A DNA stretch of 64,000 nucleotides from Cyclobacteriaceae bacterium. Its GTDB lineage: Bacteria; Bacteroidota; Bacteroidia; Cytophagales; Cyclobacteriaceae. The notes beneath the pieces are model-generated. The model did not search any database and was not told where the DNA came from. It worked only from the letters and a program-made list of their open reading frames with translations. The stretch spans positions 62,001 through 126,000 of the forward strand of contig JAEUUJ010000050.1 of the NCBI GenBank assembly GCA_016786495.1, given 5' to 3'. Positions 1-64,000 of the stretch are shown piece by piece. The translations under genes were made by a program, and so were the position numbers. Position 1 is the first letter of the stretch, and every line of letters starts with the position of its first letter.

Positions 1-151
1 AGGCGATGCAATTAAAGGTGTTAGCGAAGGTCACATCTTCCACGTGATTACCATGGGCAAAGGACTTATGCAGCCTCACGGCTCACAGGTTAGTCCGGAA
101 GATCGCTGGAAAATTGCACGCTATGTAAAAAGCTTGCAGGCAGCGAAATAA
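1..151 (+). CDS. actE: Alternative complex III monoheme cytochrome c subunit (ActE), C-terminal part
   Basis: Only the last 49 residues are inside the window, in the frame that begins at base 2 and stops with TAA at 149-151. They hold a Met in the context HVITMGKGLMQPH and the ending WKIARYVKSLQAAK, which is the usual end of a class I cytochrome c domain: the Met ligand loop followed by the C-terminal helix. The CxxCH motif would lie upstream of the window. ActE is a heme c subunit of the quinol:electron-acceptor oxidoreductase that replaces the bc1 complex in Bacteroidota. Its position immediately before actF and the cox genes supports the assignment; the fragment alone could be any small periplasmic cytochrome c. 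Confidence 0.75.
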   Translation, partial: GDAIKGVSEGHIFHVITMGKGLMQPHGSQVSPEDRWKIARYVKSLQAAK

Positions 152-200
152 AAATGTTAAATCGATCAACTGATCAATAGATAAACGAATTCACGATCCA

Positions 201-1604
201 ATGGCAGCTGAAGTACACTTACAGGAAGAACGTTACATCTTTAAACCCAGGCTTAGAAGGAACATTTTCATATTCCTGATTGTGGGCGTGTTGGTTTTCG
301 GGCTTGGTTTACTCCTGGCCATGAACTCGGAAGGTCAGGGCGAAACGGCCGGTCACGGAAGCGAAGGACATGCTTCAGTAGAGGCTACCCACGACATGAC
401 CGCCAGCCTGCAACACGAAACGCAGGAGGGTTCTGCTGCTGACCAGCATCATGCAAAAAGCGCTGCGCATCACGAAAGTGATCCCTGGGTAAAACGCTTG
501 TTTACCACGCTTTGGATGAACAATGTGTTCTTTACAGGTCTTGGAATTATCGGATTATTCTTTGTTGCCATCCAGTATGCCGCGCAGGCCGGTTGGTCGT
601 CCGGTATCAAGCGTATTCCGCTAGCCATGGGCAGCTGGATTCCTTACGCAGGCGTTTTGATGATTGGACTTTGGTTTTTAGTGAAAGGCGACTTGTTCCA
701 CTGGTCACACGCAGGGTTATTTGATGCGAATGGCCCTGATTTTGATCCCATTATCAATGGCAAGGGTGGATTCTTTTACTGGCCTTTGGCAAAAGGTACA
801 TTCCCGGCTTTTTTCATGGCCAGAATGGTGATCTTCTTCGGTATGTGGTTTCTGTTCTTCACGTGGATTAAGCGTGAAATGCTGCAGGAAGATCTCGCGG
901 GTGGCGTAACCACTACACATTGGCTTAAAGCAAGAAAATTCTCAACCTGGTTCCTGTTGTTCTTTGCAGTAAGTTCTTCGATTTCTGCATGGGATTGGGT
1001 AATGAGCATTGATACACACTGGTTTAGCACGATGTTCGGCTGGTATATGTTTGCCAGCTGGTGGGTGACCGGTTTGGCGTTTATTACGCTGGTGGTTGTG
1101 TTCCTGAAGGATGCCGGTTACCTGAAAATCGTTAACGCAAACCACCTTCACGACCTGGGTAAATTTGTGTTCGCATTCTCAATTTTCTGGACCTATATCT
1201 GGTTCGGCCAGTTCCTCCTGATTTATTATGCCAACATTCCCGAAGAGACGGTTTATTTCATCGAACGGATGAAAACAGCACCGTACAGCTGGATATTTTT
1301 TGCTAACCTGTTCTTAAACTTTGTGCTCCCTTTCTTGTTATTTATGACGAGAGACGCAAAACGTCACATGACCATGCTGAAAGTTGTGTGTCCGATTGTA
1401 ATTGTCGGTCATTGGTTGGATTTCTTTAACATGATCACCCCGGGTGTTATGCACTTTGAGGGTGGAATCGGATTACTGGAAATTGGAACAGCGATGATTT
1501 TCATGTCGGCCTTCCTGCTGGTTGTGTTAACTGCACTTTCAAAAATGCCGTTGTTTGGAAAAAATCACCCGATGCTGGAAGAAAGCCTCCATCACCACAT
1601 TTAA
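201..1604 (+). CDS. actF: Alternative complex III quinone-binding subunit ActF
   Basis: A 467-residue integral membrane protein with about ten hydrophobic segments. It belongs to the NrfD/ActC-like fold family and is named quinol:cytochrome c oxidoreductase quinone-binding subunit 2 in Bacteroidota. It would sit in the inner membrane and take part in quinol oxidation and coupling. The first membrane helix (about residues 21-41) is followed by a polar loop of about 55 residues very rich in His, Glu and Ala, before helix 2 at about residue 103; the C-terminus ends in three His and an Ile. The His-rich loop is unusual and could bind metal, but this is inference. It lies 49 nt after actE and 18 nt before coxB, in one transcription unit. 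Confidence 0.88.
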   Translation: MAAEVHLQEERYIFKPRLRRNIFIFLIVGVLVFGLGLLLAMNSEGQGETAGHGSEGHASVEATHDMTASLQHETQEGSAADQHHAKSAAHHESDPWVKRLFTTLWMNNVFFTGLGIIGLFFVAIQYAAQAGWSSGIKRIPLAMGSWIPYAGVLMIGLWFLVKGDLFHWSHAGLFDANGPDFDPIINGKGGFFYWPLAKGTFPAFFMARMVIFFGMWFLFFTWIKREMLQEDLAGGVTTTHWLKARKFSTWFLLFFAVSSSISAWDWVMSIDTHWFSTMFGWYMFASWWVTGLAFITLVVVFLKDAGYLKIVNANHLHDLGKFVFAFSIFWTYIWFGQFLLIYYANIPEETVYFIERMKTAPYSWIFFANLFLNFVLPFLLFMTRDAKRHMTMLKVVCPIVIVGHWLDFFNMITPGVMHFEGGIGLLEIGTAMIFMSAFLLVVLTALSKMPLFGKNHPMLEESLHHHI

Positions 1605-1622
1605 TATCTAAGAAGAAGCATT

Positions 1623-2696
1623 ATGATGAATTCGATTATAGTTCTTGGTGTTATCTTAATCCTGGCGATCCTGTACCTGATTTTCCGGGTAGGAAGCCTG
1701 GTGACCGTAGCAAAAGGCGATACCGGCAGCAAAGTTGAAAGCGGCAATGGAACGCATGCGGTTTTGTTTGTGGTATTTATGATCGTCAGTCTGGTAGGGT
1801 TCTTTTGGTACTCCTACGTAAACTTCGATAACTACACATTGCCGATCGCCTCCGAGCATGGCAAGGTAACGGATAAGCTCTTCTGGATTACCATGGGTGT
1901 AACCGTGGTGGCGTTTACGATCATCAGCATCGTGATGTTTATCTTCATCTACAAGTATCGTTACGATGAAAATCGCAGAGCTGCTTTTTATCCGGATAAT
2001 CACTACCTCGAATTAACCTGGACAATTATTCCCGGTATTGTACTCGCGGTTCTGGTGTTCACCGGTTTGAGGGCCTGGAATGATATTACCTCACCTCCGT
2101 CAAAGAATGCAGAAGTGATTGAATTGATTGGTCAGCAGTTCGCGTGGACCGCGCGCTACCCTGGAAAGGATAAAGAGCTCGGCAACGTAAACTTCAAGTT
2201 GATTGATGCTACAAACGAATTTGGGCTAGACCTAACGGACGCAAAAACACACGATGATTTCAAGTCCCTTGAACTTCACATTCCGGTTAACAAAGAAGTA
2301 TTATTGAAGATCCGCGCGAAAGATGTACTGCACAGCGTATACCTGCCACACTTCCGCGTGAAAATGGATGCCGTTCCCGGTATGCCTACCCACTTCAAGT
2401 TCACTGCGACAAAAACTACGCAGGAAATGCGCGATGAACTCGGCAATCAGGCTTTCAATTATGAAATGGCGTGTACCGAGATTTGCGGACAGGGTCACTT
2501 CTCCATGCGCTTCCCGGTAGTCGTTGATACCGAAGAAGATTATGAGCGCTGGAAACTTTCACAAGACTCATGGCTTAAGTCAAATCCTGATTATGTGAAA
2601 GACGTTCCTGCAGGATTACGGGAATCGGCTATGATTAAAGCAGGCATCCCGGTTATTCAGGAAGTAAAGCAGGCAACAGCAGTAGGATCTAACTAA
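1623..2696 (+). CDS. coxB: Cytochrome c oxidase subunit II (CuA subunit)
   Basis: A 357-residue subunit II of a heme-copper oxidase. It takes electrons from a periplasmic cytochrome c through the binuclear CuA centre and passes them to subunit I. The CuA site is complete: a first His in VLHSVYLPHF and then CTEICGQGHFSMRF, which holds two Cys, the Glu, the second His and the Met. The two family helices are at about residues 88-112 and 128-150. Two further hydrophobic segments at residues 3-22 and 47-66 come before them, so the N-terminus is longer than in classical CoxB. No heme-binding CxxCH is fused at the C-terminus, so this is not a caa3-type subunit. The first of two consecutive ATG codons is used. 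Confidence 0.95.
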   Translation: MMNSIIVLGVILILAILYLIFRVGSLVTVAKGDTGSKVESGNGTHAVLFVVFMIVSLVGFFWYSYVNFDNYTLPIASEHGKVTDKLFWITMGVTVVAFTIISIVMFIFIYKYRYDENRRAAFYPDNHYLELTWTIIPGIVLAVLVFTGLRAWNDITSPPSKNAEVIELIGQQFAWTARYPGKDKELGNVNFKLIDATNEFGLDLTDAKTHDDFKSLELHIPVNKEVLLKIRAKDVLHSVYLPHFRVKMDAVPGMPTHFKFTATKTTQEMRDELGNQAFNYEMACTEICGQGHFSMRFPVVVDTEEDYERWKLSQDSWLKSNPDYVKDVPAGLRESAMIKAGIPVIQEVKQATAVGSN

Positions 2697-2710
2697 GATT
2701 TTTTAAGGCG

Positions 2711-4591
2711 ATGGCAACAACAGTTCATACACATCACGAAGTTCACCACGATACACATGCCGATGAGCATGAGCATCACGAAGGTAATTTCTGGACCAAC
2801 TATATTTTCAGCCAGGATCACAAAGTAATTGCAAAGCAGTTCCTGATTACCGGTATCTTCTGGGCATTGCTCGGAGGTATCCTGTCGGTAATCTTCCGCT
2901 TGCAACTCGGTTTTCCGGAAGCAAGTCTTGAATGGTTGAGACCGGTTCTGGGTGGCTGGATCACTCCGGATGGAAAACTCAACCAGGAATTCTACCTCGC
3001 GTTGGTAACGATGCACGGAACTATCATGGTGTTCTTTGTACTTACTGCTGGCTTGAGCGGTACATTCAGTAACTTCCTCATTCCATTGCAGATCGGTGCC
3101 CGCGATATGGCGTCAGGCTTCCTGAATATGTTGTCATACTGGTTCTTCTTCACCTCCAGCGTGATCATGTTCATTTCGCTCTTTATTTCTACCGGTCCCG
3201 CTGGTGGAGGTTGGACGATCTATCCACCACTGAGTGCACTGCCGCAGGCAATCTCGGGTTCCGGATTAGGTATGACGATGTGGCTCGTAGCGATGGCATT
3301 GTTTATCGTCAGCAGCTTGTTGGGTGGTATCAACTACATTACCACGATCATCAACATGCGTACACGCGGAATGTCGTTCACGAAAATGCCGCTTACGATC
3401 TGGGCATTCTTCTTCACCGCGATCATTGGTTTGCTGTCGTTCCCCGTATTGTTCGCAGCAGCATTGCTGTTGATTTTCGACCGAAGCTTCGGAACAAGTT
3501 TCTACTTGTCTGACATTTATATTCAGGGCCAGGCACTCGCCCACGAAGGTGGTAGTGCAATTTTGTTCCAGCACTTGTTCTGGTTCCTGGGTCACCCGGA
3601 AGTATACATTGTATTGTTACCTGCGCTGGGTATCTCTTCTGAAATTATCGCAACCAACTCGCGTAAGCCAATCTTTGGTTACAAAGCAATGATCGGATCG
3701 ATGTTGTTCATTGCGATTCTGTCGTTCATTGTGTGGGCGCACCACATGTTTGTAACCGGTATGAACCCGTTCCTCGGATCGATATTCATGCTGCTCACGC
3801 TGATCATTGCAGTACCTTCCGCGGTAAAAATCTTTAACTACGTAACAACCCTGTGGCGCGGCAACATCCGTTTCACGCCCGGCATGTTGTTCTCAATCGG
3901 TCTGGTATCATTCTTCTTAACGGGAGGTATCACCGGTATCTTCCTGGGTAACTCTGCGATCGATATTCAGCTACACGACACATACTTCGTAGTGGCACAC
4001 TTCCACCTGGTAATGGGTAGCGCGTCATTCTTTGGAATGATGGCCGGAGTATACCACTGGTTCCCGAAAATGTTTGGTCGTATGATGGATCACCGCCTGG
4101 GCGTTATCCACTTCTGGATCACGTTCGTGGGTGTGTACATGGTTTTCTTCCCGATGCACTACATTGGTATTGCCGGATTCCCGCGCAGATATTATTCATT
4201 CACCAACTTTGCCTTCTCAAGCGGATTTACCGATTTGAATATGCTGGTGAGTGTGGCGGCGATTTTAACACTGGCCGCTCAGTTCATCTTCCTGTTCAAT
4301 TTCTTCTACAGCATGTTCCGCGGCAAGCTGGCTCCGGCCAACCCATGGAACTCGAATACGCTGGAGTGGACTACGCCACGTAACCCTCAGCACGGTAACT
4401 GGCCGGGCGAAATCCCTGCCGTGTATCGCTGGCCATACGATTACAGCAAGCCCGGAGCGAAAGAAGATTTCATCCCGCAGAACGTGCCGTTCTCCGAGAC
4501 ACCGGAATCTAACCTTCCGCATGAAAATGATCAGATTAAACTCGAAGGTTCAGGAAATTCAGGATCAATTGTCATTGGACCTAAGCACTAA
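2711..4591 (+). CDS. coxA: Cytochrome c oxidase subunit I
   Basis: A 626-residue catalytic subunit that reduces oxygen to water at the heme-CuB centre and pumps protons. Visible signatures are WFLGHPEVYIVLLPALG (CuB ligand His and the cross-linked Tyr), the CuB His pair in WAHHMF, and HDTYFVVAHFHLVMG with the two heme-ligand His residues. About twelve membrane helices follow an N-terminal cytosolic segment of about 25 residues that is strikingly His- and Glu-rich. The family length is 530-620, so this is full length. It starts 14 nt after coxB and is followed by a hairpin before ctaA. Confidence 0.97.
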   Translation: MATTVHTHHEVHHDTHADEHEHHEGNFWTNYIFSQDHKVIAKQFLITGIFWALLGGILSVIFRLQLGFPEASLEWLRPVLGGWITPDGKLNQEFYLALVTMHGTIMVFFVLTAGLSGTFSNFLIPLQIGARDMASGFLNMLSYWFFFTSSVIMFISLFISTGPAGGGWTIYPPLSALPQAISGSGLGMTMWLVAMALFIVSSLLGGINYITTIINMRTRGMSFTKMPLTIWAFFFTAIIGLLSFPVLFAAALLLIFDRSFGTSFYLSDIYIQGQALAHEGGSAILFQHLFWFLGHPEVYIVLLPALGISSEIIATNSRKPIFGYKAMIGSMLFIAILSFIVWAHHMFVTGMNPFLGSIFMLLTLIIAVPSAVKIFNYVTTLWRGNIRFTPGMLFSIGLVSFFLTGGITGIFLGNSAIDIQLHDTYFVVAHFHLVMGSASFFGMMAGVYHWFPKMFGRMMDHRLGVIHFWITFVGVYMVFFPMHYIGIAGFPRRYYSFTNFAFSSGFTDLNMLVSVAAILTLAAQFIFLFNFFYSMFRGKLAPANPWNSNTLEWTTPRNPQHGNWPGEIPAVYRWPYDYSKPGAKEDFIPQNVPFSETPESNLPHENDQIKLEGSGNSGSIVIGPKH

Positions 4592-4607
4592 TTATTAACA
4601 TCTTATT

Positions 4608-4645
4608 CAGGGTTCATTAGCAGTTTGCGCTGTTAGTGAACCCTG
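4608..4645 (+). terminator. Hairpin between coxA and ctaA
   Basis: CAGGGTTCATTAGCAG pairs with CTGTTAGTGAACCCTG across a six-base loop, with only G-T wobbles interrupting the 16-bp stem. The T stretch after it is short (ATTCTTT), so it may be a partial terminator or mRNA-processing site that lowers heme-synthesis genes relative to the oxidase genes. A GTG at 4636 that would extend ctaA by eight codons lies inside the stem, which argues for the ATG at 4660. Confidence 0.6.
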
Positions 4646-4659
4646 ATTCTTTACAAGCC

Positions 4660-5706
4660 ATGCGCACGTTCTACAAACTTTCACTCTCAACCCTGGTTGC
4701 AGTTTTTCTGCTGATCATGGTGGGAGGAGTTGTGCGTAGTTCAGGCTCGGGCATGGGCTGTCCCGATTGGCCGAAGTGTTTTGGACAGTGGGTTCCGCCC
4801 ACATCGGCAGATCAACTTCCTGAAAATTACAAGGAAGAGTATGTTGAACACCGGCAGAAGAAAAATGAGAAGTTTGCCCGATACCTCAGCGCATTGGGGT
4901 TGGACGACACCGCGAACAAAATTCTTAACGACCCTGCAGTCAAGGAGGAATCCGAGTTTAACGCAGTGAAAACCTGGATTGAGTATGTCAACCGGCTGGT
5001 GGGCGTGGCGATCGGCATCCTGATTTTTTCCGTATTTGTATACTCGCTGCGGTATCGGAAGGTAAAACCCGCGCTTACGCTGGTCGCCTTCCTGACGCTG
5101 GTGCTTGTGGTATTTCAGGGATGGCTTGGTTCCATCGTGGTGTCAACAAATCTGACCCCCTGGGTGATCACCGTACACATGTTTCCCGCGTTGTTGATTG
5201 TGATGATGCTTGTGTGGCTCGTGCATCGTGCCAGCGCTCATGAAACAGTTTCTGTTGGGCAGAGACCTTCCCGCCTGACTAACATTTTGTTCGTTTCGAG
5301 TGTTATAGTTCTGCTGATTCAGATTCTGCTCGGTACCCAGGTACGGGAGGCGATTGACCGCGTGGCAACCGAGATTTCTGCCCGGGAAGAGTGGATTTCT
5401 GCCGTTGGCCTTGACTTTATTATTCACCGGACATTCTCATGGCTGGTGCTTGTTTTAAATGTCATTTTGACGGTAAAATTGTGGAAAATGCATCGGTCAA
5501 ATCGTTTCGCCCTAATCGTAATCATATTAATTTTGGGAACAATTTTTACAGGGATTGGAATGGCCTGGTTTGCGGTTCCGCCCTTCCTGCAGCCGGTTCA
5601 CTTAACGCTGGCTACCATTACACTGGGAGTTCAGTTTTTGCTTCTGCTGCGGGTAAATGAAAAGATAAAACTTGCTCAACATCCTGATGGTAGCACAACC
5701 GTTTGA
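4660..5706 (+). CDS. ctaA: Heme A synthase (COX15/CtaA family)
   Basis: A membrane protein of 348 residues when started at ATG 4660. It oxidises the C8 methyl of heme O to a formyl group to give heme A for the oxidase encoded on either side. The family start is visible: a first helix followed by GGVVRSSGSGMGCPDWPKCFG, with conserved Arg and the Cys pair. Later helices carry His residues in positions typical of heme ligands (WITVHMFPALL, IIHRTFSWLVL, QPVHLTLAT). Eight helices are expected and about eight are seen. A periplasmic insert at residues 55-110, charged and helical, is typical of the Bacteroidota form. It overlaps the start of ctaB, which suggests coupled translation. Confidence 0.93.
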   Translation: MRTFYKLSLSTLVAVFLLIMVGGVVRSSGSGMGCPDWPKCFGQWVPPTSADQLPENYKEEYVEHRQKKNEKFARYLSALGLDDTANKILNDPAVKEESEFNAVKTWIEYVNRLVGVAIGILIFSVFVYSLRYRKVKPALTLVAFLTLVLVVFQGWLGSIVVSTNLTPWVITVHMFPALLIVMMLVWLVHRASAHETVSVGQRPSRLTNILFVSSVIVLLIQILLGTQVREAIDRVATEISAREEWISAVGLDFIIHRTFSWLVLVLNVILTVKLWKMHRSNRFALIVIILILGTIFTGIGMAWFAVPPFLQPVHLTLATITLGVQFLLLLRVNEKIKLAQHPDGSTTV

Positions 5707-6583
5707 TTCACTTACCGGTACAGCGTTAATCGCAGCCAAAGCGCGCGCATACGTTCAGATGCTGAAGGCAAGGCTGTCGCTGCTGGTGGCGTTCTCGTGT
5801 GCGTTCGGCTTCGTGCTGGCCTCAAGCAATACCAACCTGGTAACATTAACCATGCTGTTCATCGGAGGATTCTTGCTCTCGGGTGCCTCGGTTGCCGTTA
5901 ATCAAATCATGGAAAAGGATTTTGATAAGGTAATGAACCGGACCATGAACCGGCCCATGCCTACCGAACGCCTCAACTCCCGTGAAGCAATCATTTTCTC
6001 GGTGATTTGTGCTGTGCTGAGTCTCGCGATTCTGGCCGCCTACACCAATCCGTTAACCGTTGGCTTGTCGATCCTGTCGATGGTGCTGTACTGCTTTGTA
6101 TACACACCATTGAAACGAGTAGGTTCCATCGCAGTGTTTGTGGGGGCCATCCCGGGTGCGTTACCACCGTTGCTGGGATGGGTAGCAGCAACCGGAACAA
6201 TATCCTATGAGGCCCTGTTAATTTTTGGCATCCAGTTCATCTGGCAGTTCCCGCACTTCTGGGCAATTGCATGGGTAGCAGACGAAGATTATAAGAAAGC
6301 GGGATTCAAATTATTACCCTGGGGCGGACAAAAGGATTTGAACACCGCCATTCAGATCATGATCTATACGTTGTTCTTATTACCGTTGGGATTGTTGCCT
6401 GCAGTATTCGGGTTAACCGGAATACACTCGGCATTTGTGGTAACGACTTGCGGAGTATTGTTTTTGGCGCAGACTTTTTCGTTGATGAAAACCGTGAGCC
6501 TTGAATCGGCCAAGCGGATTATGTTCGGATCGTTCTTGTATCTGCCGATCGTTCAGATTGCGTTGTTGTTGGATAAACTTTAA
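5687..6583 (+). CDS. ctaB: Protoheme IX farnesyltransferase (heme O synthase)
   Basis: A 298-residue UbiA-family prenyltransferase that adds farnesyl to protoheme to give heme O, the substrate of CtaA. The two Asp-rich allylic-diphosphate sites are visible: NQIMEKDFDKVMNRTMNRP near residue 65 and VADEDYKKAGFKLLP near residue 190. About nine membrane helices are present. The frame is open back to a TTG at 5672; the ATG at 5687 gives a normal N-terminus and overlaps the end of ctaA by 20 nt. It is followed after 11 nt by the first subunit III gene. Confidence 0.95.
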   Translation: MVAQPFDSLTGTALIAAKARAYVQMLKARLSLLVAFSCAFGFVLASSNTNLVTLTMLFIGGFLLSGASVAVNQIMEKDFDKVMNRTMNRPMPTERLNSREAIIFSVICAVLSLAILAAYTNPLTVGLSILSMVLYCFVYTPLKRVGSIAVFVGAIPGALPPLLGWVAATGTISYEALLIFGIQFIWQFPHFWAIAWVADEDYKKAGFKLLPWGGQKDLNTAIQIMIYTLFLLPLGLLPAVFGLTGIHSAFVVTTCGVLFLAQTFSLMKTVSLESAKRIMFGSFLYLPIVQIALLLDKL

Positions 6584-6594
6584 TATCAGGAAAG

Positions 6595-7176
6595 ATGAGT
6601 GTTGAAATCAGAATTGTTGAAGAAGCGAAACGGCCGATGACCATGAATCCGAAGAAATTCGGAATGTGGTTGTTCATGGTTACCGTGTTTATGGTGTTTG
6701 CTGCGTTGAGCAGTGCGTATATCGTTCGGAGAGCAGAAGGAAACTGGACGTTCTTTGAATTGCCGACATTGTTTTGGGTTAACACGATCGTTATTATTAT
6801 CAGCAGTGCCACGCTGCACTGGGCGTACCTGAGCGCGAAGCGCGATAATTTAGAATCGGTAAAAATTGCCACGATCATCACCACAATTTTGGGCATCGGC
6901 TTTATGGTGGGGCAGTATTTCGCCTGGACGGACCTGGTGACAAACAGCATCCACCTGGTTGGAAATCCCTCAGGCTCATTTGTCTACATTATTTCCGGGC
7001 TGCACGGAGCTCACGTGCTGGGCGGGGTAATTTATTTGTTGATTTTACTGGGTGCCACCCAGAAGGGATTGGTGCATTCCAAAAGCCTGAACCGGATAGA
7101 AATGTGTGCCACCTATTGGCATTTTTTGGGCGGACTTTGGCTATATTTGTTCCTGTTCCTGTTATTGAATCGTTAA
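6595..7176 (+). CDS. Cytochrome c oxidase subunit III, short paralogue
   Basis: A 193-residue heme-copper oxidase subunit III family protein with five hydrophobic segments. The family marker is in the C-terminal half: GLHGAHVLGGVIYLL and a late YWHFLGGLWLYLFLFLLL, where the conserved His and Trp of helices VI and VII lie. Subunit III stabilises the proton-uptake side of subunit I and takes part in oxidase assembly. It is followed after 22 nt by a second, longer subunit III gene; such tandem copies are common in Bacteroidota. Both are intact, so the pair looks like two functional subunits and not a split gene. Confidence 0.9.
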   Translation: MSVEIRIVEEAKRPMTMNPKKFGMWLFMVTVFMVFAALSSAYIVRRAEGNWTFFELPTLFWVNTIVIIISSATLHWAYLSAKRDNLESVKIATIITTILGIGFMVGQYFAWTDLVTNSIHLVGNPSGSFVYIISGLHGAHVLGGVIYLLILLGATQKGLVHSKSLNRIEMCATYWHFLGGLWLYLFLFLLLNR

Positions 7177-7198
7177 GTAAAAGATTAACCTACTCACA

Positions 7199-7921
7199 AT
7201 GTCACATACCTCACCCGTTGTTGTACCAGCACCCGGAAAAACCGAATGGGATGGCGGAGTATCACCGATGAACGCGAGCTACGGCAAGCTCATGATGTGG
7301 TTCTTCCTGTTGTCGGACGCGTTTACATTCTCGGCACTACTGATCACCTATGGCCTGGTTCGTTCTTCACATGCAGCATATGACGGAACGGTAGAGAATT
7401 TCGTTTTTTCACAGGCTTACTGGCCAATTCCGGAAAAAGTATTTGCAGCGATTCCGTTTTTCCACGGATTGCACGCTCCGCTTGTTTTCGTAGGTATCAT
7501 GACGTTCATTTTGATCATGAGCTCGGTTACCATGGTACTTGCGGTGGAAGCTGGCCAGCGCATGGACCGCAGGGCGGTTGAAAAATGGATGCTTTGGACA
7601 ATCCTGGGTGGCATTTGCTTCCTGAGCTGTCAGGCGTGGGAATGGACACACTTTATCATCGGTGACGGAGTTGTCGGTGCGAACTTGGTGCGGAACGAAT
7701 ACGGTCCGCCGGATTTTGCTGACTTTTTCTTTTTCATCACAGGATTCCACGGATTCCACGTATTTAGCGGGGTGTTGCTCAACTTCCTGGTATTCTATAA
7801 CACGGTAACCGGAGTTTACGAACGCAGAGGGCACTACGAAATGGTTGAGAAGGTTGGGTTGTACTGGCACTTCGTAGACCTGGTGTGGGTATTCGTGTTT
7901 ACATTCTTCTATCTTGTTTAA
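7199..7921 (+). CDS. coxC: Cytochrome c oxidase subunit III
   Basis: A 240-residue subunit III. It has the N-terminal helix typical of the family (LMMWFFLLSDAFTFSALLITYG), GFHGFHVFSGVLLN near residue 185, and YWHFVDLVWVFVFTFFYLV at the end, which is the canonical subunit III terminus. It is longer than the preceding paralogue, with an extra loop between helices 1 and 2 and a periplasmic loop containing GANLVRNEYGPPDFADFF. It is followed 21 nt later by the subunit IV gene in the same operon. Confidence 0.94.
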   Translation: MSHTSPVVVPAPGKTEWDGGVSPMNASYGKLMMWFFLLSDAFTFSALLITYGLVRSSHAAYDGTVENFVFSQAYWPIPEKVFAAIPFFHGLHAPLVFVGIMTFILIMSSVTMVLAVEAGQRMDRRAVEKWMLWTILGGICFLSCQAWEWTHFIIGDGVVGANLVRNEYGPPDFADFFFFITGFHGFHVFSGVLLNFLVFYNTVTGVYERRGHYEMVEKVGLYWHFVDLVWVFVFTFFYLV

Positions 7922-7942
7922 CGACTTTAATTTCTATCAATA

Positions 7943-8278
7943 ATGGCACATCACGCTGAAGAAACAACGGTAACCGTACTGCCTCCCGATAAAGAGCGTA
8001 TCAAAAAGCTCTGGCAGGTAGCCGGGATACTTGGTATCATCACGCTAATCGAGTTCGCGGTAGCGTTTTTGGTTCCTCATGAACTGAAGGACGTTCGGGT
8101 GTGGACGTTCATCCTGATGACGATCGTAAAAGCAGCGTATATCGTGGGTGAATTCATGCACCTTCGCCACGAAACCAAAGTACTGATGTGGTCGATTCTT
8201 GTTCCGATTGTATTCATTGTGTGGATGCTTGTAGCGTTCGTGTACGAGGGCATGGCCATTGGTGATGTAAGATTGTGA
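7943..8278 (+). CDS. Cytochrome c oxidase subunit IV-like protein (COX4_pro family)
   Basis: A 111-residue small membrane protein with three hydrophobic segments after a polar, His-containing N-terminus. Its length, three-helix pattern and FMHLRHETKVLMWSIL motif match the prokaryotic subunit IV family, which closes heme-copper oxidase operons next to subunit III. The role is structural, stabilising the oxidase in the inner membrane. A rho-independent terminator 25 nt downstream ends the main oxidase block. Confidence 0.88.
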   Translation: MAHHAEETTVTVLPPDKERIKKLWQVAGILGIITLIEFAVAFLVPHELKDVRVWTFILMTIVKAAYIVGEFMHLRHETKVLMWSILVPIVFIVWMLVAFVYEGMAIGDVRL

Positions 8279-8302
8279 TGCACAGAGTATAAAAGCATGC
8301 GT

Positions 8303-8334
8303 AAGGCTTAAGGATTCTTAAGCCTTCTTTTTTT
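8303..8334 (+). terminator. Rho-independent terminator after the cox operon
   Basis: A perfect 10-bp stem AAGGCTTAAG / CTTAAGCCTT with a GATT loop is followed by C and seven T. It is placed 25 nt after the subunit IV stop and 11 nt before the next start, so the accessory genes downstream depend on read-through or on an unseen promoter. Confidence 0.85.
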
Positions 8335-8344
8335 AAATGCCGGT

Positions 8345-8908
8345 ATGAAAAAATCACTATTGCTATTTGCTGCGTTGCTGTTGCCGGTACTCATCTACCT
8401 TTTCCTCAAGTCGTTTGGAAAAAATGAGTTTGAGGTTCCGGTTTTATATGCCGACACCATCCACACGTCCGTTCCTTGTTACGGGCAATCCTACCAGTTG
8501 CCGTACCAGGTATCGGACAGTGTGTTAAGAACGTTTCAGTGGGATAGCACTTCACTTTTTACTGTGGTCGTGTTCGAGAACGATTCAAAAGATGATCAGC
8601 ACGAACGCGCCATTCAGATTAACCGGGTGATAACCGAGTTTAAGAACGAGCCGGTGGGCATCATTCATGTCTTAGGCACTCAAACAAATGTTGTTTCCGG
8701 AAGCAGTGACAACGTTATCCAGCGCGTTCTGATGACGGATACGTCTTTTCAAAAGATAAGAAATTGTGTGTTTTTATTAAACACCGGGCAGGATGCCGTT
8801 GTTATAGATAAAGACCGGAGAATCCGGGGGCAATACACGCTTACGAAACGTGAAGATGCCGACCGGATGATCATGGAGGAATTGAATATTTTATTGAAGC
8901 GCTACTGA
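8345..8908 (+). CDS. Membrane-anchored Sco1/SenC-like protein without the CxxxC copper motif
   Basis: A 187-residue protein with one N-terminal membrane anchor (residues 5-22) and a periplasmic thioredoxin-like domain. Its place between cox genes and a DUF420 gene is where Bacteroidota carry sco, the copper chaperone for CuA. The pattern of strands (LFTVVVFEND, PVGIIHVLG, NCVFLLNTGQDAVVIDKDRRIRGQY) fits a Sco fold. However, the CxxxCP copper-binding motif expected after the first strand is missing: the protein has only isolated Cys residues (about 39 and 140). It may be a degenerate Sco with a structural role, or a distant thioredoxin-fold relative. Its last base overlaps the start of the next gene (TGATG). 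Confidence 0.6.
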   Translation: MKKSLLLFAALLLPVLIYLFLKSFGKNEFEVPVLYADTIHTSVPCYGQSYQLPYQVSDSVLRTFQWDSTSLFTVVVFENDSKDDQHERAIQINRVITEFKNEPVGIIHVLGTQTNVVSGSSDNVIQRVLMTDTSFQKIRNCVFLLNTGQDAVVIDKDRRIRGQYTLTKREDADRMIMEELNILLKRY

Positions 8909-9438
8909 TGCAGACCCAGGTAAAACCCGAACCGTACCGTAAGCTGATTATTGCTGTCTCGATTGTTATTCCGTTGGCGGTTGCCGCATTGTTTGGAATT
9001 AAGGTGCCGGGATATGACTTTTCTTTTTTGCCCCCGATTTATGCAACCATTAACGGTATTACCGCGATACTGCTTGTGGCGGCCGTGATGGCCATTAAAA
9101 ACGGTAAACGGGTACTTCATGAGCGGATCATGAAGATTTGCATTTTCCTGTCAGTTTGTTTTCTGGTGATGTACGTGGCGTATCACATGACGAGTGAGAC
9201 CACGCACTTTGGCGGTACGGGGGCTGTGCGGTATATCTACCTGTTTATTCTGGTAACGCACATTGTCTTGTCGGTAGTGATCATTCCGATGGTATTGTTT
9301 TCATACGTCAGGGCGATATCAGGCGATTTTGTGCGCCACAAGAAACTGTCCAAGGTCACTTTTCCGTTGTGGTTGTACGTGGCTGTAACCGGGGTTATTG
9401 TATATTTGATGATCAGTCCATACATGCATCATTCATGA
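8908..9438 (+). CDS. DUF420 membrane protein (CtaM-like oxidase assembly factor)
   Basis: A 176-residue protein of five predicted membrane helices. DUF420 proteins include CtaM of Gram-positive bacteria, needed for maturation of heme A oxidases. Family features are conserved His residues at helix ends: RVLHERIMK near residue 70, YVAYHMTSETTHFGG near 90, and ILVTHIVLS near 115, plus RHKKLSK near 145 and a final PYMHHS. Start and stop overlap both neighbours (TGATG upstream, ATGA downstream), so it is translated in a coupled block with the Sco-like gene and the small Cys protein. Confidence 0.85.
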   Translation: MQTQVKPEPYRKLIIAVSIVIPLAVAALFGIKVPGYDFSFLPPIYATINGITAILLVAAVMAIKNGKRVLHERIMKICIFLSVCFLVMYVAYHMTSETTHFGGTGAVRYIYLFILVTHIVLSVVIIPMVLFSYVRAISGDFVRHKKLSKVTFPLWLYVAVTGVIVYLMISPYMHHS

Positions 9439-9698
9439 TAAAAAAGCTTGTAACGGGAATTGTTTTGATGTTGGTTGCGCTTTTCTGCGTGTGCGGTGAC
9501 GCAGCAGCGCAATGCGCCATGTGCCGTACACAGCTTGAAAACAACGTGAGCAACGGAAACCCCGGAATAGCCGCAGGGATTAACACAGGGATTCTGTACC
9601 TGCTTGTCATGCCCTATCTCAGTGCGCTTGTTTTGGGCTATTTCTGGTATAAAAACAGCAAGCGAAATGCAAACGCCAAAGGCCTTACTGCTGGGTAA
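9435..9698 (+). CDS. Small exported protein with a CAMC motif
   Basis: An 87-residue protein starting at the ATG that overlaps the DUF420 stop (ATGA). It has a signal peptide (about residues 1-22, ending AAAQ), then CAMCRTQLENN, then a single C-terminal membrane helix and a short basic tail. The two Cys two residues apart, just after signal cleavage, suggest a redox or metal-binding role in the periplasm, which would suit oxidase copper assembly; that is inference. Similar small proteins sit beside DUF420 genes in Bacteroidota. Its end overlaps the next gene by 32 nt. Confidence 0.7.
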   Translation: MIKKLVTGIVLMLVALFCVCGDAAAQCAMCRTQLENNVSNGNPGIAAGINTGILYLLVMPYLSALVLGYFWYKNSKRNANAKGLTAG

Positions 9699-10041
9699 AT
9701 GCCCGCGGTGTCATACCGGTGATATTTTTAAGTATCCGGTTATCGGCCATGTCTGGCAATTCAATCAAATGAATACCACCTGTACCCACTGTGGGGTTCG
9801 GCTGGAACCTGAGCCTGGCTTCTACCAGGGGGCTATGTATGTGGGTTACGCATTCACGGTAGCATGCATTGTTCTGGCCGGCATGCTGCTTTATTTTATG
9901 AATTATACGTCAGAGTGGACTTATATCGGGGTGGTAGTCGGGTTGCTGATTTTGTTTATACCGCTGAACTACCGGTATTCCAGAATAATCTACCTGTACC
10001 TGTTTGGAGGCATCAAATTTGATCAGCATTACAGCCGGTAA
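9667..10041 (+). CDS. DUF983 zinc-ribbon membrane protein
   Basis: A 124-residue protein when started at ATG 9667; the frame stays open 63 bases further upstream, but that part overlaps the preceding gene and adds no recognisable sequence. The N-terminus holds a zinc-ribbon with LLGKCPRCHTGDIF and, about 25 residues later, CTHCGVRLEPEPGFYQGAMYVGYA, the signature of DUF983. Two membrane helices follow. DUF983 proteins are common beside cytochrome oxidase genes but their biochemical role is not established. It is the last gene of the respiratory locus. Confidence 0.82.
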   Translation: MQTPKALLLGKCPRCHTGDIFKYPVIGHVWQFNQMNTTCTHCGVRLEPEPGFYQGAMYVGYAFTVACIVLAGMLLYFMNYTSEWTYIGVVVGLLILFIPLNYRYSRIIYLYLFGGIKFDQHYSR

Positions 10042-10070
10042 GTTAGTACCTTTAGTGGCGTCCCTGTTCC

Positions 10071-13000
10071 GTGTTGAAAAAGCAAAACCTTGTTCTGGCC
10101 GGATTGTCCGTACTGTTTCTGACAGCCGGAATTGTACTTGCGTTTCGCGTTAACCGACCGGTTCCCTCAGAAGATAAAGCGCGTCACATTCAGGATAACC
10201 TGACCCTTGTTCTGGCCGATGTCAGCCGCCAGGCAGATAATCAACTCCTACGACTACGGGAGGGAAAGTCACTCACCCGCGGTGAAACACAGTTCCTGCT
10301 GATTGATGATGAGCAGCTTCTTGAATGGACCGACAATCACTTCATTCCTTCGTATTACGTCCTTGCAGGCGACTATGACGTTAAATATGTCCGGCTTACT
10401 TCCGGTGATTTTATTGTTAAGCGTTTTTCTGTTGATTCCGTCAGAAACCTGGTTGCGGTTATTCCCCTGCATATTCAATACCGCATTACAAATGATTATC
10501 TGAAGCCGCACTGGCATCCGGAAATTTTTGAAAACGGCAACGTGGTGATCCTTCTGCCCGAGCTTGAACAAGGCTATCCCGTAATAGTTGATAACAAGGT
10601 CGTTTTTAGAATTAGTTCACCTGACGGTATGGTGCAGAATCAGGGCGCAAGAACCTGGACGGTGTTCTGTATTGGTATCGCCATCCTGTTAATTATCATC
10701 CTTGTCGTTCGTGGCGTTAAACAGATCAGGGAACATTATCCGTTCGCGGGCTTTTTACTGCTGGCGGGTGTACTTGTGAGTGTTCGCGCGGCTATGATCG
10801 CACTTCGGTTTCCCGCCCGGTTAGGAAGTTTCGTGTTATTCGACCCGAAGGATTTTGCGTCATCGCAGCTTAATCCATCGCTGGGGGATATGCTGATCAA
10901 TTCGATTGTCATTTTCTTTCTTTGCTTTTACCTGTTCAAAAACTACAAGCGTTTTGCGTTTCTAACGAACACGAATCATTGGGTTGTTCGCATTTTCGGA
11001 GCATTGTCGGTTTTCTTTGCAATCCTGTTTCCATCGGTCGTCATTCAAACGATTTACAACAACTCCGCCATCACGCTCAGCATTTCGCAGTCACTTACAT
11101 TTGATGTTATTCGCCTCGCAGGTTTTGCGGTTGTTGTGATTTCATGGATCAGCGCATTCCTGTTTGCGCACGTAGCCATTCGGCTGCTTACGGGAAATGA
11201 AAACCTGAAGCAAATGGCCGTTGCTGTGATGGCCGGTTTTTTAATTTTTGTTGGTATAAACGAATATACCGGCCAACCGTATGCGGAAGCAACCTTTGTA
11301 GCCATTGTGTTTCTGGTTGTGGTGGGCGCGTTCCGGATCTACCTGTCGCTCGAGCGGTTTCAATATGCCACGTTTGTTTACTTTTTTGTGGGCGTGTTGT
11401 GTTTTTCGCTGGCCGGAATCGCGGCTGTGCGAAATCTTGAGAACCACCGAAAAGCGGAAAGTCAGCAACGCTTTGCCGAGAACTTTCTGGTCGATCGTGA
11501 CTATTTCGGGGAGTATCTGATGCAGGAAGCTGCGCGTAAGATTGAGCAGGATGTGTTCATTCAAGCCCGGCTAACAAATCCGCTCGTGGGCAAGGAGGTT
11601 ATCCGGCACAAGATTCAGCAAGTTTCCCTGTCGGGATATTTCAACCGATATAATGTGTCGATATTTCTCTATGACCAAACCGGTGATCCGCTGCCGGACG
11701 AGTCGGATACCACAAACTTCTATACGCTCGTGAAGCGATACGACCAGAAGAAATTCAGCACCGATTATCGCAATGTGTTTTACATCACCGATCGGGAAGA
11801 TCAGACCTTAAAAAAGTATGTGCTGCTCGTGCCGGTGAGAAAAGGTCAGTTGGTGGTAGGCAACATCTTGATTGAGCTTTCGCTCAAGCGGATCATACCG
11901 GAGAATGTTTATCCGGAACTTCTGGTGGATACGCGTTTTCAACAGGCCTATCGACCGCGTGAGCAAAGTTTCGCCCTGATTTCAAGTTCACAGGTGGAAT
12001 ACAGTGCCGGCAACTTTAATTACGAGCCGTTGATTGAACGAGAACTGGCCAATGTTGATCTATACTCCGAAGGTATCTACCGTGACGGCTACCTGCATGT
12101 GGGGGTGGAGGATGTTACCGGCCGCCTTGCCATTGTCTCGTCACCCGCAACTCCGTTTATGTACCGGCTGGCCGATTTTTCGTTTCTGGTGCTGCTCGGG
12201 ATCGGGGCGGTGTTTGTGTTTCTGCTGATTGAGGGTTTCATGCATTATTCGGGTTCGGGCAACCTGTTCTTTTCGGCCCGCATTCAGCTTATTCTCAACC
12301 TGGCTTTTTTTGTACCGCTGGTGGCGGTTTGCCTGATCACACTCGGATTGACCGCGAAATCGTCACGTAAGGAATTGCAGGACGATTTTTTAAGCAAGGC
12401 GGTTCAGTTTGGCAAAACGCTCTCGCTTACCATCCAGGAAGTTGGCACGAGCCGGGGCGAAGAATTTGAGAATGCGTTCAAGAATGTAACCTTGCTGGCG
12501 AACCTGGATGCCAATCTGTACGCCAATGATGGAACGCTGATCACGACCAGTCAGCCATTGATTTTCGAGAATCAGCTACTCGCGCCCTATGTAGATCCGG
12601 CTGTAGTCCGAAGAATGAAAAGGGGAGAGGCATCATTTGTTGCGACCGACCAGGTTGGATCGCTGGTGTTTTATGTCGCGTATGCTAAAATTCTCGCACC
12701 GGAAACAGGCGAGATGCAAGGTATTCTGGGGATACCCTTCTTTCAGTCGGGGGCATCCATCGAACAAATGCAGATCACGGTACTGGCAAACATTATTTCC
12801 ATTTTTACGCTTGTTTTTATTGTGCTGCTGATTGTGTCGTTCTTCGTGACGAAATGGCTTACAGCTCCGCTCAGCATGATTACACAAACGCTTGGAAGAA
12901 TCTCCCTGACGAAAAAGAACGAGCCGCTGGAGTGGCAATCAGATGACGAAATCGGGCTGATGGTTCGCGAGTATAATCATATGCTGGATACCCTGAGTGC

Positions 13001-13682
13001 CAGCAAGCGCGAGCTGGAGAAAAATCAACGGGAAAAGGCCTGGCGCGAAATTGCCCAACAGGTTGCTCATGAAATCAAGAACCCGCTCACACCGATGAAG
13101 CTTACGCTTCAGCAACTTGAACGCACGCTTCAACACGATGACAGCAACGACAAACTGAAGCGGGCTGTGCTCTCATTGCTTTCGCAGGTTAACTCGTTGG
13201 ATGAACTCGCCTCATCCTTCAGCTCGTTTGCGAAAATGCCTGAGCCGGTCATGAAGCCGTTTGAATTGGTTGCCTTAATCCATCGCGTGATCAATCTTCA
13301 TGCCCACGAGAGTGACATCACGTTTCATACCCAGATGGCGGAAGCCCCCGTTTTCGCGGATGACCAATTGTTGGGAAGAATTCTCTCGAATATTATTTTG
13401 AATGGCATCCAGGCGGTGCCCAAAGACCGGAAACCGATAATAACAATCACGTTAACGGCTAAGGCATCGTACTTCAGTGTGTCGATTGCGGATAATGGCG
13501 CGGGGATTGATCCGGAACTGGTTGACAAAGTTTTCCTGCCACACTTCACCACGAAGAAAGCCGGCTCAGGGCTTGGGTTGGCTATCGCCCGGCAAGGAAT
13601 TGAACAAATGGGCGGAAGAATTTCATTTTCGACTTCAGCGGCCGGTACAACATTTCAGATTGATCTTCCTCAAAATAAGTAG
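10071..13682 (+). CDS. Large NtrY-like membrane sensor histidine kinase, orphan
   Basis: A 1203-residue sensor kinase starting with GTG. The order is: N-terminal helix, a first periplasmic region (about 35-195), a cluster of seven or eight membrane helices (about 198-450), a second extracytoplasmic region (about 460-705), two helices near 720-790, a third extracytoplasmic region, a last helix (about 905-930), a HAMP domain, a HisKA domain with His1000 in QVAHEIKNPLTPMKL, and a HATPase with NIILNGIQAV (N box), DNGAGI (G1) and GSGLGLAI (G2). The HEIKNPLTP box is typical of NtrY-like kinases. No response regulator gene is adjacent, so its partner is elsewhere. The long multi-helix sensor resembles Bacteroidota kinases of unknown signal. 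It converges on the mlaF-like gene. Confidence 0.88.
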   Translation: MLKKQNLVLAGLSVLFLTAGIVLAFRVNRPVPSEDKARHIQDNLTLVLADVSRQADNQLLRLREGKSLTRGETQFLLIDDEQLLEWTDNHFIPSYYVLAGDYDVKYVRLTSGDFIVKRFSVDSVRNLVAVIPLHIQYRITNDYLKPHWHPEIFENGNVVILLPELEQGYPVIVDNKVVFRISSPDGMVQNQGARTWTVFCIGIAILLIIILVVRGVKQIREHYPFAGFLLLAGVLVSVRAAMIALRFPARLGSFVLFDPKDFASSQLNPSLGDMLINSIVIFFLCFYLFKNYKRFAFLTNTNHWVVRIFGALSVFFAILFPSVVIQTIYNNSAITLSISQSLTFDVIRLAGFAVVVISWISAFLFAHVAIRLLTGNENLKQMAVAVMAGFLIFVGINEYTGQPYAEATFVAIVFLVVVGAFRIYLSLERFQYATFVYFFVGVLCFSLAGIAAVRNLENHRKAESQQRFAENFLVDRDYFGEYLMQEAARKIEQDVFIQARLTNPLVGKEVIRHKIQQVSLSGYFNRYNVSIFLYDQTGDPLPDESDTTNFYTLVKRYDQKKFSTDYRNVFYITDREDQTLKKYVLLVPVRKGQLVVGNILIELSLKRIIPENVYPELLVDTRFQQAYRPREQSFALISSSQVEYSAGNFNYEPLIERELANVDLYSEGIYRDGYLHVGVEDVTGRLAIVSSPATPFMYRLADFSFLVLLGIGAVFVFLLIEGFMHYSGSGNLFFSARIQLILNLAFFVPLVAVCLITLGLTAKSSRKELQDDFLSKAVQFGKTLSLTIQEVGTSRGEEFENAFKNVTLLANLDANLYANDGTLITTSQPLIFENQLLAPYVDPAVVRRMKRGEASFVATDQVGSLVFYVAYAKILAPETGEMQGILGIPFFQSGASIEQMQITVLANIISIFTLVFIVLLIVSFFVTKWLTAPLSMITQTLGRISLTKKNEPLEWQSDDEIGLMVREYNHMLDTLSASKRELEKNQREKAWREIAQQVAHEIKNPLTPMKLTLQQLERTLQHDDSNDKLKRAVLSLLSQVNSLDELASSFSSFAKMPEPVMKPFELVALIHRVINLHAHESDITFHTQMAEAPVFADDQLLGRILSNIILNGIQAVPKDRKPIITITLTAKASYFSVSIADNGAGIDPELVDKVFLPHFTTKKAGSGLGLAIARQGIEQMGGRISFSTSAAGTTFQIDLPQNK

Positions 13683-13698
13683 CCAATCGGCACGTGGA

Positions 13699-14448
13699 TT
13701 ACTTATCGCGCATAGCCATCATCACCTTGTTCGCGAAAACGAAGTCGTCAAGTTCTTTAACGCCCGAACGAATAATTTCGTCTTTGTTTCCTTCCCAGAG
13801 CTTCAGGCCTTTGTAGAGAAACATGATATTCTCACCAATTCCCATCACGGAGTTCATGTCGTGCGTTACCACCACGGTAGTCGTGCCGTAGTCATACGTA
13901 ATATCTCGGATGAGCTCATCGATTCGAATTGATGTCTGCGGGTCGAGGCCGGAATTGGGTTCATCGCAGAACAGGTATTTTGGATTATTTACAATCGCGC
14001 GTGCAATGCCTACGCGCTTCTTCATTCCACCGCTGAGTTCAGAAGGCATCTTTTTATTTGCATTCTGCAATCCTACCCGGTTCAAACAAAGATTTACGCG
14101 ATCGTACTTTTCATCGCGGGGCATTTTTGCCAACATATCGAGCGGAAACTTTACATTTTCCTCTACATTCTTTGAATCGAACAACGCGCCTCCCTGAAAG
14201 AGCATTCCAATTTCTCTGCGGATTTCAATCTTCAGATTTCTATCGCCTTCGGTAAAGTTCCGGTGGTCGTATAGCACGCAGCCTTCATCCGGCTCAACTA
14301 TTTCGACAATGCACTTCAACAGTACACTCTTTCCCGTACCGCTGGCTCCAATAATCAGGTTAGGCTTTCCTTTCTGAAATACGCCACTGATGTTATCCAG
14401 AATTTTCCGGTCTCCGAACGACTTCGATATGTTCTGCAGTTCGATCAT
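13699..14448 (-). CDS. mlaF: MlaF-type ABC transporter ATPase
   Basis: A 249-residue ABC ATPase. Motifs in order: Walker A GASGTGKSVLLK near residue 34, Q-loop LFQGGALFDSKNVEENVKF, signature LSGGMKKRVGIARAI near 138, Walker B YLFCDEPNSGLDP, and the switch His in VVVTHD. The Q-loop with GALFDS and the LSGGM(K/R)KR signature are those of the Mkl/MlaF family, which moves phospholipid between inner and outer membranes with MlaE. Its ATG overlaps the permease stop (ATGA), so the two are coupled. No mlaD substrate-binding gene is adjacent. The symbol reflects family membership and not proven orthology. Confidence 0.88.
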   Translation of the reverse strand: MIELQNISKSFGDRKILDNISGVFQKGKPNLIIGASGTGKSVLLKCIVEIVEPDEGCVLYDHRNFTEGDRNLKIEIRREIGMLFQGGALFDSKNVEENVKFPLDMLAKMPRDEKYDRVNLCLNRVGLQNANKKMPSELSGGMKKRVGIARAIVNNPKYLFCDEPNSGLDPQTSIRIDELIRDITYDYGTTTVVVTHDMNSVMGIGENIMFLYKGLKLWEGNKDEIIRSGVKELDDFVFANKVMMAMRDK

Positions 14449-15179
14449 GCTGCCAGCATTAGTTGAGCCAGTAAATAATCTGCAATCAGGATGGCAATCA
14501 CGCTGGTGGTTACTGCCTGTGTGCTTGACTGTCCTACTTCAAGTGCTCCGCCTTCTGTGTAGTATCCTTTAAACGAAGAGATAGTCGAAACAATAAAGGC
14601 AAAAACAACCGACTTGGTGAGCGCGAACGTAATCGTAAACGGATTGAATGCGTATCGAAGGCCGTACACATAGTCGGTGGGCGTGATGTAGCTGGCAAAG
14701 AATGCCACGATATAACCACCCGCCAGCGCGCATACGATCGACAAGATGACAAGCAACGGATACATCAGCAGGGATGCAAGAACTTTTGGCAACACCAGGT
14801 ATGAAATGGAGTTGATCCCCATCACCTCGAGTGCATCAACCTGTTCGGTGATTCGCATGGTGCCCAGATTACCCGCCATGCTCGATCCTACCTTTCCGGC
14901 ATAAATAATGGCCATGATCGTTGGAGCAAGTTCCAGCACCGCCATTTCACGAACAACTTGCGAAATAACATACTTTGGGATGTACGGAGCAACGAGGTTG
15001 AAGGCTGTTTGCACGGTTGTAACCGCACCCATAAACGTTGACACGAGTGCGAAGAGCATGATGGAATTGATGCCGATCAACACACATTCTTCCACCGTGA
15101 GCCGGTAGTAAGTGCGGAAAGATTCCCTGTTTACAAACAGGTTTCCAAGAAAAATAAAGTACTTACCAAAATCCTTCAT
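14445..15179 (-). CDS. mlaE: MlaE-type ABC transporter permease
   Basis: A 244-residue permease of the MlaE family with about five hydrophobic segments. Family signatures are visible: VREMAVLELAPTIMAIIYAGKVGSSMAGNLGTMRITEQVDALEVMGINSISYLVLPKVLA, spread over residues 86-152, contains the conserved coupling-helix region (GTMRITEQVDALEVMG). It is the first gene of a two-gene operon with the ATPase. Such pairs act in glycerophospholipid traffic across the envelope. A 95-nt gap separates it from a divergent dehydrogenase gene. Confidence 0.9.
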   Translation of the reverse strand: MKDFGKYFIFLGNLFVNRESFRTYYRLTVEECVLIGINSIMLFALVSTFMGAVTTVQTAFNLVAPYIPKYVISQVVREMAVLELAPTIMAIIYAGKVGSSMAGNLGTMRITEQVDALEVMGINSISYLVLPKVLASLLMYPLLVILSIVCALAGGYIVAFFASYITPTDYVYGLRYAFNPFTITFALTKSVVFAFIVSTISSFKGYYTEGGALEVGQSSTQAVTTSVIAILIADYLLAQLMLAA

Positions 15180-15274
15180 GGGGACGCCCCGGCAAAATAT
15201 ACTATCTTGCTAAAGATACCAAAAATGCGTGAACAGCGCAGGCTGCTGGTCATCTTACATTTCAAAGGAATACC

Positions 15275-15982
15275 ATGCGTAAGCTCATTGTAGTTACAGG
15301 CGGCACGAAAGGAATCGGCCGTGCCATTGCCGTGCGTTTTGCCCGGGAGGATTTTGACGTGGCGATATGCGCCCGAAAACCGGACGAACTTGAGAAACTC
15401 AAACGTGAATTCGGACAACACTATCCTGCCGCCAGGGTGTATACGTTATCAGCCGACATGGCGGATCGCAAGCAGATCGACTCGTTCGTGAATTTTGTTA
15501 CACAGATTGGTCAACCGGTTGACGTGCTGGTGAACAATGCCGGCTATTTTGTTCCCGGTTCGATTGCCACGGAAAAAGAAGGCGTGCTGGAAGACATGAT
15601 GAATGCAAACCTGTTCAGCGCATACCACATGACGCGTGGTTTGGTCGGTCAAATGACGGCCCGCAAGTCGGGCCATATTTTCAACATGTGTTCGATCGCC
15701 AGCATTCAGCCTTACGCAAACGGAGGCTCGTATGCGATTACCAAATTTGCGCTCCTCGGATTTTCGAAATGCCTGCGCGAAGAATTGAAAACGGCCGGAG
15801 TTCGCGTGACGGCTATTTTACCCGGTGCCACCCGAACCGCGAGCTGGGACGGGGTTGACCTGCCTGACGACCGGTTTATGAGCGCTGAGGATGTGGCGGA
15901 AACCGTTTTTGCGGCCTGGGCGCTCTCGAAGCGCAGCGTGGTGGAGGAAATTTTGATTCGTCCGCAGTTGGGCGATATTTAA
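15275..15982 (+). CDS. Short-chain dehydrogenase/reductase
   Basis: A 235-residue classical SDR. The N-terminal NAD(P)-binding motif is TGGTKGIGRAIA, followed by NNAGYFVPG, the catalytic Ser in CSIASIQ and the YxxxK pair in YAITKFALLG. The Lys in TGGTKGIG and the Arg/Lys-rich CARKPDELEKLKREF after strand 2 suggest NADPH preference. It resembles 3-oxoacyl-ACP reductases, but the substrate cannot be fixed from sequence. It is transcribed away from the mla pair and lies 54 nt upstream of ispG, so it may share that transcript. Confidence 0.88.
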   Translation: MRKLIVVTGGTKGIGRAIAVRFAREDFDVAICARKPDELEKLKREFGQHYPAARVYTLSADMADRKQIDSFVNFVTQIGQPVDVLVNNAGYFVPGSIATEKEGVLEDMMNANLFSAYHMTRGLVGQMTARKSGHIFNMCSIASIQPYANGGSYAITKFALLGFSKCLREELKTAGVRVTAILPGATRTASWDGVDLPDDRFMSAEDVAETVFAAWALSKRSVVEEILIRPQLGDI

Positions 15983-16036
15983 ATTGGCAGAACAATTTGC
16001 CCGTTTTAGGGGTTAACTTGGCAGAAATATTCGATC

Positions 16037-18019
16037 GTGAACGCAGTAACAACCACCTTGCCGTACTGTAACAGCCTGACGCAATACAGCCGCAGGAAGA
16101 CCGTAGAAGTAAAAATCGGTGACGTTCCGCTTGGCGGAGATAACCCGATCCGGCTTCAGTCGATGACAACTATCGATACGATGGATACCCGGGGTTCGGT
16201 TGAACAGGTATTGCGGATGGTGGCCTCCGGATGCGAATATGTTCGCATTACCGCTCCCAGTTTAAAGGAGGCACAGAATCTCGAAGTCATCAAAAAAGAA
16301 CTCCGCGCCCGCGGATGTAATGTACCGCTGGTAGCAGATATCCACTTCACTCCGAATGCGGCCGAACTGGCTGCGCGCATTGTTGAAAAGGTGCGCATCA
16401 ATCCCGGCAACTATGCCGATAAGAAACGGTTTGAGACGATAGAGTATACCGATGATGCATACAATGCAGAGTTGGAACGTATCCGTCAGAAATTCACACC
16501 ACTCGTAAAGATTTGCCAAGAGCATGGAACTGCGATGCGAATCGGAACCAACCATGGTTCGCTGTCGGATCGTATTATGAGCCGCTATGGCGATACACCA
16601 CTTGGGATGGTTGAATCGGCACTCGAATTTTTGCGGATCTGTCAGGATCTGGATTATCACAACATTGTTCTGTCGATGAAGGCCAGCAATCCGCAAGTGA
16701 TGGTACAAGCATACCGCTTGCTGGTACACAAACTGGAAGAAGAAAAATTCAGGCCTTATCCCTTACACCTGGGTGTTACCGAGGCGGGTGATGGTGAAGA
16801 TGGAAGAATCAAATCGGCTGTAGGCATCGGAACACTGCTGGAAGACGGGCTAGGAGATACGGTTCGGGTTTCTTTAACGGAAGAGCCTGAAGTTGAAGCC
16901 CCGGTAGCGAAGATTATGGTCGACCGGTATGCGAATCGTGTGTCACACAAACCGATCAAGCCATTGGATGGTTCGCCTATCAATCCATTTGCTTACACAA
17001 GGAGAGTTGCGCGTGAAGTTGCCAACCTGGGGGGCACACACCACGTTCCGCGGGTGATTGCCGATCTCAGCCGGATCGACATCACGGACTATAAAGACCT
17101 TCGGAGCATCGGTCATTTCTATCTTCCGGAACCTGATAAATGGAGAATGAATGACCAGGGCGCTGACTATGTGTACACCGGCGACAGGCCGATACCGTTT
17201 ATGTTGCCCAACGGGTTAAAAGAGATCCGCAATTATCAAACCTGGAAACTGACAGATGATGTAAACAAGCTGCCCTTGTTTACGAAGGCTGAATATTTTA
17301 TCGCAGACAGAAAACACCCGCAGGTAAATTTTGTACGGTTCTCGATTGATGAAATGGATTCTGCATTACTGGAAGCCCTGCGTCAGGATGCCACTGCAGT
17401 TGCTGTTATTGAAACCGATAACGCGCATGCGATGGCAGAACTTCGCAGAATCTTTTTTGAATTGGTTGAGAAGCAGATTAATATACCGGTGTTGATTTTC
17501 CGTACCTATCCGGTAACGGATGAAGATACGTTGCGTATTTACGCGGCAACAGATATTGGTGGCTTGTACATCGATGGATTCGGAGACGGGATTATACTTG
17601 GCATCAGCGAAGTGTTGCCCAAAGAAGATGCGTTACGCTGGACTGACATTTGTAATAAAACAGCGTTCGGAATTCTTCAGGCTACGCGCAACCGCATGTC
17701 GAAGACAGAATATATTTCATGCCCATCGTGTGGCCGCACGTTATTTGATTTGCAGGAAACAACAGCTATGATCCGTAAACGCACCGATCATTTGAAAGGT
17801 GTGAAGATCGGGATTATGGGATGTATCGTAAATGGTCCGGGCGAAATGGCAGATGCAGATTACGGCTATGTGGGTTCCGGCCCGGGCCGGATAACGCTCT
17901 ACCGCAATAAAGATGTGGTGAAGAAGAACGTACCTTCCAAGCAAGCGGTAGACGAACTTATTGGCCTGATCAAAGAAGACGGTAACTGGATTGACCCCGA
18001 ACTCATCGAAAAATTTTAG
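16037..18019 (+). CDS. ispG: 4-hydroxy-3-methylbut-2-enyl diphosphate synthase, long form (IspG/GcpE)
   Basis: A 660-residue IspG that makes HMBPP from MEcPP, the penultimate step of the MEP isoprenoid pathway. The N-terminal TIM barrel starts with the family motif NPIRLQSMTTIDT near residue 37 and continues with LVADIHF and KVRINPGNY. The C-terminal [4Fe-4S] domain has SCPSCGRTLFDLQ (Cys about 562 and 565) and IMGCIVNGPGE with Cys596. Between them lies an insertion of about 270 residues, which makes the plant/Chlamydia/Bacteroidota long form compared with about 370 residues in E. coli. The start is GTG. It is followed after 3 nt by a small membrane protein gene. Confidence 0.96.
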   Translation: MNAVTTTLPYCNSLTQYSRRKTVEVKIGDVPLGGDNPIRLQSMTTIDTMDTRGSVEQVLRMVASGCEYVRITAPSLKEAQNLEVIKKELRARGCNVPLVADIHFTPNAAELAARIVEKVRINPGNYADKKRFETIEYTDDAYNAELERIRQKFTPLVKICQEHGTAMRIGTNHGSLSDRIMSRYGDTPLGMVESALEFLRICQDLDYHNIVLSMKASNPQVMVQAYRLLVHKLEEEKFRPYPLHLGVTEAGDGEDGRIKSAVGIGTLLEDGLGDTVRVSLTEEPEVEAPVAKIMVDRYANRVSHKPIKPLDGSPINPFAYTRRVAREVANLGGTHHVPRVIADLSRIDITDYKDLRSIGHFYLPEPDKWRMNDQGADYVYTGDRPIPFMLPNGLKEIRNYQTWKLTDDVNKLPLFTKAEYFIADRKHPQVNFVRFSIDEMDSALLEALRQDATAVAVIETDNAHAMAELRRIFFELVEKQINIPVLIFRTYPVTDEDTLRIYAATDIGGLYIDGFGDGIILGISEVLPKEDALRWTDICNKTAFGILQATRNRMSKTEYISCPSCGRTLFDLQETTAMIRKRTDHLKGVKIGIMGCIVNGPGEMADADYGYVGSGPGRITLYRNKDVVKKNVPSKQAVDELIGLIKEDGNWIDPELIEKF

Positions 18020-18022
18020 CGT

Positions 18023-18226
18023 ATGGAACAGCAGGAAAAGAAGAAAAATTGGTTTCTGGAGTTTTTTAGCCTGGGAGAGGTTGGGGGCTATTTTTTCCGT
18101 GGAAAAGACCCTAATCGGCCCAAAAACTTCAATTTGAAGGCCATGCACATCATTAATAAAATTGCGATTTTGATGTTCCTGGTATGCCTGATCATCATTC
18201 TGAAACGTTATTTCTTTGGATACTGA
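18023..18226 (+). CDS. Small single-helix membrane protein (DUF6728-like)
   Basis: A 67-residue protein: a charged N-terminus with EKKKNWFLEFFSLGEVGGYFFR, a conserved-looking middle, and one C-terminal membrane helix (about residues 46-62). It starts 3 nt after ispG and is certainly co-transcribed. Small proteins of this shape follow ispG in several Bacteroidota; I believe they fall in DUF6728 but cannot confirm it here. No function is known to me. Confidence 0.65.
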   Translation: MEQQEKKKNWFLEFFSLGEVGGYFFRGKDPNRPKNFNLKAMHIINKIAILMFLVCLIIILKRYFFGY

Positions 18227-18339
18227 CCGATTTTAACGGTTTTTACTCAAAGATTTACATCAACTGAATGATTTCAAAAAATTGACTGTCAAGGGATTAC
18301 ATCTGTACTTTTTTTCGGATTACTTCTGGCGAAAATCAC

Positions 18340-18347
18340 TATTTTTG
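18340..18347 (+). promoter_or_regulatory. Candidate Bacteroidota -7 element
   Basis: TATTTTTG matches the TAnnTTTG consensus of the Bacteroidota housekeeping sigma factor and lies 17 nt upstream of the lipoprotein ATG at 18365. The matching -33 TTTG is not clear at normal spacing (only TTTC-like sequence upstream), so this is a half-site call. Confidence 0.4.
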
Positions 18348-18364
18348 CTTGAATTACCCTGTTC

Positions 18365-19255
18365 ATGACCCGCGCACTGCTTGTCGTACTGGTCTATTGC
18401 GCACTTCTGGTCTCCTGTACCGAGAAGGTGATATGCCCTGCATATCAGAGCGCATACATTTACGATAAGGAGGCACTGCGGAAGAAGTTCTCATACTTCC
18501 AGGAAGATTCTACCCCTAAGATTTACGCTGCAAACAAGAATAAATACCTGATTGGCGAAGCGGTGCCTTATCGAAAAAAGAACCGGAGCCTGCAAACGAT
18601 CGCCATGAAGCCGGTTAAACCGGTTGTGCCCGATTCATTGAAAGACGATGGCATGGATGCCGAAATGAACATTGAGTCGGTAGATCCAAACGTAAATGAC
18701 AGTACTGCGGTGATCCGCATAGATACGTTGGGCGCCACGGACAGCGTATACATGATTTCGAAAGACAAAGAAGTGCGCGTGCTGAAGTACAACCCGATGC
18801 AGCGCAAGTACTATGTCGACACGATCGGTTTCAATACCGAACAGGATAACTACATGTGGTATCTGCGCGATATTCTGTTGCTGCCCGATGTTAAGATCGC
18901 CAAAGAGAAAGCTGACGAAGCGAAGAAGGACAGCGCTAAAGAGCAGAAAAAGAAAAAAGGAATACGCGGATTCTTCTCGAAACTGTTTAATAAGAAGAAA
19001 GATAAAGCGAACGCAGCTGCCGCTCAGGATACAACCGAAACGATTCAGGCTCCGCAGGAAGACTACGGGTATGATGAATTTGACGGAAAGCAGAAAGATT
19101 CTACGGCCGTAGTGGCGCCATCGAATCAGCAGCCTAAACCGGAAGCCAAAAAGAAGAAAGGTATTTTCTCATTCCTGAAAAAGGATAAAGCGGAACCTAA
19201 GAAGAAGGAAGCTGATCCTGCTAAAAAAGAGGAGGAGAAAGACGATGGCTTCTAA
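18365..19255 (+). CDS. Lys/Asp-rich lipoprotein of unknown function
   Basis: A 296-residue lipoprotein with a signal peptide and lipobox (LLVSC, Cys about 18). The first half is a globular region starting ICPAYQSAYIYDKEALRKKFSYF. The second half, from about residue 180, is low-complexity and highly charged, with three blocks of KKKKG(I/F)xxFxxK-type sequence separated by acidic and Gln/Pro stretches. The tail ends in KKEEEKDDGF. Proteins with this N-terminus occur widely in Cytophagales beside core genes. I do not know a function; anchoring of a flexible charged tail in the periplasm is inference. Confidence 0.7.
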   Translation: MTRALLVVLVYCALLVSCTEKVICPAYQSAYIYDKEALRKKFSYFQEDSTPKIYAANKNKYLIGEAVPYRKKNRSLQTIAMKPVKPVVPDSLKDDGMDAEMNIESVDPNVNDSTAVIRIDTLGATDSVYMISKDKEVRVLKYNPMQRKYYVDTIGFNTEQDNYMWYLRDILLLPDVKIAKEKADEAKKDSAKEQKKKKGIRGFFSKLFNKKKDKANAAAAQDTTETIQAPQEDYGYDEFDGKQKDSTAVVAPSNQQPKPEAKKKKGIFSFLKKDKAEPKKKEADPAKKEEEKDDGF

Positions 19256-19258
19256 ACG

Positions 19259-19957
19259 CTAGTCGAATAGCGTGAGATTTCCATGCTGATCGCTTGCCGG
19301 GGCAGGCAGGATTAACGAAGGGTGATCCTTCTCAGGATTGTTAATCAGCGATGAAACCGTGTAGATGCCGAGCTTATTAGCCGGATACGCTTTGAGAATG
19401 TTACCCAGTTCGACCTCTGTGCTGTTCGGGTTAAGCCAGATGCGCTCCTGCACGTTATCGAAAATTACCGGCATCTTTTCGTGAAAGGGTAAGATCAGCT
19501 CATTCGAATGAATCGTGATAATCGTGAATGTATGGACCATTGATCCGTCTTCATCCTCAAATTCCTCCCAGAGTCCGGCAAAAGAAAAAGGTTTATGCGA
19601 TGATTCCGTAACCCGGTGGGGAACGGCTGTTTTCTTTCCTAATTTTTTCCAGGTATAAAATCCATCCGCAGGGATGATACACCGGTTCTGCATCAGCATT
19701 TTTTTCAGTACGGGCCGCTCGACCAGGGTTTCGGCCGAAAGGTTGATAATTTTCTCTGCGAGGTTTTTGCTCTTGGCAAAATGCGGTGGCCGGCCCCAGT
19801 AGAACCATGAAATACCCACCGAAGCAGAACTTGTGATCACCGGGAGCAACTGTGTTGGCGCAGCATTGTAGCGTGGCTTATAATGCTCCGGAACTTCAAC
19901 GGAAAATCGTTCAGCCAGTGTGTGTGGTGAAATTGTAAGACTGTACCGGTCGACCAT
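19259..19957 (-). CDS. SRAP (YedK/HMCES) family protein lacking the catalytic Cys2 and Glu
   Basis: A 232-residue SOS-response-associated peptidase fold protein. Family features are RYNAAPTQLLPVI near residue 30, FYWGRPPHF, NLSAETL, IPADGFYTWKK, TIITIHSNELI and FHEKMPVIFD. In active SRAP proteins the initiator Met is removed and Cys2 makes a thiazolidine cross-link with abasic DNA; that N-terminus is MCGRY. Here it is MVDRYSL, so Cys2 is Val. The catalytic Glu in the ADGxxEW box is Thr (ADGFYTW). The Asn and the His of the active site appear kept. The protein may bind DNA without cross-linking it. It lies 3 nt after the YheT gene and in the same operon. Confidence 0.85.
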   Translation of the reverse strand: MVDRYSLTISPHTLAERFSVEVPEHYKPRYNAAPTQLLPVITSSASVGISWFYWGRPPHFAKSKNLAEKIINLSAETLVERPVLKKMLMQNRCIIPADGFYTWKKLGKKTAVPHRVTESSHKPFSFAGLWEEFEDEDGSMVHTFTIITIHSNELILPFHEKMPVIFDNVQERIWLNPNSTEVELGNILKAYPANKLGIYTVSSLINNPEKDHPSLILPAPASDQHGNLTLFD

Positions 19958-19960
19958 TTT

Positions 19961-20896
19961 TTAGCGACTTAGAAATTCGAGCGCGCGCTCTTCTGACCAA
20001 TATAGCCCATTTTTGCTGAATTGCGTGAAGCCCACGTGGCCACCGCGCTCCGGGCTTTCGAACGTAACGAACGGATGGTTTTCAAGCAGCGCTTCCGGAT
20101 AGCATTGCTCGCTCAGGAACGGATCATTCTTGGCATTTACAATCAGCGTAGGCGTTGTGATGTTGTTCACTACCCGAAGCGAACTCGATTGGGTGTAGTA
20201 GTCCAGCGCGTCACGAAAACCATGAATCGGTCCGGTGAAGATGTTATCAAATTCCTGCAGTGTTTTAACGTTTTGCAGGTTGGAGGCATCCAGATCTTTA
20301 ATGACTCTGGACTTTTCAAGCACTTTTTTTCGCAGGCTGCGCAGAAACCGTTGGGAATAAATCCAGTTTGACGGCTCAGAGATTTTCAGGCAACTCGTGT
20401 GTAAATCTAACGGTACCGAGAAGGCAACTGCTTTGCGAAGCACGTCCGGGCGCGACCGATTTTCGCCCAAATATTTGAGCGTCAGATTCCCGCCCAAGCT
20501 AAACCCGATCAAATTTATTTCTGTATAAGATTGCGTTATTGCGTGATCGATCACGGTGGCGAGATCATCGGTGGCTCCGCTGTGATAGAAACGAAGTGCA
20601 TGATTCATTTCACCGCTGCATCCCCGGTAGTTCCAGGTGAGCGTATCGTAGTTGTTTTCGTAAAGGGCCTTCGCCATACCCTTGATGTACGGCCGGGTGG
20701 TGTCACCCTCGAGGCCATGCGACACAATCGTGAGTTTTTTTGAGCCTCGCTTCAGCCAGTCTAAATCCAGGAAATCATGATCCGGAGTGTTGATGCGTTC
20801 GCGCTGATAGGGCGGCAAGTTCACCTTCCGGAACTGCGAAGGGAAAATCGTTTCGAGGTGTGCGTTAAAAAGAAAGAATGGAGGCTGATAGCTCAA
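19961..20896 (-). CDS. YheT-type alpha/beta hydrolase
   Basis: A 311-residue hydrolase of the YheT/ABHD1-3 family. The N-terminus has AHLETIFPSQFRKV, typical of the family. The nucleophile elbow is GFSLGGN (Ser about 138), with the oxyanion region TIVSHGLEGDTTRPYIKGMA upstream. The acid is in LIVNAKNDPFL and the His in ERGGHVGF. These are cytoplasmic or membrane-associated serine esterases; the substrate in bacteria is not established. The start is TTG (no ATG fits). It is the first gene of a pair with the SRAP-like gene. Confidence 0.88.
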   Translation of the reverse strand: MSYQPPFFLFNAHLETIFPSQFRKVNLPPYQRERINTPDHDFLDLDWLKRGSKKLTIVSHGLEGDTTRPYIKGMAKALYENNYDTLTWNYRGCSGEMNHALRFYHSGATDDLATVIDHAITQSYTEINLIGFSLGGNLTLKYLGENRSRPDVLRKAVAFSVPLDLHTSCLKISEPSNWIYSQRFLRSLRKKVLEKSRVIKDLDASNLQNVKTLQEFDNIFTGPIHGFRDALDYYTQSSSLRVVNNITTPTLIVNAKNDPFLSEQCYPEALLENHPFVTFESPERGGHVGFTQFSKNGLYWSEERALEFLSR

Positions 20897-20904
20897 TTTT
20901 AGAT

Positions 20905-21096
20905 CGTAGATTTTAAAATATCAGATTGTGCCTTTCGCTTACTTGACGTGTTTATTGAAGCAACACTAATGGCTAAGATTTTGTTTCCTTCTTTCATTAA
21001 CGCCCTAACGTTACTTCCTGCGCGGGCTCCGGTTCTGAGATCGATTCAGGAACGTACACGATTCATCGGATTCTTCTTGAACTATCCACCAAGCTA
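20905..21096 (-). pseudogene. Decayed remnant of a four-helix-bundle (S23-like) gene
   Basis: On the minus strand, translation gives pieces in two frames: AWWIVQEESDES, and after a shift ALMKEGNKILAISVASINTSSKRK. These resemble the middle (IVxEEADES) and the C-terminal helix (L-KE-NEL-AI--ASINT--) of the small four-helix-bundle proteins of the 23S-rRNA-intervening-sequence family common in Bacteroidota. Several stops and shifts separate the parts and no full-length frame remains. Nothing else coding is seen in this 204-nt gap. The match is by eye and could be overread. Confidence 0.42.
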
Positions 21097-21097
21097 A

Positions 21098-21122
21098 AAT
21101 CTAAGATTTAGAATCTAAGATT
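21098..21122. repeat. Two direct copies of AATCTAAGATT
   Basis: Two identical 11-bp copies separated by TAG; each copy is itself nearly palindromic. They overlap the last codons and the stop of the YfiT-like gene and border the decayed four-helix-bundle gene. Similar AT-rich sequence (TTTTAGATCGTAGATTTTAA) lies at the other end of the remnant near 20897-20920, as if the fragment were flanked by related short repeats. Confidence 0.5.
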
Positions 21123-21628
21123 ATCTTAAGGTGCCCCAGGTGGTGTTCGCCATGCCAGGCATAGGTCGCCATCAGCCGGTCGAGCCGGATTTGCCTGCCG
21201 CTTTCCGGATGAACAAAGTATTTCTCCAGATCAGATGGTTTTAATGCCCGGAGCAAGGTGACCCACTTGGCGTGCAGTGCCTTGAGCAGATTGACTGACA
21301 GGGCAGGGTCTTGTGCGATTTCATACGTCTCGGCCCAAAGTTTTTCATTATAGGCTTTGATCGTCGGGCTGTTTTCGGTGAGGGTCCATTTGAAACGGAT
21401 GTAGGCGTGCATGTGACTATCCGCGAGGTGATGCAAAACCTGACGGGCCGTCCAGCCGCCTTCCCGGTAGGGGGTGTCCAGTTGTTTAGGCGTTAGCGTT
21501 TGAAATGCCTGACTCAGTTTTTCAGGAGCGGCTTCAATGGCAGCGATGAGCTGATCGATTTCGGCAGAGGTATACGATTCTTTTGGCTGAAATTTTCCAA
21601 CCGGGTACCGTAAGTTTTCGTCAGACAT
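21101..21628 (-). CDS. YfiT-type DinB family protein (putative metal-dependent thiol S-transferase)
   Basis: A 175-residue DinB/YfiT-family four-helix protein. The start is set at MSDENLRYPVGKF, the conserved beginning of this family; the frame is open 19 codons further but that part lies inside terC. Metal ligands are visible as His in QVLHHLADSHMHAYIRFK (near residue 70) and AWHGEHHLGHL near the C-terminus, the usual three-His nickel/zinc site. Relatives include bacillithiol S-transferase BstA. It overlaps the terC stop by 8 nt, so it is coupled to it. The C-terminus ends within a short AT-rich repeat, which may have altered the last few residues. Confidence 0.87.
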   Translation of the reverse strand: MSDENLRYPVGKFQPKESYTSAEIDQLIAAIEAAPEKLSQAFQTLTPKQLDTPYREGGWTARQVLHHLADSHMHAYIRFKWTLTENSPTIKAYNEKLWAETYEIAQDPALSVNLLKALHAKWVTLLRALKPSDLEKYFVHPESGRQIRLDRLMATYAWHGEHHLGHLKIILDSKS

Positions 21629-22415
21629 GAATTTCGTCTTCTGTGGGTTGTGGTTTCTTTTTCTTTTTACTGCTTCCGCGTACACGGATGTTCACAAATT
21701 CAATCAGCAGTGAAAATGCCACAGCGAAGTACATGTACCCTTTCGGGATGTCGTAATCGAGACCTTCCAGGAAGAGCATGAAGCCGATCAAAATCAGGAA
21801 CCCGAGGGCGAGCACTTCCATCGATGGATGTTTGTGAATGAAGTCGCTGATTCTTCCGGAGAACAGCATCATGATACCGATGGAAATGACAACGGCAACA
21901 ATCATGATGAGTACTTTATCGGTTAGCCCGACTGCGGTAAGGATCGAGTCAAATGAGAAAATGATGTCGAGGAAGATAATTTGAATAATGATTCCGGTGA
22001 CGTTGGGTTTTACAACGGTTGCTGTTTCAATTTCTTCGTCCCCTTCCATTTCGTGGCCGATCTCGCGCGTGCTTTTCGCGATCAGGAACATACCTCCGAA
22101 CATCAGGATCAGGTCGCGGCCGCTGAATTCATGATCGGGTATACCGATCCAGTTTACGGCTGCCGAAGAAATGATGTCGGAAAGTGAGAATAAAGGCTCT
22201 GTAAACGTGATTACCCAGGTGATGCCGAGCAGCAGCAGGATTCTGACGATCATCGCCAGGCTTAGGCCGATGTTGCGGGTTCGGGCGCGCATTTCCACGG
22301 GTAGCTTGTTGGAAACGATGGAAATGAAAATCACGTTGTCGATTCCCAGGACTACTTCGAAAAATGTAAGGGTAAGAAGCGCGAGCCAGGTTTCAGGTTT
22401 GAGAAAGATTTCCAT
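21621..22415 (-). CDS. TerC family integral membrane protein
   Basis: A 264-residue membrane protein with about seven helices and a basic C-terminal tail (SSKKKKKPQP). The family motif is near the N-terminus, LTFFEVVLGIDNVIFISI, and its repeat is FLDIIFSFDSILTAVGLTDK near residue 150; the acidic residues in these helices are the conserved metal-binding type. TerC proteins have been linked to tellurite resistance and to metal (Mn) export or metalation of exported enzymes. It is the first gene of a two-gene operon. Confidence 0.9.
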   Translation of the reverse strand: MEIFLKPETWLALLTLTFFEVVLGIDNVIFISIVSNKLPVEMRARTRNIGLSLAMIVRILLLLGITWVITFTEPLFSLSDIISSAAVNWIGIPDHEFSGRDLILMFGGMFLIAKSTREIGHEMEGDEEIETATVVKPNVTGIIIQIIFLDIIFSFDSILTAVGLTDKVLIMIVAVVISIGIMMLFSGRISDFIHKHPSMEVLALGFLILIGFMLFLEGLDYDIPKGYMYFAVAFSLLIEFVNIRVRGSSKKKKKPQPTEDEIHV

Positions 22416-22571
22416 GCAGGCGCGGTGGTTGTTAAAGGGTTGTTTCGGGTTTTAAAAATAGGATAAGTAACGAATTCCTGCAACCTCGGGCCTGCTTTTA
22501 AGTGCCTGATTTTTAAGTATATAGTTTTTTGGAAGCCTTTTTTTCAGGGTTGGGCGGGGAATGGGCAGGCA

Positions 22572-22598
22572 TTAAAAAAGCCGCCCGGAGGCGGCTTT
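22572..22598 (-). terminator. Rho-independent terminator of the six-gene minus-strand operon
   Basis: A perfect 9-bp stem AAAGCCGCC / GGCGGCTTT with loop CGGA; read on the minus strand it is followed by a run of T. It lies 29 nt after the stop of the giant surface protein gene. The rest of the 211-nt gap up to terC shows nothing coding. Confidence 0.88.
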
Positions 22599-22626
22599 AC
22601 GTTATTAATTCGTTTTAGCTGGTTCG

Positions 22627-25600
22627 CTAGTGCTTAACCATCACTTTTCGCACCGCCTTGCTTCCGCCAGGGGTTGTGAGTTGGAGCATATAAACACCGT
22701 CGGCCATTGTTTCGGTTGAAACGGCTTTCGTTTTTTCTCCCATCCTGAACTCCGACTGATACACTGTTTTTCCGAATGCATCGATCAGGACAACCGGGGT
22801 AGGCTTAGCGGCCGCTGCCGGCAATTCAATGTTCACCAGTTGATTGGCCGGGTTAGGATATACGTGAATGTTCTTCACATATTCCGGATCTTCCGTGCTG
22901 GTAACCACGTCCGGAGACACTGCCGCATCTAAAAATGCAGCCTGATGAACATTTTTATCACTTCCGCTAATATCTTGAACAAAAACGACAATGGCATCGC
23001 CATCGCGCCGTTGCCAAATTACGGTTGGTACAACGTACGTGCCACCCGGGTCAATGGTGGCATCCAGGATTATTCCTGCGGGAGAAGGCAGCATTTGTTT
23101 GGCTACAAAAACGAACTCTGTACTTCCGCTTGTTGCGAGCAACTCTGGTGAGTTTATGCTTTTTTCAACGATCGTGGTAAACAGATTTAGACCCGAAAGC
23201 GATAGTGGCTGAGAGGTCGTATTCTTGATAGTCGACTTGATTTCCACAACATTATCAACCTTGGTGGCTGTTACTGAAAGCTGAATCTGAGAAGGTGTTA
23301 ATACCCGTTCGTCATAAACATTATCGCGCCAATTTGATATGTCTGTTTGTTTAAAACTCCCATCAATACGAATCGTTGGAGCTTGTGTGATACCATAAAA
23401 TGCAGCACGTGCATTATGCATTTGCGTATTCAGTTCATTTACAGGATCTGGCGTAGGAAACCCTGTATGGTATTGGATTTTGACGATTTCACCAGCTGTT
23501 CCCAAGCTTTCATAATTTGTGGAGTTATGACTACCACTTTGTGGGGTCATCGTTGCATTGGTGAAATTTTCAAGGAGAACCACTCTGCTTCTTTCCCCAA
23601 CAAATACGTTGTCGAACGCAAACCCGTCTCCGCGTGGTTGTGTACTTGAAAAAGCAACCCGGAAGAGAACTTTCGTTTGACCGATCAGCGGGTCCAACTT
23701 GAATGTTGACGTCTTCCAGCCACCATCTTTTCCCGTCCATCCCGCACTGGTTGAAGTTTGATTTCCCGGATTGCTTAATATACCCTGATCATCATACCAA
23801 TTGATACCCTGTCCAACAACTCCCAAGGTTACCCAATCACCATCGGGATTAGCAGGAGATACTAATTCTTCGATATTGCCGGTTGTATTGTACTGAATTA
23901 CAGCACCGTCTGAACCGTATTGATTGTCGGACCAAGTGTCGAATGAAAATACCGGTTTCGCACTACCCGAAAAATCGAAGCATCCACTCATTACCCAGGA
24001 ATTCTCCTGAGCATTGTTTTGGCCCGCGGGATTTGTATCCCATGCGTTGCCGCCAAGGGGTAAGGGATTTATTGTTGATCCGCTCGGAATTCCTAATTGC
24101 CAAGATGAATTGCGTCCGCCCGAGATCCAGCCACCACTGGAAGCAAAACCTTCTGAATATGCCCCTGTGCCGGAAATAGGGGAGTAGGTTGGAACTATAA
24201 ACACAGGTTTGTAGACCGTATCCTTGCAAAGCGTATTTGTTATAACAATCAGGCGCACGGTATCTTTTCCTACTCCGGAATAAGTAAACGATGTTGTCTT
24301 ACCTACCGGGCTACCTGTACCTGTAAGTGCCCCCCCGATTCCAAAATTCCAGTTCCAAGACTGGATCTGAGCGTCAGGAAGATTTTGTGAGGCGCTGAAC
24401 GCGGTTGGTGAACCAAGACAGGCGTTTGTCCAGGTGAAATTAGCATTCGGTAGCGCATTGATTGTAACTGGCTGAGAAGGGCCCTGATAAATACATCCAT
24501 CACTCGTTTCGAACACTGGCCTAATTTGAAAGGTACCGTTGTTTTGATATAAATGGCTCGGATTCTGATATGTGCCAGCTGTTCTCTCCGCTGCTCCTAC
24601 TGGAACGCTGGAGGCATACGTTCCTGGGGGTAATATGACCTGATCACCAAAATCCCAACCTGCAGTTATAATTGATGTCATTGGAGCGCGCACAGTGCTC
24701 GCATTAGTTATCACTACCGGATCGCCTGCGCACACGTTATTCGGAAAGGTAATGTTTGGAACCACCTCATTAACCGAAATGGTAACCGGAGTTGACGTGC
24801 CCCGGCATGAAGTTGCAGGATCCAGATAACTGTAGGTGATATCAAAAGATCCTACCGGTCCGGAGGTTCCCGTGCTTCCCGGGTTAAACTTCCAAATTTT
24901 AGGACTCGTGCCCACCTGAGTTAATCGCGAGTCAACCGCACCATCAATTCTAAAGTAGTCAACTAAAATATTATCAGAATTAGCGGGAACGCCGATGAGA
25001 TCTATTGTTGCGTCACCCATGCAGAACTTTGTCTTCGATAAAATAAGAGAGACAGTAGGCGCGGGGTTCACCCGAACCCACTGATAGGTGACCACATAGT
25101 TAGACCCCTGCGGCACGCCTGCAGTTGGATTGTATACCGAGAATCCGATTGGGAGTTCACCTCCCCAGTAAGCTAATTCGTCTGCATAAGCAGTTGCTCT
25201 TGGATCAAACGTGTTATTAACGGGGGTGATGTTTTGCCACCGCTCAATAGGGTTATTGTGATCGTAGTATACAAACCCATCCAAAAGCCATCCTGTTGGA
25301 TCAACCGAATACTGCATAATCTGATTGATATAAGACTGGTTAACACTTAACCCGGTTGCGGCCAAGTCGTTACTACAGTATGATGAATTTAGCCCCACAA
25401 TTCCAGAGATAATCACTTCAAAGTTTTGAATAAAGTACGATTGACATCCGTTTCCTGCCGTTTGAATCAACGTCACAGGATATGTGCCGGATGACAAAGA
25501 ACTAGGATTGAAGCGATATTCAGGATTAGAAGTAACTCCATTGCCTGTGAAAACGGAACCTGCAGGTATGCTTGAAATTAACTTAACCGGAGCGCTACTT

Positions 25601-28600
25601 ACGTTAAACGTTGTAGTATTCGGGTCCACCTCGGGGTTCCCGGTTAACTCATCGACCGTAAATGTTACAGCTGTATTCTGCTGAGTTGCACTTATTGTTG
25701 TTAAGGTCGTACCTGCTGTTATGCCAGCTATTGATGCGCTTCCACCCAAACGTGTTATGGGCATTGAGATTATCCCAGTTGGGTTGTCAACTTGTGGATG
25801 CGGCGCATAAATTTTTAAACCGCCAATTGTGATCGAATTAACATCGGCTGTGCCTGCTAAATTAAAACTAAATTGGACCACGTTTGCCCCTGGATAAGTA
25901 TAGCCGGAAGGAGTGTTCAGGTCAGTTCCGGAAAGCGACACACCGGTTGTAACGCTTTGATCGAAAACAAATCCTGCCGGGAGAGCTAATGAAAAAGTAT
26001 ACGCCCCGTTGGCTCCAGAAATGCCAGCGGGGTCGGTTTCTGTGATCACGATATTGCCTAATGCCGTAGCTGAAGACGGGTTACCAAAACAAAATACCGG
26101 ATCCGGAGGACTGTCTATATCACACGCAGGGCTGTTGATTGTGATGTTTCCGGTCGCGTCACCTCCCATATCGTCATCATACGCGTCATCCGATGCAATG
26201 AAAGGGTAACTGCCTGAAAGATTTAACCGTAAATCGTTCCATGTAAAGGTTCCTGCTGACAAAAATGGCGTCAGCGTTGTTCCTCCAAATGACGTCAGCG
26301 TTCCCGGGCCGTTCTCTGAAAGTGAAAACTGATCATTTTGATCGACATCGAGATTGTTTAATCCGTCAACCGCTTTCACGATTACTTGAAAATTCTGATT
26401 TATTAATACTGTGGTGGGTAGTGCGGGATTGAATACCAATTTGGTAGCAACAACGTCAATTAAGTTGTTCCCAGGAGCGGTAGCTGTCGAAGCCCATCCG
26501 CCAATGGGAGAGAATCCCGAGCCACTGGTATTGGCTGTTGCTCCTGTGATGGTAATCACGATTTGATCATTATCGGTTACAACATCCATAAAGGTTGCTC
26601 TGACCATCAGGTTACGGACACCATTATCACTGGCCGTGGACACGGGCGAGGAGGGTGTAAAAGTAATGGAAGTTTGATTTGTACCTGTTTGTTCTGTTCC
26701 AGCGATCTCCGTGTCAGTGTCATCATCGAAAAGGGAAATCTGCCTGATATATTCCGGGTGTGTCACTGAAATTGTCAATGAAGTAAGGTTAGTAGTTTTA
26801 TTGTCCAAGTCAGTTCCCGCTCCATCGCGTAATTGAAAACTTGCCAGGCGTGTGCTTTTGCCAAGATCGGTGTTGTCAATCGAGCCAAATTGTCGCGTCC
26901 GGTACGGAATAAGTGTTGTTACACTACCGTTGAGAATTATATCAGAATTCTGTGAGCTGTTAAATGTGTAATTTATCCCGTTAATTGGCAACCCACCTAC
27001 GGTTGCCACGCTACCCGTTACAGTGACATTGGCTTGTGTAAAAGAAGGTTGAATAGCTACCGTAGTTAGCGTTACACCCGGATCTACCGTTGCAACCAAA
27101 AAATAGTTTTTTGTAGTTCCGTTGAGGGTTTCATTTAACCCTGTGATTGCAATTTGAGTTGCCGAAGGTGTAAACGTGAGGCTCCCGATAGTTGTATTGT
27201 CCCCCGCAGTGGTGAAACTGTTATCAGTTGACCGAACGAGTGAGTATGAACCCCATTTGGAGACAGAAGTACTGCTCGTTTGTATATTCAATACGGTGAA
27301 TGTTTGAGATCCGTTTGAACTTGCGGAAAATCCAATAACTGCCTGATTGGTAGTTCCGGCAAATAAAGGTGAAGAAGCAATTCCAGTATTGAGCTGCGCG
27401 AACGTGGCCGTGGCCGCAATGAAACTGTAACTTGTACCGCTAGCTGTTCCTGTACTTCCGCCCGTAGACACGGTAACATTTGCAGCGCCTAATGACGGCT
27501 GAACCGCCGTTGTGGCCCCGGTAACGGCCGGATCAACGTCAACCACGAGGAAGTAGTTTGTTCCCGAAGTGATAACCTGGCTTAAGCCCGTAATAGCAAC
27601 CTGACTTGCCGATGGTGTAAACGTAAGTCCCCCAATGGGCGCAGAGTTGTCACCGGCAGTTGCATAACTTGGATCAGTGGATGTTATTAATCTATAATTG
27701 CTCCATTTTGACGAAGGGGTGCTGCTGAGTTGGACGTTAATCACAGAAACTGTCTGACTGCCACTCGATGTAAGGGAGAACCCGAAAACACCTTGATTGG
27801 AGGTGCCTGCGATCAAAGGCGAACTCGCCAGACCGGTTGAAAGGTTCGCAATGGTCAGTAATGGACTAAAGCTATAAGAGGTGCCAGTGGCAGTTCCAGT
27901 TGCTCCTCCGCCACCTGTAGTTATCGTCACGTTGGCAGCCCCGAGAGACGGTTGTATGGCCATTGTTCCGCCATTTACGGAAGGATCAACGTCAACCACC
28001 AGAAAGTAGTTAGTACCTGAAGTTATGACCTGGCTTAAGCCTGTTATAGCAACCTGGTTTGCTGATGGAGTAAAGGTAAGACCCCCAATAGGAGCTGAGT
28101 TATCTCCGGAAGTCGCGTAGCTCGCGTCCGTGGAGGTAACTAAGCGATAGTTAGTCCACTTAGATGCTGGCGGATTGCTCAATTGAATGTTAATGACTGT
28201 AACGGTTTGACTTCCACCCGAGGTAAGCGAAAATCCAAACACTCCCTGATTGGTACTTCCGGCTGTCAAAGGTGACGCAGCAAGTCCGGTAGAAAGGTTA
28301 GCAATGGTTAGCAGCGGGCCGAAGCTATAGGATGTTCCGGTAGCAGTTCCGTTTGCTATTCCACCTCCTGTTGTGATGGTAACATCGGCTGCCGCAAGCG
28401 AAGGCTGAATCGCAGGGGTAGCTCCGGTAACGGCCGGATCAACATCAACCACCAGAAAGTAGTTAGTACCTGAAGTTATGACCTGGCTTAAGCCGGTAAT
28501 CGCAACCTGACTTGCCGAAGGTGTAAAGGTAAGTCCGCCAATGGCGGCGGAATTATCTCCTGGCGTTGCATAGTTCGCATCAGTTGATGTAATTAACCTG

Positions 28601-29745
28601 TAGTTGGTCCATTTCGATGCCGGTGTGCTGCTAAGGTGAACGTTTAAAACGGTTACCGTTTGGCTTCCGCTGGATGTGAGCGAAAACCCGAAAACGCCCT
28701 GATTCGTTGCGCCCGCCGTGAGGGGAGAAGAGGCCAACCCTGTGGTAAGGTTAGCGATGGTTAACAACGGTGCAAAAGAATAAGTCGTTCCGGTTGCCGT
28801 TCCGGTAAACGTACCCGTGGTAGCGGTTGCATTTGCCGAGCCTAACGAAGGTGTTACGGCAGTAGTGCTTCCATTCACGGCAGCATTTACATCAGCCACT
28901 AAAAAGAAATTTGTTCCGGAGGTTGTTATGCTTTGCGACAAGCCAGTGATTTGTATTTCTGTTGCTGTGGCGTTAAAGGTAAGTCCGCCAATGGGTGCAG
29001 AGTTATCGCCGGTAGTTGCAAAGCTGTTGTCGGTAGATGTAATCAACGACAACGATGACCACTTTCCGACACTTGAGTTGCCAGTTGAAATATTGAGTGT
29101 CGAAAGAGTTTGTGTTCCATTTGACGTTAGTGAAAATCCGAACACGCCCTGAGCTGTTGCGCCCGCCTGAAGAGGAGAGGCCGCGAGGCCGGTCGACAGG
29201 TTAGCAATGGTGGTTTGAGGAGGTGTTAACGTATAGGTTGAGCCGGTAATGGTTGTACCGGTAGTAGTACCGGTTGACACGATTACGCCCGTACTTGCAA
29301 GCGATGGAGTTGTTGAACCGCTCGCAGCGGGAGCAACGTCTACTACAATGAAGAAGTACTCATCGTCAGCAGCTGCTGTCGCACCATCGAAGTTCGATAG
29401 CGGTGCGCCTGTGAAAGAAATGTCGGTAGCAGATATTGTTCCTGTAGTAACCGGAGTTTCGACACCAACACCGCTGAACGTTGCATCGGCTGATTCGTAT
29501 AGCCGTGCATTGGTGAATTTACCCACCGGTGTCGGAGTCATCGCCACAGTGATGGTTGTTACGGTATTGCCACCTCCGCCTGCCTTCGTCAGTTGTACGC
29601 CCAGAATGGCGATGTCGTTTGTGCCGGAGATTTGTGCTGCGCCAGAAAGTCCCCCGGTTGCAGTAGCCATGGTGACTGCCTGGGAGAACGCGGTGGTCGA
29701 CAGTAAAAATAAAAATGAGAATAGGTGAAGTACACGTTTATTCAT
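22627..29745 (-). CDS. Giant repeat-rich cell-surface protein with T9SS sorting domain
   Basis: 2372 residues from ATG 29745, which opens a clean signal peptide (about 1-22, ending AFSQ); the frame is open six codons further to a TTG. Order: a degenerate first repeat (25-175); four close repeats of about 150 residues and a divergent fifth (180-930), each starting TIANLSTGLAxSPL; a Calx-like region; an Ig-like region near 1090-1180; PKD-like domains (about 1666-1840); a jelly-roll/MAM-like domain (about 1854-2049) with many Asn, Gly and Trp; an Omp28-like thioredoxin-type domain (about 2049-2260) starting VVLLENFTNATMTPQ, where the CxxC of the family is absent; and a T9SS type A sorting domain (about 2289-2372) with VYPNPANQ and a Lys/His end. 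It should be secreted by T9SS and anchored on the surface. It ends the minus-strand operon. Confidence 0.88.
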   Translation of the reverse strand: MNKRVLHLFSFLFLLSTTAFSQAVTMATATGGLSGAAQISGTNDIAILGVQLTKAGGGGNTVTTITVAMTPTPVGKFTNARLYESADATFSGVGVETPVTTGTISATDISFTGAPLSNFDGATAAADDEYFFIVVDVAPAASGSTTPSLASTGVIVSTGTTTGTTITGSTYTLTPPQTTIANLSTGLAASPLQAGATAQGVFGFSLTSNGTQTLSTLNISTGNSSVGKWSSLSLITSTDNSFATTGDNSAPIGGLTFNATATEIQITGLSQSITTSGTNFFLVADVNAAVNGSTTAVTPSLGSANATATTGTFTGTATGTTYSFAPLLTIANLTTGLASSPLTAGATNQGVFGFSLTSSGSQTVTVLNVHLSSTPASKWTNYRLITSTDANYATPGDNSAAIGGLTFTPSASQVAITGLSQVITSGTNYFLVVDVDPAVTGATPAIQPSLAAADVTITTGGGIANGTATGTSYSFGPLLTIANLSTGLAASPLTAGSTNQGVFGFSLTSGGSQTVTVINIQLSNPPASKWTNYRLVTSTDASYATSGDNSAPIGGLTFTPSANQVAITGLSQVITSGTNYFLVVDVDPSVNGGTMAIQPSLGAANVTITTGGGGATGTATGTSYSFSPLLTIANLSTGLASSPLIAGTSNQGVFGFSLTSSGSQTVSVINVQLSSTPSSKWSNYRLITSTDPSYATAGDNSAPIGGLTFTPSASQVAITGLSQVITSGTNYFLVVDVDPAVTGATTAVQPSLGAANVTVSTGGSTGTASGTSYSFIAATATFAQLNTGIASSPLFAGTTNQAVIGFSASSNGSQTFTVLNIQTSSTSVSKWGSYSLVRSTDNSFTTAGDNTTIGSLTFTPSATQIAITGLNETLNGTTKNYFLVATVDPGVTLTTVAIQPSFTQANVTVTGSVATVGGLPINGINYTFNSSQNSDIILNGSVTTLIPYRTRQFGSIDNTDLGKSTRLASFQLRDGAGTDLDNKTTNLTSLTISVTHPEYIRQISLFDDDTDTEIAGTEQTGTNQTSITFTPSSPVSTASDNGVRNLMVRATFMDVVTDNDQIVITITGATANTSGSGFSPIGGWASTATAPGNNLIDVVATKLVFNPALPTTVLINQNFQVIVKAVDGLNNLDVDQNDQFSLSENGPGTLTSFGGTTLTPFLSAGTFTWNDLRLNLSGSYPFIASDDAYDDDMGGDATGNITINSPACDIDSPPDPVFCFGNPSSATALGNIVITETDPAGISGANGAYTFSLALPAGFVFDQSVTTGVSLSGTDLNTPSGYTYPGANVVQFSFNLAGTADVNSITIGGLKIYAPHPQVDNPTGIISMPITRLGGSASIAGITAGTTLTTISATQQNTAVTFTVDELTGNPEVDPNTTTFNVSSAPVKLISSIPAGSVFTGNGVTSNPEYRFNPSSLSSGTYPVTLIQTAGNGCQSYFIQNFEVIISGIVGLNSSYCSNDLAATGLSVNQSYINQIMQYSVDPTGWLLDGFVYYDHNNPIERWQNITPVNNTFDPRATAYADELAYWGGELPIGFSVYNPTAGVPQGSNYVVTYQWVRVNPAPTVSLILSKTKFCMGDATIDLIGVPANSDNILVDYFRIDGAVDSRLTQVGTSPKIWKFNPGSTGTSGPVGSFDITYSYLDPATSCRGTSTPVTISVNEVVPNITFPNNVCAGDPVVITNASTVRAPMTSIITAGWDFGDQVILPPGTYASSVPVGAAERTAGTYQNPSHLYQNNGTFQIRPVFETSDGCIYQGPSQPVTINALPNANFTWTNACLGSPTAFSASQNLPDAQIQSWNWNFGIGGALTGTGSPVGKTTSFTYSGVGKDTVRLIVITNTLCKDTVYKPVFIVPTYSPISGTGAYSEGFASSGGWISGGRNSSWQLGIPSGSTINPLPLGGNAWDTNPAGQNNAQENSWVMSGCFDFSGSAKPVFSFDTWSDNQYGSDGAVIQYNTTGNIEELVSPANPDGDWVTLGVVGQGINWYDDQGILSNPGNQTSTSAGWTGKDGGWKTSTFKLDPLIGQTKVLFRVAFSSTQPRGDGFAFDNVFVGERSRVVLLENFTNATMTPQSGSHNSTNYESLGTAGEIVKIQYHTGFPTPDPVNELNTQMHNARAAFYGITQAPTIRIDGSFKQTDISNWRDNVYDERVLTPSQIQLSVTATKVDNVVEIKSTIKNTTSQPLSLSGLNLFTTIVEKSINSPELLATSGSTEFVFVAKQMLPSPAGIILDATIDPGGTYVVPTVIWQRRDGDAIVVFVQDISGSDKNVHQAAFLDAAVSPDVVTSTEDPEYVKNIHVYPNPANQLVNIELPAAAAKPTPVVLIDAFGKTVYQSEFRMGEKTKAVSTETMADGVYMLQLTTPGGSKAVRKVMVKH
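27000..29210. repeat. Five tandem ~450-bp coding repeats in the surface-protein gene
   Basis: The TIANLSTG start recurs at about 29205, 28755, 28300, 27850 and, diverged, at about 27400, giving a period near 450 bp. The middle copies share long stretches of near-identical DNA, for example around CCTGGCTTAAGCC and AAGTAGTT, so they are candidates for recombination, copy-number change and assembly collapse. They are coding repeats in phase with protein domains. Confidence 0.85.
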
Positions 29746-29795
29746 AACGAATAGTGATTTCAAATAGTGGTTATAAAGTAATAAGTGACAATAGC

Positions 29796-31136
29796 CTACT
29801 TGGCTATCTCACCTTTATTGTCAGTTTTAACTAAGAAGATTGACGAGAAGCCGCCAACGGTATTCGTTCCGCAAATTAAAAGCTCACCGGAAGATAATTC
29901 ACGAATAGCACATGGCACCTGATCACCGGAACCGCCCATCGTCTTCTGCCACTCCGGGTGAAAAGATCCGTCTAACTTGATCAACCATAAATCTTTACCG
30001 TTACCGGACGACAATTCGGTATATCCCGCTATTACATAGCCACCATCTTTGGTCGACGTAATCGTTTCACCACCATCTTGTACTATCGATTCGTTTTCAT
30101 TCTCAAGCGGGATAATTCCGCTACGTCCGTCAAAAAACAATAGCGTTTCTTCTTCAATTTCTCCGGATCCGTTTACATGAACGAAAAATAAATTGCTCTT
30201 AGAGCCATTTGTCTCAATACTGTAGCGTCCAGTCACGCCAAATCCGAACGCAGGATCTTTTGCTGTGGCTGTTATGTCGCCGGGTAAAAATAGCTGATCG
30301 GTATTTTCACCGAGCAAGTCGAAACTCATAAATGTAGATTGTTCTGCAGCCACAGGAATGCTAATATAGGATTTATTGAACCCTCCTTGGTCGACAGCAA
30401 GAGCTGCAGACCAGACGATTTTCCCATTTCCATTTACATTCGCGTATATAAGGCTTTTTGCATTTTGGTATGTGCGCCCATATAGATCATAGTCAATTGA
30501 CCAAACAGGACTGACCTGATTGTTAAGCTGCATTAGGAAAGTTTTTTGAGGGGCTGCTTGCTGGCCAACAATTCCTTCTTTAAATCCTCCTAATACGAAA
30601 ACCTTTCCGTCACTTGTGATAGTGAGCGCTTGTCCGAAAAAATCCTGTTTGACTGGATGCTCTGGGCTGATGTCACTGTTGTCCGATCGAAAATAAGTGT
30701 TCATTGCTGGATAATCAAGATTAGCGTTCAAATGGAGTACCCGCATTGAGGCGATCTCCGTATTAGCGGCCTGCTCTGCCAGTGGATCAATTTTAATACT
30801 GTCGCCTACAATCACGTAACCATCCACAACTCCGGCTCCGGAAATAATGGGCTTTATAGCTTTTCCACTGCCGCCTGGAAAGCGATGTGGCTCCCCAACC
30901 TGATTACCGTTCTCGTCTGTTACGATCACAACCGTAACTATAAGGGTGTCGTTCACCTGCATATTCCCCAGAATTACGTAACCGCCCGGAATGCTCTCTA
31001 CTGAGGTTGCAGAAAGGGTGTAAGCTCCATTGAAAAACTTAATGAAAGTTTTCCGGTTAGAAGGGTCTGCATCTTCAAGATTTGAACAACCAATCATGGC
31101 ACTGAGTAAAAAAAGCGGAAGTAAAATCTTTCTCAT
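29796..31136 (-). CDS. Lipoprotein with predicted beta-propeller repeats
   Basis: A 446-residue lipoprotein: signal peptide with lipobox LSAMIGC (Cys about 17). The body contains several spaced blocks of the form GGYVIxG followed by polar strands (GGYVILGNMQV, DGYVIVGDS, DGKVFVLGGF, DGGYVIAGYTEL, SGELLICGTNT), a pattern of bacterial propeller-like lipoproteins. It should sit in the outer membrane facing periplasm or surface. It overlaps the upstream barrel gene by ATGA and comes 50 nt before the giant surface protein, so it may help anchor or display one of them; that is inference. Confidence 0.75.
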   Translation of the reverse strand: MRKILLPLFLLSAMIGCSNLEDADPSNRKTFIKFFNGAYTLSATSVESIPGGYVILGNMQVNDTLIVTVVIVTDENGNQVGEPHRFPGGSGKAIKPIISGAGVVDGYVIVGDSIKIDPLAEQAANTEIASMRVLHLNANLDYPAMNTYFRSDNSDISPEHPVKQDFFGQALTITSDGKVFVLGGFKEGIVGQQAAPQKTFLMQLNNQVSPVWSIDYDLYGRTYQNAKSLIYANVNGNGKIVWSAALAVDQGGFNKSYISIPVAAEQSTFMSFDLLGENTDQLFLPGDITATAKDPAFGFGVTGRYSIETNGSKSNLFFVHVNGSGEIEEETLLFFDGRSGIIPLENENESIVQDGGETITSTKDGGYVIAGYTELSSGNGKDLWLIKLDGSFHPEWQKTMGGSGDQVPCAIRELSSGELLICGTNTVGGFSSIFLVKTDNKGEIAK

Positions 31137-32227
31137 TTTTTGCGCTTGAGTTTTTTAGGATTGAAAATATTCTGAATGTAGCCTGCTGAGATTCCGAGAG
31201 AAGAAACTTTAAAGACAGGATCTGCATAATTCAATTCCCAGGTGATCTCCTGATTTTTATATGCGGACTCCTTTGAACTAATCTTTGTAAGCCCGTGTAG
31301 ATACCTGATTTCCGACACAATGTAACCTCCACCAACGCGTAATTTAATACCAACCGCCGCCATCAAACTGAGGTTGATTGAACTGCGGGAAACCTTAAAA
31401 TCAAATGACTTTTCCTGGACAGAGCTTTGTTCGTCCCGAACCTGTTCACCCGTGATTTTGGCCGACAACAGGTAGTCTATGGCTACGCCCCCCGATACAT
31501 ACGGATTAAACTTTTCGTTAAACTTCGAGTTGTTCTTAAATGGCTTATACTGAACGGCCAGCGGAACACTCAGCCATGTTTGTGATTCGATCGCATCGGT
31601 TTCGTTTTTAAAACTTACATCCGGGTTGCCGTCTTCTGAAAAACGAGTGAACACCTGATTGAGACCAAATCGCTTTTGACTATACAGTACTTCTCCGTGG
31701 AGATTCAGTCGCTCACTCAGCGGAATGTCACCGAACAATCCGAAGTTGATTCCGATCATAGGCCGGTACTTGCTCTCGCCCGACAGATCCCCTGCTGTTA
31801 CATTTTCCTTAACATTTGGTCTTGCGGCATCAACCCCCAGTTTTCCACCAATCCGGAAAATGGGTAGCGTTCTAAACGTACCATACAACGCTACAAATTC
31901 GGCAGGATCAACCGCCTCATTGATTTCGAAGTAAGGGTCCGTACGAAGAATGTTGAGCATAGCCTCATCTGCTTTCTCGGGTTCTTCCAGGTAGATGTAG
32001 CTCAAACAAAGAATTTTGTACGCCTCCACCTTATCTTGCTTGATGGTCATTTTTGAAATAACGTCATCGCTGAGCTGCGCAGGAATTTCATGCAACCTCC
32101 CCTGCTCGTATGTTGCCCGGGCCAGGCGCAATGTTTGCGCAGGCGTGGGCGTGGTTTGCGCTAAACTGCTGACTGAAATAGTAACAAATAGGGCTATGGC
32201 TAAAAGTCTTTTCATCGACCGGATCAT
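31133..32227 (-). CDS. Outer-membrane beta-barrel protein with N-terminal helical repeat region
   Basis: A 364-residue exported protein. A signal peptide (ending SLAQ) is followed by a helical segment (about 25-115) that looks like TPR-type repeats (YEQGRLHEIPAQL, KVEAYKILCLSYIYLEEPEKADEAM), then a C-terminal part (about 125-350) of alternating amphipathic strands such as IGINFGLFGDIPLSERLNLHGEVLYSQKR split by turns, typical of PorT-like/OmpA-like barrels. Start and stop overlap both neighbours (ATGA at each end), so translation is coupled to the STAND gene and the lipoprotein. Predicted place is the outer membrane. The helical part would be on the periplasmic side. Confidence 0.78.
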   Translation of the reverse strand: MIRSMKRLLAIALFVTISVSSLAQTTPTPAQTLRLARATYEQGRLHEIPAQLSDDVISKMTIKQDKVEAYKILCLSYIYLEEPEKADEAMLNILRTDPYFEINEAVDPAEFVALYGTFRTLPIFRIGGKLGVDAARPNVKENVTAGDLSGESKYRPMIGINFGLFGDIPLSERLNLHGEVLYSQKRFGLNQVFTRFSEDGNPDVSFKNETDAIESQTWLSVPLAVQYKPFKNNSKFNEKFNPYVSGGVAIDYLLSAKITGEQVRDEQSSVQEKSFDFKVSRSSINLSLMAAVGIKLRVGGGYIVSEIRYLHGLTKISSKESAYKNQEITWELNYADPVFKVSSLGISAGYIQNIFNPKKLKRKK

Positions 32228-35200
32228 TTAATATTAGAACATGTTTTTTCCTTCGGCATTTCGTCAAGTTTTCCAACGTGCGTTATCCACTCTTCATCGG
32301 TCATGTTCCGTTTGATAAACTCAGCGCACAGAATGTTTGCCATGGTGTTGATTTTTGTCGGATACGCCCAGATACTTTCCTCGTTTGCGGTAAAGATTCT
32401 ATCCTCCGTAGCGCTTCGTTTGATAACCTGTCGTGCACTTTGTAAACCGACCATGAGTTGTTCATCGTTCGGAGTAAATGCGATAGCCCACACCCAGTCG
32501 CCATGACCTTTGAGTTGTATGGGTTGAACGTTGAGCTTGAGTAAATTCCAAAGCCTTACGCTTTTGTCTTTACTCGCGGAAGCGAAGAAACTCGCACCAT
32601 GGTTATACTTAATCTGTTCAATAGGCCCTTCGTGACCAGGTAAATTTTTAATAACCGTGTTGCTCACCGTGCTTACGATGCGCAACAAGCCATCTGTATC
32701 ACCAGTAATTAACTGTTCGGCTTTTGGATGCCATGCAACGGCAGTGAGGTGGGTATTGGCCCGGGTTCTCAGGTTGATCTGAGTAACCGCATAGTTGTTC
32801 GTAATATCCCAAATGTAGAGGATACCATCTTCGCCTGCGCCAGCCAGCTTCCTGCCATCGTAACTTAAGTCTATCGAGTTGATCTTAACAGGCGGTTTGA
32901 TAACCTCCTTAGCCGTATTCAGATCGGAATATTTAATGCTGCGACCGGCATTGTCACGAACGTATACACCTTTTCCATCCGGTGTGAAGTGAACGTTTTC
33001 AATGGAATTCGTGAAACCGTACACTTTCTTCGGAGTTGATACATTTTTCAGGTCGTACACATTGATGAAGTTATTTTGTTCATCCGGTGTGTATAATCCG
33101 GCAGCAACCAAAACCGTTTCTGACGGATTTACGTCCATGGAATACACCTGGTAGTTCGGATTGCCGAGTTTATCCACCAGCACTTCAGCCGGCCATTGAC
33201 CATTAACGTGTTTCCACTTAATGATTTTGCCATCGCTGCCACCGGAGTAGATGTTATCATCCTTCGCAAGGGTGATCAACGCGCGTGCTGCGCCCAGCTC
33301 ATGACCGATGAGACTCTTCGTAAGCCCATGGTCGCGCGTTCGCAGTGCGGCCAGCAGCCCGTTGTAGATATCATCATCATACTCTTCACCTTCATACTTG
33401 GTGTTGAACTGATAAGCCTGTTGTGCCAGCAGCGATTGTAACTCAGGTTCACTGCTTAACTCTTTCGACTTAAGCGCCATCGCCTTTGCCTGTGACAGGT
33501 AGCTTCTTCGTGTAGCGTCCGCCCGAGCGATGTTAGCCTGCCTTTCGTTTTCCTTGGCCTGCAACTCATTCGATTTTGCAATTTTCGCGTTTTGTTCAGC
33601 AAAACCTTTTTGCTTAAGCGCTTCAGCCTCCTGCTTCTTGGCTTCTGCCTCACTCAAAATCGCCAATTGCTTCTGGCGGTCAGCCTCTTCCTTTGCTGCC
33701 ACGGCAGCAATTCTTTGTCTGTCGGCTTCCTCTTTAGCTGCAACGGCAGCAATTCTTTGCTTATCAGCTTCTACGCGCAGCTTATCAGATTCAACTCGCC
33801 TTTCTTCAGCAAGCTTAAAGTTCCTGTCCGCTTCGAGTTTCTGCACGAACGCGTAAATCAGAAAGAGAATGGAAATGATTGTTGCGGTAGCAAGTACGAG
33901 CGCAGTTCTTCTCGCGCGCTGAAGCTTGCGCTTCTGCTCGAGTTCCTTGATGCGCTGCTCGGTTTCGAATTCTTTCTTCGAATATTCGAGGAACACCAGC
34001 GTACGTTCGAATGCAGGATGGTATCGTTGACCCCAAACCAACGTGGGCTTGTGTTTCGCCTGCCAGTTCAATGCCAATTGCAGATCCGGTGGCCTCCAAA
34101 GTCCGGCCTTGCCTACCTGATACATGGAGGCGGCTTCCGCCAGGCGGATATACATCTGCACGGCTTCTGCTTCATCGTCAACCCAGTTCTTCAAGCGTAC
34201 CCAGATACGCATCAAACTTTCGTGCGAGATATCGACCATTGATTTCGATGAAATCGGAGTACCGAACGCTGGAGTCAACAACGATCTGCCCGGCTCCCGG
34301 AACTTTTCAATAACCTCTGTTACCTCTTCTTCTGAGCAATCGGCAATCGCTGCAATCTCGTTCAAACGTGTCGGACGTCTGATACCGAAGTTCTCACCGC
34401 GCTTCTCGGTAATGGCTTTAAACAGAATTTCGCAAATGCGTTTCTGATCATCGGTCAGTTCATCGAAGGCTTCGTTCGCGTGCATCGACAACGCTTCCGC
34501 CATCGTACCGATCGCTTCGTAGTGCTTTAAGTCAACCTGCTCTTCTTCATAATCGCGGTATAACGACCAGTAGCTCCAGGTACGCATCAATGCGTGCTGC
34601 AGAATTGGAAGCTGATCCGGGTTGTCACCCAGGTCGTTTAACAACTGCTGCACAAGACGCGGGGTAATTTTAGCTCCACCTACGGCCACCGGTCCTTCAA
34701 TGGCTCTGCGTTTTTGTTCGCGCGTCAACTGCGGGATCAGGTAGTGGCTATCGTTAATCTTTCGGGTTAGTTCGGGGAACTGTGCGCAATCTCCGATAAA
34801 ATCGGAACGCATGGTGATTGCTACATAAATCGGAGAGTCAGGATAATTGATTGCTTCGATCAGCAGGTTAACGAAGGCCAGCGTCTCGTTAACGGAGTTT
34901 GGATCGGTGCTGTCTTTAAAGCGGAACAATTCCTCAAACTGGTCGACCAGGATCAGGTAGTTTACATCGCCTGATCTGCGTGATTGCTCCACAGCTTCCA
35001 CCAGCCCTAAGGAACTGCTTCGCAACAAAGTCGAGAAGATGGTGCGTTTGATTTTTTTCTCTTCCGGATCGGCATCCAGGTATTCTTTGTTGTTTTTCAA
35101 CAACGACTCCGCCAGGTTGTCGATCGGCCCTGCACCGGGGCGGGTTACTACAACCTCCCAGTTAGGACTCGCATCGGTGAGGAAGCCACCGTACAGAATC

Positions 35201-35406
35201 GGCAGTACGCCGCAATAAATGAATGAAGATTTACCGCTACCGCTGGGTCCGATAACACCTACGAACCGGCTTTTCGAAAGCTTGAGAAGAACCTCATCGC
35301 TTTGTCCTTCGCGCCCGAAGAACAAGTGGCTCTCTTCAATTTTAAACGGACGTAACCCGGGGAAGGGGTTTAAGGTCGATACCTTTTCGTCAACTTGCTG
35401 TGCCAT
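32224..35406 (-). CDS. nSTAND1-type NTPase with membrane anchor, coiled coil and WD40 propeller
   Basis: A 1060-residue signal-transduction ATPase. The N-terminus NPFPGLRPFKIEESHLFFGRE is the nSTAND1 entry motif; Walker A is GPSGSGKSS (about 53-61), Walker B is YLILVDQFEEL (about 155), followed by the STAND helical and winged-helix parts (to about 480). A basic stretch KRKLQRARR precedes one membrane helix (about 498-520). Then comes a Lys/Glu/Ala coiled coil (about 520-640) and seven WD40 blades (about 698-1040; GGSDGKIIKW, GEDGILYIWD, SKDKSVRLWN). The positive-inside rule puts the NTPase in the cytoplasm and the WD40 propeller in the periplasm. It is 4 nt after the TIR-like gene. Confidence 0.85.
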   Translation of the reverse strand: MAQQVDEKVSTLNPFPGLRPFKIEESHLFFGREGQSDEVLLKLSKSRFVGVIGPSGSGKSSFIYCGVLPILYGGFLTDASPNWEVVVTRPGAGPIDNLAESLLKNNKEYLDADPEEKKIKRTIFSTLLRSSSLGLVEAVEQSRRSGDVNYLILVDQFEELFRFKDSTDPNSVNETLAFVNLLIEAINYPDSPIYVAITMRSDFIGDCAQFPELTRKINDSHYLIPQLTREQKRRAIEGPVAVGGAKITPRLVQQLLNDLGDNPDQLPILQHALMRTWSYWSLYRDYEEEQVDLKHYEAIGTMAEALSMHANEAFDELTDDQKRICEILFKAITEKRGENFGIRRPTRLNEIAAIADCSEEEVTEVIEKFREPGRSLLTPAFGTPISSKSMVDISHESLMRIWVRLKNWVDDEAEAVQMYIRLAEAASMYQVGKAGLWRPPDLQLALNWQAKHKPTLVWGQRYHPAFERTLVFLEYSKKEFETEQRIKELEQKRKLQRARRTALVLATATIISILFLIYAFVQKLEADRNFKLAEERRVESDKLRVEADKQRIAAVAAKEEADRQRIAAVAAKEEADRQKQLAILSEAEAKKQEAEALKQKGFAEQNAKIAKSNELQAKENERQANIARADATRRSYLSQAKAMALKSKELSSEPELQSLLAQQAYQFNTKYEGEEYDDDIYNGLLAALRTRDHGLTKSLIGHELGAARALITLAKDDNIYSGGSDGKIIKWKHVNGQWPAEVLVDKLGNPNYQVYSMDVNPSETVLVAAGLYTPDEQNNFINVYDLKNVSTPKKVYGFTNSIENVHFTPDGKGVYVRDNAGRSIKYSDLNTAKEVIKPPVKINSIDLSYDGRKLAGAGEDGILYIWDITNNYAVTQINLRTRANTHLTAVAWHPKAEQLITGDTDGLLRIVSTVSNTVIKNLPGHEGPIEQIKYNHGASFFASASKDKSVRLWNLLKLNVQPIQLKGHGDWVWAIAFTPNDEQLMVGLQSARQVIKRSATEDRIFTANEESIWAYPTKINTMANILCAEFIKRNMTDEEWITHVGKLDEMPKEKTCSNIK

Positions 35407-35410
35407 AATG

Positions 35411-36853
35411 TTACGCGTTAAATTCTGCTAATAAAGACTTAATCGATTTTTCTGAATCGCGGAGATCGCTTTCCACGATCCGTACGTTCTGATTTTTAAA
35501 TGCATCGAGGTTAATGGCTGCACCGGGTGTGGTGAATACCGCCTTTCCTTTGATTGGTTTTTTTCTTCCAAAGCCGGGAGCTTTCAACAGGTCGAGCACT
35601 TTCATGCGTACCCACTGATCGTTCACTTTGCCTTTGTAGATGATCGCTGCATCGAAGTTTCTGAGGTTCTCAATATGCTTCTGACGCAAGTCGAGCAGTT
35701 CACCTTCAAATTCAGGAATCAATACGTTGTAACCTGCTTTTTGAATCGCTTCAATCAGTGGTTTCACATCGTTGTGATCCACGCGGTCGTGTACCAGGTA
35801 AATCGATTTGCCACCGGTGTCTTCCAATACACGTTTTTCGTGCGTATCGAGAAGTTCTTCCCGAACAATATTCTTGAAATCTTCCAGTGGTGTCTGTAAA
35901 ATTTCAGCGCCTTCCTGGGCATCGGTATCGCGCTTGATGTTATCGATGAATGCCTTCTGACGTTCGCTTGCGTTGTTGAGGGTGGGAGAGATCCAAATGA
36001 GGCGTGAGAACTGATCTTTTCCAACCTTCTGACTTTTCTCTGCGGCAAACTTGTTTTGCAGATCAACAATCGAGCGATCCGCACCATCCGGAATTTCACC
36101 GTATGCACTTCCGATCAGGTGAATGGAGAGACTTGCATCTTCAATGTCTCTGCGTACAATTTTTTCGAGATCGCTCGCAAAGCCAGGCAGCGTTTGATTC
36201 GGCAGTACGATGTATCCATGCCGCTGAAGCTCGCGCTTGATAATGTTCCGCTGAACAGAAAGATCATGTCCTGTTTCCGCGAGGTAAATCGTTTTACGCT
36301 TGTAAATGTTCTTAACCTCGGATTTCGATGCGCCATCCCGGAGCAGCACCAGCGTGTCGAAAATATCGTATGCCAGATCGACCATCTTCATCCAGTACTG
36401 GCGTTCCGCTTCGTTGCTGAAGTAGTCGGCATATTCGCGTACCTCGCCCGATTCAGTATCGAGTTGGTACATCTCGTACCCAATCAGTTCGCGCAGGCGC
36501 GGAGGTTGTTCCATGACTGACAGCGGAGCTTTGAAAACCTTGAACACGCGATTGCGCGTTTTACCGGAAGCTTCCGTGGCTTTGAAAAATGCTTCGAGGT
36601 TATCAAGCGATTGTCCTGACTTGATGAAATCCTGCGACAGCAACGTCACCGCCACTGCAGCATTGTCGAGTTTGGGCGAAGCCATGTTATCGAACTCACT
36701 CTTGAGCAGGATTCTTGGTTTCTCGCCCAGAACCTGCGTGAGCATAAGCTCCAGAAAACGCTTGAACTGAGTTACCCAACCGGCTTGTCCGCCCGGGGCT
36801 TTTTCATTGTCGCGGTCAGCAAATAATACAAGTACGTCTACTTCAAAATTCAT
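35411..36853 (-). CDS. Protein of three TIR-like (Rossmann-type) domains
   Basis: A 480-residue cytoplasmic protein with three similar alpha/beta units: about residues 4-140 (VDVLVLFADRDN start, then AVAVTLLSQDFIKSG), about 187-330 (KTIYLAETGHDLSVQRNIIKREL start, then LSIHLIGSAYGE) and about 345-480 (KSIYLVHDRVDHNDVKPLIEAI start, then FDAAIIYKGKVND). Each has a first strand, a helix carrying a partner site and a third strand ending in a Ser or Gly, as in TIR and TIR-like domains. The catalytic WCxxE motif of TIR NADases is not seen in any unit; unit 1 keeps only LSxDFxxS. It is more likely a binding/adaptor protein than an NADase. It lies 11 nt after the transporter-fold gene and 4 nt before the STAND gene. 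Confidence 0.65.
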   Translation of the reverse strand: MNFEVDVLVLFADRDNEKAPGGQAGWVTQFKRFLELMLTQVLGEKPRILLKSEFDNMASPKLDNAAVAVTLLSQDFIKSGQSLDNLEAFFKATEASGKTRNRVFKVFKAPLSVMEQPPRLRELIGYEMYQLDTESGEVREYADYFSNEAERQYWMKMVDLAYDIFDTLVLLRDGASKSEVKNIYKRKTIYLAETGHDLSVQRNIIKRELQRHGYIVLPNQTLPGFASDLEKIVRRDIEDASLSIHLIGSAYGEIPDGADRSIVDLQNKFAAEKSQKVGKDQFSRLIWISPTLNNASERQKAFIDNIKRDTDAQEGAEILQTPLEDFKNIVREELLDTHEKRVLEDTGGKSIYLVHDRVDHNDVKPLIEAIQKAGYNVLIPEFEGELLDLRQKHIENLRNFDAAIIYKGKVNDQWVRMKVLDLLKAPGFGRKKPIKGKAVFTTPGAAINLDAFKNQNVRIVESDLRDSEKSIKSLLAEFNA

Positions 36854-36864
36854 TCTTTCTAGGG

Positions 36865-39800
36865 TTATAGTTCAGTGGTCAGCACGTTTGCTTTCGCCTG
36901 GGTGCTGGTAATATTCTTAATAAGTCCTTCAACAAGTTCGTGATGGTTGGCCATCACGAAATAGAAATCGGCCAGATTGATTTTAAATACAATCGACCGT
37001 TGGGTAGCCTCAATGCTCTTGGCCGGTACGGCCAGACCATTCTGGAAAATGTCGCCATATACACTGCCGGCCTTAAGCGATTTGATTACGGTAGCATCAT
37101 CTTTCAGGATAATTTCTCCGAGTGCTACGATAATGATTGGCATACCTTGTTCTTTTGCATCGAAGGTTAGTTTTTGACCTTCATTCAGATCGATCGGTGA
37201 AATCTTGTCGAACAAGTCGGCCAGCAACACACCGTTGATGTTTTTGAACTCGGGAAGCTGCTTGAGGAACAGCACCATTTCAATACCGAGGAAGAAACCA
37301 TCATCCAGGCCGTCCAGCAGTTGGTTATTCTCGATGGATGAATCGAGGAATTTTTTGTCGCGCACCGGCAGACGTTCGGAGATAACTTTATAGAAGTTTT
37401 TGTCTTTGTTATAGATCACCCATGCGGCAGTTTCCTGAAGCATTTTGTCCTGGTTGAACATCTGTGCGATCAAACCACGGCTCACGCGGAAATCTTTCAG
37501 GTAAGCCGATACGTACACCGCACATACTTTCGTCCAGCGGTTGTTCATGTTGAAGTCACGGTTCAGGATATAGTTGATTACCTGAATCGGATTGTAGCTT
37601 TCGCGCGGGAAATAAATCTGCAGCTGCTCAAGCTTCTGTTCTACCGGAATGTCATCGAAGAGCGGGAACAACTTCGGCTTAAGATCTTTCTCTACGAACA
37701 AATCCATCAATTCAAGCGCGTAGGCCACACCGTTCGGATCTCCCGATTCAATGTTCTCCCGCACCAGCTGCACGGCTTCCGGATCGTACAAAATCGAAAG
37801 CAACATGGTGATGTGATCGAAGTTCGAACGAATCTCTTCCCGGATCGCATCGCGCAGCAATGCATATTCCGCTTCGTCCGGCAACTCGCTGAGGGCAGCT
37901 AGGTTCCAGATGGTTTTGCCAAGTTCGGTTTCCAGGAGTTCTGTCACTTCCTGTGCCTGACGACCGGTTGCCCGGTAGTTGATGTATCGCAAGGAATACA
38001 GAATCTGCTTTACGATACGTTTATCCGGATAATCGGCTTTCTTCCAGAGAAGCGCGAGGGCGTCATCGCCACCGATACGGCCCATGATCTGAACAATGCG
38101 AAGCATGACCAGATCGGTTTGACCCGATTTGTGAAAGGATGCCTCCAATACAGGCAATGCAGCGGGACCGGCTTCAATCAGCGCAGCTGCTGCATCGTGA
38201 CCATACGTAGGCGAGGAGAGAAGTTCCACTAATACCGACCAGGTTTCCGGCCGTTTTACTTTACGCGCGGTAATCAGCGCTTCGTGACGAACGTGTACGC
38301 TTACGTCACGCAATAATTCCAGCAGAATAAAGATGGTACGCTGGCTGATGAGTTTACGCAAAAGTTTTGCGGCAAGAATACGATCGGCCGGTTTTACAGA
38401 CTTGCTGAGTTTCATCAGCTTGTCGGGCGAAATCGACAGCAAGTCACTGTCTTCGGCTTCACCTTGTGCGCTTTTCGCCAGATTACGGATCTCCGGATTT
38501 TTGATGGTTTCTTTGTCGATTCCCAGCTCCTGAATCTTCTCAACGGCAAACGATTTTACTTTTGTGTACTCGCTTTCGGTAAGACGGATCACCGCGTTTT
38601 CAAAAAGTGTTGGTTCCAGTTTCTCCATCAGCTTCAGGCCGTAGATCACCTTATCTTCGGCTGTGCTGTTGATTTCTTTTTCAAGCACTTTGTCGACTGT
38701 GTATTCGCGGTCGATTTTGTGATCGACTTTGGCTTTATTCTTAATGAGTGTTGTTTGCAGTGTTTCGCGGTAGATTCCGTACAGCTTGCCTGCAACAAAG
38801 TACCAGGCCACAATCAACGGGATGGCAAACACGGTCATGTAGATCAAATCGACCAGATTAAATTTTTGGATCCCCAGGATTAATGCACCCGCTACGAGCG
38901 TGGCAAAACCCGTAACCACACCTTCCAGCTTGGTTTGCACATCAATCTTGATATTGGTTTCAATCGGGAGCAGGTAGAGCTTGAACGAAGGTTCGTCAAG
39001 TGATTCTTTTACCGACAACACAAACAGCTTGCTCATCGCGATCATGATAAAGAATATGATAAACGATGAACTGGCGGTGGTGTAACCGAATGAAAGACCG
39101 ATGGTAAGGGCAACTATGGTAAAAATGCCAATCAGGATGGGGTTAACCAGTACTGAAGTTTTCAAACCGTAGTCAGCAATCACGCGGTCGGCTGCGAATG
39201 TTTGGAACAAAAAGCTGAAGATCACAACCGTTGCCTCAAAGTATGAAAGGAACTTGGGCAGGGCACCCGGCTTGTCGCGGAAGAATTCGGTTGACGCATT
39301 CAGAAACGAATAATCCACGAATGTCAGCGCCACCATCGAAGCGATGATGAAGAGCGACAAAAACAATACGTATTTGTTTTTAAAGAATGAAACGGTGGAA
39401 AGTTTTTGGTTGAACTGCTTTTCGCTTTTCAGCGACCAGCTCTCATCCGCAAAACGGCTGGAGAGAACAATAAACAGGATCGTAAAAATGATGATACCGA
39501 ACAGACTGATTGTGAACAGATCTTTTACCCCGATATAGTCAAGCAAGATCGGAATGGTGAAGAAGGAGATCAACGAGGCAAGCAACGCACCCTGGTCAAC
39601 ACTTCCCAACAAGCGTTTCGACTGCTTTACGTTAAAGAGACGGTTAAACGTTCCCCAGAAAACCAGCAAAACAACAAGCGTAAAGGGCGCGATCTGGGCG
39701 TAAGAGAAGAACCGGAGATAGAGGTCATCCATCGCTACATATTCATGGCCAAACTCAATGAAGGCGGCAATAATCGTGATGGTGATTAAGCTCAGGATGG

Positions 39801-40056
39801 CCAGCAGGCGAAACGGGATGCGGTTTTGAAGGAAATTGTACGTGAGGGTCGCAAAGAGGCCGAAAATTCCCGATAATACGAAAGCTTCCGGTAACCTTTG
39901 GCTTCCATTGTGAATGCCCAGAAACTGGGTTTGTGCGGCTACGCTAAACGTTGCCAGAAAGGCTCCCATGAAGAAGCTCATAATCAGCAACAACCCTACG
40001 CGACCGGTCTCGCCCTCCTCAACAGAGAAGACCTTTTTGAGTAGACTTTCTTTCAT
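36865..40056 (-). CDS. Transporter-fold (Npt/MFS-like) membrane protein fused to HEAT repeats and a cyclic-nucleotide-binding-like domain
   Basis: 1063 residues. The first ~440 hold twelve hydrophobic segments arranged like the ATP:ADP antiporter (Npt1/Npt2) branch of the MFS superfamily. Residues ~490-860 are helical HEAT-like repeats (RILAAKLLRKLISQRTIFILLELL, VHVRHEALITARKV and similar). The last ~150 residues have the jelly-roll pattern of a cNMP-binding domain (LKAGSVYGDIF, then TQRSIVFKINLADFYFVMANH), but the phosphate-binding Glu and Arg of active domains are not both present, so nucleotide binding is doubtful. It is the first gene of the six-gene operon, 95 nt downstream of a 19-bp palindrome. 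A pure transport role is unlikely; a membrane receptor role is inference. Confidence 0.8.
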   Translation of the reverse strand: MKESLLKKVFSVEEGETGRVGLLLIMSFFMGAFLATFSVAAQTQFLGIHNGSQRLPEAFVLSGIFGLFATLTYNFLQNRIPFRLLAILSLITITIIAAFIEFGHEYVAMDDLYLRFFSYAQIAPFTLVVLLVFWGTFNRLFNVKQSKRLLGSVDQGALLASLISFFTIPILLDYIGVKDLFTISLFGIIIFTILFIVLSSRFADESWSLKSEKQFNQKLSTVSFFKNKYVLFLSLFIIASMVALTFVDYSFLNASTEFFRDKPGALPKFLSYFEATVVIFSFLFQTFAADRVIADYGLKTSVLVNPILIGIFTIVALTIGLSFGYTTASSSFIIFFIMIAMSKLFVLSVKESLDEPSFKLYLLPIETNIKIDVQTKLEGVVTGFATLVAGALILGIQKFNLVDLIYMTVFAIPLIVAWYFVAGKLYGIYRETLQTTLIKNKAKVDHKIDREYTVDKVLEKEINSTAEDKVIYGLKLMEKLEPTLFENAVIRLTESEYTKVKSFAVEKIQELGIDKETIKNPEIRNLAKSAQGEAEDSDLLSISPDKLMKLSKSVKPADRILAAKLLRKLISQRTIFILLELLRDVSVHVRHEALITARKVKRPETWSVLVELLSSPTYGHDAAAALIEAGPAALPVLEASFHKSGQTDLVMLRIVQIMGRIGGDDALALLWKKADYPDKRIVKQILYSLRYINYRATGRQAQEVTELLETELGKTIWNLAALSELPDEAEYALLRDAIREEIRSNFDHITMLLSILYDPEAVQLVRENIESGDPNGVAYALELMDLFVEKDLKPKLFPLFDDIPVEQKLEQLQIYFPRESYNPIQVINYILNRDFNMNNRWTKVCAVYVSAYLKDFRVSRGLIAQMFNQDKMLQETAAWVIYNKDKNFYKVISERLPVRDKKFLDSSIENNQLLDGLDDGFFLGIEMVLFLKQLPEFKNINGVLLADLFDKISPIDLNEGQKLTFDAKEQGMPIIIVALGEIILKDDATVIKSLKAGSVYGDIFQNGLAVPAKSIEATQRSIVFKINLADFYFVMANHHELVEGLIKNITSTQAKANVLTTEL

Positions 40057-40150
40057 AGATTTTCGACAAATGCTTATAAAAATCGATATAATTAAAATTA
40101 TTTCCTACAGACGACAAAAAATTCACAATTAGCCATTTTATGACATCCTA

Positions 40151-40169
40151 ATTAAAGTGTTACTTTAAT
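40151..40169. promoter_or_regulatory. Perfect palindrome upstream of the six-gene operon
   Basis: ATTAAAGT-GTT-ACTTTAAT, two exact 8-bp arms around a 3-bp centre, 95 nt upstream of the first gene of the operon and about 160 nt downstream of the queA stop. The size and symmetry suit a dimeric repressor or activator. It is AT-rich, so chance is possible. The rest of the 275-nt gap (40057-40331) shows no gene and no clear TTTG/TAnnTTTG pair. Confidence 0.45.
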
Positions 40170-40331
40170 GTTAAACCGGTAAACTTCTAATTGATTTTTG
40201 ATTGCTCTTTGTCCGGCGTACCGACTACCGAAAATTTTTCAGCGCTATTTATTCCAATTCCGGTCAGGGTATAATTCCTGAGCAGGATTCACCAGAATTT
40301 GATACGTTTTTACCGGGTTAAAATAATGGAG

Positions 40332-41519
40332 TTAAGGCAGTAAAAGGGAGCTGTCGCCATAGCTCAGGAAGCGGTATCCCCGGCTCAGCGCCTCGGCATA
40401 CACCTCCCGCCAGCTTTCGCCAATGAAGGCGGCCACCAGCAGGATGAGGGTAGACCCTGGCTGGTGAAAATTGGTGATCAATCCGCGGCACAGCCGGAAC
40501 CGGTAGCCCGGGTAAATGAAGATCGAAGTCGTACCTGTAATGGAAGTCAGTTGCCGGGCGTCCATGTGGCGCAGCACGGCACGTAACGAATCGGCCGGGT
40601 TAACGGTCTCCGGGAGTTGGTAGGGATCCTGTTGTGAAACCGAAAAATCAGCATCCGGTTTCAATGTGAGCTTAACACCATACCAGTACAGGCTTTCCAG
40701 CGTACGCATGGAAGTAGTGCCTACCGGGATAATTTTCTGCTCGTGGCGGAGGAGGTTTTCAATGGTCTGACGCGTGATGGTTATTTGCTCATGATGCATC
40801 ACGTGATCAAGTGCGTTTTCAGCTTTTACCGGTTGAAAGGTTCCTGCACTCACATGCAACGTGAGAAAGTCGCGGGTGATGCCTTTTTTATCCAACGCAT
40901 CAAAAACGCGGTCGGTAAAGTGCAGGCCTGCGGTAGGCGCTGCAACCGCGCCCTCGTGATTGGAGTAAATGGTTTGATACCGAACGGCATCCTCTTTTTC
41001 TACCGAGCGCTTTATATAAGGAGGCAGGGGCGTGCTGCCGGCAGCAGTGATGATTTCAGAGAATGTCAGGTTTCCCGGCCAGGAAAACGATACGATCCCC
41101 TCCAACCGGTTTGATAGTGAAGCGGTTAACACAACTCCGTCAATATTCTTCGTTAACGTCTGGGTAGCTTTCCAGCGTTTTAGGTTTCCGATCGCGCACC
41201 GCCACGCACACTTATTTTTGGCGAGCATAGCCGAGGCGAGCAGCGTATCGGGTGCAACCGGATTCAATAAAAACACTTCGATATCCGCCCCGGATTCTTT
41301 TTGAAAATGAAGTCGTGCGGGAATGACTTTTGTGTCGTTAAACACGAGCAGCGAATGGTCCGGAATAAAGTCGGCAAGACTTTTAAATTGACTGTGTTCA
41401 ATCGCTTTGCTTTTGTAAACGAGCAGTTTTGACTCATCGCGAATGGCCAGCGGCTGGTACGCAATTCGGTCGTCGGGCAGGTTGTATGTGTATTCCTGAA
41501 TATTGATAAATGACTGCAT
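40332..41519 (-). CDS. queA: S-adenosylmethionine:tRNA ribosyltransferase-isomerase (QueA)
   Basis: A 395-residue QueA, which transfers and isomerises the ribosyl part of SAM onto preQ1 in tRNA to give epoxyqueuosine. Family motifs are visible: LLVFNDTKVIPARLHF near residue 55, GAVAAPTAGLHFTDRVFDAL near 190, VGTTSMRTLES near 260 and the C-terminal LITNFHQPGSTLILLVAAF. It is a little longer than the usual 345-350 because of an insert near residue 290. On the minus strand just upstream, CAAAATTA at 41541-41548 (TAATTTTG) is a possible -7 element. Confidence 0.95.
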   Translation of the reverse strand: MQSFINIQEYTYNLPDDRIAYQPLAIRDESKLLVYKSKAIEHSQFKSLADFIPDHSLLVFNDTKVIPARLHFQKESGADIEVFLLNPVAPDTLLASAMLAKNKCAWRCAIGNLKRWKATQTLTKNIDGVVLTASLSNRLEGIVSFSWPGNLTFSEIITAAGSTPLPPYIKRSVEKEDAVRYQTIYSNHEGAVAAPTAGLHFTDRVFDALDKKGITRDFLTLHVSAGTFQPVKAENALDHVMHHEQITITRQTIENLLRHEQKIIPVGTTSMRTLESLYWYGVKLTLKPDADFSVSQQDPYQLPETVNPADSLRAVLRHMDARQLTSITGTTSIFIYPGYRFRLCRGLITNFHQPGSTLILLVAAFIGESWREVYAEALSRGYRFLSYGDSSLLLP

Positions 41520-41591
41520 CGGTTATCCTCAAAAGGCAGGCAAAATTAACCCGGAAAATTATTATTTAATTTGGCGCTAGTTTACTGCTGT

Positions 41592-42671
41592 ATGGCATTA
41601 CGCGCGTCCATTTCTAAAAAGGTATTTGACTTCAATTTTACCGCCCGCACCTCCCGTGGCAGGATGAAAAACCGTGTAAGCTGGTTTATCAAGCTTTGGG
41701 ATGATCGTGATCCGGCTGTTTTCGGGCTGGGAGAGTGCGCTCCGTTACCGGGATTGAGTATTGACGATAAGCCTGATTATGAGGAAGTTCTGAACGGAGT
41801 GGCAGCAAAGGCAGATATGCTCAAGTTGACGTCTTCCGCTCTTTTGCAGGACTCCGCCAGCCTCGTTCCCGAAGGCTACCCCTCAATCATTTTTGGATTG
41901 GAAACTGCGTTGCTGGACCTCAAAAACGGGGGCAGGCGGGTGATTTTTGATAACGGCTTTCTTGCCTCGACTCCAATTCCCATCAATGGTCTGGTGTGGA
42001 TGGGCGACCTGGACGAAATGCTTCAGCAGGCGTCTATTAAAATCGAGGAGGGGTTTCGGTGCATTAAAATTAAAGTAGGCGGATTGAACTTTGAGAAAGA
42101 GTGCGACATCCTGAATTACATTCGAAAGAAATACTTCCGGGAAGACATCACGCTGCGCCTGGATGCCAACGGAGCGTTTAAAACGGAGGAAGCGTTGTAT
42201 AAACTCTACGATCTTTCTCGGTACAAGATTCATTCCATTGAACAACCGATTAAGCCTCGGCAATCCGAGCTTGAAGAACTCTGTCGCAAATCTCCGATTC
42301 CGATTGCCCTTGACGAAGAACTGATTGGTATTCACTCCGCGGAAGCGAAGAAAGAATTATTGATGCGAACAAAGCCGCAGTACATTATCATCAAGCCGAG
42401 CTTACATGGCGGCATCCTTGGCACGCAGGAGTGGATTTCAATTGCCGAATCCATGAACATCGGTTGGTGGATAACATCCGCACTGGAGTCGAACATCGGA
42501 TTGAATGCGATTTGTCAGTTAACCGCAAATTATCCCGTTTCTATTCCGCAAGGATTGGGCACAGGAAAGTTGTACGACAACAACATCGAGTCACCGCTGG
42601 AAGTGAAGAAAGGGCAAATCTTTTATAATCCGAAACTCTCGTGGAACCTGGACGAATTCGCTGACGCCTGA
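41592..42671 (+). CDS. menC: Enolase-superfamily enzyme, probable o-succinylbenzoate synthase
   Basis: 359 residues from ATG 41592; the frame is open seven codons further to a TTG. It is of the muconate-lactonizing/dipeptide-epimerase subgroup. Catalytic residues are visible: KIKVGG (KxK), the metal ligands in RLDANGAF, SIEQPI and ALDEEL, and the second Lys in IIKPSLHGG. OSBS makes o-succinylbenzoate for menaquinone synthesis, which fits the menaquinone-using respiratory chain at the start of the window. L-Ala-D/L-Glu epimerases look alike and cannot be excluded, and no other men gene is beside it. It ends back to back with the next gene (TGA-TCA). Confidence 0.72.
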   Translation: MALRASISKKVFDFNFTARTSRGRMKNRVSWFIKLWDDRDPAVFGLGECAPLPGLSIDDKPDYEEVLNGVAAKADMLKLTSSALLQDSASLVPEGYPSIIFGLETALLDLKNGGRRVIFDNGFLASTPIPINGLVWMGDLDEMLQQASIKIEEGFRCIKIKVGGLNFEKECDILNYIRKKYFREDITLRLDANGAFKTEEALYKLYDLSRYKIHSIEQPIKPRQSELEELCRKSPIPIALDEELIGIHSAEAKKELLMRTKPQYIIIKPSLHGGILGTQEWISIAESMNIGWWITSALESNIGLNAICQLTANYPVSIPQGLGTGKLYDNNIESPLEVKKGQIFYNPKLSWNLDEFADA

Positions 42672-43166
42672 TCACTGCTTCCGTTTCACATATCCACCCT
42701 CAAACGCGCAGTTACTTTCGTGTAGCCGGCAAAGGTTAACTTCTTTAACATCAATTTTATTTTCGCTCAGCATGAGTGTAAACTGAAGCGGACATTCGTC
42801 TGCTTCATAAAAGCCTACATAATACGTTGGCTCGTGACTGATCATCAGAATATTTCCCTTCGCTTCTCCTTTGCAACCTGCCTGTGCTACCGAAAGAGTG
42901 AAGGCAAGGTCGTTGCCGTTTTCGGTGATCACAAGAATAGCCGAGAATCCTTTGGTTGTACTTTCATGATCATAGATGCCGGCAAACCGGTGATAGTCAT
43001 ATACCGCGTTATCGTCAGCCTGTTCATAAAAATCTGCTGAATCAAGTTCGACAGCCGAATCATCAGGTTTTTCGCTATTCTTTTTTTCAGAACACGCGAA
43101 AAATAAAACTGATGCAAACACCGCGTAAACAGGGAAAGAACTGTACAATTTTTTGATTATCAGCAT
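42672..43166 (-). CDS. Small lipoprotein of unknown function
   Basis: A 164-residue protein with a hydrophobic signal and lipobox VLFFAC (Cys about 25), then an acidic linker (SEKPDDSAVELDSAD) and a beta-rich domain holding four more Cys (about residues 106-160) in contexts such as QAGCKG, DECPLQF, NLCRLH and SNCAFEGGYV, which could form two disulfides in the periplasm. I do not recognise a family. It converges with the menC-like gene with directly abutting stop codons. Confidence 0.65.
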   Translation of the reverse strand: MLIIKKLYSSFPVYAVFASVLFFACSEKKNSEKPDDSAVELDSADFYEQADDNAVYDYHRFAGIYDHESTTKGFSAILVITENGNDLAFTLSVAQAGCKGEAKGNILMISHEPTYYVGFYEADECPLQFTLMLSENKIDVKEVNLCRLHESNCAFEGGYVKRKQ

Positions 43167-43240
43167 CTTGCAAGGTCGTTAATAGGGAAAAATACTAAAT
43201 CTCTGTCGCTAAAACGACATTTTAACGACACCTGATTTGC

Positions 43241-43248
43241 TACTTTTG
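43241..43248 (+). promoter_or_regulatory. Candidate -7 element directly before the DoxX-like start
   Basis: TACTTTTG is an exact TAnnTTTG match whose last base is 5 nt before the ATG at 43253. With normal spacing, transcription would start at or next to the ATG, giving a leaderless or near-leaderless message. No TTTG is found at the usual distance upstream, so it is tentative. Confidence 0.35.
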
Positions 43249-43252
43249 TTTC

Positions 43253-43663
43253 ATGGATAAAGTTAAACCGATTGTCTACTGGGCCGCACGGATTGCAGCG
43301 GCAGTAATCATGCTTCAGACATTGTATTTTAAATTCTCAGGTGCCGAGGAATCTATTTACATCTTCTCAACAGTCGGGATGGAGCCGTGGGGTAGACTTG
43401 GCACAGGCGTGCTTGAACTTGTTGCTTCGGTGTTGATTCTGATCAATGCGACTGCATGGCTCGGTGCCCTGCTCGGACTGGGTTTAATGGCCGGAGCCCT
43501 CTTTTTTCATCTCACCATTTTAGGGATTGACGTAAAAGGCGATGGAGGCTACTTGTTTTTGCTGGCGTTGCTCGTTGCTGTTTTCTGTTCGATCGTGCTG
43601 GCGTTTAACCGGCAACGAATCACGACTGTTGTCACAACGTTGATCGGAAAAAAGAAAGCTTAG
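43253..43663 (+). CDS. DoxX-like four-helix membrane protein
   Basis: A 136-residue inner-membrane protein with four hydrophobic segments (about 6-22, 48-66, 70-88, 98-117). The pattern, with a first helix carrying YWAARIAAAVIMLQTLYFKFSG, the GTGVLELVASVLILI helix and the short cytoplasmic tail, matches the DoxX/DoxD-like family of small redox-linked membrane proteins. The function is not known. Its stop overlaps that of the following convergent gene (TTAG). Confidence 0.75.
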   Translation: MDKVKPIVYWAARIAAAVIMLQTLYFKFSGAEESIYIFSTVGMEPWGRLGTGVLELVASVLILINATAWLGALLGLGLMAGALFFHLTILGIDVKGDGGYLFLLALLVAVFCSIVLAFNRQRITTVVTTLIGKKKA

Positions 43664-44448
43664 TTGCTGCTGACGTTTGTCAGTGCCGTGTTGAGTATTT
43701 CCTGAACCGAAGCCTGATCTTTCAGCGCGTCTTTTATCCCGCTGATCAGAAACGATGGAACGTTTTCGTTTTTGCTGATCTTGTTACGAACTTCCTGAAT
43801 CATATCTAGCGTGTCCTTTTTCTTGTCGAACTCCGATAAGTTCTTTACTGCTGTTTCAAGGTTTGACCATGCAACCTGCGCAGGTGACTTTTCTATTTTC
43901 GGGAATGTTTTAAAATGCACGCAGGCATTGTATTCGTCTATGAGTTCTTTTAGGTTCGAACGGCTTAAGTCACCCGCTTCAATCTTCTTAACCACATCCG
44001 GACAATCCGCCAGGTATTGACCTACCCGTTTTTTGAATCCCAGGTTAGGAACGTCCAGCAGCGTACCATCCCGTTTAACAAAATAACGACCGTCCCAGGT
44101 TGTTTGACTTTCAAGCTGATAGGCGTACAGCGACAGGTATCCTGCTTGGATCACTTTCATGAAGCTATACCCATCCTGAAATTTGATCGTATGATAAACC
44201 TCATCATTCATTTTGAACGCGATGGCATCCAACACCTGAAAGGTTCGTTTTTTTCCTTCGTGTGGAATAAGCTGGATGTATTTCGAGTTGGCGCCGGCAT
44301 ACCGCACACCTGTTCCATTGAAATACTTAACCTTCCCCTGCAGGGTATCGCCTTTTATCGTAACCACATAATCCTGCGCGGAGGCCACCATGTACCCGGC
44401 TACGAAAAGTAGGATCATGAAAATCTGCAGCATCGAATTTTTTCTCAT
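43660..44448 (-). CDS. Exported protein of unknown function
   Basis: 262 residues from ATG 44448, which opens a signal peptide ending AGYMVASAQ; an open frame continues 19 codons upstream without a signal. The N-terminal half (about 25-150) is beta-rich and starts DYVVTIKGDTLQGKVKYFN, a pattern common in exported Bacteroidota proteins of unknown role. The C-terminal half is helical and charged with a single Cys in NACVHFK. I do not recognise a domain. No neighbour suggests a function. Confidence 0.65.
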   Translation of the reverse strand: MRKNSMLQIFMILLFVAGYMVASAQDYVVTIKGDTLQGKVKYFNGTGVRYAGANSKYIQLIPHEGKKRTFQVLDAIAFKMNDEVYHTIKFQDGYSFMKVIQAGYLSLYAYQLESQTTWDGRYFVKRDGTLLDVPNLGFKKRVGQYLADCPDVVKKIEAGDLSRSNLKELIDEYNACVHFKTFPKIEKSPAQVAWSNLETAVKNLSEFDKKKDTLDMIQEVRNKISKNENVPSFLISGIKDALKDQASVQEILNTALTNVSSN

Positions 44449-44517
44449 AAAAAGCAGTATGTTTTGGGGACCGAAATTTAAATAACTCCGGACATAACGC
44501 CACAAGCCGCTCGTGTA

Positions 44518-44679
44518 TTATGTTTTATTGTTTTTCAGACGGCCGGCATCCTTTAGTGCCTTGGAGATAATCCATTCCAGTTGGCCGTTTGTGCTTCGGA
44601 ATTCATCGGCCGCCCACTTCTCGACCGCTTTTAACAAGTCGGCATCAAGACGAAGGGCAAATGGTTTCTTTTCCGCCAT
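44518..44679 (-). CDS. Arc-type ribbon-helix-helix DNA-binding protein
   Basis: A 53-residue protein. It starts MAEKKPFALRLDADLLKAV and continues with EKWAADEFRSTNGQLEWIISKAL, then a short basic tail. This is the ribbon-helix-helix pattern of Arc-like repressors: a beta strand with alternating exposed residues (PFALRL), helix A, and helix B starting at the RSTNGQ turn. It lies 2 nt after the stop of the preceding gene in the SPFH operon. Proteins of this kind are often found beside SPFH genes in Bacteroidota. It could autoregulate the operon; that is inference. Confidence 0.85.
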   Translation of the reverse strand: MAEKKPFALRLDADLLKAVEKWAADEFRSTNGQLEWIISKALKDAGRLKNNKT

Positions 44680-44681
44680 TT

Positions 44682-45221
44682 TTAAACGTTTTCGCTGTTC
44701 GACATAAGTCTGCGCATGGCGCGTTCCAATTCTTCTTTGTTTCCGGTACTCATCATGATGGTTTTACCGTCTGTGAGTGTTAAGGTGAGGATGTGATCCG
44801 GTTTGATCACCATGCGCACCGTCTTCCGCAACACATCATTCCGATAGCCAAGTCCGCGGCCATTCCACAGTGAGTATTTTTCGATCGTGTAATTCACAAT
44901 ATCATGCCGGGTTAGTGTTTTCCCATTCGCAAAATATTTGAAAAACCGGTACCGGAATTCGTCTGTGGTGATTTCGATCGACACGCACAGCGATGAGATA
45001 ACCCATATGGTTAGGCCTTCTATCACAATCACGCCAACCGTGAAGCCCGTGAGCAGTGTGTTGCTCATGGGCTTGTTGCCCCAGGGTTCACCCAGCACGA
45101 TCTGCTGATAAAATCCATACATCATGAGCAGCGAAGTTCCCATGGCAACCGGTAGCACGATCCACCAGATCCATACCGTTTGCCGGAAACTTTGCTGTTC
45201 GGAAAAAATAACGCGGCTCAT
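44682..45221 (-). CDS. Two-helix membrane protein with PH-like C-terminal domain
   Basis: 179 residues from ATG 45221. Two hydrophobic segments (about 18-38 and 55-80) are followed by a cytoplasmic beta-rich domain (about 85-160: EITTDEFRYRFF, HDIVNYTIEKYS, HILTLTLTDGKTIMMSTGN) of the PH-like shape seen in bacterial membrane proteins. The tail EELERAMRRLMSNSENV is helical. The frame is open 18 codons further upstream, inside the SPFH gene; the chosen ATG overlaps its stop codon (TAATG). The function is unknown. Its partners are the SPFH protein and an Arc-type regulator. Confidence 0.72.
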   Translation of the reverse strand: MSRVIFSEQQSFRQTVWIWWIVLPVAMGTSLLMMYGFYQQIVLGEPWGNKPMSNTLLTGFTVGVIVIEGLTIWVISSLCVSIEITTDEFRYRFFKYFANGKTLTRHDIVNYTIEKYSLWNGRGLGYRNDVLRKTVRMVIKPDHILTLTLTDGKTIMMSTGNKEELERAMRRLMSNSENV

Positions 45222-46072
45222 TAGTGATTCAGGGTTCCGGTGTTCACCACAGGGCTTACATCTTTGTCGGAGCACAGCACAACCATCAGGTTGCTCACCA
45301 TCGCGGCTTTACGTTCTCCATCCAACTCGATGATGTTTTGTTTTGACAAATGGTCGAGCGCCATCTGCACCATGCTCACAGCACCTTCCACAATCTTAAA
45401 GCGGGCTGAAACAACCGCTGCGGCCTGCTGCCTTCTCAACATCGCGCTGGCAATCTCCGGAGCGTAGGCCAGGTATCCAATACGGGCTTCGATCACCTGA
45501 ATACCGGCAATTTCCAGCCTCTTGCGCAGATTTTCTTCGAGGGCCTGGTTTACTTCTTCGTGGCCGGAGCGAAGCGTAACTTCTGAATCTTCTTCAAAAT
45601 TGTCGTATGCATATTCACCCGCCAGTTTACGCACGGCTGAATCACTTTGCACTTTTACGAAGTTCTCATAGTTGTCGACATCAAACGCTGCCTTGAATGT
45701 ATCCTGTACCTGCCAAACCAGAATTACTCCGATTTGAATCGGGTTACCGACTTTGTCGTTCACTTTAATTTTTTCACTGTCGAAGTTTCGTGCGCGAAGC
45801 GAGATAGGCTTCTTCACAAAAAAAGGATTAACCCAATAGAAGCCATTTTTTTTAACCGTTCCCTGGTACGCTCCGAAAAGCACCAATACAACCGAAGAGT
45901 TCGGATTAAGGAAGAAGAAACCCGGCATCAGCACAAAGCCAATCACCAGCGGCCATATAAAAATCGGACTTCGGCCCACAATCAGACCTAATGTGCCTAA
46001 GAGGAGCATTGATAACACAACGGTTAACATCAGATAACCGGACATGGGACTGGAGGTTTTTTCCTGTTTCAT
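45221..46072 (-). CDS. SPFH/band-7 domain membrane protein
   Basis: A 283-residue protein with two N-terminal membrane segments (about 14-34 and 38-55), then an SPFH domain (about 60-210; RNFDSEKIKVNDKVGNPIQIGVILVWQVQD, YENFVKVQSDSAVRKLAGEYAYD, LEENLRKRLEIAGIQVIEARIGYLAYAPEIA spread over it) and a C-terminal coiled region with AMLRRQQAAAVVSARFKIVEGAV. These proteins oligomerise on membranes and organise lipid-raft-like domains. It is the first gene of an operon behind a consensus promoter. Confidence 0.9.
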   Translation of the reverse strand: MKQEKTSSPMSGYLMLTVVLSMLLLGTLGLIVGRSPIFIWPLVIGFVLMPGFFFLNPNSSVVLVLFGAYQGTVKKNGFYWVNPFFVKKPISLRARNFDSEKIKVNDKVGNPIQIGVILVWQVQDTFKAAFDVDNYENFVKVQSDSAVRKLAGEYAYDNFEEDSEVTLRSGHEEVNQALEENLRKRLEIAGIQVIEARIGYLAYAPEIASAMLRRQQAAAVVSARFKIVEGAVSMVQMALDHLSKQNIIELDGERKAAMVSNLMVVLCSDKDVSPVVNTGTLNH

Positions 46073-46096
46073 ACAGTTGATATTAAAATGATATTA

Positions 46097-46127
46097 CAAA
46101 TATATTATTTTGAATAGATAACGCAAA
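46097..46127 (-). promoter_or_regulatory. Consensus Bacteroidota promoter for the SPFH operon
   Basis: On the minus strand the sequence reads TTTG, then exactly 19 nt, then TATATTTG, an exact match to the -33/-7 promoter of the Bacteroidota primary sigma factor. The -7 element ends 24 nt before the SPFH ATG. The region is flanked by AT-rich sequence. Confidence 0.85.
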
Positions 46128-46148
46128 ACCGGCCGGCCGGGTTACAAA

Positions 46149-46179
46149 CTTGGAAATCGCCCTTCGATCCTTATTTTTG
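46149..46179 (+). promoter_or_regulatory. Bacteroidota promoter for the bestrophin gene
   Basis: CTTG, 19 nt, then TATTTTTG, an exact -7 and a near-consensus -33. It lies 18 nt before the ATG at 46198, which supports choosing that start; the longer frame from 46150 would begin inside the promoter. Confidence 0.7.
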
Positions 46180-46197
46180 GGGCCTCTAAATCTGCTT

Positions 46198-47076
46198 ATG
46201 ATTCAATACAACCCCAAAACCTGGCTTTCAATCATTTTCCATTCCTACAGCAGGTTTGTGGTTAAAACCATGATGCCCGCCCTGATCTTCATGGGCATTT
46301 TTACCACGCTTGTTTGCGTGGTTATGCTGGATGTATTTGGATTCAACAAAACACATTTTCAGAATACCACCGCCCTTCACTCACTGCTGGGTATTGTGCT
46401 GGGTTTGTTTTTGGTATTTCGAACCAACTCTGCGTACGATCGCTGGTGGGAGGGAAGGAAACTCTGGGGCAGCATGGTCAACAGCACGCGCAACTATGCG
46501 TTAAAGCTGAGTGCTTATCTGCCGAAAGGCGACCTGGAAACCCGCACATGGTTCTCACAAATGATCCCCAACTTTGTGGTGGCGTCAAAAGAGCACCTTC
46601 GCCAGGGTGTACAGCTTTCGGAACTTGAGGCGGCCGAGCCCGGTTTCCCGGAATCAATGAAAGAAATCGCGCATAAACCAAACCGCATAGCCGGGATGTT
46701 GTACAACAAGGTTAACAGCCTGTACGTTTCCGGGAAGCTCACGGGCGATCAGTTCCGGGTACTCGACAAAGAGATGAAAGATTTCATCGACATCATCGGG
46801 GCTTGTGAGCGAATCAAGAATACCCCCATTCCGTATTCGTACGCGATGTTCATCAAGAAATTTATTTTCATTTACGTCATTACGCTGCCGTTCGGTTTTG
46901 TCACAAGCTTCGAATACATCACAATTCCCACCACGTTGCTGATTACGTTTGTGTTGCTGAGTGTTGAGCTCATTGCCGAAGAAATTGAAGATCCGTTTGG
47001 TCGCGATATCAATGACCTTCCTACCGACCACCTGGCGAGCCGGATCAAGGAGAACATTCGGGAGATTTTGTTGTAG
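46198..47076 (+). CDS. Bestrophin family anion channel
   Basis: 292 residues from ATG 46198. The N-terminus MIQYNPKTWLSIIFHSYS, helices about 24-45 and 66-80, and RTNSAYDRWWEGRKLWGSMVN near residue 85 are diagnostic of the bestrophin/UPF0187 family; a second pair of helices (about 220-260) is followed by EEIEDPFGRDINDLPTDHLA, the conserved C-terminal stretch. Bacterial bestrophins form pentameric ion channels in the inner membrane. Monocistronic, with its own promoter. Confidence 0.93.
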   Translation: MIQYNPKTWLSIIFHSYSRFVVKTMMPALIFMGIFTTLVCVVMLDVFGFNKTHFQNTTALHSLLGIVLGLFLVFRTNSAYDRWWEGRKLWGSMVNSTRNYALKLSAYLPKGDLETRTWFSQMIPNFVVASKEHLRQGVQLSELEAAEPGFPESMKEIAHKPNRIAGMLYNKVNSLYVSGKLTGDQFRVLDKEMKDFIDIIGACERIKNTPIPYSYAMFIKKFIFIYVITLPFGFVTSFEYITIPTTLLITFVLLSVELIAEEIEDPFGRDINDLPTDHLASRIKENIREILL

Positions 47077-47081
47077 TACGT

Positions 47082-47207
47082 TCAGCCGATAATGGCTGAA
47101 ACAATAAAATAGACGATGATGGCCAGGATCAATACCCCGTACATGATCAGGTCAACCCGAACATAAGGTTTATACTCCTGGTATAATTCGCGCAGCTTTC
47201 TGAACAT
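47082..47207 (-). CDS. Small single-helix membrane protein
   Basis: A 41-residue frame with a basic, Tyr-rich N-terminus (MFRKLRELYQEYKPYVRVD), one helix (about 21-38) and no further tail. The composition is that of a real small membrane protein: positive and amphipathic before the helix. It starts at ATG 47207 and reads toward the bestrophin gene. There is no recognised domain and no adjacent operon partner. It is too short to be certain. Confidence 0.5.
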   Translation of the reverse strand: MFRKLRELYQEYKPYVRVDLIMYGVLILAIIVYFIVSAIIG

Positions 47208-47274
47208 TGGCGGTAATCCTGCACAATATTACATTCAAAAATTTAGGTCAGCTATTGTTTTACCGGAAACAGAA

Positions 47275-50241
47275 TTGAATATTTCATCTTTACTTCCTTT
47301 GAAATATACTTTTTCGATACTGATATTCTGCCTGGTGGTGGGTTTGCGGGCTTACGGGCAGGAGGTTCTGGAGAATAATCCGCCTTCCGTAAGGTTTTAT
47401 AAAATCAATACCCCCCATTTTAAGGTACTGTATCCGAAGAATTTTGAACAAGAGGCCCAGCGCGTAGCCGCTACCCTGGAGCACGCGTATCAGCCCGAGT
47501 CGCGAACCATGCAAACGCAGCCTCGCAAAATCTCGGTTGTTCTTCAAAATCAGTCTTCTATCTCCAACGGCTTCGTTACGCTCACCCCGAGGCGGTCAGA
47601 ATTTTATACGATGCCTGCGCAGGATTATAACTTTCTCGGAACAAATGATTGGCTTGATCAACTTGTTTCGCACGAGTTCAGGCACGTTGTACAATACCAG
47701 CGCGCGAACACCGGTTTCAACCGGCTGTTGTATTACGCATTTGGTCCGGCAACATTGGCCGCGATGGCAACCACGTCGGTACCGCAATGGGTTTGGGAGG
47801 GCGATGCCGTAGCCACGGAAACAGCGTTCACGCACAGCGGCAGGGGCCGCATTCCGAATTTCGGTTTGCTGATGCGAACCAACCTGCTGGAGGGAAGAGT
47901 TTTCAACTACAACAAACAATACCTGCGTTCATACAAACACAACATTCCCGACCATTACGTGCTCGGTTACCATATGGTAGGCTATCTGCGCAAGCGTACG
48001 GGCGATCCGGATGTTTGGGGAAAGGTGATGAAGCGCACGGCAAATGCATCGTTTCTTCCTTTCCGGTTCTCCGGATCGGTTAAAAAAATTGCAGGGCTAA
48101 CCTTGCCGGAACTCTATCGTGCAACGGCAGAAGATTTAAACAAAATGTATGATGAGCAACTCCGGAATGTTCAGCTCACTGCGTTTGACATCGTGTCGAA
48201 GCGAAAATCAACTGCCTATACCAGCTACATGTATCCGCAGGCGCTGTCGGACGGAAGCGTCATCGCCATGAAAAATGGAATCGGAGATTTTACGCAGTTT
48301 GTCGTACTCCGGAACGGAAAAGAAGAGGCGTCATTTATTCCGGGCGTCATAAACGATGCCGGGATGCTGTCGGCAGCCGGCAGCAAAGTTGTTTGGAGCG
48401 AATTCGGGTTTGACCCGCGCTGGCGCGTAAAGAATTACTCGCTGATTAAATCGTATGACATCAATACCAAACAGTACAAGATACTGACGCACAATACCCG
48501 ATACTCCGGTGCCGCGCTCGCGCCCGATGGATCAAAGATTGTAACGATTGAGACTACCGCCGACTACAAAATTTCTGTTGTCGTGATCGACAGTGAGCAA
48601 GGCAACGTGCTCAAAAAGTTTGAAAACCCGCGCAACGATTTTTATTCGATGGCCCGCTGGTCACAGGACGGTAAGAAAATTGTGGTGCTGAAAACGCACA
48701 ATAACATGCGAAGCGTTGTTGCGATTGATTACGAAACCAGACAAGAGACAACCATCATCACCGGGTCGGAAGAAAACATCGGTCACCCCGTTCTTGCCGG
48801 GAAATACCTGCTCTTTAATTCACCCGTGTCGGGCATCGATAACATCTATGCATATGACATCGAAAGCGATGTACGGTTCGAAGTCACTTCGGCAAAATAC
48901 GGAGCGTATAACCCTGCTGTATCACCCGATGGTAAAACGATCTATTACGACAATCAATCGCGCGATGGGTTGGATGTTGTTTCTGTTCCGTTTGAACCTT
49001 CCGCGTGGAAGCAGGTTGCGGCATATAATCTTCCGAAAGAATACTACAGTTACCTGAGTGAGCAGGAGGGAAGACCAGGATTGTTCGATAGCATTCCGGA
49101 AAAAACGTTTTCATCCAGCCGGTATTCAAAGATTTCAGGAATCCTGAATCCATACAGTTGGGGAGCATATTTCAATTCGTCCTTCACGCGGGCCGATATT
49201 GGCATTTCATCACAAGATGTACTCAGCACAACGGCAATCAAGGCCGGCTACTTGTTTGATATCAACGAGCGCACAGGTGCATGGCATGTTGGCGCAAGTT
49301 ATCAGGGCTTGTATCCGATAATCGATGTTGATTTTAAGTATGCTAACCGTTCGGCCCATGAAGGGTTGATAACTTACCGTACGGAAACCGACACGCTCAC
49401 GGAAAAACTTGATCTGACCTGGAAGGAGGCAACCGTTGAAGCGGGGCTGCGTGTGCCCTTGATCGGAACCCGTTCGCGGTATTATACAGCACTTACGGTT
49501 GGTAATTATTTCGGATACACCCGTGTTTCCGAATTTGAGAACAGTATTGACGGAGGTGGCAGGCTCTTTCCTTCATCGCTTCCGCAGTTCTTTCTTCGAG
49601 ATTATCTCGACAACGGAACATTGTTGTACAACAGGTTTTCGTTTTCCGCATCACGTCTTTTAAAACAGAGTAGACGCGACATTAACAGCCGGTGGGGTCA
49701 GCTTATTGTGCTGGACTGGTATAGCACGCCGTATGGCGGAGACTTTTCTGCAGATCAATTCTCTGCTTACGGTCAGATGTTTTTTCCAGGGCTGTTCAAA
49801 CATCATTCACTTTGGGGTTACGGAGGATTTCAAAAAACTGAGCTGGCGGCTGTGAGTGTTTCCACTGGCGAAGGCCTTAATAACTATGTGTTCAACAACC
49901 GTGTTCCGTTGCCACGTGGTCATAGCGTGAGCTTATTCCGGAATTTTTATACAGCTTCAGTGAACTATACTTTACCGCTCTGGTATCCTGATGCCGCCAT
50001 TGGGGCTGTGTTAAACATTCAGCGCTTTCGCGGAAACGTTTTTTACGACTACGGATTTGGTAGAGGAACTTCATTCAAGTCCAACCTTACACAAAGCTAT
50101 GCTTCCGTGGGCGGAGAGGTGAGAATGGATTTCAATGTGATGCGTTTTCTGCCGCAGCTAAACGTTGGTTTACGCTATGCTTACGGGCTTAAACCGGCTG
50201 TTACCAAGTTCGAAATCCTGATCGGACTGGTGAATTTTTAA
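47275..50241 (+). CDS. Outer-membrane protein with gluzincin protease domain, beta-propeller and barrel
   Basis: 988 residues. After a signal peptide (ending AYGQ) comes a zinc-protease domain (about 35-300) with HEFRH at 133-137 (HExxH) and the third ligand Glu175 in VWEGDAVATE, the gluzincin arrangement. A beta-propeller of WD/TolB type follows (about 320-620; PDGSKIVTIE, SQDGKKIVVLK, SPDGKTIYYDN), then a C-terminal outer-membrane barrel (about 640-988) with strands such as AGYLFDINERTGAWHVGASY and a final FEILIGLVNF ending in Phe. No ATG fits: the frame starts with TTG 47275 (or TTG 47299, which gives a shorter signal). Probably a surface protease; substrate unknown. Confidence 0.85.
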   Translation: MNISSLLPLKYTFSILIFCLVVGLRAYGQEVLENNPPSVRFYKINTPHFKVLYPKNFEQEAQRVAATLEHAYQPESRTMQTQPRKISVVLQNQSSISNGFVTLTPRRSEFYTMPAQDYNFLGTNDWLDQLVSHEFRHVVQYQRANTGFNRLLYYAFGPATLAAMATTSVPQWVWEGDAVATETAFTHSGRGRIPNFGLLMRTNLLEGRVFNYNKQYLRSYKHNIPDHYVLGYHMVGYLRKRTGDPDVWGKVMKRTANASFLPFRFSGSVKKIAGLTLPELYRATAEDLNKMYDEQLRNVQLTAFDIVSKRKSTAYTSYMYPQALSDGSVIAMKNGIGDFTQFVVLRNGKEEASFIPGVINDAGMLSAAGSKVVWSEFGFDPRWRVKNYSLIKSYDINTKQYKILTHNTRYSGAALAPDGSKIVTIETTADYKISVVVIDSEQGNVLKKFENPRNDFYSMARWSQDGKKIVVLKTHNNMRSVVAIDYETRQETTIITGSEENIGHPVLAGKYLLFNSPVSGIDNIYAYDIESDVRFEVTSAKYGAYNPAVSPDGKTIYYDNQSRDGLDVVSVPFEPSAWKQVAAYNLPKEYYSYLSEQEGRPGLFDSIPEKTFSSSRYSKISGILNPYSWGAYFNSSFTRADIGISSQDVLSTTAIKAGYLFDINERTGAWHVGASYQGLYPIIDVDFKYANRSAHEGLITYRTETDTLTEKLDLTWKEATVEAGLRVPLIGTRSRYYTALTVGNYFGYTRVSEFENSIDGGGRLFPSSLPQFFLRDYLDNGTLLYNRFSFSASRLLKQSRRDINSRWGQLIVLDWYSTPYGGDFSADQFSAYGQMFFPGLFKHHSLWGYGGFQKTELAAVSVSTGEGLNNYVFNNRVPLPRGHSVSLFRNFYTASVNYTLPLWYPDAAIGAVLNIQRFRGNVFYDYGFGRGTSFKSNLTQSYASVGGEVRMDFNVMRFLPQLNVGLRYAYGLKPAVTKFEILIGLVNF

Positions 50242-50255
50242 AACTTTTTGAAGCC

Positions 50256-50286
50256 TTGAATTTCGGGCTTTTTAACCCTATTTTTG
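50256..50286 (+). promoter_or_regulatory. Candidate promoter of pdhC
   Basis: TTG, 20 nt, then TATTTTTG (exact TAnnTTTG), with the ATG 32 nt downstream. It lies just after the stop of the preceding barrel gene. Confidence 0.6.
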
Positions 50287-50318
50287 ACCCCTACATTTAC
50301 AAAAACAGCTAAAACAGC

Positions 50319-51950
50319 ATGGCGGAAATAGTCAGAATGCCCAAGATGAGCGATACGATGACGGAAGGTGTGATCGCAAAATGGCATAAGAAGGTGGGTG
50401 ATACCGTGAAGGCAGGCGAACTGATGGCGGAGATTGAAACTGACAAAGCTACCATGGACTACGAATCCTTCAACGAAGGTGTTGTTCTTCATCTCGGTGC
50501 AACCGAGGGTCAGGCTGTAAAAGTTAATGATGTATTGGCCGTTGTCGGAAAGAAAGGCGAAGATTTCAAAGCGCTGCTCGACGGAGCCGGATCTGCGACT
50601 GCATCAACGGAAGCTAAGAAGGAAGAACCGAAGAAGGAATCAAACGGAGCGGCCAAGGCGCAGGAGTCAATCGACACCTCGGGCATAAAAGCTAAAATCG
50701 TTCAGATGCCGAAGATGAGCGACACCATGACCGAAGGTGTTATCGCTGCGTGGCACAAGAAAATTGGCGATACGGTTAAATCAGGCGACCTCATGGCGGA
50801 GATCGAAACCGATAAGGCTACGATGGAGTATGAATCGTACGATAACGGTACACTGCTTTACATCGGTGCTGAAAAAGGCCAGTCGGTTGCGGTTAACGGA
50901 GTACTTGCCATCGTAGGTGATAAAGATGCCGACTGGAAAACGTTGCTGAAAGCAGCGCAGTCGGGTGGATCTGCTACCGCTGCTGCACCAGCCGCGGAAC
51001 AAAAAGCCGAGCAGAAAACTGAATCAGCAGCTCCAGCAAAAGAAGAGGAAGCCGATCACTCCGCGAATGGAAGAGTGAAAGCGTCACCGCTGGCTAAGAA
51101 AATTGCCCGCGATAAAGGATACGATATCTCCAAGATCACCGGAACAGGCGATAACGGCCGCGTGACCAAAAATGATGTGGAAAATTATAAACCATCCGCG
51201 GAAGCGAAACCTGCATCGAAAGACGGTAAAGGCGCAGCACCCGTTGTTCTTCCACAGGTCGTAGGTAAAGAGAGCTTCGAAGAAGTAGCCGTATCGCAAA
51301 TGCGCAAGGTTATTGCGAAGCGCCTTTCTGAAAGTATGTTCACCGCTCCGCACTTCTATGTGACCATGGAAATCAACATGGACAAGGCTGTGGAAGCGCG
51401 CAAGAGCATCAATGAAATCTCACCGGTTAAAGTATCGTTTAACGACATCGTGCTGAAAGCAGTGGCTGCTGCACTTCGTCAGCATCCGGATATCAACTCA
51501 AGCTGGCAGGGCGACAAGATTCGGAAGAATCACCACATTCACATCGGTGTTGCCGTAGCCGTGAAAGATGGTTTGCTGGTTCCGGTTGTTCGTTTTGCAG
51601 ATAACAAATCACTGTCGCACATTTCGGCAGAGGTGAAAGACCTGGCACAAAAAGCACAGGATAAAAAGCTTCAGCCAGCCGATTGGGAAGGAAGCACGTT
51701 TACCATTTCAAACCTGGGAATGTTTGGCGTGGAAGAATTCACCGCTATCATCAATACTCCGGATGCCTGTATCCTCGCAGTAGGCGGCATCAAGGAAACT
51801 GCGATTGTGAAGAATGGTCAGCTGGCCGTTGGTAATGTCATGAAAGTTACGTTATCGTGCGACCACCGCGTAGTGGATGGCGCCACAGGTGCAGCCTTTC
51901 TCAAAACGCTGAAAGGCTTACTGGAAGATCCTGTAAGAATTTTGATTTAA
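50319..51950 (+). CDS. pdhC: Dihydrolipoamide acetyltransferase (E2) of pyruvate dehydrogenase with two lipoyl domains
   Basis: 543 residues. Two lipoyl domains, residues about 2-78 and 126-202, are almost identical and both carry the lipoylated Lys in ETDKAT. A linker rich in Ala, Lys and Glu leads to the E3-binding domain (about 248-285; [17 protein letters not shown]) and then the catalytic core (about 310-543) with [12 protein letters not shown] holding the active His and Asp. It transfers acetyl from lipoyl to CoA. The duplicated lipoyl domain looks like a local duplication. It is not beside pdhA or pdhB here. Ends in a terminator. Confidence 0.95.
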
Positions 51951-51960
51951 CGAATTTAAT

Positions 51961-51987
51961 GCCGGACAAGCTCCGGCTTCTTTTTTT
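51961..51987 (+). terminator. Terminator after pdhC, abutting hslV
   Basis: GCCGGA pairs with TCCGGC across a five-base loop, then TTC and seven T. The T run ends at 51987 and the hslV ATG is at 51988, so the hairpin occupies the whole leader of hslV. Confidence 0.88.
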
Positions 51988-52521
51988 ATGAAGATACGTT
52001 CAACAACCGTTCTGGCTGTCAAACATAACGGGCAGGTGGCCATCGGTGCCGATGGTCAGGCCACCATGGGCAACTATATCGCCAAAAGCAACGTCAAAAA
52101 AATCCGCAAGCTTCAGGATGGAAAAGTAGTAACGGGCTTTGCAGGCTCGACAGCCGATGCCTTTACGCTCCTCGATCGCTTTGAAGAAAAGCTGAACAGC
52201 TATGGCGGAAATATGAAACGTGCGGCCATCGAACTGGCGAAAGACTGGCGCATGGATCGATACCTGAGAAGACTGGAAGCAATGCTGATTGCCGCGAACA
52301 AAGAGGAGGTGCTGATCTTGTCCGGAACGGGCGATGTACTCGAACCCGATAACGAAGTAGCAGCCATTGGCTCCGGAGCAATGTATGCGCAATCGGCAGC
52401 GATTGCCTTAAAAAAACATGCCCCGCATTTGTCAGCGGAAGAAATCGTTCGCGAGAGTCTCAACATCGCGGCAGACATTTGTATTTACACCAACCACAAC
52501 CTGGTGGTTGAAAAACTTTAA
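51988..52521 (+). CDS. hslV: HslV, proteolytic subunit of the HslUV protease
   Basis: 177 residues. After a short propeptide (MKIRS) comes [21 protein letters not shown], the conserved N-terminus whose first Thr is the nucleophile after processing. Further family motifs are [41 protein letters not shown] and [12 protein letters not shown] at the end. HslV forms a two-ring dodecamer degrading proteins delivered by HslU; hslU is not in the window. No spacer exists between the terminator T run and the ATG, so expression depends on read-through or on a promoter inside pdhC. Confidence 0.96.
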
Positions 52522-52541
52522 TACCTTAACCTAAGCCATCC

Positions 52542-54998
52542 ATGAGAAAAATTGTTTCACTGGCAATATGCCTTGCTGTATTAACTGCGTTTAACGGATA
52601 TTCCCAAACCGAAGCGCAGACTCCCGTAGTGTATCAGGGTTCCGCTGAAAAAGTACACGATCTGGTTCATACAAAACTTGAAGCGCGTTTCGATTATGCG
52701 AAATCGCAAATGCTCGGCAAAGTGTGGATCACCCTAAAACCACATTTTTATACCACTGACTCTCTGGTGCTTGACGCAAAAGGTATGGACCTCCGTGCTG
52801 TTCAGCTTGTGGCAGGCACGAATGTTCCGTTGAAGTATTCGTATGACGGCTGGGTAATCAAAATTAAACTCGACAAGCAATACACACGAAACGATACGTA
52901 CACGATTTATATCGACTACACCGCGAAACCCAACGAACTGAAAGTAAAGGGCAGTGCCGCAATCAACGATGCCAAAGGGCTGTACTTCATCAATCCGACC
53001 GGAGCCGAAAAAAACAAGCCTACGCAAATCTGGACACAGGGCGAAACGGAAGCCACGTCTGCGTGGTGCCCTACCATCGATAAACCGAATCAGAAAACAA
53101 CCAGCGAAATTCTGATGATCGTTCCGGATAAGTACGTTACGTTGAGTAACGGAAAACTGGTTAGTCAGAAAAAAAATGCTGACGGAACCCGCACCGACCA
53201 CTGGAAAATGGAATTGCCACACGCACCCTATTTGTTTTTTATGGGCGTGGGTGATTATGCAATCGTAAAAGATACCTACAACGGCATGGAAGTGAATTAC
53301 TATGTCGAGAAAGAATATGCATCGTTAGCGAAGAAGATTTTCGGAGATACCCCTGCCATGATTGCGTACTTCGAAAAAATAACCGGTGTAAAATACCCAT
53401 GGGTGAAGTACGCACAAATGACGGCCCGTGATTATGTAAGCGGTGCGATGGAAAACACAACAGCTACCCTGCATCAGGAAGGCGCGCAACAGGATGCGCG
53501 TGAACTCGTAGACGAGAACTCATGGGAAGGAACCATCGCTCACGAGTTGTTCCATCAGTGGTTTGGTGATTATGTAACGGCTGAGAGTTGGAGTAACCTC
53601 ACGGTAAACGAGTCATTTGCCGACTATAGCGAATACCTGTGGTACGAACATAAATATGGCGTTGACGAGGCGGGTGCCGAAAACTTCACGCAAATGCAAT
53701 CGTACCTGGGCCAGCCGGAAGAAAGCGAAAAAGATTTGGTTCGTTTCTATTATGACGATAAAGAGGAGATGTTCGACCTGGTAAGCTACCAGAAAGGCGG
53801 TCGCATCCTCCACATGTTACGGCAAGCCGTAGGCGACAGTGCGTTCTTTAAAGGAATTAATAAATACCTGACCGACAATAAGTTTGGTACAGGTGAAGCA
53901 CATCAGCTCAGACTGGCCATGGAGGCAGTTACCGGCCGTGACCTGAACTGGTTTTTCAATCAATGGTATTTCGGATATGGCCATCCGGTGGTAGACATTA
54001 CCTATGCCTATGATGACGCGGCTAAGAAAGTAAGCGTGACGATCAACCAGATGCAGGGCGAAGACAACCTCTTCGAACTTCCGCTGGATATTGATGTGTA
54101 TACCGGTGACCAAAAAATCCGGTATTCGGTTTGGCTGAACGAAAAGTCCGAAACTTTTACGTTCCCGTATACAACACGGCCCGATCTGGTCAATGTTGAT
54201 GCGAACAAGTTTACGCTTTGGCAGAAAACGGATAATAAAACATTGGATAACTACATCCACCAATACAAATATGCCGGTAATTATGTCGACCGGAGAGAAG
54301 CCTTTATTGCTGCAATGAAGCAGGCGAATAATCCGAAAGCGATCGAATTGCTAAAACTCGCACTGAACGATAAGTCGAACCGCATGCGGAGAGGAAACCT
54401 TTCCAGAATTAATCCGGCCGATCAAAATCTGATGGCTGCACTGGAACCCGGTATCGTAAACCTTGCGCGTAACGACAAGGCAAAACTGGTAAGGGCACAG
54501 GCGATCAGCCTGCTGGCCAATTTGAAGAAGCCTGAATACCTCGACTTGTTTAAAGCAGGATTGACCGATTCATCGTACAGTGTTGCCGGAGCATCGCTGT
54601 ATGGGTTATCGCAACTGGATAAAAACCTTGGCGTGGCAGAAGCAAAAAAGCTGGCGGCAAAGCCCAATAAAGGTTCGTTGACGGAGGCAATCGCCAAAGT
54701 GTACATGCTTTCCGGATCGGAAGAGTTGTTCGCACGTGTTTCTGAAGATTTTAAGAAGATGCAGTGGTGGGAACAACTCGGTCAGGTGGAAGACTTCGCT
54801 ACCTACCTGTCGGAACTGAAGAGTGCCGATAAAATTAAAAAAGGTGTTGACCTGATTGTGACCGGTAGCAAATCAATTCCGGAACAATACCACAGCCAGA
54901 CCAATGTGATGATCAACAAGGCAATTCAGATTGTGATCGACAAAAAGTCGGGCGACAAAAAACTTAAAACTGAACTGGAAAAGAAACTTCTCAAGTAG
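52542..54998 (+). CDS. M1 family aminopeptidase, exported
   Basis: 818 residues with a signal peptide (about 1-21). The M1 fold: an N-terminal beta domain (35-230), the exopeptidase motif GAMEN (about 303), HELFH with H334, E335 and H338 and the third zinc ligand E357 in NESFADY, and the family Tyr region after it. The C-terminal 250 residues are helical repeats (HEAT-like; NPKAIELLKLALND, RAQAISLLANLKK). Length and layout match large M1 enzymes. It lies 20 nt after hslV and its end overlaps the end of the convergent AI-2E gene by 8 nt. Confidence 0.93.
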   Translation: MRKIVSLAICLAVLTAFNGYSQTEAQTPVVYQGSAEKVHDLVHTKLEARFDYAKSQMLGKVWITLKPHFYTTDSLVLDAKGMDLRAVQLVAGTNVPLKYSYDGWVIKIKLDKQYTRNDTYTIYIDYTAKPNELKVKGSAAINDAKGLYFINPTGAEKNKPTQIWTQGETEATSAWCPTIDKPNQKTTSEILMIVPDKYVTLSNGKLVSQKKNADGTRTDHWKMELPHAPYLFFMGVGDYAIVKDTYNGMEVNYYVEKEYASLAKKIFGDTPAMIAYFEKITGVKYPWVKYAQMTARDYVSGAMENTTATLHQEGAQQDARELVDENSWEGTIAHELFHQWFGDYVTAESWSNLTVNESFADYSEYLWYEHKYGVDEAGAENFTQMQSYLGQPEESEKDLVRFYYDDKEEMFDLVSYQKGGRILHMLRQAVGDSAFFKGINKYLTDNKFGTGEAHQLRLAMEAVTGRDLNWFFNQWYFGYGHPVVDITYAYDDAAKKVSVTINQMQGEDNLFELPLDIDVYTGDQKIRYSVWLNEKSETFTFPYTTRPDLVNVDANKFTLWQKTDNKTLDNYIHQYKYAGNYVDRREAFIAAMKQANNPKAIELLKLALNDKSNRMRRGNLSRINPADQNLMAALEPGIVNLARNDKAKLVRAQAISLLANLKKPEYLDLFKAGLTDSSYSVAGASLYGLSQLDKNLGVAEAKKLAAKPNKGSLTEAIAKVYMLSGSEELFARVSEDFKKMQWWEQLGQVEDFATYLSELKSADKIKKGVDLIVTGSKSIPEQYHSQTNVMINKAIQIVIDKKSGDKKLKTELEKKLLK

Positions 54999-56076
54999 TT
55001 TCGTCCGCATCTGCCGGAACAGGCGTCTCGATAACAGGCGCTTGTTCCAGCGGTGTATCTTCCAGCAAAATCACAAACGGTTTCAGGTGCCTTGAATAGG
55101 CCAGCAACACGCGGATCACTCCGGTTATCGGTACAGCCAAAATCATCCCCGCGATTCCTAAAATTTTGCCGCCAATCAGCAACGCAATAATCGCAGCCAG
55201 CGCGTTGATGCTGACTTTCGACCCGGTAATCCGGGGCGTGATAAAATTGCCTTCCAAAAACTGAACGGTTGAGAAAATGGCTACCACACCCACGGCATAC
55301 CACGCGCTATCTTTCGTGAGCAATGCAAACACTGCGGGCAGAAGGGCCGCGATGAAAATACCCACGTAGGGGATGATAATCAGAATGCCGGAAAGGGCTC
55401 CGAAGAAGAATGCGTGATCGATCCCGAGGATGAGCAGGCCAATGGTGTTGGCGGTTCCCACAATCAACGTCACGATCAGCAACCCTGAAATGTATCCTTT
55501 CAGAACGGTGTCAATTTCCTTTTTCCATTTTAATTCTTCCTGCTGCGGCAAAAGCGCCAGGAAAAACTTTTTGAACCTGTCGCGATAGATCAGGAACAGG
55601 AAGATGTAAATGGGAATCTGCACGATCAGCGACAGCGTGTTCGTGGTCGACACGAGAAAATTAGTGACATACCCGGTAACACTTTTCAGTGAATCTTTAA
55701 TCATCCCGGTTTGATCATCCTCGGTGAAGCCCAGCGTAGTTTGTATTTGCATGCTCACGTTGTCTACCAGCGTGCGATAACGACTTTCCAGGTTTGGTAA
55801 GTCGCCGATGAGGGATGTCAGCTGATTGCCGATAATCCACATAATGCCGACAAAGGCAATCAGCGAAATGCTGAGCACGACTACCACAGCAAGTGTCGGG
55901 GAAAGCTTTTTTTCGAACCATTGTACCACCGGCAAAAACACAATCGACAGGAATGCAGCGATCAGTAATGGGATTACAATATCGGCAGCAAACACGGTTG
56001 CCAGGATAGATAACGCAATGATCATGAACAACTTGTAGATGTAGTCAAGTCGGTCGAACGGTTTTGAAACTTCCAT
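54991..56076 (-). CDS. AI-2E family transporter (PerM/TqsA-like)
   Basis: A 361-residue membrane protein with about eight helices and a long periplasmic loop between helices 3 and 4 (about 75-145). Family signatures include the early VVPLLIAAFLSIVFLPVVQWFEKK-type segment and, near residue 285, NFITPRITGSKVSINALAAII, the conserved motif of the family. Members export autoinducer-2 or act as ion antiporters; the substrate is not predictable here. The tail is acidic and Pro/Ala-rich. It lies between two M1 peptidase genes of opposite strand. Confidence 0.92.
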   Translation of the reverse strand: MEVSKPFDRLDYIYKLFMIIALSILATVFAADIVIPLLIAAFLSIVFLPVVQWFEKKLSPTLAVVVVLSISLIAFVGIMWIIGNQLTSLIGDLPNLESRYRTLVDNVSMQIQTTLGFTEDDQTGMIKDSLKSVTGYVTNFLVSTTNTLSLIVQIPIYIFLFLIYRDRFKKFFLALLPQQEELKWKKEIDTVLKGYISGLLIVTLIVGTANTIGLLILGIDHAFFFGALSGILIIIPYVGIFIAALLPAVFALLTKDSAWYAVGVVAIFSTVQFLEGNFITPRITGSKVSINALAAIIALLIGGKILGIAGMILAVPITGVIRVLLAYSRHLKPFVILLEDTPLEQAPVIETPVPADADETT

Positions 56077-56118
56077 GCTTAAACCTACTTTAGGGGCTCC
56101 TATAAAAGTACAATTAAT

Positions 56119-57771
56119 ATGAAAAATTACGGCATTGTTTTCCTCCTTATGCTGATGATAGGCTCGGTTCAGGCCCAGGGTTTATTCTCGAATAAAAAGT
56201 ACACGCGGCAGGATACGCTGCGCGGTTCCATTACGAAAGAACGCGCCTGGTGGGACTTGCAGAAATATGAACTCTCGGTTTCAGTTAACCCGGCAGCCAA
56301 ATCCATCAAAGGAAGCAATGTGGTTCACTACAAAGTACTCGAAGAAAATACCGTGATGCAGATCGACCTTCAGGCTCCGATGAACATCGACAAGATAACA
56401 CAGGATGGTCAGGTGCTGAACGTGAAGCATGATGGTAACGCGCATTTCATAACACTTACCAAAAAGCAGGTTCCCGGAACACTCGCCACCCTTACCATTG
56501 AATTCTCCGGTAACCCAACGGTCGCCAAAAATGCTCCGTGGGATGGTGGCTTTTCATGGGGGAAAGATTCAAACGGGAAAGATTTTATCGCAACCTCGTG
56601 CCAGGGAATCGGTGCAAGCTTGTGGTGGCCGTGCAAAGACCACATGTATGACGAGCCGGATGCCGGCATGACAATCAACCTGAATGTTCCGGGCGATTTG
56701 ATCGGTGTTTCTAACGGCCGTCTGAAAAAACAGAAAGTTGAAAAAGACAAAACCAAAACCTTTACGTGGGTGGTGGTGAACCCGATCAACAACTACGGAG
56801 TGAACGTGAACATTGGCGACTATGTCAACTTCACTGAAAAATACGAAGGCGAGGGAGGCTTGCTCGACATGGACTTCTGGGTGCTGAAAAACGACCTCGA
56901 GAAGGCAAAAGTACACTTCAAGGATGCTGCCCGTACAATGGAAGCCTTTGAATACTGGTTCGGCCCGTATCCGTTTTACAAAGACAGCTACAAGCTCGTA
57001 CAGGTACCATACCTGGGAATGGAGCACCAAAGTTCCGTAACGTATGGCAACCAGTTCAGAAAAGGTTATCTGGGCATGGACCTCAGCGGAACCGGCTGGG
57101 GATTAAAGTGGGACTACATCATCGTGCACGAATCAGGCCACGAGTGGTTCGCCAACAACATCACGTACAAAGACATTGCCGACATGTGGATTCACGAAGG
57201 CTTTACCATGTATTCGGAGTGCTTGTTCGTGGAGAAGTTTTATGGCAAAGAGGCAGGGGCGGAGTATAGCCGCGGGGTGCGCTTTGGCATTGCCAACCAG
57301 GCACCGATCATCGGGAACTATGGCGTGAACTCGGAAGGGTCGGGCGACATGTACAACAAAGGTAACGCGATGCTGCACACGCTCCGTCAGTGGGTAAACA
57401 ACGATGAGTACTGGCGCGCCATGCTTCGCGGACTAAACAAGGAATTCTATCACCAGGTGGTAACTACCAAGCAGGTGGAAGATTACATGGCCAAAAGCCT
57501 GAACCTGAACCTGTCTAAATTCTTCGACCAGTATCTTCGCGATACCCGCATTCCAACATTTGAATACGAGGTGAAAGACGGAACATTAAGCTACCGCTGG
57601 GCGAATTGTGTGCGCGGCTTTGATATGGCGGTTAAGGTCTGGATTGACGGAAAAGAAAAAGTACTGAAAGCAACTACACGTCCGCAGGAACTGAAGCTGG
57701 AAACGAAAACGGCCACCCTGAAAGTGGATCCGAACTATTACGTGTATTCGTTTAATGCGGCAGGCAACTAA
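56119..57771 (+). CDS. M1-family metallopeptidase, short form, exported
   Basis: 550 residues with a signal peptide (ending SVQAQ). It has HESGH at H337, E338, H341 and the third zinc ligand E360 in WIHEGFTMYSE. The exopeptidase motif is present in altered form: GMEHQSSVTYG in place of GAMEN. The C-terminal HEAT-like domain of long M1 enzymes is missing, as in the short Bacteroidota M1 group. It starts 42 nt after the divergent AI-2E gene. Substrate unknown; the altered motif suggests a different N-terminal preference from the 818-residue enzyme nearby. Confidence 0.92.
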   Translation: MKNYGIVFLLMLMIGSVQAQGLFSNKKYTRQDTLRGSITKERAWWDLQKYELSVSVNPAAKSIKGSNVVHYKVLEENTVMQIDLQAPMNIDKITQDGQVLNVKHDGNAHFITLTKKQVPGTLATLTIEFSGNPTVAKNAPWDGGFSWGKDSNGKDFIATSCQGIGASLWWPCKDHMYDEPDAGMTINLNVPGDLIGVSNGRLKKQKVEKDKTKTFTWVVVNPINNYGVNVNIGDYVNFTEKYEGEGGLLDMDFWVLKNDLEKAKVHFKDAARTMEAFEYWFGPYPFYKDSYKLVQVPYLGMEHQSSVTYGNQFRKGYLGMDLSGTGWGLKWDYIIVHESGHEWFANNITYKDIADMWIHEGFTMYSECLFVEKFYGKEAGAEYSRGVRFGIANQAPIIGNYGVNSEGSGDMYNKGNAMLHTLRQWVNNDEYWRAMLRGLNKEFYHQVVTTKQVEDYMAKSLNLNLSKFFDQYLRDTRIPTFEYEVKDGTLSYRWANCVRGFDMAVKVWIDGKEKVLKATTRPQELKLETKTATLKVDPNYYVYSFNAAGN

Positions 57772-57775
57772 TTTC

Positions 57776-57821
57776 AACGTTCAGGGTTTCAGATCGATCC
57801 CGGTCTGAGACCCTGAATGTT
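57776..57821. terminator. Bidirectional hairpin between convergent genes
   Basis: A 19-bp stem around TTCAGGGT / ACCCTGAA, with G-T wobbles and a short loop near GATCCCG. It starts 5 nt after one stop and ends 7 nt before the other, so it can serve both convergent genes. Confidence 0.75.
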
Positions 57822-57827
57822 AAACGA

Positions 57828-59012
57828 CTAACTGCGGTCGATTGCTTCCAGGATAACCGCGCACGATTCGCGAATCTCATCTTCCGAGATGGTAAGCGGA
57901 GGGGCAATGCGAAAACTGTATGGATGCGATAGAAACCAGTAGCAGATCACGCCCTTCTGCTTCGCGTATTCCACAATCCGGTTAACGCGCTCCGCAGAAT
58001 CAAAATCAACTGCGAACATCAACCCGAATCTTCTTACCTCGCGAATATGCTGGTGTTGAAGCAGTGTTTCAAAAAGTTTGCCTTTTTGTTCGACTGTCGA
58101 AAGCAGGTTTTCATTCTCGATCACTTCCAACGTGGCGAGTGCTGATGCACAGCAAACCGGGTTTCCGCCAAACGTGGTGATGTGACCTAACATCGGGTCA
58201 TGCGTAAGCATGCGCATAATTTTCTTGTCGGCAATAAATGCTCCGATGGGCAATCCGCCTCCAAACGCTTTTGCGGTAGTCAGGATGTCCGGAACAATAT
58301 CGAACTGCTCAAAGGCGAACAACGTGCCCGTACGCCCCATGCCGCATTGAATTTCGTCCAGAATCAGAAGCGTTCCGGTTTCATCGCAGCGTTTCCGCAA
58401 AGCCTTCATGTACTGCTTCGAAGGAATCCGGACTCCGGCATCACCCTGAATGGTTTCGATGATAACGCAGGCCGTGGCGTTTGTGATCTGCTCCAAATCT
58501 TTTTCAACCCCGAAGTCTATAAACTTCACGTCCGGCAGCAACGGTCTGAAGGCTTGCTTCTTCACCTCGTTACCGGAAACACTGAGCGACCCATGCGTGC
58601 TTCCGTGATACGACTTCCGGCAGGAGATGATTTCCGTTCGGCCGGTCACGCGCTTGGCCAGCTTTAATGCGCCTTCATTGGCTTCAGTGCCGGAGTTTAC
58701 AAAGTACACGCAGTTCAGCGAAGGGGGCAGCAGGCTGGTGAGCTTTTCAGCTAATCGGTTTGAACTGGATTGAATGTACTCGCCAAACACCATCACGTGA
58801 AGGTGCTTGTCGAGCTGATTTTTAATGGCGTTGATAACGTGCGGATGACGATGGCCGATGTTGCTCACCCCGATACCCGAGATAAGGTCGGTATAGCGCT
58901 TCCCTTCCGGGGAATAGAGGTAAATGCCTTCGGCCCGTTCGATGGAGATCAGAAAAGGCGCATCGTTGGTCTGCGCAAGTTTGTTCAGAAAAATCTCCGG
59001 ACTGAATTCCAT
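57828..59012 (-). CDS. Class III PLP aminotransferase (ornithine/acetylornithine type)
   Basis: 394 residues from ATG 59012 (MEFSPEIFLNKL); the frame is open 25 codons upstream to a different Met but that part carries a terminator and no family sequence. Motifs are SGIGVSNIGHRHPHV near residue 50, FVNSGTEANEGALKLAKR near 100, the PLP Asp in LILDEIQCGMGRTG near 230 and the Schiff-base Lys in TTAKAFGGGLPIGAF near 255. Typical substrates are omega-amino acids such as ornithine or acetylornithine, but no arginine genes are near, so the exact substrate is open. Confidence 0.9.
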   Translation of the reverse strand: MEFSPEIFLNKLAQTNDAPFLISIERAEGIYLYSPEGKRYTDLISGIGVSNIGHRHPHVINAIKNQLDKHLHVMVFGEYIQSSSNRLAEKLTSLLPPSLNCVYFVNSGTEANEGALKLAKRVTGRTEIISCRKSYHGSTHGSLSVSGNEVKKQAFRPLLPDVKFIDFGVEKDLEQITNATACVIIETIQGDAGVRIPSKQYMKALRKRCDETGTLLILDEIQCGMGRTGTLFAFEQFDIVPDILTTAKAFGGGLPIGAFIADKKIMRMLTHDPMLGHITTFGGNPVCCASALATLEVIENENLLSTVEQKGKLFETLLQHQHIREVRRFGLMFAVDFDSAERVNRIVEYAKQKGVICYWFLSHPYSFRIAPPLTISEDEIRESCAVILEAIDRS

Positions 59013-59052
59013 GGCCGCAAAACTATAAAGAGTTCGGCACAGCCGGAAATAA

Positions 59053-59082
59053 AAACGGCCCCGGGGAACCGGGACCGTTTTA
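59053..59082 (-). terminator. Rho-independent terminator
   Basis: AAAACGG-C-CCCGG / CCGGG-A-CCGTTTT stem with a GGAA loop; on the minus strand it ends in a T run. It lies between the small membrane protein gene upstream and the aminotransferase gene downstream on that strand. Confidence 0.8.
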
Positions 59083-59126
59083 AACAACCAATTTTAAATT
59101 ATAAAAAAATACAACCCCTTGTATTT

Positions 59127-59279
59127 TCAATTGTTGAGTACGGACGCCTTGGTGGAAAGGCTGTCTTGCTTGCTCTCGGTCGCCATGGAAATGAGGATGC
59201 ATGCGGCAATGATTACGACCAGGATGATTACCTGCTTGAAGCGTGATGCCATTCCCATATTTCCCATTTCTCTGTGCAT
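59127..59279 (-). CDS. Small single-helix membrane protein
   Basis: 50 residues from ATG 59279 (MHREMGNMGMASRFKQ), with one membrane helix (about 19-36) and a polar tail ending SVLNN. A GTG ten codons upstream is also possible. The hydrophobic helix with a positive N-terminus is typical of a real protein, and a terminator follows it. No family recognised. Confidence 0.5.
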   Translation of the reverse strand: MHREMGNMGMASRFKQVIILVVIIAACILISMATESKQDSLSTKASVLNN

Positions 59280-59404
59280 ACCGTAAATGATAAGCGTATC
59301 GTACAGCACAAAGATGCGGTATGGAAATAGCGGATTCTACCCAAATGTGCCTCAAATCCTACATCCGTGAGGTTGTCGCCCGGATTGGCGACTATGCCGG
59401 GGCG

Positions 59405-59878
59405 CTATTTCTTGCCTTTTTCAAAATTGGCGACCAACGTGATGAAATCGTTGATGAGATCGTTTGGAACGGTTACCGACAGGTGATATTGCTGAATTTT
59501 CCATCCTTTCGGTGTTTTCTCTAGAATACCACTTCCCCGGCAAACTCCCATCCACGTGGTTAAAAGTTCTGAAAACCATACAAACCTGCCGCCATTACTT
59601 ACATGAACCGATCGGTTGTATGCCTTGAAATCCCAGGCTTTTCCGCGGTCGAAGTAAGGTTTCGCGAACGCCAGAAACTGCTGCTTCGTCCACCGCTCGG
59701 TAGCATCGGTGCCAATAAAGATGCCCTCATCCGCAATCATCCCAAAGTAAGTGTTGCCATCGGCTTTGGTTGCCGCCAGATGCCAGTTGTCGATAAACGT
59801 ATGGATGGCCGTGGTGTCGGTTTGTGAAAACGCTGGCGTGGCAGCGAGCAGGAGCAGGGCAAACAGGATTCTTTTCAT
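59405..59878 (-). CDS. Exported SnoaL/NTF2-like protein
   Basis: A 157-residue protein with a signal peptide (ending AFSQ). The rest has the alpha-plus-beta pattern of the SnoaL/DUF4440-type fold: FIDNWHLAATKADGNTYF (helix pair), GIFIGTDATERWTKQQFLAFA, and three late strands (RFVWFSELLTTWMG, GSGILEKTPKGWKIQQYHLS). Such proteins often bind small hydrophobic molecules; no substrate can be named. It starts 3 nt after the DnaJ-TPR gene on the same strand. Confidence 0.82.
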   Translation of the reverse strand: MKRILFALLLLAATPAFSQTDTTAIHTFIDNWHLAATKADGNTYFGMIADEGIFIGTDATERWTKQQFLAFAKPYFDRGKAWDFKAYNRSVHVSNGGRFVWFSELLTTWMGVCRGSGILEKTPKGWKIQQYHLSVTVPNDLINDFITLVANFEKGKK

Positions 59879-59881
59879 AGT

Positions 59882-61081
59882 CTATTGACAGTATTTAGCT
59901 TGTAATTCTTCAATTCCGGTGGCACCCAGGTCTTTTGCTTTCCGCAGATCGGCACATGCGCTGCGATACTTTCGCTGCAAACCGTTGAGCACTGCGCGCG
60001 ACCGATAACCCTCACCCCGGTTGGGCCGGAGGTAAATCGCCAGTTCCAGATCGGGCGCTGCTTCCGTAAAGTCGTTCAGCGAAATTTCGGTATCCGCTTT
60101 CAGAAGAAAAATTTCATAATACCGGTCGGGAATATCTTTTGGATCAAGCATCACCATAAAAGCCTCTCCGTAAATATCGGTCATGTTGTTGCGAAAGGCT
60201 TTCTCGCCCAGATCAAGATAAAACATGGCCTCCTGCTTGTTGTTGAGATGATTGAGGTTGAGCGTAGCGATCCGATAAATCAACTCGAGGCTCCAGGGGT
60301 TTTCGCTGTGCAGTTGCTTGAGCGATTGCAAGGCATCCGTGTACTGCCCAAGGTTATACTGGCAGACGTAGATTCGCTCGAGCGTCTCCGATTGTCCGCG
60401 CTCCTGGTATTTTTTGTAATACTGAAAGTAGTAAAGCGCGCGTTCATAATCCCGCTTCGAAAAATTCAGTTCGCCCATACGGCCGGTTTCTTCGATCAGG
60501 CTGTCGCGCGTGTCGCGGAAAACAAATTCCATCGGAGCGTTCTTCGTAAGCAGTCCGATTTTGCCGATCGCTTCGTCAATCTTGCCGGCCCCGAATAATG
60601 CGGTCACTTCCCGCGCCTTCAGCACATTCTCATGATGAATGCGGGCTTCATACCGGTCGAAGAAAAAGCTCGCCAGGTGTACAATGCCAAAGGAGATTCC
60701 GGAGAGCACGATAAAAACCAGAAACGCGAGCCCTTGCACTTTGAAGTAACTGCCGGTGATGGTATACGTTTTTTCGGTTTTGGGTGCATACTGCCTGCGG
60801 GCGTGGTACTGCCTGCGTCTCATTTCACGGGCGTATTCTTCCGCTGCGTGCGTGGCCGACTGCGTTTCGTAGGTATAAAAACGTGAGTCGTAACGTGATT
60901 TCTTCACCGGATCGGAGAGCACGTGATAGGCTTCGTTCACCTGTTTGAAGACCTCTTCCGCGATGGGGTTGTTCGGATTCCTGTCCGGGTGGTACTGCAT
61001 GGCCAGCCGCTTAAAGGCCGCACGGATTTGTGCGGAGGTCGCAGTTTGGGGCAAGCCAAGGATGTGGTAGTAGTCCTGCAC
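59882..61081 (-). CDS. DnaJ-domain membrane protein with TPR-like repeats
   Basis: 399 residues starting with GTG. A J domain at residues 2-68 has the HPD motif in [11 protein letters not shown] hydrophobic segment (about 115-140) suggests a membrane anchor, followed by helical TPR-like repeats (about 165-385; [51 protein letters not shown]). This J-protein would recruit DnaK to the inner side of the membrane; the TPR part may face the periplasm. It overlaps no neighbour and is followed by the SnoaL-like gene. Orthologues in Cytophagales have this order. Confidence 0.87.
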
Positions 61082-61148
61082 GGGGTCGTATTCTTCCTCA
61101 AACGAAGTTACGGGATTTTAGTATACGCCAGTCAACTCTTCATCACCC

Positions 61149-61355
61149 GTCATGCTGAGGGTCTTCATGACCCGAAGCATCCCCCGTTCGAAGATCGCTT
61201 TTGTGTGCCAACCCGCGCAGCGGGGCGCGAAGAATCCCCTGTTCGAAAATGTTCTGCGTAGTTCTCACACCTTAGTCAACGTCATGCTGAGGGTCTTCGA
61301 CCCGAAGCATCCCCCATTCGAAGCATCCCCCATTCGAAGCATCCCCCATTCGAAG
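61149..61355. repeat. Dispersed-repeat patch with a 16-bp tandem array
   Basis: Two copies of GTCATGCTGAGGGTCTTC start at 61149 and 61281, both running into a CCCGAAGCATCCCCC-type sequence, the form of dispersed repeats in Bacteroidota genomes. Within it, GAAGCATCCCCCATTC (16 bp) occurs three times in perfect tandem from 61304 to 61351. Nothing coding is seen in the 361-nt gap 61082-61443, which holds this patch and the gapA terminator. Confidence 0.75.
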
Positions 61356-61381
61356 AATGCACCGCGTCACTAGCCCCTATA

Positions 61382-61411
61382 AAAAACAAAACCCCGCGAG
61401 AACTCGCAGGG
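61382..61411 (-). terminator. Terminator of gapA
   Basis: A GC-rich stem CCCTGCGAG / CTCGCGGGG (minus strand) with one G-T pair and a T-rich tail (TTTTGTTTTTT), 33 nt after the gapA stop. Confidence 0.82.
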
Positions 61412-61443
61412 CTTCGTTTACAATAAACAATTTAAACTAGTTC

Positions 61444-62541
<1,098 letters not shown>

Positions 62542-62546
62542 CTACG

Positions 62547-62577
62547 TTTGCAAATCCCCTTTGAGGATTTATCTTTG
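62547..62577 (+). promoter_or_regulatory. Consensus promoter of tRNA-Glu
   Basis: TTTG, exactly 19 nt, then TATCTTTG; both elements match the Bacteroidota consensus. The tRNA begins 52 nt after the end of the -7 element, leaving a short 5' leader to be processed. Confidence 0.88.
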
Positions 62578-62628
62578 CGACTCAATTTTCCGACCACCTC
62601 GCAAAAAGGCACCGGAAAGGCGAAAGAC

Positions 62629-62700
62629 GGTCTGTTCGTCTAGGGGTTAGGACACCAGATTTTCATTCTGGTAACACGGGTTCGATTCCCGTACAGACTA
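62629..62700 (+). tRNA. tRNA-Glu (anticodon TTC)
   Basis: A 72-nt cloverleaf. Acceptor GGTCTGT pairs with ACAGACT (one G-U) before the discriminator A; the D arm is GTCT/GGAC with an AGGGGTTA loop; the anticodon stem CCAGA/TCTGG holds the loop TTTTCAT with anticodon TTC; the T arm is ACGGG/CCCGT with TTCGATT. No CCA is encoded. It has its own promoter and terminator and stands alone between gapA and the AraC-type gene. Confidence 0.96.
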
Positions 62701-62706
62701 CAGATT

Positions 62707-62738
62707 AAGGGACGCAAGCGATTGTGATCCCTTTTTTT
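62707..62738 (+). terminator. Terminator of tRNA-Glu
   Basis: AAGGGA / TCCCTT stem around a 15-nt loop, with a run of seven T, starting 6 nt after the tRNA. Confidence 0.78.
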
Positions 62739-62838
62739 ATTTGGTTTTGATTACCAATGGCATCCACCGCAATCCGCACCGGATTTTAGTGTAACAATTT
62801 CTACCTTTAACCAGGTATTAAATATTTCTTTCCCCAGA

Positions 62839-64000
62839 ATGGAGATATCCATGAACATGCTGATGTTCATCTCGGCTCTCGGCATACTTCAGGCCGCGGT
62901 GCTGTCGGGTGTTGTCTATTTTCATCCCCGAAGCGATCACTCCGTCAGCAGATTTTTGGCGCTGCATATCTTCTTTTTTTGTATTCCAATGTGTACACCG
63001 CTTGTTCAGCAATTTGTTTCCTGGCAGGCCATGTTTTTTATGGACCCGTTTCCTATGCTCAACGGCCCTATGCTATACCTGTATGTAAGAAGCTTTAAGG
63101 AAGATATCACGTGGCGGAAAGCCTGGCCACATTTAATCCTGTTCTTTATTTACGGAGTTATTGATACGCAATTGTTTTTTCATTTTACAGAAGTGTATCC
63201 ACCCGGACATGCGGTGCCGGAAGAGGTTGTGCATAATCCAATGTCAATCTTGCGTGTATGTATCAGGCTTGTGCAGCTTGTGGTTTACTATTTTTTAGCG
63301 TTGAATGCGTTGAATACATACCAGCGCTCTATCCAGCAGTTATTTTCAGAAACCAGTAAGATCAGTCTGGCATGGGTACGGTGGCATATCAAGGGATATT
63401 TAATTCTTGTATTCGCCATGGTTGGATTATATTTTATAATACTCCAAATGCCGGAATATTTTGCGATGATTCTCCTGATCAATACTTCTTTGGTTACTCC
63501 TTACATATATATCATAACATTTAGGGGAGTGACACAATCAACGTTATGGCAATTTCAGGGCTTGAAAAAGGAAGAGGTGGAGGAAAAGCTTCATCAGGCA
63601 GAAGAACTTGAAAGACTGGTGCATGAACCTAAAAGCCAAAAGATTCCATCACTCGGAACGGAACGTACAAATGATATTGTTGCGCGTACCACAGCCTTAA
63701 TGGAAGAAGGCCGGATATACCTGCGAACTGATCTCACGTTGCAAAATCTGGCTGATCAATTACATACTCCTGCGTACCAGGTGTCGCAGGCTATCAATGA
63801 GGGAATGGGCAAGACTTTTTACGACCTGGTGAATGGTTATCGCATCGAAGAAGCTAAGCGCTTGTTGCTTGATCCTAAAACAAAGAACACAAAAATTATT
63901 GCAGTCGGTCTTGACTCAGGCTTTAATTCCAAAACAACATTTAATACCGTGTTTAAAAAGTTTACGGGTTATACACCAACCGATTTTCGCGAGCTGCATG
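62839..64000 (+). CDS. AraC-family regulator with N-terminal membrane sensor, cut by window end
   Basis: An open frame of 387 residues that runs off the window. The N-terminal half (about 1-240) has six or seven hydrophobic segments (LMFISALGILQAAVLSGVVYF first). A charged coil follows (KKEEVEEKLHQAEELERL, near 245), then an AraC/XylS DNA-binding domain (about 290 to the end): LTLQNLADQLHTPAYQVSQAI is the first helix-turn-helix and IIAVGLDSGFNSKTTFNTVFKKFTGYTP the second. Such membrane AraC regulators are common in Cytophagales. The start may be ATG 62839 or, with GGAG before it, ATG 62851. Only the last few residues are missing. No target is known. Confidence 0.88.
   Translation, partial: MEISMNMLMFISALGILQAAVLSGVVYFHPRSDHSVSRFLALHIFFFCIPMCTPLVQQFVSWQAMFFMDPFPMLNGPMLYLYVRSFKEDITWRKAWPHLILFFIYGVIDTQLFFHFTEVYPPGHAVPEEVVHNPMSILRVCIRLVQLVVYYFLALNALNTYQRSIQQLFSETSKISLAWVRWHIKGYLILVFAMVGLYFIILQMPEYFAMILLINTSLVTPYIYIITFRGVTQSTLWQFQGLKKEEVEEKLHQAEELERLVHEPKSQKIPSLGTERTNDIVARTTALMEEGRIYLRTDLTLQNLADQLHTPAYQVSQAINEGMGKTFYDLVNGYRIEEAKRLLLDPKTKNTKIIAVGLDSGFNSKTTFNTVFKKFTGYTPTDFRELH

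Follow-up and report, generated by a model that had tools for sequence, protein, structure and literature searches.

An nSTAND1 and TIR-like operon of Cytophagales appears to evolve in three blocks and may encode a trans-envelope complex

Why should a STAND ATPase, a TIR-like protein and a transporter-fold protein be encoded in one row with an outer-membrane barrel, a lipoprotein and a giant surface protein? This question is raised by six minus-strand genes in a 64,000-nucleotide stretch of DNA (the window) from a Cyclobacteriaceae bacterium. All six open reading frames were found as the earlier note, made from the sequence alone, had given them, and so were their spacings from P0006 to P0001 (11 nt, 4 nt, ATGA overlap, ATGA overlap and 50 nt). 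The features, in window coordinates, are as follows.

36865..40056, minus strand: P0006, NTT-HEAT-cNBD protein (NTT-like membrane domain, aa ~1–440; HEAT, ~545–900; degenerate cNBD-like domain, ~920–1063)
35411..36853, minus strand: P0005, predicted cytosolic protein with three TIR/NDT-clan domains (aa ~1–172, 186–336, 348–480)
32224..35406, minus strand: P0004, whole STAND gene
33913..35406, minus strand: P0004 inner half (aa 1–498), nSTAND1 and conserved linker, predicted cytosolic (Pfam, invariant motifs)
33847..33903, minus strand: P0004 putative membrane helix (aa ~502–520; positive-inside bias and identity drop)
32224..33843, minus strand: P0004 outer half (aa 522–1060), Ala-heptad coiled coil, WD40 propeller and tail with two Cys
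31133..32227, minus strand: P0003, whole barrel gene
31880..32158, minus strand: P0003 TPR-like half (aa ~24–116), predicted periplasmic (TssQ-family partial match, WD40-tree affinity)
31133..31879, minus strand: P0003 predicted outer-membrane beta-barrel half (aa ~117–364; OMP_b-brl_2, lipoprotein-tree affinity)
29796..31136, minus strand: P0002, putative beta-propeller lipoprotein (lipobox, propeller profile)
22627..29745, minus strand: P0001, giant surface protein (~150-aa repeats, PKD, T9SS type A sorting domain)
~22596–22574, minus strand: terminator-like GC-rich hairpin and T-run, just past the last stop

P0001 starts with the ATG at 29745, whereas its listed ORF begins at TTG 29763. The hairpin with its T's, noticed earlier as a terminator, was seen by direct reading of the sequence and is absent from the output of an automatic scan.

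Loci were collected with P0005, and the best 80 of 92 Cytophagales loci were kept. All five genes stand in the order NTT-TIR-STAND-barrel-lipoprotein at 63 of these 80 loci, which bears out the view that the genes belong together; the other 17 meet a contig end or have a split ORF, and none shows a rearranged order. The gene after the lipoprotein lies on the same strand at all 66 loci where it is visible, and the median gaps between consecutive genes are 13, 5, 6 and 1 nt (68, 67, 66 and 65 loci, respectively). We found 19 further loci around TIR matches, mostly in other genera or families, comprising 13 with five genes, two with four, and four with TIR alone. One of the 13 five-gene loci carries an extra 650-aa gene.

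TIR matches were present in 41 of 59 relatives. Across the order they occurred in 42 of 194 genomes, and across the phylum in five of 395; four of these five belong to the same family as the window, and the fifth match is partial. NTT was found in 63 of the 194 genomes of the order, including all 42 that have TIR. The operon is mostly a Cytophagales one and is patchy within the order. Dispersal of the genes in relatives, which the earlier note had named as evidence against a common unit, was seen in part: the NTT gene of G456 lies apart from TIR-STAND-barrel-lipoprotein (L137, L138), and operon copies that lack TIR were seen in the source genome and in five more (L115, L144, L146–L149), besides the TIR-only loci. 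These cases indicate that neither TIR nor NTT is indispensable. Several genomes have a diverged second copy of the operon.

The operon of the window is flanked by housekeeping genes, with QueA on one side and a TerC-DinB-hydrolase-SRAP-GcpE run on the other. Of 66 loci long enough to be tested, 49 have QueA no more than 3 kb upstream (14 further loci were too short); of 29 downstream stretches, 20 include the TerC side. The remaining nine (L168–L176) are L168, from G033, and eight from more distant genomes. No mobile or defence gene was found among the ten neighbours scanned, three of which had no Pfam match.

The proteins were compared in five alignments (A1–A5), which held 53 of 79, 54 of 68, 39 of 66, 41 of 68 and 31 of 68 relatives, respectively, together with the window protein, near-duplicates having been dropped by eye. 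P0006 has the fold and the sequence homology of an NTT transporter, followed by HEAT and cNBD-like parts. In cyclic-nucleotide-binding domains, the phosphate-binding cassette motif has a Glu-Arg ligand pair. In the cNBD-like domain of P0006, the Glu is replaced by Asp and the Arg is without counterpart in the alignment. Median identity between window and relatives is 70% in the HEAT platform and 50% in the transport domain.

P0005 was earlier described as having three TIR-like domains, and this holds loosely: there are three Rossmann domains of the TIR/NDT kind, with a TIR fold, of which domain 1 is TIR_2, domain 2 is DUF4062, with CMP N-glycosidases as its nearest folds, and domain 3 most resembles an NDT and a TIR-STING (AF2 model, mean pLDDT 78.4, pTM 0.47). 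All 54 aligned members contain TIR_2 and DUF4062. A PF13676 search of the source genome gave no match, because the TIR domain of the window is below the reach of that model; a TIR profile search gave one interferon match, which was judged to be chance. When P0005 was compared with 13 TIR_2 domains by hhalign, the canonical TIR Glu ([W/C]xxE) fell on residue 85 in a weak alignment (probability 86.8%), a position at which the window has Asn and only three of 99 sequences carry Glu. E87, two residues further on, had first been suggested as the catalytic Glu by its invariance in A1 (54 of 54), but it was rejected, as the profile alignment puts the Glu at residue 85 and E87 is lost in other families. 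In other families domain 1 may have degenerated or become shorter. Domains 2 and 3 are the more constant parts, and the active-site residues of domain 3 look lost in the alignment. Judged from these residues, a role of P0005 as a TIR-NADase death effector seems unlikely, and a regulator or scaffold more likely. A distant relative beyond the order (G154 L152) retains a canonical-looking SEWCKRE, and its TIR may be active.

P0004 is composed of nSTAND1 (Pfam, E 1e-95), one TM helix, a coiled coil and WD40. Its P-loop and Walker B acids are intact, since the P-loop and D155..E158 E159 are invariant in 32 of 32 sequences; a phmmer search with the nSTAND region returned weak P-loop matches only. 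A strong hydrophobic segment was found in 85 STAND sequences, with a K+R mean of 7.1 in the 20 residues before it and 3.5 after it, from which the topology was predicted. Cys1027 and Cys1056 of the C-terminal tail are present in 85 of 85 sequences, which fits an oxidising periplasm and a predicted periplasmic outer half. Past the TM helix, Ala recurs every seven residues, with at least 15 unbroken heptads in 53 of the 85, and a coiled coil of such length could span much of the periplasm.

The barrel protein P0003 begins with a signal peptide (by eye), followed by the TPR-like region, with a weak TssQ match, and OMP_b-brl_2. The barrel had no match in a PDB sequence search. The lipobox Cys of P0002 is present in 80 of the 82 rows of the alignment, the other two having a gap there, and profile comparison points to a beta-propeller (CylK match, E 1.7e-14; DUF5122 in 7 of 40 members); the P0002 of the window alone had no Pfam match. 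P0002 may carry a surface-lipoprotein export signal, but acidic residues past the Cys are modest (mean 1.36 in six positions of 50 sequences, a few of them with wrong lipobox picks). P0001 contains PKD and Por_Secre_tail by Pfam. Giants were taken from 20 genomes, 9 further stretches and the window (L170 is masked and was left out), and Por_Secre_tail was present in all 29 scanned, the window's included, which makes them T9SS substrates, as the earlier note had it. Complete giants are 1530 to 5043 aa long and bear Ig, fn3 and PKD domains, which would suit them to binding. Even with the window's two closest relatives, only parts of the giant are shared.

Our analysis suggests that this operon evolves as three blocks, a feature newly found here, with seams inside two genes near the membrane contacts of the chain. 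Block 1 would comprise the cytoplasmic STAND half, NTT and TIR; block 2, the WD40 half of STAND and the periplasmic TPR half of the barrel gene; and block 3, the barrel half, the lipoprotein and, more weakly, the giant. The first seam probably lies at the STAND TM helix or in the coiled coil after it, and the second at the start of the barrel half.

Median identity between window and relatives changes along the STAND protein, from 86% in nSTAND and 93% in the linker to 43% in the TM helix, 36% in the coiled coil and 47% in WD40. It is 62% in TPR against 35% in the barrel, and 30% in the lipoprotein. Among the 53 nearer loci, the distances of nSTAND correlated with those of TIR and NTT at 0.46–0.66, with its own WD40 at 0.22 and with the lipoprotein at 0.14, and the barrel-lipoprotein correlation was 0.84. 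In the full set of 74 loci, each with the five proteins at nearly full length, WD40-TPR reached 0.88 and TPR-barrel 0.62, but nSTAND-WD40 was still 0.84 and WD40 correlated with the inner parts at 0.81–0.87, which speaks against the blocks.

On these 74 loci, the segments were then scored on one another's trees. As a control, the two parts of NTT on each other's trees gave dlogL of 140–164, and the inner segments on one another's trees gave 102–328. The dlogL of nSTAND was 125–177 on the NTT and TIR trees, against 829 on the WD40 tree. That of TPR was 122 on the WD40 tree, against 321 on the barrel, 418 on the lipoprotein and 312–332 on the inner trees. The barrel scored 166 on the lipoprotein tree, against 836 on the WD40 tree and 1374–1509 on the inner trees, and the lipoprotein fitted the barrel tree best. 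The misfit was mutual between the STAND halves (829 and 1070) and between the barrel-gene halves (321, from 91 sites, and 894). AU tests agreed with these preferences. One AU-tested inner tree contained nSTAND itself; the independent test of nSTAND, against NTT+TIR alone, gave dlogL of 102, compared with 772 on the WD40-side tree. Even so, nSTAND and NTT+TIR are imperfectly congruent (AU p 0.001, SH p 0.18 at this dlogL of 102). The coiled coil fits the inner and WD40 trees about equally, so the seams are imperfectly sharp, and the outer half of STAND rejects the barrel+lipoprotein tree by 1461. The same preferences were found in 12 assemblies without MAG label (some SH p >0.05), which argues against chimeric bins.

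The giant (first 1300 residues, 49 loci) tracks the barrel with rho 0.59 and the lipoprotein with 0.55; its correlation with NTT is 0.20, and drops to 0.04 with the lipoprotein held fixed. Low synonymous divergence beside the seam was considered as a recombination anchor. Pair plots hinted at it, but the 69-sequence profile had no dip at codons 441–500, and the candidate was rejected.

Single pairs of loci display the seams directly. L091 and L092 are 94–99% identical in NTT, TIR and nSTAND, and 48% in the coiled coil, 47% in WD40, 56% in TPR, 24% in the barrel and 25% in the lipoprotein; their nucleotide identity falls from 96% at codons 481–500 to 71% at codons 501–520. L060 and L065 have inner identities of 89% (NTT), 91% (TIR) and 98% (nSTAND), and outer ones of 47%, 53%, 51%, 44% and 39% in order. 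In L043 and L048, both non-MAG, NTT is 78%, TIR 81% and nSTAND 93% identical, the outer parts 25–58%, the giant 34% and TerC 89%. The Fulvivirga pair L099 and L100 has WD40 at 79% and TPR at 84%, yet the barrel at 34% and the lipoprotein at 35%, which places the change here within the barrel gene. The closest pairs of loci mostly show no swap: inner identity is at least 90% in 13 pairs, and outer identity is at least 55% in 12 of these and below 55% in one.

The claim of one chain of parts through every compartment is thereby supported, as sequence history appears to shift block by block at both membranes. This compartment-wise shared history leads us to propose one trans-envelope complex, in which parts of the same compartment must fit one another and change would be tolerated only at the links that cross a membrane. 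We consider it probable that such a complex has a constant nSTAND1 switch and exchangeable periplasmic and surface modules, and that it most likely works from the outside in. Inside, the nSTAND1 ATPase, anchored in the inner membrane, would hold the NTT-type transporter (via the HEAT platform) and the triple TIR/NDT-like protein. In the periplasm, the STAND coiled coil and WD40 propeller would meet the TPR half of the outer-membrane protein, and outside, the barrel, the propeller lipoprotein and the adhesin-like T9SS giant would form the surface end. Binding at the surface module would be passed to the WD40 domain and switch the ATPase, changing the state of its TIR-like and NTT-like partners. 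This direction is preferred because STAND proteins mostly sense via their C-terminal repeats, as in the case of APAF-1, according to the passages on STAND proteins in PMC7159879.

A wider reading, which we offer tentatively as a possibility, is that this is a new surface-sensing machine, in which a STAND ATPase reads a surface giant through the envelope via interchangeable modules, receptor-like, with a constant inside and a variable outside. If so, lineages would alter what they recognise (kin, prey, substrate or phage) and keep the intracellular switch; the STAND switch, so far met chiefly in immunity-like systems inside the cell, would be coupled to outer membrane and T9SS surface; and the uncharacterised NTT-HEAT-cNBD family would gain a biological partner set. 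Block exchange predicts the contacts nSTAND-TIR-NTT, WD40-TPR and barrel-lipoprotein-giant, and carriers that can be cultured, among them Chryseolinea, Ohtaekwangia and Fulvivirga, allow a direct test of these.

The same chain of parts might instead work from the inside out, with the coiled coil transmitting ATP hydrolysis by nSTAND to the outer membrane, where the giant would be assembled, anchored or moved for adhesion or gliding. The giant is indeed an adhesin-type T9SS substrate (Ig, fn3, PKD), and several carriers belong to what we take to be gliding genera. We regard this as unlikely, as domain and profile searches found no T9SS core component or gliding core protein in the operon, the PorT/SprT and PorG matches of P0003 being weak and far below cut-off. 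Moreover, STAND ATPases are switches, not motors, and T9SS and gliding are more widely distributed than this order-restricted and patchy operon.

Nucleotide scavenging or sensing, in which the surface would capture extracellular nucleotides, NTT move them and the NDT/N-glycosidase-like domains bind or process them, is suggested by the NTT fold of P0006 and by the nearest folds of P0005 domains 2 and 3. It is quite unlikely, given that the operon has no TonB-dependent receptor, its giant has adhesin-type domains, the HEAT platform is conserved above the transport domain, and domain 3 seems to have lost its active site.

It might also be argued that nothing was exchanged, and that the outer parts just evolve fast or descend from old paralogues differentially lost. 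Their lower conservation and the one diverged second copy in several genomes are in line with this. But outer identity exceeds inner by more than 5 points in 17 of 2701 pairs, which is incompatible with fast evolution. L038 and L066, for example, have NTT at 57% and TIR at 67%, against WD40 at 87%, TPR at 89%, barrel at 78% and lipoprotein at 75% (TerC 66%). In L060 and L065 the giant reaches just 41% identity, and TerC, the gene next to it, 96% (DinB 72%, upstream QueA 68%). As the operon copies also share one chromosomal slot, we hold this explanation to be very unlikely.

The defence half of the reading in the earlier note was not supported. An anti-phage or other conflict system, in which an invader would be sensed by nSTAND and the cell killed through NAD+ depletion by the TIR-like protein, is most improbable: STAND and TIR do recur in conflict systems (as in the parts of PMC7159879, PMC8195603 and PMC10907252 on such systems) and the outer parts do diversify, but PADLOC on five of the six proteins (P0001 left out) gave only two weak P-loop matches, to mad3/mad8 fragments, the flanks are housekeeping genes, the canonical TIR Glu falls on a variable residue, other families may have a degenerate or shorter domain 1, and a TIR-less copy exists.

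The proposed outside-in complex can be compared with known systems. As the earlier note had supposed, our searches of the open-access literature brought up no account of an operon with such composition. The passages on NTT-HEAT-cNBD fusions in Major et al. 2017 (PMC5381601) present them as widespread in bacteria and functionally uncharacterised; they have the same architecture as P0006, but these passages mention no STAND, TIR or outer-membrane partners, which the operon here has. The nSTAND1 and TIR systems are treated as conflict systems in the relevant parts of PMC7159879, PMC8195603 and PMC10907252, and resemble the operon in their C-terminal repeats, TIR-clan partners and diversified sensor ends. 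Unlike them, the operon has a sensor end predicted to be periplasmic and coupled to outer-membrane and T9SS parts, sits in a fixed chromosomal slot, and appears to diversify by block exchange. With the type IX secretion system it shares a substrate, its last gene (Por_Secre_tail), yet by our searches no core component. In TonB-dependent signalling of the FecA-FecR-FecI type, an outer-membrane part, a periplasmic contact, a single-pass inner-membrane protein and a cytosolic output follow one another. The layout proposed here would be the same chain, but in place of a TonB receptor, an anti-sigma and a sigma factor, the operon would use an ATPase switch.

Our analysis revealed a second copy of the operon in the window's own genome (L115, G000:C21:1-19000, approximately 1980-10800), in which the genes for the NTT-fold transporter, the STAND protein, the barrel and the lipoprotein were found without a TIR gene. 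One more ORF follows the lipoprotein gene and is truncated by the contig end. The STAND protein of this copy is 42% identical to that of the window. TIR-less copies resembling it were identified at L144 and L146-L149.

The giant T9SS surface protein contains at least five repeats of about 150 aa between residues ~189 and 940 (within window 23300-29200, minus strand). In the two nearest relatives, the N-terminal part and extreme C-terminus are kept, with strong divergence between them.

At three loci (L131, L153 and L154), an additional gene of 650-677 aa separates the transporter and TIR genes; at L154 (G045), the TIR gene has an in-frame stop and its reading frame is shortened. At L116 and L117, a TIR gene was present without the operon, and the small genes downstream of it are alike in size at both loci. 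This arrangement possibly represents a separate context for the TIR protein. Outside the Cytophagales, at L152 (G154:C49:1-19000), a distant TIR gene with a canonical-looking SEWCKRE lies upstream of an nSTAND gene, whose match to the STAND profile is restricted to profile positions 19-523, and two more genes follow.
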